From NCBI GenBank assembly GCA_018971485.1, contig JAGXAQ010000005.1, positions 78,882 through 113,172 on the forward strand: a stretch of DNA of 34,291 nt. Direction: 5' to 3'. Both the position numbers and the translations under genes were made by a program. This DNA comes from Pseudomonadota bacterium. GTDB taxonomy: Bacteria; Pseudomonadota; Gammaproteobacteria; Burkholderiales; REEB80. Below the pieces are notes generated by a model. It was not told the DNA's origin, ran no database searches, and worked only from the letters and a program-made list of their open reading frames with translations. Below are positions 1 to 34,291 of the stretch, one piece after another. Numbering within the stretch: the stretch's first letter is position 1; each line of letters starts with the position of its first letter.

Positions 1-31
1 TTTGTCTACCGGTTCTTATGGCCCAGAAATT

Positions 32-2164
32 CTAGCGGCGCCTGACAGACGAAACGCCCTCGATCTGTTCAAGATCCTCCAGAAGCTGATTCAGGTTTTC
101 CATGCCTGGTGTCTCAATGGTGTACTGCAGTTTGGATAGGCCATGGCGGGATTCAGCACGCATCGCAGTCACCTTGATTTTTTGCCGCCGCAGGAGATCG
201 TTGATATGGGTTGTCAGATCATCACGGTTAGCGGCCCGTATCTCAATGTCGCTGGCATACAGTTTGCTCTGGCTTTTCCCCCAGCTTGCCTGAAAGACCC
301 GCTCGGGTGCCTTGGCCTGAAGCCGGATGAAGGTCGGGCAAGAAATTCGATGGATACTTGCTCCCCGTCCGATTGTAATAAAACCGCCGATGGCATCCGG
401 GGGAAGCGGTTTGCAGCAGCCTGCAATCTGCGTTAACAGATTGGCCTGTCCTTCTAGAAGGATATTGGAATCCTGATTCGGACTTTTGGGGCGCAGGATC
501 AGATCGGGAGTGATGGGATCAGCCGGGTTAACCAGGTTCTGAATCTGGGTTGTGGTGATTTCATTTCGTGCAATTGCGGCATAAAGGTCTTCACTATGGG
601 CAAACCCCAGGCTCTGTGCAATTTTGTCATGGGCCCAGGTCGCATTCAGGCGGTTGAGCTCCTTTTCAAGAATGTTTCGGCCATTTGATGCGTCAACAGA
701 AAACTCCTGCTGCCTGAACCATTGTCTGACCCGCATCTTTGCCTTGGCAGTTGTGATGTACCCCAGGGCAGGATTGAGCCAGTCACGGCTTGGAGAAGGA
801 TATTTGCTGGTTAGGATTTCTACCCGCTGTCCGGTGGATAAGGCCGTGTTCAGCGGGACAATGGATCCATCAACGAGTGCGCCTTTGCAATGGTGGCCAA
901 GTGTAGAGTGCAAGGCATAGGCGAAATCAATGGGGGTAGCTCCCCGGGGAAGATCAATGACTTTCCCGAGTGGGCTTAGGACATACACCTTGTCCTGGAA
1001 CAGGGCATGCTTGAAATGTTCAGAAAAACTGAGGTCACTCTCATTCAAGTCATCTTTCCAGCGTAGAATCTGGCGAACCCAGGCGATTTGTTCATCTCCG
1101 GGTGTTGCCTGCATCCCTTCCTTGTAACGCCAGTGAGCGGCGACTCCGTATTCAGCCTCCTGATACATTTCTTCGGTACAAATCTGTATTTCGACTGCCC
1201 GGTTTTCAGGTCCGATCACGGCTGTATGCAGGGCCCGATAGTTATTTGATTTGGGGTGGGCAATATAATCGTCAAATTCTCCCGGAATGGGAGGCCATAG
1301 GGCATGTATTAATCCCAGGACGGCATAGCATTCGGCAATATTCTTGACCTGGACACGAACCGCCCTGACATCATAGATTTGTTCGAATGATTTGTGCTTC
1401 CGGGTCATTTTGCGAATGATGCTCATGATGTGCTTGGGTCGGCCGGAAAGCGATGCCTGAATATGGGCTTCGTCCAGTTTTTCCTTGAGGGTGTCCAGGA
1501 TGGCGTTAATCGCAAGCGTGCGTTCTTCATGGTTTTGTTCGAGCAGTCTTGCAATGGCGAGATACCGGTCAGGTTCAAGCAGGCGAAAGGCCCGATCCTC
1601 CAGTTCCCACTTGATCTGCCAGATACCTAAACGATTGGCCAGGGGAGCGTGGATATCCATTGTTTCGTTGGCCAGGGACCGTATGGTTTCTGGATTGGTT
1701 TGGTCGATGAGGCGTAAAAGGGCAACCCGTTCAGCCAGCTTGATGATGACCACCCTGATATCTTCAGCCATGGCCAGAAGCATTTGACGGAATGCCTCGG
1801 CCTGGTGACGGCTCTCGCGCTGCCGGGAAGCCTCAATGGCCTGGAACTGTTCAATGGGGCGCATCCTGGTCACCCCTTGTATCAATTGCAGGACTGTTTT
1901 CGAGCAGTGCTGGCTTAGTGTGTCCTCATCAATGAACTCTCCTGCCCATTGTAAAAAGGCGGCGATGCAGGTGTCAGAATCCATTTGCATCTGGACCAGG
2001 ATGAGAGCAGTATTTAGCGCCAGCTCATCCAGGGGGATATTGGGTAGACGGTTTTTATCCTGGTAAAGGGGCAGGCCAAACCGGCAGGCCTGGTTAAATT
2101 GTCCAAGGTGGGCATCAGGAAGGAGTTTGCGGAGTGTATCCAGCAGTTTTTCAAGGGTGTGCAT
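32..2164 (-). CDS. relA: RelA-type (p)ppGpp synthetase
   Basis: GTP pyrophosphokinase of the long RSH family, making (p)ppGpp from GTP/GDP and ATP on starved ribosomes; 710 aa, normal for the family. The N-terminal pseudo-hydrolase region (about 40-190) lacks the HD histidine/aspartate pairs of SpoT/Rel, so hydrolysis is not expected. The synthetase domain (about 235-350) has GRPKHI and the acidic EFDD (296-299) that marks monofunctional RelA, where bifunctional enzymes have RxKD, followed by YRALHT and GVAAHWRYKEG. A TGS domain (about 391-453), a Cys-Cys-Lys-Pro zinc/RIS segment and a C-terminal ACT domain follow. The ATG at 2164 gives the expected N-terminus, although the upstream ribosome binding site is weak. 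It is transcribed divergently from htpG. Only 31 bp beyond the stop are visible, so its downstream partner is unknown. Confidence 0.95.
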   Translation of the reverse strand: MHTLEKLLDTLRKLLPDAHLGQFNQACRFGLPLYQDKNRLPNIPLDELALNTALILVQMQMDSDTCIAAFLQWAGEFIDEDTLSQHCSKTVLQLIQGVTRMRPIEQFQAIEASRQRESRHQAEAFRQMLLAMAEDIRVVIIKLAERVALLRLIDQTNPETIRSLANETMDIHAPLANRLGIWQIKWELEDRAFRLLEPDRYLAIARLLEQNHEERTLAINAILDTLKEKLDEAHIQASLSGRPKHIMSIIRKMTRKHKSFEQIYDVRAVRVQVKNIAECYAVLGLIHALWPPIPGEFDDYIAHPKSNNYRALHTAVIGPENRAVEIQICTEEMYQEAEYGVAAHWRYKEGMQATPGDEQIAWVRQILRWKDDLNESDLSFSEHFKHALFQDKVYVLSPLGKVIDLPRGATPIDFAYALHSTLGHHCKGALVDGSIVPLNTALSTGQRVEILTSKYPSPSRDWLNPALGYITTAKAKMRVRQWFRQQEFSVDASNGRNILEKELNRLNATWAHDKIAQSLGFAHSEDLYAAIARNEITTTQIQNLVNPADPITPDLILRPKSPNQDSNILLEGQANLLTQIAGCCKPLPPDAIGGFITIGRGASIHRISCPTFIRLQAKAPERVFQASWGKSQSKLYASDIEIRAANRDDLTTHINDLLRRQKIKVTAMRAESRHGLSKLQYTIETPGMENLNQLLEDLEQIEGVSSVRRR

Positions 2165-2230
2165 GAAGGGGTCGCCAGACAGTAAACAGGGTCGGTCTGC
2201 TTCAAGTTTAACATTTTCAGTGAAATTTGG

Positions 2231-2258
2231 CTTGAATGAGGAAATTTAGACTCCATAT
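2231..2258 (+). promoter_or_regulatory. Sigma-32-like heat-shock promoter of htpG
   Basis: CTTGAAT at 2231-2237 and CTCCATAT at 2251-2258 are separated by 13 bp. This closely matches the enterobacterial sigma-32 consensus (CTTGAA, 13-15 bp, CCCCATNT). It would start transcription near 2265, leaving a leader of about 48 nt before the htpG ATG at 2313. HtpG is a classical heat-shock regulon member, so the match has a sensible target. Confidence 0.7.
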
Positions 2259-2312
2259 TGCATGAATCGCCAGAGAAAAAGGCATGGGATAACTTGTCTA
2301 GGAGGAACGGTA

Positions 2313-4166
2313 ATGACTGTTGATACACGTAAGGAGACGCTTGGATTCCAGGCAGAAATCAAGGAATTGCTGCGTTTGATGATCCACTCTCTTTACAGCC
2401 ATAGCGAAATATTTTTAAGGGAATTGATTTCTAATGCATCAGATGCCTGTGACAAGCTTAAATTTGAGGCTTTGACAGATGCGGCACTCTATGAGAAGGA
2501 TTCGGATCTGAATGTGACGGTTATCTGGGATGCCAAGGCCAAAACACTTTCTGTGCGTGACAATGGGATAGGCATGTCGCGCGAGGAGGTGGTGGAAAAT
2601 ATCGGCACGATAGCCCGCTCCGGAACGCGCCGGTTTATTGAGGCCATGACGGGTGAAGCAAGCAAGGACATGAATCTGATAGGCCAGTTTGGGGTGGGTT
2701 TTTATTCTTCTTTTATAGTTGCTGATCGCGTTACGCTGTTTACCAGGAGAGCAGGCAGGCCATCAGATGAAGGTGTGAAGTGGGAGTCGACCGGAGAAGG
2801 GGAGTATACCCTTGAACAAATCGAGTGCCAGGAAAGGGGGACGGAGATCATTTTACACTTGCGCAGCGAGCATGCTGAATACTGTGACGGGTTCAGGCTT
2901 AAGGCCCTGATACGAAAGTATTCTGATCATATAGGGTTGCCGGTAAGGCTGATAGAGGCCGGGCAGACCGAGTTTGAAACCGTCAACCAGGCCGGTGCGC
3001 TGTGGGCCAAACCGAAACAGGAATTGAGCGAAGAGCAGTACCATGATTTTTATAAACGTATTGCTCATGATTCCAATGCCCCTTTGATTTATGCCCATAA
3101 CCATGTCGAAGGCCGTCAGAACTATACATCCTTACTGTTCATTCCATCCCGTGCCCCTTTTGATCTGTGGGATCGGGATCATCACCGCGGGCTGAAGCTG
3201 TATGTCCGACGTGTGTTTATTATGGACGATGCTGACAGTTTGTTGCCTCACTATTTGCGTTTTGTTCGAGGCATTATTGATGCCCAGGACTTGCCCTTGA
3301 ATGTGTCTCGGGAAATTCTGCAGACCAACAGTGACATTGATGCAATACGGTCAGCTTGTGTCAAACGGATACTTGGCATGATTGAAGAACTCAGTGAGGC
3401 GAAGGATGAACGGTATAAAACGTTCTGGAGCGAGTTTGGCCAGGTCCTGAAAGAAGGCATTGGTGAAGATTTCTCGAACAAGGAAAAAATCGCCTCCCTG
3501 TTACGTTTTGCCACAACCCGGACGGATACGGATGAACAGTCTGTCAGCCTGGATGATTATCTGGCAGGACTGGGAGAAGGGCAGGAGAAAATCTATTATG
3601 TCACGGCAGACAGCTTCATGGCTGCCAAGAATAGTCCCCATCTGGAAGTGTTCCGTAAAAAAGGGATTGAAGTGCTGCTATTGGCTGATCGGGTCGATGA
3701 GTGGATGGTAGCGCATCTTCCAGAATACAAGGGCAAGTCTTTGCAGTCGGTAACCAAGGGAGAACTGGATGCGGCTGCTGTAGAGGCTCAATCTGCCGAA
3801 CAGGATAGTCCCCGTAACAAGGCCCTGACAGAAAAGCTGGGTGAAGCTTTAAAGGATCAGGTGCGTTCTGTCCGGATCAGTCAGCGGCTGACTGAATCGG
3901 CAGCCTGCCTTGTGGCAGATGAGCATGAGATGGGTGCGCATCTGGAACGATTGCTCAAGGCTGCAGGTCAGCAAGTATCGGCGTCAAAACCCCATCTTGA
4001 GATTAATCCTGAACATCCCCTGATCAGACGTTTTGAGGCGGCCAGTGAAGAGGACGTAGCTGATTTTGCAAGTGTCATTTATGATGAGGCCTTGTTGAGT
4101 GAAGGAGGGCAGCTGGAAGATCCGGCAGGCTTTGTCAGGAAATTTAACCGGCTGCTTTTGAGCTAA
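2313..4166 (+). CDS. htpG: Molecular chaperone HtpG (Hsp90)
   Basis: Bacterial Hsp90, an ATP-dependent cytosolic homodimeric chaperone; 617 aa from the chosen start. The N-terminal GHKL ATPase has the expected motifs in order: FLRELISNASDA with the catalytic Glu, DNGIGM, GTIARSGT, and the lid GQFGVGFYSSF. The middle domain carries LYVRRVFI and LPLNVSREILQ, whose Arg is the usual middle-domain catalytic residue. The C-terminal dimerisation domain ends normally. The ATG at 2313 was chosen over an upstream in-frame ATG at 2262 because AGGAGG lies about 7 bp before it and the protein then begins at the family-typical TRKETLGFQAE. A sigma-32-like promoter lies upstream. The last 23 bp overlap the 3' end of the convergent NUDIX gene. 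Confidence 0.97.
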   Translation: MTVDTRKETLGFQAEIKELLRLMIHSLYSHSEIFLRELISNASDACDKLKFEALTDAALYEKDSDLNVTVIWDAKAKTLSVRDNGIGMSREEVVENIGTIARSGTRRFIEAMTGEASKDMNLIGQFGVGFYSSFIVADRVTLFTRRAGRPSDEGVKWESTGEGEYTLEQIECQERGTEIILHLRSEHAEYCDGFRLKALIRKYSDHIGLPVRLIEAGQTEFETVNQAGALWAKPKQELSEEQYHDFYKRIAHDSNAPLIYAHNHVEGRQNYTSLLFIPSRAPFDLWDRDHHRGLKLYVRRVFIMDDADSLLPHYLRFVRGIIDAQDLPLNVSREILQTNSDIDAIRSACVKRILGMIEELSEAKDERYKTFWSEFGQVLKEGIGEDFSNKEKIASLLRFATTRTDTDEQSVSLDDYLAGLGEGQEKIYYVTADSFMAAKNSPHLEVFRKKGIEVLLLADRVDEWMVAHLPEYKGKSLQSVTKGELDAAAVEAQSAEQDSPRNKALTEKLGEALKDQVRSVRISQRLTESAACLVADEHEMGAHLERLLKAAGQQVSASKPHLEINPEHPLIRRFEAASEEDVADFASVIYDEALLSEGGQLEDPAGFVRKFNRLLLS

Positions 4167-4731
4167 TTGAAAGCGGGGTTGTCTCTTGCGCCGGATCAAG
4201 ATCGATCTGGTGCAAGATGAACCGGTTGTTTTTCCGGTCTTCAAAAAAGTGGGCAAGTGTTTCGCGAACGCTAACGAAGGCCAGATCCTGCCAGGGGATG
4301 TCCCCTTCCTGAAAAAGCGCTACTTCCGTACTCTCGGTTGTTGGCCCGAAAACGGGAAGAAGTACCCTTGCCCGGTAAAACAGATGGACCTGATTCAGGT
4401 GGGCCAGATTAAACAGGCTGAACAAGGATTCAATCTGAACCTGGGCGCCAGTCTCCTCAAGCGTTTCCCGTATGGCTCCTTCGGATGTGGTTTCCTGGTT
4501 TTCCATAAATCCTGCGGGTAGGGTCCAGTATCCATAACGGGGTTCAATCGCCCTTTTGCATAGGAGAATGGAGCTTTTCCACTCCGGAATGCTTCCGACA
4601 ATCAGCTTGGGATTCTGGTAATGAACCATTTGACATTGATCGCAAACATGTCGCAGAAGTGTTTCACCAGGTGGAATCTTAAGGCTGACTTGATGGCCGC
4701 AACGTGAGCAGAATTGGATGGATGGATTCAT
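4144..4731 (-). CDS. NUDIX hydrolase with N-terminal zinc ribbon
   Basis: Predicted pyrophosphohydrolase of nucleoside diphosphate derivatives, 195 aa. An N-terminal zinc ribbon is formed by C8, C11, C30 and C33 (CSRCG and CDQC). A complete Nudix box follows: G74, five residues, E80, seven residues, then R88-E89 and EETG. The tail resembles small NudC-like or ADP-ribose pyrophosphatase-type proteins with this zinc ribbon, but it is shorter than NADH pyrophosphatase NudC, and the substrate cannot be read from sequence. The ATG at 4731 is preferred over one five codons upstream because AAGGA sits about 7 bp before it. It probably follows the GNAT-like gene in one (-) transcript (83 bp gap). Its 3' end overlaps htpG by 23 bp in a convergent arrangement. 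Confidence 0.88.
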   Translation of the reverse strand: MNPSIQFCSRCGHQVSLKIPPGETLLRHVCDQCQMVHYQNPKLIVGSIPEWKSSILLCKRAIEPRYGYWTLPAGFMENQETTSEGAIRETLEETGAQVQIESLFSLFNLAHLNQVHLFYRARVLLPVFGPTTESTEVALFQEGDIPWQDLAFVSVRETLAHFFEDRKNNRFILHQIDLDPAQETTPLSISSKAAG

Positions 4732-4814
4732 TTTGTTGTCCTTCATGAAAAGACTACCACCAAACGGGTTCGATTTCCATTACAGGTTTGCATCAAGGAC
4801 GGGTTGAAGGCTGG

Positions 4815-5981
4815 CTATTCCTGGCCAGGATGCAAGCCGGGTGATAAATGGAATGGGATACGTTCATTCAGGGATTGACCCCGGGCAAGAACAAAGCGTT
4901 TTTCTTCTTTAAGCCAGTCATGAATGGCCCGGTCCCAATCAGGATTAACCATGTGGTGCATTGAGAATACCTGTTGCGGCACATAGCCCCGGGCTAGCTT
5001 GTGTTCGCCTTGAACGCCTGCCTCGACCCGTTTTAACCGGGTCTGGATGGCATATTCGATGGCCTGGTAGTAGCAGGTTTCAAAGTGCAGCCCGGGTAAA
5101 TCAAGCAGGGCGCCCCAGTGTCGCCCATACAGGGTTGTTCCGTCCGTGAAAAACAAGGCTGCGGCAATTGGCCTGCCAGACTGTTTCGCCAGTATAAGCC
5201 GGATGGCATCAGGCATCGTGCTACCCAGGGTTTCGAAGAACTCAAGGTTAAGGTAGGGCAGGCTTAGATGCATCCGGTAGGTTTTGACATAGCAGCTGTG
5301 AAAAAAGGCCCAGGTTTCCGGGCGGATGTTTTGACCTTCCAGGCATTCGAAATGAAGATCCTGCCCGGCTGTTCTTTTGCGTTCCTGTTTTATTTTTTTA
5401 CGTTTGTCATGGCGAAGCGTATCCAGAAATTCCGAAAAGCTCTCATATCCTGGATTGTTCCAGCCAAACTGGATCTGTGCCCGTTCATGAAAGCCTGCCT
5501 GGGTCCAGGTGTTCCGCTCATCCTTTGCGATAAACAGTGCGTGCACAGATGAAACATCAAGATTTCTGGCCGCCTGCATGAGCTGCCTGGGTAATGCTTT
5601 GAGCAGATCTTCCGTTTGGGCAAGAAGCCTGGGTCCGGATACAGGGGAATAAGGAATGGCACAGACGAGTTTGGGGAAATAGTTGAAACCGGTTGATGCA
5701 TAGGCCTGGGCCCAGGCATGATCAAAAACATATTCGCCGTATGAATGCCATTTTCGGTAAAGAGGCATTGCAGCCACAAGCTGTTTTCCGTGAAAGCCGA
5801 TCAGATGCGCAGGCTCCCAGCCGGTATCAGCCGGTCCTACACATCCGGATGATTCCAGTGCTTTCAGAAAGGCATGCTGTACAAAAGGGTTAGGCCCGGC
5901 CAGCTGGTTCCATTCATTTTCCTTGAGAGCGGATATGGAGTAGCAGTGCCGCCAGTCGGGTTCAAAAACAGTCTGACTCAA
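4815..5981 (-). CDS. GNAT/FemAB-like protein of the DUF482 family
   Basis: 388 aa, matching the proteobacterial DUF482 family (often labelled GNAT N-acetyltransferase or peptidogalycan biosynthesis protein). Typical signatures are QHAFLKALE near the N-terminus, a central basic stretch (KRKKIKQERKR), GRHWGAL and FETCYYQAIEYAI in the acetyltransferase-like core, and GVQGEHKLARGY near the end. No signal peptide or membrane segment is visible. The family's reaction is not established; the fold resembles tandem GNAT domains of aminoacyl- or acyl-transferases. The first codon is TTG (complement of 5979-5981), preceded by an AAAGG site, and the protein begins MSQTVFEPDW. It lies upstream of the NUDIX gene on the same strand. 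Confidence 0.85.
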   Translation of the reverse strand: MSQTVFEPDWRHCYSISALKENEWNQLAGPNPFVQHAFLKALESSGCVGPADTGWEPAHLIGFHGKQLVAAMPLYRKWHSYGEYVFDHAWAQAYASTGFNYFPKLVCAIPYSPVSGPRLLAQTEDLLKALPRQLMQAARNLDVSSVHALFIAKDERNTWTQAGFHERAQIQFGWNNPGYESFSEFLDTLRHDKRKKIKQERKRTAGQDLHFECLEGQNIRPETWAFFHSCYVKTYRMHLSLPYLNLEFFETLGSTMPDAIRLILAKQSGRPIAAALFFTDGTTLYGRHWGALLDLPGLHFETCYYQAIEYAIQTRLKRVEAGVQGEHKLARGYVPQQVFSMHHMVNPDWDRAIHDWLKEEKRFVLARGQSLNERIPFHLSPGLHPGQE

Positions 5982-6160
5982 AATAACCTTTCCTTTATCT
6001 GCTTCAGTCTGGTTTACAGCAGGTTACACGGACGCGCGGATCCATTCCCTGCGGATTGTTCTGGTCCGCAATGAGCGTGACTCTCTTAATATGCCTGCAA
6101 TGAATCATGAATGAAACTTTTTTATCCTGTTTTGTGGTCTTTTCCAGGGCGAAGATCCGA

Positions 6161-6166
6161 TATAAT
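6161..6166 (+). promoter_or_regulatory. Possible -10 box upstream of nadE
   Basis: A perfect TATAAT lies 48 bp before the chosen nadE start codon. No good -35 hexamer is present at 16-18 bp spacing (the best is TCTTTT), so this is a candidate -10 only. Confidence 0.35.
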
Positions 6167-6213
6167 GTGGGAATGGATTGATTTTTCAAGGTCAGGATTG
6201 GCAGGAGGAACAG

Positions 6214-8195
<1,982 letters not shown>

Positions 8196-8564
8196 TCAGG
8201 GCCGGTTTAATCTGGTCTGAACGGGTTTTATTCTTTTTGCCGGGTTATACCTCGAAATAGGCACTTTGTTGCAAATGGACAAAAGTTGTCATGATCGGTA
8301 AAATTGATGCGATTTTGGGATTTTTATCAGCAGGTTTGGTGTTGAGAAAAATAGGTTTTTTCGAATAATAGCTTGTCGTTTTGCCTTTGCATCCCATCTT
8401 GTATCGGGTGCTAGTCATCCCAGTTTGGTCGGGTTTGGTGGCCGTTACCCGGGTTGTTCCCGGATGTTGCCGTACGTGTTGCATGATCCCCGAATTGGTA
8501 CGTCCCATCAGGAGGCATTACAGGTCATCAGGCAAGACCGGTTAAAGATAACGTGGAGAGCAAC
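8196..8564. other. Intergenic region between glnB and the FAH gene
   Basis: No convincing gene is seen in these 369 bp. The region contains one good sigma-70 promoter candidate (8342-8369) and a small inverted repeat CCGGG-ttgtt-CCCGG (8449-8463) in the predicted leader. No clear terminator was found directly after glnB. Confidence 0.6.
8342..8369 (+). promoter_or_regulatory. Sigma-70 promoter candidate for the FAH-PanE unit
   Basis: TTGAGA (8342-8347) matches TTGACA at 5 of 6 positions, the spacer is 16 bp, and AATAAT (8364-8369) matches TATAAT at 5 of 6. It would give a leader of about 190 nt before the ATG at 8565. Confidence 0.5.
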
Positions 8565-9335
8565 ATGGTACATTGGGTTCGATTTGAATATCGTGGAACA
8601 GTCGGTTTTGGAACCGTTGCGGATGGTATTGTTTCCATTCACGAAGGAGACATGTTTAATTCACCAGAATCGACCGGGAAGCAGGTGAAGCTTGCTGACG
8701 TCAAGATATTGACGCCAACTGAGCCGACCAAGATGATTGCGTTGTGGAATAATTTCCGCATGCTTGCTGAGAAGCTTGGCCTGTCCCGTCCACCTGAACC
8801 GCTTTACCTCCTGAAAGGAGGGAATTCCTTTTTTCCTCATGGGCAGAATATCCGCAAACCCCTTTCCTATGATGGCAAGGTGGTTTTCGAAGGCGAGCTG
8901 GGTATTGTTATTGGCCAGCGATTAAGCAATGTTTCGGAAGCGCAGGCTGAGGCTGGAATTTTTGGATATACGGTCATCAATGATGTTACGGCAGCCGAGA
9001 TCATCAATCGTGACAGTTCATTTGCCCAGTGGGTACGGGCGAAGAGCTATGATACGTTTGGCGTCTTCGGGCCGGTTATTGCCTCCGGGATTAAGCCTGA
9101 TGCCCTTACGGTTCGTACTGTGCTCAATGGGGAAGAACGGCAGAATTATCCTGTTTCGGATATGGTTTTTCCACCAGTCAAACTGGTTAGCTTGTTGTCA
9201 CATGACATGACGCTCCTGCCAGGAGACGTGATTGCCTGCGGGACTAATGTAGGTGTAGGTTCAATGAAACCGGGCAGCCTGGTTGAAGTCACCATAGATA
9301 GTATTGGCACCTTGTCCAATACTTATGCAGCTTAA
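8565..9335 (+). CDS. Fumarylacetoacetate hydrolase (FAH) family protein
   Basis: FAH-fold metal-dependent enzyme of 256 aa. The family includes acylpyruvate hydrolases, 2-hydroxyhepta-2,4-dienedioate isomerases, oxaloacetate decarboxylases and oxaloacetate tautomerases. The metal site is visible as E109 and E111 in FEGELGIVIG and D140 in YTVINDVTA; the C-terminal LLPGDVIACGTNVGVG loop is typical. The ATG at 8565 has GGAG at a proper distance. It lies 20 bp upstream of a PanE-family reductase, so the two form a transcription unit. The substrate cannot be settled from sequence. Given PEP carboxylase and C4-acid genes in the window, an oxaloacetate-directed activity is one guess; aromatic catabolism is less likely because no other such genes are nearby. 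Confidence 0.88.
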   Translation: MVHWVRFEYRGTVGFGTVADGIVSIHEGDMFNSPESTGKQVKLADVKILTPTEPTKMIALWNNFRMLAEKLGLSRPPEPLYLLKGGNSFFPHGQNIRKPLSYDGKVVFEGELGIVIGQRLSNVSEAQAEAGIFGYTVINDVTAAEIINRDSSFAQWVRAKSYDTFGVFGPVIASGIKPDALTVRTVLNGEERQNYPVSDMVFPPVKLVSLLSHDMTLLPGDVIACGTNVGVGSMKPGSLVEVTIDSIGTLSNTYAA

Positions 9336-9355
9336 AGGCAGGGAAAGGAAGAAAT

Positions 9356-10399
9356 ATGCGGATCTGTATTGTTGGAGCAGGTGCCATTGGTGGGTATGTG
9401 GCTGTCAAGCTGGCCCTGGCTGGTGAGGAGGTCACCGTCATTGCACGGGGGGATCATTTAAAGGCTATTCGCCAGAATGGTCTGACCCTTTTGGATCATG
9501 ATGGAACCGAAGTGGGTGTGGCCAAAAATATCCGGGCCACGGATTCAATTGCCGAGGCAGGAAAGCAGGATGTCGTTATTTTAGCGGTCAAGGCCCATCA
9601 GGTGATTGATGTTGTAGATGAACTCCCTTTGCTTTATGGACCTGACACAGTCATGGTGACGATGCAAAATGGCATCCCTTTCTGGTATTTCAAGAAGCTT
9701 GGAGGGAATTACGAGGATCTGCCCGTTCATATTGTTGATCCAGAGGGTGAGGTGCTCAAGCGGGTGGATATTGAACGGGTGATAGGCTGTGTTGTTTATC
9801 CTGCTGCTGATCGTGTTCGTCCAGGGGTTATCCGGCACATTGAAGGTGATCGTTTCCCACTGGGTGAACTTGATGGACGTCCGAGTGAACGGATCAAGAA
9901 AGTGTCTGAGGTGTTTACCCATGCTGGCATGAAAGCGCCTGTGTTTTCAAGTGAGTCTGAGCGACCGGGAACGCGTAATATTCGAGATGAGATCTGGTTA
10001 AAATTATGGGGCAACCTGTCCTTTAATCCCATTTCAGCTTTGACCCATGCCACGCTGGTTGATCTGTGTACCTATCCTTTGACGCATGATCTGGCTGCAT
10101 CGATGATGCGTGAAGCCCAGGCTGTTGCTGAAAAGCTGGGCGCGTCATTCAGGGTGTCGCTGGAGCGGCGTATTGAGGGGGGTGCCGAAGTAGGCAAACA
10201 CAAGACTTCTACGCTTCAGGATGTGGAGGCTGGCCATGAAATTGAGGTAGACGCATTAATTGGTGCGGTTCAGGAACTAGGCCAGGTCACCAAGACCCCT
10301 ACACCTCATATTGATTCGGTTTTTGCACTGGTTAAGCTTCTGGCCAAGGTCATGAAGGATGAGCATGTTGCAATTAAACCGGTTCCAGTGTCTTCCTGA
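9356..10399 (+). CDS. PanE-family (ketopantoate reductase-like) oxidoreductase
   Basis: NADPH-dependent 2-ketoacid reductase fold, 347 aa. The Rossmann motif GAGAIGG is at 7-13. The catalytic block at 214-230 keeps K216, N220 and N224 with the K-x3-N-x3-N spacing of E. coli PanE. It is about 45 residues longer than classical PanE, with an insert at about 115-140 (GNYEDLPVHIVDPEGE), so it belongs to the long paralogous subgroup rather than being clearly the pantothenate enzyme. It is not next to panB, which is 4.5 kb away on the other strand. Methylobacterium extorquens PanE2, of the same superfamily, is reported to reduce oxalyl-CoA to glyoxylate. With frc in this window that role is an attractive but untested alternative. 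AAGGAAG precedes the ATG. Confidence 0.85.
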   Translation: MRICIVGAGAIGGYVAVKLALAGEEVTVIARGDHLKAIRQNGLTLLDHDGTEVGVAKNIRATDSIAEAGKQDVVILAVKAHQVIDVVDELPLLYGPDTVMVTMQNGIPFWYFKKLGGNYEDLPVHIVDPEGEVLKRVDIERVIGCVVYPAADRVRPGVIRHIEGDRFPLGELDGRPSERIKKVSEVFTHAGMKAPVFSSESERPGTRNIRDEIWLKLWGNLSFNPISALTHATLVDLCTYPLTHDLAASMMREAQAVAEKLGASFRVSLERRIEGGAEVGKHKTSTLQDVEAGHEIEVDALIGAVQELGQVTKTPTPHIDSVFALVKLLAKVMKDEHVAIKPVPVSS

Positions 10400-10422
10400 T
10401 TCTGTTCGGATGCAACAATGAG

Positions 10423-10442
10423 ACGGGACCTTGTGGTCCCGT
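10423..10442. terminator. Bidirectional terminator between panE-like gene and rlmJ
   Basis: A perfect 8-bp stem ACGGGACC / GGTCCCGT with a TTGT loop, followed by TTATTTATT on the + strand. It sits between convergent stop codons and can serve both genes. Confidence 0.75.
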
Positions 10443-10446
10443 TTAT

Positions 10447-11289
10447 TTATTGATCTTCATTTGTTTCCAGCGTAAAACCTGCAGTGGAATCCTGTGCGAG
10501 CAACTGGGTCAGGATGGGTAGCGCTGTTTCGAGCTCTTGTTTCAGGGTCCATGGAGGGTGAAGGACAAACAGGCCTGAACGGGTCATGCCAAAGCCATCT
10601 TCCTGAGGCCGGGCAACCTGTAATGTGACGTTGATCCAAGGCAGCGGGCAAGCTTTGAGGTGGATGGGCAGATGCCGGGCTTCGGGCCTGTTGAGCATAG
10701 GGTACCAAATTGCATAGATGCCTGTCTTAAACCGTTTAAGACCGTCTTGAAGGGCATTTTTCACCTGTTGATAGTCTGTCTTGTCTTCATAGGAAGGGTC
10801 AATCAGGACAAGGCCCCGCCGTTCCACAGGAGGCAGATGGGATTTGAGGCTGGAAAAACCATTGGCCTGTTCAACCTTGGCCAGATGGGTATGCTGCATG
10901 TTAAGCCTTAAATGACGGTGATCGCCCGGATGAAGTTCGAAGAGGCACATTCTATCCTGTGATCGCATCATCTTTCTGGCCAGGACAGGTGAACCAGGGT
11001 AGCATTTCAGTTCGCCATCCGGATTGATATTACGTACGAGAGTAACATATTCCTGAAGCAGGGCAGGTAGATCCGTGCATTTCAGAAGCCTGCTGATCCC
11101 GGAATGAAATTCCTGGTTTTTCTGGGCGTAGCCTTCATGAAGGTTATACTGCCCAGCTCCGGCATGGGTATCAATAAAGACAAAAGGCTTGTCCTTGATT
11201 CTAAGGTGCCGCAGGAGGGCAACCAATATCACGTGTTTTAGAACATCGGCATGGTTACCCGCATGAAAGGCGTGTCTGTAGCTTAGCAT
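10447..11289 (-). CDS. rlmJ: 23S rRNA (adenine-2030-N6)-methyltransferase RlmJ
   Basis: SAM-dependent methyltransferase modifying A2030 of 23S rRNA, 280 aa as expected. The signatures are MLSYRHAFHAGNHADVLKH at the N-terminus, the SAM site FIDTHAGAGQY, the CYPGSP segment, LFELHP and the catalytic LIDPSYE (a DPPY variant). The ATG at 11289 was chosen over a longer open frame to 11457 because the family starts at MLSYRH and the extension would overlap moeA. The start is 7 bp after the moeA stop, so it is probably the last gene of the fdhD-mobA-moeA transcript. The functional link to cofactor genes looks incidental. Confidence 0.93.
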   Translation of the reverse strand: MLSYRHAFHAGNHADVLKHVILVALLRHLRIKDKPFVFIDTHAGAGQYNLHEGYAQKNQEFHSGISRLLKCTDLPALLQEYVTLVRNINPDGELKCYPGSPVLARKMMRSQDRMCLFELHPGDHRHLRLNMQHTHLAKVEQANGFSSLKSHLPPVERRGLVLIDPSYEDKTDYQQVKNALQDGLKRFKTGIYAIWYPMLNRPEARHLPIHLKACPLPWINVTLQVARPQEDGFGMTRSGLFVLHPPWTLKQELETALPILTQLLAQDSTAGFTLETNEDQ

Positions 11290-11296
11290 GCCAGGG

Positions 11297-12571
11297 TTAA
11301 ACAATCCCTTCCAGTAGCTGGATTTCAACCATGTCACCTGCAGCGACATGTCCTTGTGCTTCAGGCAGGATGATAAAACAGTTGGCATCGGACATGGAAC
11401 GCAGGATCCCCGATCCCTGGGCACCGGTGGCCTGAACTGCCCAGTTGCCCTGGTCATCCTGAACCAGAATTCCTCGTTGAAACTCTGTACGCCCAGGTGC
11501 TTTTTTAAGCGGGCTAAGGCAAGGCAGGCGGAAGGTGGGGGGGGCGGCCAGGTTTGTTTGACCCATTAATACCTTGATAGCCTGTTGTACAAACTGGTAG
11601 AAGGTGACCATTACAGAAACCGGGTTTCCAGGTAAACCAAAAAAATGGGCCGGACCAATTTTGCCATAGGCCAAAGGTCGTCCTGGTTTCATGGCGATTT
11701 TCCAGAAAACGACTTCACCAAGCTTTTGGAGCAGATCCCGGATGAAATCAGCTTCACCCACTGATACCCCGCCGCTGGTCAGGATCACGTCAGCACAGGT
11801 TGATGCCTCAATGAGCGCTTCTTCTAGGGCTTTGGGAGCATCCTCAACCACCCCCATGTCAAGAATATCGACATCAAGCCTTTTGAGCATTCCATAGAGC
11901 GTATAGCGGTTGCTGTCATAAATCTGGCCTTCTTCCAAAGGGGTGCCAATAGAGCGAAGTTCATCTCCTGTAGAAAAGAAGGCGACCCGCAGTCGCCGGA
12001 ACACCCGGATTTCATTAATTCCAAGTGAGGCGAGCAGGCCCAGATCAGCTGGCCGAATCATGTGCCCTGAAGCGAGTACCACTTGCCCCTGGCGAAGATC
12101 CTCCCCTTTTTCACGGACATTGTCTCCCTTTTTAGGTGCAGTTCCAACGGTGATATGAGAGCCTTCAAGGCGCACCTTTTCCTGTATGACAACAGTATCC
12201 GTTCCTTTTGGCATGACTCCACCAGTCATGATTCGGACGCACTCTCCAGCTGAGACAGCCGCGGAATAAGGGTGCCCTGCAAAGGAAGAGCCGATGACAT
12301 GCAAAGAGGCGGGCGTTTTTGCATCCAGATCGGCATGCCGGACTGCATAGCCATCCATGGCTGAGTTGACATGGGCCGGAACATCCAGTGGTGAGATAAT
12401 TTCTTTTGCCAGGATTCGGTTAAGGCCCTGCCGGATAGAAACCTGCTCATAGCCCTCAACTGGTTTGAGAAAGCGGTGAATCAATGTTCTTGCGGCTTCA
12501 ACCGACATGGAATTCGGATCATAGTCATCCTGGCAACTGGCCTGGCTTAAGCTGATGGGAGGCTGGTTCAT
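11297..12571 (-). CDS. moeA: Molybdopterin molybdenumtransferase MoeA
   Basis: Inserts molybdate (or tungstate) into adenylated molybdopterin to give Moco; 424 aa. Domain landmarks: NSAMDGYAVR near residue 70, GGVMPKGTDTVV, the MoCF_biosynth segment FSTGDEL followed by YDSNRYTL, TSGGVSVGEADF and the C-terminal FGLPGNPVSVMV. It is third in a tight (-) cluster: the mobA stop is 4 bp before its ATG. Its presence directly with mobA and fdhD argues that the cluster serves the formate dehydrogenase encoded about 15 kb away, which needs bis-MGD. The N-terminus reads normally for the family. Confidence 0.96.
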   Translation of the reverse strand: MNQPPISLSQASCQDDYDPNSMSVEAARTLIHRFLKPVEGYEQVSIRQGLNRILAKEIISPLDVPAHVNSAMDGYAVRHADLDAKTPASLHVIGSSFAGHPYSAAVSAGECVRIMTGGVMPKGTDTVVIQEKVRLEGSHITVGTAPKKGDNVREKGEDLRQGQVVLASGHMIRPADLGLLASLGINEIRVFRRLRVAFFSTGDELRSIGTPLEEGQIYDSNRYTLYGMLKRLDVDILDMGVVEDAPKALEEALIEASTCADVILTSGGVSVGEADFIRDLLQKLGEVVFWKIAMKPGRPLAYGKIGPAHFFGLPGNPVSVMVTFYQFVQQAIKVLMGQTNLAAPPTFRLPCLSPLKKAPGRTEFQRGILVQDDQGNWAVQATGAQGSGILRSMSDANCFIILPEAQGHVAAGDMVEIQLLEGIV

Positions 12572-12575
12572 GATG

Positions 12576-13166
12576 TTACTCCTTGATAGGTCCTTGTTGT
12601 TCCATGGTTTTCAGTTCTTCTGGTGTATTGATATTTGTAAAAGCAAGGGGCTGGTCATCAAAGGCCACCGTGATGAGGTGGTGGCCAGCAAGCCAGGTAT
12701 CGATTTTTCTTCCCCCCTGTTCAAGATAATGGATAAGGCTGCCATGAAGCCGCTTTGGGCACAGGCAGAATACGGGGTGGGTCCGTTCAAATGTCCGGGC
12801 GATGGCCACATCCGCATGTGACGCTGCAATGGCCTGGCTGAGGCGTTTAGCCAAATCAAAAGGCAGAAAGGGAGAGTCAACGGGAGCGGTCAGAACCCAG
12901 TCATGGGATGCGCTGGCAAGGCCACGTTCCAGGCCTGCCAGGGGACCGGCAAAACCAGACAGGGCATCTGTTAGAACAGGATAGCCTAAGCGTTGGTAGA
13001 ATTCGATATTCTGATTGGCATTAATCATGACTTCGGCGACTTGGGGTGTCAAGCGCTCTATGACATGAGTGATGAGAGGCCTGCCATTGAGGGAGATGAG
13101 CCCCTTGTCTTTTCCTCCCATGCGCCGGCCCTGGCCACCTGCTAGAATCATGCCAGTGATGTTCAT
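12576..13166 (-). CDS. mobA: Molybdenum cofactor guanylyltransferase MobA
   Basis: Transfers GMP from GTP to Mo-molybdopterin to form the guanine dinucleotide cofactor (MGD) used by DMSO-reductase-family enzymes such as formate dehydrogenase; 196 aa. The N-terminal nucleotidyltransferase signature LAGGQGRRMGGKDKG (about 8-22) contains the GTP-binding glycines and the Lys. The middle LTAPVDSPFLP matches the Mg-binding Asp region. The ATG overlaps the fdhD stop by 4 bp (ATGA), indicating translational coupling. No fused MobB domain is present. Confidence 0.95.
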   Translation of the reverse strand: MNITGMILAGGQGRRMGGKDKGLISLNGRPLITHVIERLTPQVAEVMINANQNIEFYQRLGYPVLTDALSGFAGPLAGLERGLASASHDWVLTAPVDSPFLPFDLAKRLSQAIAASHADVAIARTFERTHPVFCLCPKRLHGSLIHYLEQGGRKIDTWLAGHHLITVAFDDQPLAFTNINTPEELKTMEQQGPIKE

Positions 13167-13993
13167 GACGGCAGAGCATCCCTTATGAAGCGGTCTTCGC
13201 CATGAAAAAGAAGATAATGCCGTCCATGAGCCCGGCCAAACAAGGTGATCCCCACCTGGCAGGCGATTTCATAGCCCATCTGGGTCAATCCGGAACGTGA
13301 GACCAGAAAGGGGATACCCATCTGGGCGCATTTGATGACCATTTCTGAAGTCAGCCGGCCCGTGGTGTAAAAGATCTTGTCTTCAGGTTGAAGGCGATCA
13401 AGCCACATCTGACCGGCAATGGCATCAACCGCGTTATGCCTGCCAACGTCTTCCACATAAATCAGGATCTGGCCCAGATTATCGGTCAGGGCGCACCCGT
13501 GCACGGCACCGGCCTGTTTATAGATGGTTTCGTGCGTACGCATGTTGTCGAGCAATGATAAAAGAACCGATTCAGTCAGTCTGGCCTCGGGGGGCAGATG
13601 GATTGAATCAATTTCTTCCATCAGGTTTCCAAATACTGTGCCCTGTCCACAACCGGTTGTAACCGTGCGTTTAGCAAGGCGGGCGCTCAGGTTCCGGATT
13701 CCTTTCCGGGTGGTGATTGCGCAAGCATTGACTTCCCAGTCAACCTGTACTGATACCAGATCCTCAACATGTTCTATGAGTCTCTGGTTTCTGAGATACC
13801 CGATAGCCAATGCCTCAGGGCACTGCCCAAGCGTCATGAGCGTCACAATTTCCTGCTTGTCGATGTAGAGCGTCAATGGGTTTTCTCCGGCGATAAATAG
13901 CCGGGAAGCTTCCCCTTTTTCATCCTGGGCCATGATCTCGAATGTGAGCGGGCGTTTTGCGTTAGAGCATTCAGGTCGATAAATTGATGTCAT
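13163..13993 (-). CDS. fdhD: Formate dehydrogenase accessory sulfurtransferase FdhD
   Basis: FdhD delivers sulfur from a cysteine desulfurase to the Mo/W-bis-MGD of formate dehydrogenase, which is required for activity; 276 aa. Family marks: FIAGENPLTLYIDKQ, the substrate-Cys loop TTGCGQGT, TGAVHG-like QAGAVHGCAL, the VGRHNAVDAI motif and FLVSRSGLT. The loop reads C-G-Q-G, so the second Cys of the E. coli CxxC is absent and only the first remains. The ATG at 13993 has GGAG 7 bp upstream and is preferred to an open frame extending to 14062. It is first in the (-) cluster fdhD-mobA-moeA-rlmJ and divergent from the Crp/Fnr gene, sharing a 272-bp control region. Confidence 0.95.
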   Translation of the reverse strand: MTSIYRPECSNAKRPLTFEIMAQDEKGEASRLFIAGENPLTLYIDKQEIVTLMTLGQCPEALAIGYLRNQRLIEHVEDLVSVQVDWEVNACAITTRKGIRNLSARLAKRTVTTGCGQGTVFGNLMEEIDSIHLPPEARLTESVLLSLLDNMRTHETIYKQAGAVHGCALTDNLGQILIYVEDVGRHNAVDAIAGQMWLDRLQPEDKIFYTTGRLTSEMVIKCAQMGIPFLVSRSGLTQMGYEIACQVGITLFGRAHGRHYLLFHGEDRFIRDALPS

Positions 13994-14157
13994 GATACAC
14001 TCCAGTTGCAGGTGGTGTTGTGATCTCGGGCAAAAGGAGATTGGCTTGTGATGTCCTGTCAACTATCTTATGTAGCCTATTTTAGCTGATAGTGTCCCAT
14101 TATGCATCGCTCTGTTTGAAATCCCCCCTGTTTTTTTCTGTTTGCATTAATGTGGGT

Positions 14158-14163
14158 TATAAT
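14158..14163 (+). promoter_or_regulatory. Possible -10 box of the Crp/Fnr gene
   Basis: TATAAT lies about 100 bp before the regulator ATG in the fdhD/regulator divergent region. There is no convincing -35 at proper spacing, which would suit an activated promoter. Nearby are an inverted repeat ACTATC...GATAGT (around 14062-14094) and GCGGT-gat-ACCGC (14234-14246). No TTGA-N6-TCAA box was found here. Confidence 0.3.
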
Positions 14164-14265
14164 TTCCTGAGCCTTTCAAACCAGGAAGGCCCTTTCAAGC
14201 CGGATCCTGCTAGAGGACCCGATGATTAAGCAGGCGGTGATACCGCTGATTGGATAACTGGGCTT

Positions 14266-14874
14266 ATGGCTGCGCTTCATTCACATGCAGAATGTAACCT
14301 CATCCGGATACAGCTGAGGCAGAACCTGATTCTTCGACACATGACGCCGGATTTATGGGATGAACTGGAGCCTCAGCTTTGCATTGAGGATTACCGTAAG
14401 GGTGAGTCGCTCGTTAACCAGGGCGATTTGAATATGGAACAGTATTTTATTCTGGAAGGCATTTTAAAGCGCGCAGTTGCAAATCGTGAAGGGAAGGAAA
14501 TGATCCTGCGTTTTGCGGCCGAGACGGAAATGGACACAGCTTATGCAGCCTGGAAATTAAAAACACCTTCGCCTTACAGTATTCGCGCCGTAACGAAGGT
14601 CAGGGTGGCCAAATTACCCATTCATACGTGGGCAGCCTTCATGGACCGTCACCTGCTCATTAAAAGTGAGTTCGAGTTTGAGGTCATGCGGCTCATGAGT
14701 GAAGTTATGGCTCATACCATTACCCTGCATCTTCTGGATGCGCCTGGACGCGTGCATCGTTTTATTCGAAAGCACCCCCAGCTGTTATCCCGTGTACCTA
14801 AAAAGGAACTGGCATCCTATCTGAACCTTTCTCCTGAGACCTTAAGCCGCCTTAAACAGCGGGGCAAAATTTAA
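14266..14874 (+). CDS. Crp/Fnr-family transcriptional regulator
   Basis: 202 aa with an N-terminal cyclic-nucleotide-binding-type beta barrel (about 20-130: LVNQGDLNMEQYFILEGILKR), a dimerisation helix (about 140-160) and a C-terminal helix-turn-helix. The recognition helix PETLSRLKQ places E191, S194 and R195 as in the ETISR of E. coli FNR, the residues that read TTGA half-sites. Only two cysteines (C10, C39) are present, so there is no FNR-type iron-sulfur cluster. The strand-defining cAMP-binding RxS motif of Crp is also not evident, and the ligand is unknown. The protein ends shortly after the recognition helix, with a reduced wing. It is divergent from fdhD and convergent with panB (9-bp gap). 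Matching boxes lie before frc and sucC/mtkA. Confidence 0.88.
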   Translation: MAALHSHAECNLIRIQLRQNLILRHMTPDLWDELEPQLCIEDYRKGESLVNQGDLNMEQYFILEGILKRAVANREGKEMILRFAAETEMDTAYAAWKLKTPSPYSIRAVTKVRVAKLPIHTWAAFMDRHLLIKSEFEFEVMRLMSEVMAHTITLHLLDAPGRVHRFIRKHPQLLSRVPKKELASYLNLSPETLSRLKQRGKI

Positions 14875-14883
14875 GGGTTCAGG

Positions 14884-15669
14884 CTAGAAAGCATGTTCTT
14901 TTGCAGGAAAACGCCGGGTTTTGACATCGTGTGCGTAGGCTTGAATGGCCATCTCAATGCTGGTGACCCCGTTTTCCACGAAATTTCGCACAAAACTGGG
15001 AGGGCTACCCCAGTAAAGTCCGAGCATGTCGTACAACACCAGAACCTGGCCATCGCAGTTCGGTCCTGCACCAATACCGATGGTTGGAATGGCCAGCAGG
15101 TCGCTGATCCTGGATGCTAGTTCAGCTGGAATAGCCTCAAGAACGATCATGTTCGCCCCGGCCTGTTCTAGAGAGAGGGCTTCATTGAGGATGCGTTCGG
15201 CATCCTCAATGGTCTTTCCCTGAACCCTGTAGCCGCCCAGGGCATGAACCGACTGGGGCGTCAGGCCGACATGAGCGCAGACGGGGATCCCCCGTGCCGC
15301 CAGAAATGATACCGTTTCGAGCATGGCCTCTCCCCCTTCAAGCTTGACCATCTGGGCTCCTGCTGCCATGAGTGCCGCACTTGATTCCAAGGCTTGAGCC
15401 GGGCTTGCCTGATAACTGCCAAAGGGAAGGTCGGAGAGGATAAAGCTGTTCGGCGCTCCCCTGGCCACACATCCGGTATGATAAATCATGTCAGCAAGTG
15501 AGACCGGCAAGGTGGTTGCATGCCCCTGAAAAACCATGCCCAGGGAGTCTCCAACGAGCAGGGCATCAATATTGGAGCGGGCCATCATGGCTGCAAAGCT
15601 CGCATCATAGCAGGTGAGCATGGTAATGGGTTCATGTCGTACAAGAGACTGGATTTGTTTCAGTGTCAT
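14884..15669 (-). CDS. panB: 3-methyl-2-oxobutanoate hydroxymethyltransferase
   Basis: Ketopantoate hydroxymethyltransferase: transfers a hydroxymethyl group from 5,10-methylene-THF to 2-ketoisovalerate in pantothenate/CoA synthesis; 261 aa. Motifs: LTCYDASFA, LLVGDSLGMV with the Mg-binding Asp, VSLADMIYH, DLPFGSY, VKLEGGE, CAHVGLTPQS and IPTIGIGAGPNCDGQVLV. It starts 13 bp after the ppc stop and so is probably cotranscribed with ppc. panC does not follow. Pairing a CoA-precursor gene that consumes C1-THF with a C1-assimilation gene is unusual but may be incidental. Confidence 0.96.
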   Translation of the reverse strand: MTLKQIQSLVRHEPITMLTCYDASFAAMMARSNIDALLVGDSLGMVFQGHATTLPVSLADMIYHTGCVARGAPNSFILSDLPFGSYQASPAQALESSAALMAAGAQMVKLEGGEAMLETVSFLAARGIPVCAHVGLTPQSVHALGGYRVQGKTIEDAERILNEALSLEQAGANMIVLEAIPAELASRISDLLAIPTIGIGAGPNCDGQVLVLYDMLGLYWGSPPSFVRNFVENGVTSIEMAIQAYAHDVKTRRFPAKEHAF

Positions 15670-15682
15670 GATGGTGACCTTT

Positions 15683-18478
15683 TTAGCCTGTGTTTCTTAG
15701 CCCGGCCGACAGGGCATTGATCGATCTTAACAGCGAGTCAAGATAAGGGGAAACAGTGCCATCCCCTCGCGCTACCTGCCGGTGCTGATGAAGCAGTTCA
15801 ACCTGGATGTGGTTGAGAGGCATCAGGTAGGGATCCCGTCTGGATAGGGACAGGTGAAGTTCAGGTGTTTCTTCCAGCAGGGTCTGGATGTTGGCTACTT
15901 TCAGGATTTCATCCAGCGTGAGCTTGTACTCATTCAGAATGATATTGAAAATACGCCGCCCCAATTCATGATCACTGCATAAGCCAGCATATTCCTGGGC
16001 TATCCGCATGTCGGTCTTGAAGAGAGACATCTGGGTGTTGGACAGCAGGGCGCGGAAAAAAGGCCATTGCTGATACATGCTGCGTAATTTCTGGTGGCGG
16101 GCTGGATTATTCTGGTGCCAGGCATTCAAGGCGGTACCGATCCCATACCATGCTGGAAGGGCCTGGCGTGACTGCCCCCAGCCAAATACCCAGGGGATGG
16201 CCCGGATACTGGATCGGGAGCGATCCTGCGCAACCCGGCGTGGAGGTCTTGAGCCAATATTGAGCAACCCGATCTCTCTTACTGGTGTGGCCTCGTAAAA
16301 ATAGTCCATGAACCCTTCGGTTTCTTCCGTGAGTATGCGGTATTCATTTTCACCCGTTTGAGCAATTTCATTCATGATGGCAATAAACTCAGGGCGATCC
16401 TCAGGCTGCTGCTGGATCATCCAGCGGGACGCCTTGATGAGTCCGGAAGCGCCAATCAGCAGTTCATAGGTTGCTGTTTCGCTGTTGCTGTACTTGTAGG
16501 ACAGGACTTCTCCTTGCTCGGTAAACTTGATTTCACCGGCGACAGTTCCCGGAGGTTGGGAAATGATGGCTTCATGGGTAGGTCCACCCCCTCGGGCAAT
16601 TGAGCCGCCGCGACCGTGAAACAGTCGGCAGCGCACACCCCATTGATCCGTTAGCGCTGTAATCTGTTTCTGGGCTTCGTACAGTTTCCAGTTTGAAGCC
16701 AGGATACCCCCGTCCTTGCAGGAATCGGAATACCCCAGCATGATTTCCTGGCTGTTTCCGCTGGCTTTAAGCAGTGAGGAATAGACAGGTGTTTCAAGCA
16801 GCTTGCTGATAACTGATTTGATGCGGTTCAGATCGTCAATGGTTTCAAAAAGGGGAGCTACGCGGAAGTCAGTGTCCCAGGTTGTCCCCTCAAGTCTGAA
16901 GAGTCCAGCCAGTCGGGCCAGCAGAATGACTTCCATGACGTGGCTTGCTTCATGGGTCATGGAAATGACATATTGCCCAAAGATTTTGGGGCTGGTGTCA
17001 TATTTCATCTGGCCAATGGCATCGAATACGTCGAGAGTGAGCCGGGTTTCATCGGCAAGAGCATCCCGATCAAATGCGGGGGGAGTTTCAACCGCCTTGC
17101 ATAAAAGAGTGAGCCGTGTTTTTTCATCGGCGGCCAGATAATCGGGACAGACCTGGCTTAAGGCCAGAATATCGGCTATTGCTCGCGAGTGAACAGTCGA
17201 TTCCTGCCTGACATCCAGTTGCATGAGATAAAAGCCAAAGGTTTCAACCTGGCGGATCAGATCCTTTAGTTCGCGGTTTGCGATTTCTCCGTCACCATGC
17301 TGCCGCAAGGATTCATGAATGAGGAACAGATCCGACAGGAACTCGCTCTCATCGGTATAGGCCTGGGGATCTCTTGGAGCGGGCTGGCCGTTTAGCTGCG
17401 CTTCAATGTAGATCATGTTGCGCTCAAGCCGGTAGTGCATGATATACAGCTTGCGGCGATAGGGCTCATGAGCAAACCGCTTGGGTATGCCTTCAAATGC
17501 CTGGGCCAGATCGGTTTCATCCTGATGGACGCTGTCCAGGAAGGCATCTGATGGGTGGCACAACTGTTGGGAATGAGCCAGCACATGAGACAGCCTGATG
17601 ACACTTTCCATGTAATTGGACAGGGCTACACGCATCTGCAGGCGTGCTGCGGTAAGCGTGATTTCTGGGGTCACATTGGGGTTGCCATCGCGATCGCCTC
17701 CAATCCATGAACCAAAATGCAGAAAGCTGGGCACCTGGATTCTGGGGTGAGCCGGATAGGGGTAGTAGTGCGCGATGGATTTCTCGATAGAGCGATAAAA
17801 TACGGGTACGGCATTAAAGAGGCTTTCACGGAAATGATACAGTCCGTTACGGATTTCATCCCGCACTTCAGGTGGATGAATGGCGACCTCATCTGTTTTC
17901 CACAGCAGCTGGATTTGCAGGCGGATGGTCTCATGCAGGTTGCTGATCTCCTCGTGGGACAGTCTTGGATCGTCAAGCTGTTCAATGCTCAAGAACAGCC
18001 GGCGTAATGCTTCCATGATGGTGCGACGCTTGGCTTCTGTTGGATGGGCTGTAATAACAGGCATGAACAGAAGCTTGTCAAACAGTTTTTGCAGATCTGC
18101 TGCTGAACAGCCGCTGGCATTCAGGTCACGGATGGTCTCAGACATAGAGCCAACCCAGGGTTCAATTCCCATGCGGACATAAGCCCTGCGTTTCCGGTGG
18201 GCGAATTCTTCTTCAGCAATGTTCAAAATCGAGAAGTAGGTGGCAAAAGCCCGGATGACGTGTTTGAGATCTTCAGGAGACAGATTGCGGATGACCTGCA
18301 TGAGCTGGGCGCGCAGCTTCGGCTGTTCGCGTCTGTTAAGGCGAATATAGCCTTTTCGTAGGGTCTCTACCGCATGGTAGACGTGTTCCCCGGCCTGGGT
18401 TCGCAACACCTGTCCCAGCAGTCGTCCTAGAAGTCCTACACGGTTTCTTAAGTCTCTATCAGTCAATATCCTTGTCAT
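15683..18478 (-). CDS. ppc: Phosphoenolpyruvate carboxylase
   Basis: Carboxylates PEP with bicarbonate to oxaloacetate; anaplerotic, and the carboxylating step of the serine cycle. It is 931 aa from the ATG at 18478; an open frame to 18562 would add 28 residues not typical of the family. Catalytic motifs: ITAHPTEAKRRTI with the essential His, FHGRGGSIARGGGPTHEA, SQPPGTVAGEIKFTEQGE and GYSDSCKDGG. The C-terminus reads RNTG instead of the near-universal QNTG. The motif variants (SIARGGGP, GYSDSCKDGG) differ from enterobacterial PEPC and suggest another subfamily, so the sensitivity to acetyl-CoA or aspartate cannot be assumed. An extended -10 promoter lies upstream and panB follows. Confidence 0.96.
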   Translation of the reverse strand: MTRILTDRDLRNRVGLLGRLLGQVLRTQAGEHVYHAVETLRKGYIRLNRREQPKLRAQLMQVIRNLSPEDLKHVIRAFATYFSILNIAEEEFAHRKRRAYVRMGIEPWVGSMSETIRDLNASGCSAADLQKLFDKLLFMPVITAHPTEAKRRTIMEALRRLFLSIEQLDDPRLSHEEISNLHETIRLQIQLLWKTDEVAIHPPEVRDEIRNGLYHFRESLFNAVPVFYRSIEKSIAHYYPYPAHPRIQVPSFLHFGSWIGGDRDGNPNVTPEITLTAARLQMRVALSNYMESVIRLSHVLAHSQQLCHPSDAFLDSVHQDETDLAQAFEGIPKRFAHEPYRRKLYIMHYRLERNMIYIEAQLNGQPAPRDPQAYTDESEFLSDLFLIHESLRQHGDGEIANRELKDLIRQVETFGFYLMQLDVRQESTVHSRAIADILALSQVCPDYLAADEKTRLTLLCKAVETPPAFDRDALADETRLTLDVFDAIGQMKYDTSPKIFGQYVISMTHEASHVMEVILLARLAGLFRLEGTTWDTDFRVAPLFETIDDLNRIKSVISKLLETPVYSSLLKASGNSQEIMLGYSDSCKDGGILASNWKLYEAQKQITALTDQWGVRCRLFHGRGGSIARGGGPTHEAIISQPPGTVAGEIKFTEQGEVLSYKYSNSETATYELLIGASGLIKASRWMIQQQPEDRPEFIAIMNEIAQTGENEYRILTEETEGFMDYFYEATPVREIGLLNIGSRPPRRVAQDRSRSSIRAIPWVFGWGQSRQALPAWYGIGTALNAWHQNNPARHQKLRSMYQQWPFFRALLSNTQMSLFKTDMRIAQEYAGLCSDHELGRRIFNIILNEYKLTLDEILKVANIQTLLEETPELHLSLSRRDPYLMPLNHIQVELLHQHRQVARGDGTVSPYLDSLLRSINALSAGLRNTG

Positions 18479-18570
18479 CAAAATACCATTTCTTCGAATA
18501 TAGTCAGGTTGGAATGATGTTGCTGTGTCGACAGCTTTATTGTGTCTTACAGGATGATGCAAGCGTAAAG

Positions 18571-18579
18571 ATTATAACA
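18571..18579 (-). promoter_or_regulatory. Extended -10 promoter of ppc
   Basis: On the minus strand the sequence reads TGTTATAAT, a perfect TATAAT with the TGn extension. The start would lie near 18564, giving a leader of about 86 nt before the ppc ATG at 18478. The -35 position (CTCGAA) is poor, as extended -10 promoters allow. Confidence 0.55.
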
Positions 18580-18624
18580 TGGTTTGCCTTAATTTCGAGG
18601 TGGCGGGGGGTATACTATCCAAGG

Positions 18625-18658
18625 AGCCGTTATGCAGAGTTCCGTTCCGGCTTTTTTT
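18625..18658 (+). terminator. Terminator-like hairpin upstream of frc
   Basis: AGCCG (18625-18629) pairs with CGGCT (18648-18652) across an 18-nt loop and runs into seven Ts. The stem is short. No gene ends here on this strand, so it may insulate the frc control region from stray + strand transcription. Confidence 0.35.
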
Positions 18659-18757
18659 AAATGGTGTTTCAGCCGGATGCGGTTGGTGGTGGTTTAAGGC
18701 GGGCAGGGAAAATGGACGGGTCATGGTCCGGTCGGAGTCAGCTTGAATGACTAAAAC

Positions 18758-18771
18758 TTGATCCGGGTCAA
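18758..18771 (+). promoter_or_regulatory. Fnr/Crp-type box upstream of frc
   Basis: TTGATCCGGGTCAA is a TTGA-N6-TCAA inverted repeat of the Fnr/FixK/Dnr class. A -10-like TAAGAT begins exactly 22 bp after it (18794-18799), so the box centre would be at -41.5, the class II activator position. The same arrangement recurs upstream of sucC/mtkA, and the following bases GGTATTG resemble GGTTTGG there. Confidence 0.6.
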
Positions 18772-18781
18772 GGTATTGAGA

Positions 18782-18808
18782 GATCTAAAAATCTAAGATT
18801 TTAAGATC
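18782..18808. promoter_or_regulatory. AT-rich palindrome overlapping the predicted frc promoter
   Basis: A 13-bp left arm (18782-18794) and a 13-bp right arm (18796-18808) are complementary at 12 of 13 positions around a central A. The core is AAAATCT-A-AGATTTT. It covers the TAAGAT -10 and the predicted start near 18806, so a repressor operator is a natural reading. No cognate regulator is identified. Confidence 0.45.
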
Positions 18809-18936
18809 CGAGGTAAATTTGACCGGATAAAAGGGGATGATTTACCAAGGAGGCTTTGACCCATTTACTACTGTTTAGTCTTCAGGTGAGCTCGAAGTGA
18901 TTTGCTTTGCTTGGAATTTTAAAGCGAGGTAAAGGG

Positions 18937-19107
18937 ATGAGAGCAAGGATAGCCTGTACAGGACAGGTTAAGCGTTGTGGTGGGCCTGTTGAGTCAGCAG
19001 GTGATATGGGCTTTCATGCCGTAGGATCAGAAGATGATCGGCCAGTTCAGGAGAAGATGGAAGACGATGGACGTCCGGTGCTGGTTGATGCCATGATAGA
19101 CCGTTAG
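18937..19107 (+). CDS. Possible small protein (56 aa), unrecognised
   Basis: An ATG at 18937 opens 56 codons beginning MRARIACTGQ and ending AMIDR, with GAGGT about 7 bp upstream. The composition is hydrophilic, with two cysteines at positions 7 and 13 (C-x5-C) and an acidic centre (SEDDRP, EKMEDDGRP). No signal peptide, membrane segment or known domain is visible. It lies downstream of the Fnr-type promoter and 154 bp before frc, so it would be the first gene of the frc transcript. Codon use is not clearly different from neighbours, apart from AGA, AGG and ATA near the start. It may be a chance open frame. Confidence 0.25.
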   Translation: MRARIACTGQVKRCGGPVESAGDMGFHAVGSEDDRPVQEKMEDDGRPVLVDAMIDR

Positions 19108-19261
19108 GAAAAAATCAGACGGAACTATCAAATATAAACAGATAATCTTGAAAATAATTTAACCTGCCCCCAGGCTTGCGGTAGAGCGATTTGTTTTGAT
19201 TTAAAAGCGGGATGTTGTGTTGTAGGCTCGGGTGGTTGTTCATTTTGAAGGAGAATTGACA

Positions 19262-20494
19262 ATGGAGAAAGCTCTTTCCGGTGTGCGCGTGCTGGATATG
19301 ACGCATGTTCAGGCCGGCCCCTCGTGCACTCAACTGATGGCTTGGCTGGGCGCCGATGTCATCAAGCTTGAGCCGCCTACGGGTGACATTACCCGTACTC
19401 AGCTGCGGGATGTGCCAGGCGTGGACAGTCTTTATTTTACCATGCTTAATAGCAACAAGCGTTCCATCACTGTCAATATGAAGAATGCAGACGGGAAGGA
19501 AGTCTTTACCCGTCTGGTCAAGTCGTGTGATGTGCTGCTTGAGAATTTTGGTCCGGGTGTGTTGAACCGGCTCGGTTTTCCCTGGGAAAAACTTCACGAA
19601 ATTAATCCGCGCCTGATTTATGCTTCAATCAAGGGGTTTGGTGATTCTGGCCCCTATGCCAATTTCAAGGCCTATGAAGTCATTGCGCAGGCCATGGGAG
19701 GGTCCATGAGTACCACTGGATGGTGGGATGGTCCTCCGACAGTGACAGGCTCCCAGATCGGGGACTCAGGAACAGGCGTTCATGCCCTTGCCGCGATTCT
19801 TGCTGCACTCTACCAGCGTACCCATACCGGAAAAGGCCAGTATGTCGTGGCAGCAATGCAAGATGCCATCTTGAACCTTTGCCGGGTCAAAATACGGGAT
19901 CACCAGCGTTTGTCCCATGGCGCCCTGAAAGAATATCCAACCGATACGCGAGGTCTCGATTATGTGCCCCGCTCAGGTAATGCAACCGGTGGGGGTCAGC
20001 CGGGTACGGCCATTAAATGTAAACCGGGTGGACCCAATGATTATCTGTATGTTGTGGTTCAACCCCAGGTCTGGCCTGATTTGTGCAAACTAATCGGACG
20101 TGAGGATTTGGTGACGGATGCGGCCTTTGCTACGCCAGAAGCCCGTGTAACCCATTTGCAGGATGTGTGGAATGTGCTGGAATTTTATTCCAAGGACTAC
20201 ACCAAATGGGAAATGATGGACAAACTGAATGAAATCGATGTGCCCTGTGGTCCGGTTCTGTCGACCAAGGAAATTGTCGAGAATGAGCATTTGACCTTAA
20301 AAGGCATGATCCAGGATGTACCCCATCCGACCCGTGGAAGCTACAAGACTGTCGGGTGTCCTTTGGTGCTATCTGATTCTCCAGTTGAAATCAAGCCCTC
20401 GCCTTTGCTGGGTGAACATACGGACGAAATTTTGCAGGAGCTTGGCTTTAGCAAGGAAGAGGCTGGAAAGTTCCACGAAAATGGCGCTGTCTGA
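19262..20494 (+). CDS. frc: Formyl-CoA:oxalate CoA-transferase (class III)
   Basis: CaiB/BaiF-family enzyme moving CoA from formyl-CoA (or another acyl-CoA) to oxalate, giving oxalyl-CoA; 410 aa versus 428 for Oxalobacter formigenes Frc. Conserved features: THVQAGP with Q17, [31 protein letters not shown] with the CoA-thioester Asp at D168, [14 protein letters not shown] for the glycine loop, IPCGPV and LLGEHTDE near the end. The position of O. formigenes Trp48 is occupied by Gln47, and a stretch before VPRSG is shorter, so the preferred CoA donor may differ; acetyl-CoA:oxalate transferases are close relatives. The ATG at 19262 has AAGGAG 8 bp upstream. No oxalyl-CoA decarboxylase is adjacent. 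A hairpin follows, then a formyltransferase-like gene. Confidence 0.9.
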
Positions 20495-20548
20495 TTGATG
20501 CAGGGCAGTTCCGAATTTTTAAGCGGAAATGTCTTGTCTTTTGACCTG

Positions 20549-20576
20549 CAGGGGCCGGGTTGATATCCGGTCCCTG
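20549..20576 (+). terminator. Hairpin between frc and the formyltransferase gene
   Basis: CAGGGGCCGG (20549-20558) pairs with CCGGTCCCTG (20567-20576), one G-T pair, with an 8-nt loop and ATATTTATT after. The T-run is weak, so it may be a partial terminator that lowers downstream expression. Confidence 0.5.
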
Positions 20577-20605
20577 ATATTTATTGAATTGAAAGGATAA
20601 CCACC

Positions 20606-21529
20606 ATGCGTTTAGTAATTGTCGGCCAGCAGGATTTTGGCAAGGCTGTACTTGAAGCGTTCCTGAATCGGGGCGATGAGGTTGTTGGCGTGTTTTGCGC
20701 TCCAGAAAAAGAAGGTGGCCGTCCGGATCCACTTCGTGTGTTTGCTCAGGAGAAGGGATTGAATGTCAAGCAGTTTCCTGCCCTGACTGATCCGGCAGCA
20801 CAGGAGGAACTCGCCCGTCTGAAAGCTGATGTCGGTGTGATGGCCTATGTAACCCAGTTCGCTCCCCAGGAATTTTGCGCTCTTCCCAAATTTGGCATGA
20901 TTCAGTTTCATCCTTCCCTGCTTCCTTTGCATCGGGGTGCGTCAGCGATGAGCTGGTCGATTATTTCAGGCAAGAAAGAAACCGGATTGGCTATTTTCCG
21001 CCCTAATGATGGGTTGGATGAAGGCCCGGTTATTCTGCTCAAGAAAGTGGCAATCGAAGCCGATGATACCCTGGGTAGTGTTTACTTTGGCAAGATTTTC
21101 CCGCTGGGTGTTGCCGCCATGGTTGAAGCCGCAGAACTGGTTGTTTCTGGTAAAGGTGCTGCAGTGGCCCAGTATGAGCCTGATGCAGGTTATGAGGGAA
21201 TTATCCGTGCTGCTGAATCCCAGATTCATTGGGCAAGCCATGTGGATGTGACCTATAACCTTATCCGTGGTTGTAACCCAGCCCCAGGCGCTTGGACCAC
21301 CCTGGATGGAAAGAAGCTTTTTGTTTATGATGCACGAAAGGTCTATGCCCAGCGCTTTGAACAGGTCAAAGGCAAAAAAATTGGCCAGGTGGTTGCTGAG
21401 ACTGAAAATGGGCTTCTGGTTCATGGTCAGGGTGGTTTTATTGAAATTCAGCGTGTCAAGCCTGAAGAAGGCAAAAAAATGGCTGCCAAGGATGCTGGTA
21501 TTGCCGTGGGTAGTATTCTGGGCGCCTGA
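20606..21529 (+). CDS. Formyltransferase/10-formyl-THF hydrolase-like protein
   Basis: 307 aa, resembling the N-terminal hydrolase domain of 10-formyltetrahydrofolate dehydrogenase (ALDH1L1) more than Met-tRNA formyltransferase. The Rossmann-type formyl_trans_N domain (1-180) contains FHPSLLPLHRGASA with H102 and the NDGLDEGPV loop with D138, matching the catalytic H106/D142 pair and its 36-residue spacing. The C-terminal formyl_trans_C-type domain (about 200-307) has NLIRGCNPAPGAWT. No acyl-carrier or aldehyde dehydrogenase domain is attached. Expected chemistry is removal or transfer of the formyl group of 10-formyl-THF. AAGGA precedes the ATG. It lies 111 bp after frc in the same direction. 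A true fmt normally pairs with def, which is absent here. Confidence 0.85.
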   Translation: MRLVIVGQQDFGKAVLEAFLNRGDEVVGVFCAPEKEGGRPDPLRVFAQEKGLNVKQFPALTDPAAQEELARLKADVGVMAYVTQFAPQEFCALPKFGMIQFHPSLLPLHRGASAMSWSIISGKKETGLAIFRPNDGLDEGPVILLKKVAIEADDTLGSVYFGKIFPLGVAAMVEAAELVVSGKGAAVAQYEPDAGYEGIIRAAESQIHWASHVDVTYNLIRGCNPAPGAWTTLDGKKLFVYDARKVYAQRFEQVKGKKIGQVVAETENGLLVHGQGGFIEIQRVKPEEGKKMAAKDAGIAVGSILGA

Positions 21530-21881
21530 GGGTTGGCCTTGTCTGGTTCAGGGTCCGCATTATTATGTGGGCCCTGGGTTTTGGGCCTTGTTATTTTTGC
21601 CTGATTGCCAGTATGCGGGGCATGTTCATGCATGGCCAGTCTGGCGCAGCAACAGGCATTCCGGGAATCCATTCCAGGAATCTTCTTTTGTGGGCATTAT
21701 CGAGATTTGCAGGCCCACCTGTTTTGCAATGACCACCAAGAGCCGCTGTCAGTGCCCGGTGTATGCCTGTGCTGGACTTCAGGCGGATTCGGATAATCCG
21801 TGTGGTCAAACGCCCATTTATTCCCTGTTTTCTTGTGCTAATAAAGCGTGTCCATTTTTTTAATCAGGAGGATACATACCT
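21530..21881. other. Convergent intergenic region
   Basis: 352 bp between the formyltransferase stop and the S1-protein stop. It holds the terminator at 21549-21576. Nothing else that I can support as a gene, repeat or RNA is visible, and short open frames here lack ribosome binding sites and known motifs. Confidence 0.6.
21549..21576 (+). terminator. Terminator after the formyltransferase gene
   Basis: An 11-bp stem (21549-21559 with 21566-21576, two G-T pairs) around loop TTATTA, followed by GGTTTTGGG and a T-rich stretch. It begins 20 bp after the stop codon. Confidence 0.7.
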
Positions 21882-22544
21882 TCAGGCTACTTTCCTGGCC
21901 TGTTTAAGGGATAGAACAATACGCTGGCTTCGATTGTCAACCTGAAGCACGACCAGTTCGATCTCCTGCTCAACCTGGAGCAGATCGGCGGCCTCCGGAG
22001 CAACCCTGTCCCAGGCCAGTTCGCTGGAAGGAATATACCCTTCAAGATCCTGGTCCAGCTTGACCAGTACGCCTTGGGGAGAAAATTTTGAAACACGGCC
22101 TTTGACACGGGCCCCTGCAGGATAATGCTGGTGGATATTGATCCAGGGATCAGGCAAAAGTGCTTTACGGCTTAAAGCCAGTTTTTGTGTTTCAGGATTG
22201 AAGTTGATGACCTTGAAGTGCAGGGTGTCTCCTTCACTGATGAGTTCACCCGGATCAGACACTTTTTTCCAGGCTAGTTCCGAAAGATGAACGAGGCCTG
22301 TTAACGGGCCTACCTGAACAAATGCCCCGAAGTTCATGACCCTGCTAATCTGGCCTTGCACAATATCCCCCCGGGCAGGCTGGTTGCCGCTCATGCCGGG
22401 GTAGGCCCTGTTTTTTATTTTGGCTGGAACGTGTTTTTCCGGGTCAGGTTCCTGCATCAGACCCGGCTCATGGTTGAATTCAGCCGGGTGCCGGGTTCGC
22501 TTGTTTTTGCGTAAAAAACGATTATGTGCAACATAAGGATGCAT
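21882..22544 (-). CDS. Protein with two S1 RNA-binding domains
   Basis: 220 aa. A basic, probably disordered N-terminus (1-55, RKNKRTRHP and EKHVPAKIKNR) precedes two S1 OB-fold domains. The first, about 59-128, starts GDIVQGQISRVMNFGAF and has GLVHLSEL. The second, about 143-215, starts GARVKGRVSKFSPQGVLV and has GYIPSSELAW, ending RIVLSLKQ. S1 domains bind single-stranded RNA, so a role in translation, RNA protection or turnover is likely. It is much shorter than ribosomal protein S1 and is not RNase E/G, Tex or PNPase. The ATG at 22544 has AAGGAA upstream. It is convergent with the formyltransferase gene and divergent from malic enzyme. Confidence 0.85.
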   Translation of the reverse strand: MHPYVAHNRFLRKNKRTRHPAEFNHEPGLMQEPDPEKHVPAKIKNRAYPGMSGNQPARGDIVQGQISRVMNFGAFVQVGPLTGLVHLSELAWKKVSDPGELISEGDTLHFKVINFNPETQKLALSRKALLPDPWINIHQHYPAGARVKGRVSKFSPQGVLVKLDQDLEGYIPSSELAWDRVAPEAADLLQVEQEIELVVLQVDNRSQRIVLSLKQARKVA

Positions 22545-22629
22545 GACAGGTTCCTTTTAATTTTGTGTTGGTATTAATTGACCCGGGCCCGGGGGGGCAG
22601 GGTGGGTGAACATATTGAAGAGTATGACT

Positions 22630-22661
22630 CCGGGAAGGCAAAAAAGTGCCCGGTTTTTTTT
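22630..22661 (+). terminator. Terminator-like hairpin upstream of malic enzyme
   Basis: CCGGG (22630-22634) pairs with CCCGG (22649-22653), with a possible inner GGCA/TGCC pairing, followed by eight Ts. It lies upstream of the predicted malic enzyme promoter in a divergent region, so it may act as an insulator. A perfect 12-bp GC palindrome, CCCGGGCCCGGG, is nearby at 22582-22593. Confidence 0.35.
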
Positions 22662-22665
22662 GAAA

Positions 22666-22695
22666 ATGACAATGAGCGGCGCAATTTGGTAGAAT
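22666..22695 (+). promoter_or_regulatory. Sigma-70 promoter candidate for malic enzyme
   Basis: ATGACA (22666-22671) and TAGAAT (22690-22695) with an 18-bp spacer; each hexamer matches consensus at 5 of 6 positions. The predicted leader is about 55 nt. Confidence 0.5.
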
Positions 22696-22755
22696 TTGTC
22701 TTTGAAATAGCATCCATCCGGGATGTTCTGGCACGTAATCGCTATAAGGAAGACT

Positions 22756-23967
22756 ATGGATGACCTGAAGAAAAGGGCTCTGGCCTATCATGAGTTCCCA
22801 CGTCCTGGCAAGATTTCTGTTCAACCCACGAAACCTTGCGCGACGTCGGATGAGCTGACCCTGGCCTATACTCCCGGTGTCGCTGATGCCGTCATGGAAG
22901 TGCATCATGATGCACTGAATGCGTACCGGTATACCAACAAGGGCAATCTGGTTGCTGTCATTACCAATGGAACAGCCGTGCTTGGTTTGGGTAATGTCGG
23001 TGCACTTGCCGGAAAACCCGTCATGGAAGGCAAGGCAATGCTGTTTAAACGGTTTGCTGATATTGATGTGTTTGATATTGAGGTTGATACGACTGATGTG
23101 CGTTCCTTTATTGAAACAGTTGTCAATATCGCGCCTACTTTCGGCGGAATTAATCTGGAGGATATCAAGGCACCCGAATGTTTTGCGATTGAGCAGGAGT
23201 TGACCTCCCGGTTGGATATCCCCGTTTTCCATGACGATCAGCATGGTTCAGCGGTCATTATTTGTGCAGGACTCATGAACGCACTGGAAATACAGGGCAA
23301 AAAATTAGGCGATGTGCGTATCGTTTTTTCCGGCGCAGGTGCCGCAGGTTCAGCTACGGCACGATTATTAAAAGTCATGGGCGCACGCCATATAATGATG
23401 ACAGATATCCATGGCGTGCTTCATAAAGGACGGTTTGATGAAGGAGGTCTGACCGGGGACCTTTATGAGGATACCTCTTTTCGGACCCTGTCTGAAGCGA
23501 TTGCCGGAGCAGATGTCTTTATTGGGCTTTCAGCGGCCGGTGTGCTAAAACCGCAGATGCTGGCTACCATGAATCCCGATCCGGTTGTATTTGCATTGGC
23601 TAATCCTGTTCCGGAAATACTTCCGGATTTGGCCCGGGCAACCCGTCCGGATGTATTGATGGCAACAGGGCGTTCCGATTTTCCCAACCAGGTCAATAAT
23701 TCCTTGTGTTTTCCTTATATATTCAGGGGAGCCCTTAATGCCAGGGCCAAGAGAATTACCCAGTCGATGCTGGTTGTGGCCGTGAAGGCCATTGCCGATC
23801 TGGCCAAGGAAGCAGTCCCGGAATCAGTGCTGAAAGCTTATGGATTGACGCAGATGCATTTTGGTAAAGATTATATCCTGCCCAAGCAGTTTGACCCGCG
23901 GCTTCTTGAACGGATTGCTCCTGCAGTCGAGCAGGCCTGGAAAGATGATATTTCTCAAAAGGAGTAA
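22756..23967 (+). CDS. Malic enzyme, short form (oxidative decarboxylation of malate)
   Basis: Malate + NAD(P)+ to pyruvate + CO2 + NAD(P)H; 403 aa. Landmarks: Y38 in LAYTPGVA, K93 in [10 protein letters not shown] (catalytic pair), [15 protein letters not shown], metal-binding FHDDQHGSA (D160, D161), the Rossmann GAGAAG (193-198) and [11 protein letters not shown]. The C-terminal phosphotransacetylase-like domain of about 330 residues found in most proteobacterial MaeB proteins is absent and no remnant follows. This is therefore the minimal form, and coenzyme preference cannot be called. The ATG at 22756 follows ATAAGGAAG; an upstream frame start is not family-like. A DUF2889 gene begins 4 bp after the stop. 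Confidence 0.93.
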
Positions 23968-23971
23968 GTAA

Positions 23972-24517
23972 TTGAACCGGTTGCCTGAAGGCGGCTGTGC
24001 CCGGAAACGGCTGCATGTTCGCCAGGTTACAGTCGAAGGGTATGAGCGCGAGGATGGCCTTTGGGATATTGAAGGGCATCTGACGGATCTGAAAGATGAC
24101 GATTTCGGCCGGGGGGATCGGGTTCTTCCGGCAGGGGAACCCTTGCATGATCTGTGGTTAAGAATCACGATTGATGACAGCATGGTGATCCGGGATGCGG
24201 TTGCAAAGATGGATGCTGTTCCCTATGGCGCTGGCTGTCTGGGAGCCGCGCCTCATTATGAGCGATTGGTTGGCCTTGCCCTGAAGCCTGGTTTCCGTCG
24301 CAAGGTTCAGGCTGTTCTCGGTGGCATACAAGGATGTGTTCACCTGACTGAACTGTTAGGTCCTATGGCTACGACCGCCTATCAGACTCTTTCGGCCCAT
24401 CGGCGGAACATGCGTAACCCTGACGAACGTCCTTTTCATCTGGATGCCTGCCATGCGATGGACAAACAAGGCGAAGTAGTCCGGCTTCATTATCCCCGAT
24501 GGTATGTCAGCCGATAA
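23972..24517 (+). CDS. DUF2889 family protein
   Basis: 181 aa matching the DUF2889 family of unknown function. Signatures visible: YEREDGLWDIEGHLTDLK, HDLWLRITIDDSMVIRDA, a PYGAGCLGAAPHYERLVGL segment, and the conserved GGIQGCVHLTELLGPMATTA near 125. No membrane segment or signal peptide is present, and no catalytic motif is known for the family. It starts at TTG (23972), with AAGGAG overlapping the malic enzyme stop region, and no in-frame ATG fits better. It lies between malic enzyme and the CitE-like lyase with 4- and 8-bp gaps, so all three are probably one transcript, which links this DUF to C4-acid or acyl-CoA metabolism. Confidence 0.85.
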   Translation: MNRLPEGGCARKRLHVRQVTVEGYEREDGLWDIEGHLTDLKDDDFGRGDRVLPAGEPLHDLWLRITIDDSMVIRDAVAKMDAVPYGAGCLGAAPHYERLVGLALKPGFRRKVQAVLGGIQGCVHLTELLGPMATTAYQTLSAHRRNMRNPDERPFHLDACHAMDKQGEVVRLHYPRWYVSR

Positions 24518-24525
24518 GGAACGAG

Positions 24526-25401
24526 ATGATCCCAATGCATTTTCGCAGCATTCTTTTTGCTCCGGGTAATCGTCCGGATATGCTTCATAAGGCAGCAGGT
24601 TCGGCTGCTGATGCCATCATGCCGGATATGGAAGATTCGGTGCGCCAGGAAGACAAAAAGGGTGCACGTGAGCAGATTCGTCAGGAGCTTGATCGGCTGG
24701 TTGCCACTGGAAAGCCGGTGATCCCAAGGGTCAATTCGCTTCCAACGGGTCTGACTGCCGAGGATATGGCAGCCGTGATGCATGAGAAGGTTGCCCTGGT
24801 TTCGATTGGCAAGATCAGTTCTGTTGAGGATGTCCTGGAAGTCGATCGACTGTTATGTGAAGCCGAGAAGAGGGCAGGGATTAGGGTCGGGCATACTGGA
24901 CTATTGCCCTGGCTTGAAACGGCGAAGGCATTGCTGCACCCCGAGGCTGTGCTTGCCGCATCCCCAAGAATCCGGGTTTGCGCGTTTGGTGCAGATGATT
25001 TTGCGGCTGACATGGGTTTTGTTCGTAGCAGTGATTTACGCCAGACGCAGTGGGTCAAGAGTCATGTTGCAGTGGCGGCCCGTGCCACAGGAGTCTGGGT
25101 GATGGATTCACCCTGTATCCAGTTTCGTGAGTTAAGCCTGCTTCATGGAGAGATTGAAGAAGCCAGGATGCTGGGGTTTAGGGGCAAGTTTGCCATTCAT
25201 CCCGCCCAGCTTAATGTTATCAACAGAGGATTTTGTCCTCATCCGCAGGAAGTGGCCCGCGCTCAAGCAATACTTGAAGCATGGAACCGGGCTCCCAGGG
25301 GACGTGGCGCGCTTAATCTCGAAGGTGTGATGGTTGATGAGCCATTAATCAGGCAGTGCCTGCAGATAGTTGCTCAAGCCGAACGGTTTGTTGTAAAGTA
25401 A
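24526..25401 (+). CDS. HpcH/HpaI-CitE family lyase, probable malyl-CoA lyase
   Basis: 291 aa TIM-barrel lyase splitting a 3-hydroxyacyl-CoA, with (S)-malyl-CoA to acetyl-CoA and glyoxylate the likeliest reaction here. Motifs: RSILFAPGNRPDML at the N-terminus (CoA phosphate contact Arg), PDMEDSV, PWLETAKALL with the Mg-binding Glu, VCAFGADDFAADMG with the Mg-binding Asp, and GKFAIHPAQLNVIN near the end. Overall it is closer to stand-alone CitE-like proteins than to M. extorquens Mcl, so citramalyl-CoA or citryl-CoA-type substrates remain possible. Citrate lyase partners citD and citF are absent. The adjacent sucCD/mtkAB genes favour malyl-CoA. The ATG at 24526 follows AAGGA at the end of the DUF2889 gene. 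Confidence 0.82.
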   Translation: MIPMHFRSILFAPGNRPDMLHKAAGSAADAIMPDMEDSVRQEDKKGAREQIRQELDRLVATGKPVIPRVNSLPTGLTAEDMAAVMHEKVALVSIGKISSVEDVLEVDRLLCEAEKRAGIRVGHTGLLPWLETAKALLHPEAVLAASPRIRVCAFGADDFAADMGFVRSSDLRQTQWVKSHVAVAARATGVWVMDSPCIQFRELSLLHGEIEEARMLGFRGKFAIHPAQLNVINRGFCPHPQEVARAQAILEAWNRAPRGRGALNLEGVMVDEPLIRQCLQIVAQAERFVVK

Positions 25402-25467
25402 TCCATTTTAAATCTTCAAGATTATCTTCTGATAAACAGGATATTAGGAGCGTGTTTTAGGTCAAAA

Positions 25468-25481
25468 TTGACTCCGGTCAA
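25468..25481 (+). promoter_or_regulatory. Fnr/Crp-type box upstream of sucC/mtkA
   Basis: TTGACTCCGGTCAA is TTGA-N6-TCAA and also a perfect TTGAC-N4-GTCAA palindrome. An extra GTCAA half-site lies 2 bp upstream (25461-25465). TAAGCT starts 22 bp downstream (25504-25509), giving the class II position as in front of frc; TAAGAT at 25499 is an alternative -10. The predicted start near 25516 leaves about 61 nt of leader. Confidence 0.6.
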
Positions 25482-25576
25482 GGTTTGGACCCCCTTTTTA
25501 AGATAAGCTCCCAAGGTGGGTAATCTATGGCTGCCGCAGACCAGGCGGTGTGAGTACTATAACCAGAAGGATAATT

Positions 25577-26743
25577 ATGAAAATTCATGAGTACCAGGGC
25601 AAGGAGATTTTAAGGAAGTACGGTGTCGCCACACCCCGTGGCATTCCGTGTTTTTCCGTGGATGAGGCTGTAAAGGCAGCTGAAACGCTGGGCGGAAATG
25701 TCTGGGTGGTGAAAGCACAGATCCATGCCGGTGGGCGAGGTAAAGGGGGGGGAGTAAAGGTCGCAAAATCCAAAGAGGAAGTGCGCCGGTTGGCAAAAGA
25801 AATTCTGGGTATGACGCTCGTAACCCATCAGACCGGCCCGGAAGGCAAGCTTGTCAAGCGCCTCCTGATTGAAGAAGGGGCTGATATCAAGAAAGAGCTT
25901 TATGTGGGCATGGTCATTGACAGGGGATCCCAGCGTGTGGTGCTGATGGCGTCCAGTGAAGGCGGAATGGATATCGAGCATGTGGCTGAACATACCCCGG
26001 AATTGATTCATAAGGTGTTTATTGATCCTGGAACCGGTCTGACCGATGCAGAAGCCCGGGATATTTCGCGCAAGATTGGCCTTCCTGATGCGGCCATTCC
26101 TGAAGCGGTTACCTTCATGAAGGCGCTGTATCAGGCTTTCTGGGATACTGATGCGTCTTTGGCTGAAATCAACCCGTTGATTCTTACCGCGGACAATCGT
26201 GTGTTCGCCCTTGATGCCAAGATGAATTTTGATTCCAACGCGCTCTATCGTCATCCGGACATTGTTGCCATGCGTGACTTGGATGAAGAGGATGCCGCCG
26301 AAATTGAAGCGTCCAAGTTTGACTTGACCTATATTTCACTTGATGGTGACATTGCCTGTCTGGTTAATGGTGCAGGCCTTGCCATGGCAACAATGGACAT
26401 TATCAAGCTGTTTGGTGGCAATCCTGCAAACTTCCTTGATGTAGGTGGGGGCGCAACAACCGAAAAAGTAACCGAAGCGTTCAAGATCATGCTTAAAAAC
26501 AGTAAGGTCAAGGCTATTCTGGTTAATATTTTCGGTGGAATCATGAAGTGTGATGTCATCGCCGAAGGAGTTGTGGCTGCAGCTCGCCAGGTTGGTTTGC
26601 CCGTTCCGCTCATCGTGCGTCTTGAAGGCACGAATGTCGATTTGGGCAAGAAGATCCTGGCTGAGTCGGGTCTGCCCATCATTTCCGCCAACAGCATGGC
26701 GGATGCCGCTGAGAAAGCTGTTAAAGCCGCAAAAGGTAAATAA
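25577..26743 (+). CDS. sucC: Succinate/malate-CoA ligase beta subunit (SucC/MtkA family)
   Basis: ATP-grasp subunit of an ADP-forming acyl-CoA synthetase, 388 aa, the standard SucC length. Landmarks: [34 protein letters not shown] (nucleotide site), [11 protein letters not shown] (Mg ligands), [27 protein letters not shown] and [14 protein letters not shown]. The sequence looks close to betaproteobacterial SucC as I remember it. Malate-CoA ligase (MtkA) is a homologue and motifs alone do not separate the two. The position next to a CitE-like lyase, and the absence of sucA/B, sdh or lpd, favours a malate role; a normal TCA role is the alternative. The ATG at 25577 has AGAAGGA before it. It is preceded by the Fnr-type promoter and followed 2 bp later by sucD. 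Confidence 0.9.
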
Positions 26744-26745
26744 TC

Positions 26746-27624
26746 ATGTCTATCCTAATCAATAAAAATTCTCGAGTTCTTGTTCAGGGTCTTACCGGTA
26801 AGACGGGAGCCTTCCATACTGAAATGAGCCAGAAGTATGCTTTTGGTAAGCAGTGCTATGTTGCTGGTGTGACTCCTAAAAAAGGGGGAACGACTTTTCT
26901 GGATCTGCCCGTGTTCAATACTGTAGCTGAGGCCCGTGAACAGACCGGTGCCAATGTGTCGGTTATTTACGTTCCCCCTCCTTTTGCCGCAGCAGCGATT
27001 GATGAGGCGGTAGAGGCCGGAATTGAATTTGTGATTTGTATTACTGAAGGCATTCCTGTCCGGGACATGGTGATGACCCGTTACAAGATGCGTGGCAAGA
27101 AAACGACGCTTCTGGGGCCAAACTGCCCAGGCATCATCACGCCCGATGAGCTGAAGATTGGCATCATGCCAGGCCATATTCACAAGAAAGGCCCGGTTGG
27201 GGTGGTTTCAAAATCCGGAACGCTGACGTATGAGGCAGCAGGGCAACTGGCTGAATTTGGTCTGGGCCAGTCTACGGTTGTCGGGATTGGAGGCGATCCG
27301 GTAAACGGTCTTAAGCATATCGATGTACTGAAGATGTTTAATGATGATCCGCAAACCGAAGCCGTGATCATGGTGGGCGAGATTGGTGGGACAGACGAAG
27401 AAGATGCGGCCCGCTGGGTTAAAGACAACATGAAAAAACCTGTTGTCGGTTTTATTGCCGGTTTGACTGCTCCTCCTGGAAAACGGATGGGGCATGCCGG
27501 AGCGATTATTTCAGGAGGCAAGGGTACGGCTGCTGAAAAGATTGCTGTCATGGAAGAATGTGGTATCAAGGTATCCCGTAGCCCGGCTGAAATGGGTAAA
27601 ACCCTGAAATCTGTATTGAAGTGA
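26746..27624 (+). CDS. sucD: Succinate/malate-CoA ligase alpha subunit (SucD/MtkB family)
   Basis: CoA-binding and phosphohistidine subunit, 292 aa. It has the Rossmann-type CoA site [49 protein letters not shown], and [14 protein letters not shown] containing the phosphorylated His. Features such as [15 protein letters not shown] and PPFAAAAI recall M. extorquens MtkB (TPGKGG, PVFNTVKEA, PPFAADAI) more than ordinary SucD, while [16 protein letters not shown] is SucD-like, so substrate remains open between succinate and malate. The start lies 2 bp after the sucC stop. A structured hairpin follows the stop. Confidence 0.9.
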
Positions 27625-27629
27625 TTGGC

Positions 27630-27675
27630 CAGCCGCAGCAGAAGAAGCTGGTGGAACCAACTCTTCTGCTGGCTG
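27630..27675 (+). terminator. Hairpin after sucD
   Basis: CAGCC + AGCAGAAG (27630-27644, with a 2-nt bulge) pairs with CTTCTGCT + GGCTG (27663-27675), and TGGT/ACCA can pair inside the loop. It is followed by TCTTAAAG, not a strong T-run. It is probably a terminator or an RNA-stabilising 3' structure. Confidence 0.5.
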
Positions 27676-27920
27676 TCTTAAAGAATGATGATATTCTGTT
27701 AGCCAGGTAATTGAGGCAGGTACAAAAGCTGGGCCCTGATAAGGCTGTTGGTTGGTTTTTTTGCTGTTGGATTCTATGGGTTACTTGACGAGCAGGCTAA
27801 AAAAGAGAACGATCTTAAGCAAGTGCTCATTTAAATGGTGAATGGGGAAGGGAATGACAGTTTTCCGTTTGTCGGACACCTTGAATGGGACCAACGTATT
27901 TGACGAAAGGGTTTTAAGGC

Positions 27921-29630
27921 ATGTCCGACCAAAAGGTAATTCAGATTAACCCGACTCGTAAGCAGACTGGCAAGCTACGCCCCACCCTGAAAGGGCGAAT
28001 GGTTGATGCCAAGGCGCTTGCCGAGGTTCGTGAGCTGCTGGGAAATGCATCAAGGCAGCGTGATTTGCTAATAGAGCATTTGCATAAGATTCAGGATAAA
28101 TACAAGCATCTGTCTGCAGCCCACCTGACTGCTCTGGCCAGTGAAATGAGACTGGCTACGACTGAAGTGTATGAAGTAGCAACGTTCTATCACCATTTTG
28201 ATGTGATTAAGGAAGATGAAACTCCCCCGCCGCAATTAACGGTACGGGTGTGTGATTCTGTTTCCTGTGCCATTGCTGGCGCTGATTCCTTAAGTGATGA
28301 ACTGAAGGCGCGCATTGGAAAGGATGTTCGGGTGATTCATGCCCCCTGTGTGGGGCGCTGCCAGCATGCCCCTGTTGCAGTGGTAGGCCAGAATCCCATT
28401 GACGAGGCCACGCCGGAAAAAGTGGTAGAGGCCGTCAAGGCAGGATCAGTGACGCCTGAAATCACTGATTATGTGGATTATGACGAATATCTCAAGCTGG
28501 GTGGATACCGGGTTCTTAAGGATTGCCATGAGGGGGTGCGCCAGCCTGCCCAGGTCATTGAAGCTTTATCCCATGCAGGATTACGTGGGCTAGGTGGTGC
28601 AGGGATGGCTACCGGTCGAAAATGGAACATCATGCTCAAGACCGATCCAAATGGACGGATTCTGGCTATGAATGCTGATGAGGGGGAACCTGGAACCTTC
28701 AAGGATCGTTATTTTATGGAATCGGATCCCCACCGTATCCTTGAGGGGATGCTGATAGCCGCAGCCTGTCTGAATCTGGCTGACTTGTATCTGTATGTGC
28801 GTGATGAGTATGCTGGCGTGCGGGAGATATATCGACGTGAACTTGAAAAACTGGCCGCTCATCCGCCTTTTGGACTCAAACTGCCCCCTATTCATTTGCG
28901 TCGGGGCGCAGGGGCCTATATCTGTGGTGAGCAGTCAGCCATGATTGAATCGCTTGAAGGCAAGCGTGGAGAGCCGCGTTTGCGCCCCCCATTCCTGACA
29001 GATGTCGGATTGTTCGGGCGGCCTACGCTTGAGCATAATGTCGAGACCCTTTATTGGGTGCGTGATATTGTGGAAAAAGGCCCGGAATGGTTCTCGTCCT
29101 ATGGTCGCCATGATCGAAAAGGACTGCGTTCCTTTTCTGTGTCCGGGCGTGTCAAGAAACCCGGTGTACATCTGGCTCCAGCCGGAATCACGATGGTTGA
29201 ACTGATTGATGAGTATTGTGGTGGCATGCTGGATGGCCATACTTTTGCAGCATATCTGCCAGGAGGTGCTTCAGGAGGTATCTTGCCAGCCCGTCTTGGA
29301 AATATCCCCCTTGACTTTGATACACTCCAACCTTATGGCTGTTTTATTGGTTCTGCTGCAGTCATGGTGCTGTCTGACAAGGATGATGTCGTTGAAGTGG
29401 CACGCAATGTCATGCGGTTTTTTGCAGATGAATCCTGCGGACAGTGCACTCCATGCCGTGTGGGAACAGCTAAAGCACTTCGTTTGATGGAAGCGCCGAG
29501 GTGGGATGCCGCCTTGCTGGAAGAGTTGTCTGAGGCAATGGTAGAAGCGTCCATCTGTGGCTTGGGACAGGCTGCTCCTAATCCTATTCGTTGCGTGATA
29601 AAGTATTTTTCCGAGGAGATTAGCAAATGA
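27921..29630 (+). CDS. fdhB: NAD-dependent formate dehydrogenase beta subunit (NuoE-NuoF fusion)
   Basis: NADH-forming flavoprotein subunit, 569 aa, passing electrons from the formate-oxidising subunit to NAD+. The N-terminal NuoE-like part (about 25-165) has a 2Fe-2S site: C111, C116, C143, C147. The NuoF-like part (about 195-569) has GLRGLGGAGMATGRKW (NADH), ADEGEPGTFKDR, GAGAYICGEQSA (FMN), and a 4Fe-4S site ESCGQCTPCR with C506, C509, C512 and C546. The fusion and length match Fdh1B of M. extorquens (about 572 aa) rather than the separate FdsG and FdsB of Cupriavidus. The next gene overlaps the stop by 4 bp. No convincing Fnr-type box precedes it; TTGAATGGGACCAA at 27881 has one mismatch and lies too close to the ATG. 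Confidence 0.94.
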   Translation: MSDQKVIQINPTRKQTGKLRPTLKGRMVDAKALAEVRELLGNASRQRDLLIEHLHKIQDKYKHLSAAHLTALASEMRLATTEVYEVATFYHHFDVIKEDETPPPQLTVRVCDSVSCAIAGADSLSDELKARIGKDVRVIHAPCVGRCQHAPVAVVGQNPIDEATPEKVVEAVKAGSVTPEITDYVDYDEYLKLGGYRVLKDCHEGVRQPAQVIEALSHAGLRGLGGAGMATGRKWNIMLKTDPNGRILAMNADEGEPGTFKDRYFMESDPHRILEGMLIAAACLNLADLYLYVRDEYAGVREIYRRELEKLAAHPPFGLKLPPIHLRRGAGAYICGEQSAMIESLEGKRGEPRLRPPFLTDVGLFGRPTLEHNVETLYWVRDIVEKGPEWFSSYGRHDRKGLRSFSVSGRVKKPGVHLAPAGITMVELIDEYCGGMLDGHTFAAYLPGGASGGILPARLGNIPLDFDTLQPYGCFIGSAAVMVLSDKDDVVEVARNVMRFFADESCGQCTPCRVGTAKALRLMEAPRWDAALLEELSEAMVEASICGLGQAAPNPIRCVIKYFSEEISK

Positions 29631-32428
29631 ATGCCATGACTGAACAGGAAATCCAGGCTGAGCTTATTGAGTTCAAGCTAAATGGCGCCAGTGTTTCTGC
29701 ACGCTCGGATGAAACGATTCTACAGGCTGCGGATAGGCACGGTATTGAGATTCCACGGCTGTGCTACATGGATGGGATGCGTCCTGATGGTAACTGCCGA
29801 TCCTGCATGGTTGAGATTGCTGGAGAGAAAACGCTGGCACCTTCCTGCTGCCGTTATCCCAAGGCAGGAATGGATGTGCGTTCAGACAGTGAAAAGGCTC
29901 TTCATTCCCAGAAAATGGTGCTGGAGCTTCTCCTGTCCGATCGCCCGGAAAAATCCTATTCCATGCACTCCGAACTGGATTACTGGGCCAACAAGCTTAA
30001 CATCGGGTTACCCCGTTTTCATCAGCGTACCCAGCCTCAGTCTGATTTGAGTCATGCTGGAATCAGTGTGAACCTGGATGCCTGTATCCAGTGTACTCGA
30101 TGTGTCCGCGCCTGTCGTGAAGTCCAGGTCAATGATGTGATCGGGTACGCTTTCCGTGGAGAGCATTCCAAGATTGTATTTGATCTGGATGATCCAATGG
30201 GTGAATCCAGTTGCGTGGGTTGTGGAGAATGTGTCCAGGCCTGTCCGACGGGTGCATTGATGCCTGCACGTGATGTAGGGCTTGTTACGCCGGATAGCCA
30301 GGTGAATTCCGTTTGCCCTTATTGTGGGGTTGGCTGTCAGCTCACCTATAATATCAAGGACAACAAGATTTTGTATGTAGAAGGCCGGGATGGTCCGGCC
30401 AATCATGGTCGTTTGTGTGTCAAGGGCCGCTATGGGTTTGATTATGTCCATCATAAACAGCGCCTGACCAGGCCGCTTATCCGTAAAGAAGGCATGCGCA
30501 AAACTGCCACAATGGATATGAATCCGGATGACTTCATGAGTATCTTTCGTGAAGCCACCTGGGAAGAAGCCCTGGCTTATGCGGCTCAAGGGTTAAAGAA
30601 AATCCGTGATGAGAAGGGCCCCAAGGCTCTTGCCGGGTTCGGTTCGGCCAAGGGCTCGAATGAAGAGGCTTATCTCTTCCAGAAGCTGGTGCGCATGGGT
30701 TTTGGTTCGAACAATGTGGATCACTGTACGAGATTGTGTCACGCTTCGAGTGTGGCAGCGCTGCTTGAAGGAATCGGATCGGGCGCGGTGTCCAATCAGG
30801 TTTCCGATGCCCTCCTGGCTGATGTGATTATCGTGATTGGCTCTAATCCTACCATGAACCATCCGGTTGCTGCCACGTTCATCAAGAATGCAGCCAAGCA
30901 GGGTTCAACGCTGATTGTCATGGATCCAAAACGTGGTGATCTGGCGCGCCATGCGCATTTTAATCTCCAGTTCAAACCGGATACGGATGTATCCCTTCTG
31001 AATGCAATGATGCATACCATTATTGCCGAAGGCCTGGTTGACGAAAAATTCATTGCAGAACGCACGGAAAATTTTGAAGCCCTGAAGGAAAATGTCAGGA
31101 AATACTCGCCGGAAGCGATGGCCCCAATCTGTGGGATTGATGCAGAGACCATCAAAACGGTAGCACGGCGCTATGCCACCAGCAAAGGCAGCATTATTTT
31201 CTGGGGCATGGGGATTTCCCAGCATGTTCACGGCACTGATAATGCACGCTGCCTGATTGCACTGTCCATGATGACGGGTCAGGTTGGGCGTCCTGGAACG
31301 GGACTGCACCCCTTGAGAGGCCAGAATAATGTTCAGGGGGCTTCTGATGCCGGGCTGATCCCGATGGTCTATCCTGATTACCAGTCAGTTGCCGATCCTG
31401 ATGTCCGCGCCAAGTTTGAATCCCTCTGGGGAGCAAAACTGGATCCAAAACCAGGCCTGACCGTGGTTGAAATCATGGATGCGGTTCATCATGGCAAGAT
31501 TAAAGGCATGTATATCATGGGAGAAAATCCCGCCATGTCGGATCCAGATACCAATCATGTTCGAGAAGCAATGTCCCGTCTGGACATGATGGTTGTGCAG
31601 GATATTTTTCTGACCGAAACAGCCTATTTTGCAGATGTGGTGTTGCCTGCATCGGCGTTTCCCGAGAAAACGGGCACGTTTACCAATACGGACAGAATCG
31701 TTCAGTTGGGGCGGCAGGCGTTGCAGCTGCCTGGAGAGGCCCGTCAGGATCTCTGGATTATCCAGGAACTGGCGCGTGGATTGGGATTAAACTGGAATTA
31801 CGAAGGTCCCAAGGATGTCTTTAATGAAATGCGCAAGGCCATGCCTTCTATTGCAGGCATTACCTGGGAGCGCCTGGAGTCTGATGATGCTGTGACCTAT
31901 CCTTGCGAGAAGGAAGGGGATCCGGGTGAACCTGTCATTTTTGTGGACAGTTTTCCGACTAAGAACGGGCGTGGTAAATTTGTCCCGGCTGATATCATCC
32001 ATGCCGATGAGCGCCCGGATTCGGAATATCCGATGGTACTGATTACGGGGCGGCAGCTTGAGCATTGGCATACCGGTTCGATGACGCGTCGGGCAGGTGT
32101 TCTGGATGCGATTGAGTCGCAACCCGTAGCCTCGATTCATCCGCTGGATCTGGAGAACCTGGGGATTGAGGCAGGGGATATCATTACTGTTTCGTCGCGT
32201 CGGGGAGAGATTTGCCTTTATGCCCGTGCAGATGATGGTGTGCCGCGTAATGCCGTATTTGTCCCATTTTGCTTTTACGAGGCCTCGGCCAATAAATTGA
32301 CCAATCCGGCACTGGATCCTATCGGAAAGATTGCTGAAGTGAAATATTGTGCGGTCAAGGTTATCCCGGGTGGAATGCTTACACCGCAAACCAGCTATGG
32401 AGGGGGGCAGATTCTCGCTCAGGTCTGA
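29627..32428 (+). CDS. fdhA: NAD-dependent formate dehydrogenase alpha subunit (Mo/W-bis-MGD)
   Basis: Catalytic subunit oxidising formate to CO2, 933 aa, cytosolic (no Tat signal). Order: 2Fe-2S ferredoxin-like domain (C46, C57, C60, C74/75); NuoG-type His/Cys region; two 4Fe-4S clusters (C153, C156, C159, C163 and C196, C199, C202, C206); then the molybdopterin domain with its own 4Fe-4S site (C230, C233, C237, C264). The metal ligand is Cys371 followed by His372 in VDHCTRLCH, where E. coli FdhF has selenocysteine. GENPAMSDPD and RQLEHWHTGSMTRR of the cofactor domains are intact. It is the FDH1-type partner of the preceding NuoEF-like subunit. Tungsten or molybdenum cannot be distinguished. 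It would depend on FdhD, MobA and MoeA encoded upstream in the window. Confidence 0.95.
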   Translation: MNAMTEQEIQAELIEFKLNGASVSARSDETILQAADRHGIEIPRLCYMDGMRPDGNCRSCMVEIAGEKTLAPSCCRYPKAGMDVRSDSEKALHSQKMVLELLLSDRPEKSYSMHSELDYWANKLNIGLPRFHQRTQPQSDLSHAGISVNLDACIQCTRCVRACREVQVNDVIGYAFRGEHSKIVFDLDDPMGESSCVGCGECVQACPTGALMPARDVGLVTPDSQVNSVCPYCGVGCQLTYNIKDNKILYVEGRDGPANHGRLCVKGRYGFDYVHHKQRLTRPLIRKEGMRKTATMDMNPDDFMSIFREATWEEALAYAAQGLKKIRDEKGPKALAGFGSAKGSNEEAYLFQKLVRMGFGSNNVDHCTRLCHASSVAALLEGIGSGAVSNQVSDALLADVIIVIGSNPTMNHPVAATFIKNAAKQGSTLIVMDPKRGDLARHAHFNLQFKPDTDVSLLNAMMHTIIAEGLVDEKFIAERTENFEALKENVRKYSPEAMAPICGIDAETIKTVARRYATSKGSIIFWGMGISQHVHGTDNARCLIALSMMTGQVGRPGTGLHPLRGQNNVQGASDAGLIPMVYPDYQSVADPDVRAKFESLWGAKLDPKPGLTVVEIMDAVHHGKIKGMYIMGENPAMSDPDTNHVREAMSRLDMMVVQDIFLTETAYFADVVLPASAFPEKTGTFTNTDRIVQLGRQALQLPGEARQDLWIIQELARGLGLNWNYEGPKDVFNEMRKAMPSIAGITWERLESDDAVTYPCEKEGDPGEPVIFVDSFPTKNGRGKFVPADIIHADERPDSEYPMVLITGRQLEHWHTGSMTRRAGVLDAIESQPVASIHPLDLENLGIEAGDIITVSSRRGEICLYARADDGVPRNAVFVPFCFYEASANKLTNPALDPIGKIAEVKYCAVKVIPGGMLTPQTSYGGGQILAQV

Positions 32429-32441
32429 TTGGATAATACCG

Positions 32442-32472
32442 TCCGGGCCCGCTTATTTAAGGCGGGCCCGGA
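32442..32472 (+). terminator. Rho-independent terminator after fdhA
   Basis: A perfect 11-bp GC-rich stem, TCCGGGCCCGC / GCGGGCCCGGA, with a 9-nt loop, followed by TTTAATTTT. It starts 13 bp after the fdhA stop. Confidence 0.85.
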
Positions 32473-32489
32473 TTTAATTTTAGGTGGAT

Positions 32490-32597
32490 ATGATTCATTG
32501 CGATGCCAACTGTACCCTGGAAGGCCTGGCAAAAACCGATGTTGTGGCCATGCTGCTGAACCCATCGGTGTTTCACGGTTTCAGCAGGCCCTGCTGA
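32490..32597 (+). other. Possible 35-codon leader open frame before fhs
   Basis: An ATG with AGGTGG closely upstream opens 35 codons (start MIHCDANCTLEG) between the fdhA terminator and fhs. Its 3' end overlaps an imperfect inverted repeat: CTGCTGAACCC near 32551 against GGTTTCAGCAG near 32579. It may be a leader peptide or structured 5' RNA, or chance. No known riboswitch class is recognised. Confidence 0.2.
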
Positions 32598-32648
32598 AGT
32601 AATTGTGTGTTGATTAAATAGACTACTATTAACAGAAAGGTTGTTTTT

Positions 32649-34291
32649 ATGCCCTCAGATATCGAAATTGCCCAGAAAGCCAGCATGCGACGTATTGCTG
32701 ACGTTGCACGTGACAAACTGGGTATTGCCGACGAAAACCTGGTTCCTTATGGCCACTATAAGGCTAAAGTGAATCTGGACTACGTCAATAGCCTAAAAGG
32801 CCAGGATGGCCATCTTATTCTGGTGACTGCAATTAGCCCTACGCCTGCAGGCGAAGGGAAAACCACCACTACTGTCGGTCTGGGTGATGCTTTGAACCGG
32901 ATTGGCAAGAAAGCCATGATCTGCCTGCGTGAGCCTGCATTAGGGCCGGTTTTCGGTGTTAAGGGGGGTGCAGCAGGCGGCGGGTACGCCCAGGTCGTTC
33001 CGATGGAAGATATTAATCTTCACTTTACAGGTGATTTTCATGCGATTGGCCTGGCTAACAATCTGTTGGCAGCATTGATTGACAATCATGTACATCATGG
33101 CAATCCGTTAGGAATTGATGTCCGTCGCGTAACCTGGAAACGGGTCATGGACATGAACGATCGCTCCTTGCGTGATGTGGCGATTGCCCTGGGTGGACCT
33201 GGTGATGGCTACCCCCGTAAAGATGGTTTTGATATTGTAGTGGCGTCTGAAGTTATGGCTATTTTCTGCCTGGCCACGTCCTTGAAAGATCTGAAGGATC
33301 GTCTGGGTAAGATTGTCTGCGCATATACACGTGATCTGAAACCGATTACGGCCAAGGACTTGAATGCCCATGGAGCCATGGCTGTACTTCTGAAGGATGC
33401 CTTGCACCCGAATCTGGTTCAGACCCTTGAAAATAACCCTGCCTTTATTCACGGTGGACCTTTTGCGAATATTGCACATGGCTGCAACTCGGTTATTGCA
33501 ACCAAGGCTGCATTGAAGCTGTGTGATTATGTGGTTACAGAAGCCGGGTTTGGTGCGGATCTGGGTGCTGAGAAGTTTATTGATATTAAATGCCGCAAGG
33601 CCGGTATCAAACCTGAAGTTGTCGTCATTGTGGCTACCATTCGCGCCCTGAAATATCATGGTGGTGTGGATCTGAAGTCGCTCAATACCGAAAACCTGGA
33701 TGCGCTGGCCAAAGGCTGCGCCAATCTGGAGCGACATGTTTCCAATGTCAAGAATAACTATGGCTTGCCTTGTGTGGTTGCCATCAATCGGTTCACGTTT
33801 GATACCGATGCAGAAATTAACCTTCTGAAGGAAAAGATGGCAGCTTACAACACCAAAGTTGTTCTAGCTGAACATTGGGCAAAAGGCGGCGCAGGTGCCG
33901 AAGAGTTAGCCAAAACTGTTGTTGATCTGATTGCAACAGAAAAATCCAACTTCAAGTTTGTTTACGATGAGAATGATACCCTTGAAGAAAAAATGAACAA
34001 GGTTGTGACCAAGATTTATGGTGCAGCAGGTGCGACGTTTGATCCCAAGGTTAAAGCCAATCTGGCTAAATGGCAAGAAGAAGGCTATGGCAAGTTCCCC
34101 ATTTGTATTGCTAAAACCCAGTATTCCTTCTCGACCAATGCCAAGTCTTTAGGTGCGCCATCTGGACATACTGTTCATGTTCGTGAAGCAAGACTTGCGG
34201 CCGGCGCTGAGTTTGTTGTTATGGTTAGTGGTGAGATCATGACCATGCCAGGTTTGCCGAAAGTTCCATCTGCAGACAAGATTGACTTGGA
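32649..34291 (+). CDS. fhs: Formate-tetrahydrofolate ligase (3' end cut by window)
   Basis: ATP + formate + THF to 10-formyl-THF + ADP + Pi, the entry of formate into folate-bound C1 metabolism; also called FtfL. 547 codons are visible and the frame is open at the window end. The family is about 555-560 aa, so only about ten residues are missing. Features: the P-loop [15 protein letters not shown] (about 65-79), [52 protein letters not shown] and [20 protein letters not shown] precedes the ATG by about 8 bp. It follows the fdhA terminator, so it has its own promoter or leader. With Fdh it forms the branch point between formate oxidation and assimilation. Confidence 0.96.

Follow-up and report, generated by a model that had tools for sequence, protein, structure and literature searches.

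Putative Crp/Fnr-type class II promoter elements shared by oxalate and formate genes in a Burkholderiales genome

The window analysed here, a stretch of 34,291 nucleotides from a Pseudomonadota bacterium of the order Burkholderiales, raises the question of whether a single Crp/Fnr-type activator, as an earlier note on this DNA proposed, controls two transcription units that open with much the same promoter element. One is led by frc and the other by a succinate- or malate-CoA ligase gene. The features concerned are listed below.

14266..14874, + strand: Crp/Fnr-type protein, the proposed regulator; E191, S194 and R195 in the recognition helix, chain end soon after the helix
18758..18771, + strand: putative operator box before frc, TTGATCCGGGTCAA, then GG
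18794..18799, + strand: -10 element TAAGAT, 22 bp past the frc box; predicted start near 18806
18806..19261, + strand: leader before frc, with short DNA blocks left of a thiamine-dependent enzyme gene; remnant of that gene in the sister species
19262..20494, + strand: frc, formyl-CoA transferase (TIGR03253, 621.8 bits, cut-off 504.2), ATG at 19262
20606..21529, + strand: formyltransferase-like gene behind frc (Pfam Formyl_trans_N and Formyl_trans_C; under the fmt cut-off)
25468..25481, + strand: putative operator box before sucC/mtkA, TTGACTCCGGTCAA, then GG
25504..25509, + strand: -10 element TAAGCT, 22 bp past the sucC/mtkA box; predicted start near 25516
25577..26743, + strand: sucC or mtkA, beta subunit of succinate- or malate-CoA ligase; no second copy found in the genome
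26746..27624, + strand: sucD or mtkB (alpha subunit), by profile search
27921..29630, + strand: NuoE/NuoF-like subunit, probably of an NAD-linked formate dehydrogenase; under the NuoF and NuoE cut-offs
29627..32428, + strand: formate dehydrogenase alpha subunit (TIGR01591, 786.6 bits, cut-off 666.25)
32649..34291, + strand: fhs, formate-tetrahydrofolate ligase, continuing past the contig end

Two promoter elements and their chance level

The two TTGA-N6-TCAA boxes reported at 18758 and 25468 are exact in the sequence. Exactly 22 bp separate them from TAAGAT (frc) and TAAGCT (sucC/mtkA), and the bases directly following, GGTATTG and GGTTTGG, are as claimed. Both elements have the layout of a class II Crp/Fnr promoter, a box of TTGA-N6-TCAA type with a -10 element at 22–23 bp. 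The sister species (L021) keeps both, with TTGATCAGGGTCAA and TAACAT 22 bp on before frc, and TTGACCCCGGTCAA and TACACT 22 bp on before sucC/mtkA. Without gaps, the boxes agree at 13 of 14 positions each, whereas the 60 bp before them match at only 25/60 and 18/60. The promoters were compared ungapped and by blastn because a MAFFT alignment of the whole frc leader with L021 misplaced the box.

The frc leader appears to hold the debris of a former gene. The remnant in L021 matches a lyase-like enzyme of L023 at 66 and 47 bits (maximum of 30 shuffles, 23), while protein comparison of the window's own leader gave no match above shuffles. An origin from an intact oxc was considered and rejected, as the L021 remnant fits the L023 enzyme better than the genome's own Oxc (29 bits).

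A bare box proves little, because chance could account for its count in the window and most of the GTCAA-type boxes examined lie inside open reading frames (ORFs). The window holds three bare TTGA-N6-TCAA sites, one of them inside fdhD (100 shuffles: mean 1.0, with 6 reaching three), and the whole genome of 1.93 Mb holds 96, versus 25 for the reversed pattern. Among 11 further GTCAA-type loci covered, leaving aside two such sites on contig C32, the box falls within an ORF in eight, and a ninth (L134) lies within a 122-aa ORF missed by the filter behind that count.

The full element is more discriminating. The genome-wide scan called for in the earlier note, for a box followed 22 bp on by TAnnnT, returned five matches versus one in the control; beyond our two promoters, two lie inside ORFs (L001, L004) and one outside (L005). 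When GG is added, TTGAYNNNNRTCAAGG-N20-TANNNT occurs twice in this genome (G000) and twice in the sister species (G001), at the same two promoters. The reversed control of this strict element is absent from all 150 genomes listed. The element itself is present in 54 of the 150, 36 of which lack the regulator gene. It occurs in 18/34 regulator-positive and 36/116 regulator-negative genomes (p = 0.025, related genomes being counted separately although they are not independent), and its presence in the latter means that it is not specific to the 14266-14874 regulator.

Target genes and the proposed regulator

The earlier note assigned the second unit to a malyl-CoA branch. The 25577-26743 product passes the succinate-CoA ligase model (594.9 bits, cut-off 370) and falls short of the malate-CoA ligase beta model (548.7 bits, cut-off 604). 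It is the sole such gene found in a genome that also has sucA, and formate dehydrogenase genes and fhs lie behind it. The malyl-CoA label is therefore doubtful. A CitE/malyl-CoA-lyase-like gene is located just upstream of 25577-26743. Although the two units are indeed separate, they are only 6.7 kb apart, and it is oxc, located on another contig, that is truly unlinked. A third box, with GATAAT at gap 23, is found ahead of this oxc in both species, so that boxes stand before both frc and oxc, as expected of an oxalate regulon. No box was found before fhs of G000, which may form a unit of its own, as a terminator-like hairpin is found at 32441-32473.

In other genomes, boxes before sucC occur in 8/20 regulator-positive and 0/10 regulator-negative genomes, a weak association (p = 0.029; one copy per genome, the 20 including G006 and G058, whose upstream DNA is cut by contig ends). 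Those before fhs occur in 11/18 and 0/3, respectively, which is likewise weak (p = 0.09).

The 14266-14874 protein has a predicted CRP-like structure (pLDDT 91.9), with a cNMP-type sensor and a C-terminal helix-turn-helix, as is typical of the superfamily. Pfam reports cNMP_binding as its sole domain, with no match to HTH_Crp. The curated CRP model scores 26.6 bits, well under its cut-off of 266, and no hit to the Fnr models was reported. The Fnr-type cysteine cluster is missing, as no alignment column has cysteine in more than 3 of the 30 orthologs, and the cAMP-binding arginine of CRP is presumably missing as well, judging the alignment by eye. E191, S194 and R195 are invariant across the 30 aligned orthologs. 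The E..SR helix of Fnr reads TTGA half-sites. A plasmid search for this regulator gave no match. The protein is the only Crp/Fnr member in the window, as the earlier note held, and carries E..SR, yet the genome encodes others: L106 scores above the curated Fnr threshold (232 vs 228) and contains both C-x2-C-x5-C and E..SR, and L109 is a further Fnr-like protein.

Co-occurrence of regulator gene and box

Of 59 frc loci from other species, 20 contain an ortholog of the regulator gene. The box is present in all 20 of these and in only 2 of the 39 loci without the gene; the reversed pattern is present in none. At the genome level, 17/18 genomes with frc have the regulator gene versus 0/41 without frc (G007 was left out for low completeness). 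The sole genome with frc and without the regulator, G030, lacks a box in the 1.5 kb before frc.

The regulator gene itself is preceded within 250 bp by TTGAY-N4-RTCAA in 26 of the best 28 loci outside the genus, these being the best-scoring among the loci for 73 regulator-positive genomes (shuffles: mean 0.02, maximum 1; reversed pattern: 0). In the window's own genus, no box lies within 1.5 kb of it. In other families the regulator gene and frc or an oxc-type gene often run divergently, with the box in the space between them. Boxes outside the genus favour TTGAC-N4-GTCAA, then GG, and 35 of 36 have TAnnnT at gap 22 or 23, with none at gaps 14-21. By a matrix derived from boxes beyond the genus, the sucC box comes 1st, the frc box 2nd and the oxc box 6th of 64 oriented occurrences, a ranking that covers the examined G000 loci and in which the matrix's eight fixed letters were part of selecting the occurrences scored.

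Proposed regulon, alternatives and known systems

We consider it very probable that the boxes serve as operators, within promoters of class II type, for a regulon of oxalate, formyl-CoA and formate genes under the control of the 14266-14874 protein, which is the likeliest regulator of both units. From the boxes, their geometry, conservation, linkage and co-occurrence, all read from sequence, we infer binding and activation as follows. Each box would be centred near -41.5, standing in for a -35 element, and would most likely be bound by a dimer of the 14266-14874 protein, which would bring RNA polymerase to the -10 element lying 22 bp further on. Predicted members in this genus are frc plus the formyltransferase-like gene after it, sucCD (mtkAB) followed by the formate dehydrogenase genes, and oxc on its separate contig. 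Elsewhere, in other families, the regulon would extend to fhs, which also bears boxes there. We infer that the activating signal comes from oxalate/formyl-CoA metabolism. A more specific version is tentative and, on balance, rather doubtful: a dedicated betaproteobacterial Crp/Fnr-type regulator may use its former nucleotide pocket to sense an oxalate/formyl-CoA product, such as oxalyl-CoA, formyl-CoA, oxalate or formate, and may co-activate the breakdown of oxalate, the oxidation and assimilation of formate, and the supply of succinyl-CoA.

The claim that one activator governs both units draws support from the class II geometry, from the way the regulator gene tracks the box across families and from the invariant recognition residues, but the argument from a sole Crp/Fnr protein goes too far in a genome that also encodes L106 and L109. 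Fnr is the main rival, because L106 has the same recognition residues as the proposed regulator and elements of this kind are also present in genomes that lack the regulator. The boxes could be ordinary Fnr/Anr sites at which oxygen-sensing L106 activates frc, oxc and sucC at low oxygen, the 14266-14874 protein having another role or sharing the sites. In line with this, a cydA-like gene of this genome has TTGATCCAGGTCAA upstream, and the strict element occurs once before a norC-like gene (L159) in regulator-negative G045. Both genes were recognised by eye, and we set their boxes aside as regulon members since they are probable Fnr/Dnr targets. We nevertheless judge this explanation unlikely, since the box follows both the presence and the position of the regulator gene, G030 has frc but neither the regulator gene nor a box in the 1.5 kb before frc, and boxes before sucC and fhs were found only in regulator-positive genomes (the genomes being sorted by regulator status).

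Linkage alone is no proof of control, and the boxes might be conserved sites of some other factor, with L109 at hand as another Fnr-like protein and the regulator gene linked to frc for a different reason. This is very improbable given that nearly all of the best-scoring loci outside the genus have the box immediately ahead of the regulator gene and that the recognition helix, by the known Fnr code, fits TTGA half-sites. That the two spacers are alike by chance would agree with the window count of the bare box, and with a simple sigma-70 promoter scan of the window that lists neither promoter, but is hardly credible when the sister species retains both elements and the same spacing recurs in other families.

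Control by the 14266-14874 protein remains our preferred reading. In our searches of open-licence literature, we found no transcription factor described for frc and oxc in Betaproteobacteria, and the recurrence of the arrangement in related bacteria suggests that oxalate and formate use is governed by a control system not yet described. Oxalate-degrading bacteria are relevant to soil carbon and to how much oxalate animals carry, and with a candidate gene, a putative operator of constant spacing and a short list of targets, this control becomes directly testable.

Fnr, Anr and Dnr class II promoters have a TTGA-N6-TCAA box centred near -41.5, a -10 element 22-23 bp downstream and an activator with an E..SR helix. 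The window elements are alike in box, predicted centre, -10 spacing and E..SR; they differ in that the boxes here favour TTGAC-N4-GTCAA followed by GG and the proposed regulator is without a conserved cysteine. Its nearest solved structure by sequence is 3dn7 (E 1.2e-12), annotated as a cyclic nucleotide binding regulatory protein; it comes from a Bacteroidetes genome. For the frc-oxc oxalate operons of Cupriavidus, the sections of the two reports drawn on here (PMC7486775, PMC9476978) describe Frc and Oxc acting ahead of formate dehydrogenase, and name no regulator. As far as those sections go, the core enzymes Frc and Oxc and the formate dehydrogenase step are the same in both systems, whereas here oxc lies on a different contig from frc and the former gene between the promoter and frc has decayed.

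The shared promoter element and its conservation

The boxes before frc (formyl-CoA transferase, 19262-20494) and before the sucCD/mtkAB genes (25577-27624) both read TTGA-N6-TCAA, at 18758-18771 and 25468-25481, and are followed after 22 bp by TAAGAT (18794-18799) and TAAGCT (25504-25509), respectively; the positions of boxes, -10-like hexamers and gaps in the earlier note proved exact. The bare box occurs three times in the window versus 1.0 expected (at least three in 6 of 100 shuffles), one site lying within fdhD, and 96 times across the genome versus 25 for the reversed pattern. The earlier note had proposed that one activator controls both promoters, a proposal that would suffer if the motif were equally common inside genes. 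The bare box does lie mostly within ORFs in the loci examined (an ORF covers it in 8 of 11 further GTCAA-type loci of this genome, and a ninth, L134, is within a shorter ORF), but the full element passes this check. Box, 22 bp and TAnnnT together have five matches in the genome (control, 1), and with GG directly after the box exactly two are left, here and in the sister-species genome (REEB109) alike, both times at the frc and sucC promoters. The reversed pattern with GG has no match in any of the 150 genomes listed.

In the sister species, whose frc is 95% identical to that of the window, the frc promoter contains TTGATCAGGGTCAA followed at 22 bp by TAACAT, and the sucC promoter contains TTGACCCCGGTCAA followed at 22 bp by TACACT. 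Each box is identical at 13 of 14 positions and GG is retained in both, while the 60 bp 5' of the boxes are identical at 25/60 and 18/60 positions (ungapped); an alternative TAAGAT at window 25499 is not retained. The sequence CTCCCAAGGTGGGT (window 25508-25521), which overlaps the expected sucC start, is identical in the two species despite a diverged spacer before it and may be a site for a second factor.

The sister-species box lies ~790 bp from frc, and the interval includes an ORF of 152 aa in which both termini of a thiamine-dependent enzyme can be recognized.

Between the promoter and frc, L021 9455-9913 (sister-species frc locus) is what is left of a thiamine-dependent lyase/decarboxylase-like gene, and the window stretch 18806-19261 has almost lost it.

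The L021 remnant matches the enzyme at the corresponding place in another locus, L023, (43% and 39% identity) with scores of 66 and 47 bits, where shuffles reach at most 23. The nearest models to the L023 enzyme are acetolactate-synthase-like and 2-hydroxyacyl-CoA-lyase, both under their cut-offs. As the window frc leader retains only short DNA blocks of this remnant, the frc promoter appears to predate the decay of the gene that it originally served.

Association of the box with the regulator gene

Across the order, 75 of 399 genomes encode the Crp/Fnr-type regulator of window 14266-14874. In a set of 59 genomes it accompanies frc in 17 of 18 and is absent from all 41 that lack frc (Fisher 6.5e-14). 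A TTGAY-N4-RTCAA box is present in 20/20 frc loci with the regulator gene versus 2/39 without, and the reversed pattern in none of these 59 loci. Outside the genus, 28 regulator loci were compared, the best-scoring from 73 regulator-positive genomes and covering seven families; in 26 a box lies no more than 250 bp upstream of the regulator gene, against a mean of 0.02 and a maximum of 1 in shuffles and 0 for the reversed pattern, and in the other two it is directly behind the gene. TAnnnT follows at a gap of 22 (23 boxes) or 23 bp (12 boxes) in 35 of 36 non-genus boxes, 27 adjoining the regulator gene and nine before frc; none has it at gaps of 14-21, and two further matches fall at 24-28. All these counts come from related sequences and are not independent. 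One box (L093:2853) has TAnnnT 22 bp away on either side, TATAGT frc-ward and TAAAAT regulator-ward, which suggests a two-way promoter. Two frc loci (L046 and L062) come from metagenome bins whose titles name Bordetella parapertussis and Klebsiella pneumoniae. Both are like frc loci of environmental Betaproteobacteria, and the titles are probably wrong.

A 16-position matrix was built on the 36 non-genus boxes; since the fixed TTGA and TCAA letters had been required in choosing them, its discrimination comes from the inner positions and GG alone. Among 64 oriented occurrences in the loci examined from the window's genome, its two highest scores go to the sucC box (25.4 bits) and, next, the frc box (23.6).

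Within the order, however, the strict element (box, GG, 22 bp, TAnnnT) is not confined to regulator-positive genomes: 54 of 150 genomes contain it, 18/34 with and 36/116 without the regulator gene (p = 0.025). In one genome without that gene (L159), the element lies ahead of what by eye is a norC-like gene. The same box and spacing are evidently in use by further Fnr-type factors. The element by itself therefore does not identify its reader; the proposed identification rests on where the boxes lie, next to the regulator gene and next to oxalate genes. These boxes could also be read by Fnr. The regulator, described in the earlier note as the only Crp/Fnr protein in the window and as carrying E..SR, is indeed alone there, but the genome encodes others: one passes the Fnr cut-off and carries E..SR (L106), one is Fnr-like without the E (L109), and the third (L108), incomplete at the edge of a contig, lacks the recognition helix. 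That Fnr is the sole reader is made less likely by the way box and regulator gene vary together.

Candidate regulon members

The intact oxc is encoded on a separate contig (G000:C15:58121). A box, TTGACCAAGGTCAAGG, lies 270 bp ahead of where the oxc match begins, and GATAAT follows it at a gap of 23 bp. This box ranks sixth by the matrix (16.1 bits), and box, GG and -10 are retained in the sister species. A sucC box occurs in 8 of 20 regulator-positive genomes (G001, G012, G046, G048, G055, G059, G089 and G091; two of the 20 were untestable) versus 0/10 negative ones (p = 0.029), and a box within 400 bp of fhs (formate-tetrahydrofolate ligase) in 11/18 versus 0/3 (p = 0.09); each contrast is weak alone. 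The window fhs, sited after fdhA, has no box of its own, and a terminator-like hairpin separates the two genes, so fhs may be a separate transcription unit. Three loci (L067:3896, L054:3886 and L056:3908) have an additional box ~6 kb before frc; that in L067 precedes genes resembling, by eye, those of a tripartite tricarboxylate transporter, which might import oxalate.

The assignment of the second unit to a malyl-CoA branch is possible but unsupported. The gene at 25577 scores 594.9 as succinate-CoA ligase beta (cut-off 370) and 548.7 as malate-CoA ligase beta, below the cut-off of 604; no second gene of this kind was found in the genome, which also contains sucA. A CitE/malyl-CoA-lyase-like gene lies directly upstream, the window order being a DUF2889 gene, this gene, then the box. 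A formate dehydrogenase subunit gene follows sucCD in 7 of 8 sucC-box genomes, while a DUF2889 gene is upstream of sucC in 7 of 12 boxless regulator-positive ones. A role in succinyl-CoA supply together with formate oxidation is no less probable than the malyl-CoA branch.

Among neighboring genes, a formyltransferase-like gene (window 20606-21529) is present in 33 of the 59 frc loci, in several phyla. Window 8553-10399 encodes FAA-hydrolase-like and PanE/ApbA-like proteins, and PanE-like relatives also occur close to frc in a number of further loci (e.g., L033, L038-L041, L050, L059 and L070). These genes may act in a glyoxylate/oxalyl-CoA step (compare ApbA2 in PMC7486775).

The proposed regulator and its predicted mode of action

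We found no frc/oxc regulator in Betaproteobacteria in the open-licence literature searched, which does not prove its absence, and none is named in passages of PMC7486775, PMC12927642 and PMC9476978. The only domain match of the window protein is a cNMP-binding domain; its predicted structure is a CRP-like fold (pLDDT 91.9, pTM 0.86), with GlxR/CRP as best PDB folds at ~20% identity and 3dn7 as the nearest solved-structure sequence. Across 30 aligned orthologs, the recognition-helix residues E191, S194 and R195 are invariant and no cysteine is conserved (at most three in any column). Most of 39 regulator sequences end ~10 residues or fewer after the recognition helix; those of L057 and L038 have longer C-terminal tails, and that of L033 is truncated by its contig. 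Because the arginine that holds cAMP in CRP is absent (by eye), the ligand is likely to differ from cAMP.

In class II activation by CRP and Fnr, an activator positioned near -41.5 contacts RNA polymerase. We infer that a dimer of the 14266-14874 protein most likely occupies the box, with its predicted centre at -41.5, and, once bound, would touch the polymerase in the same class II manner.
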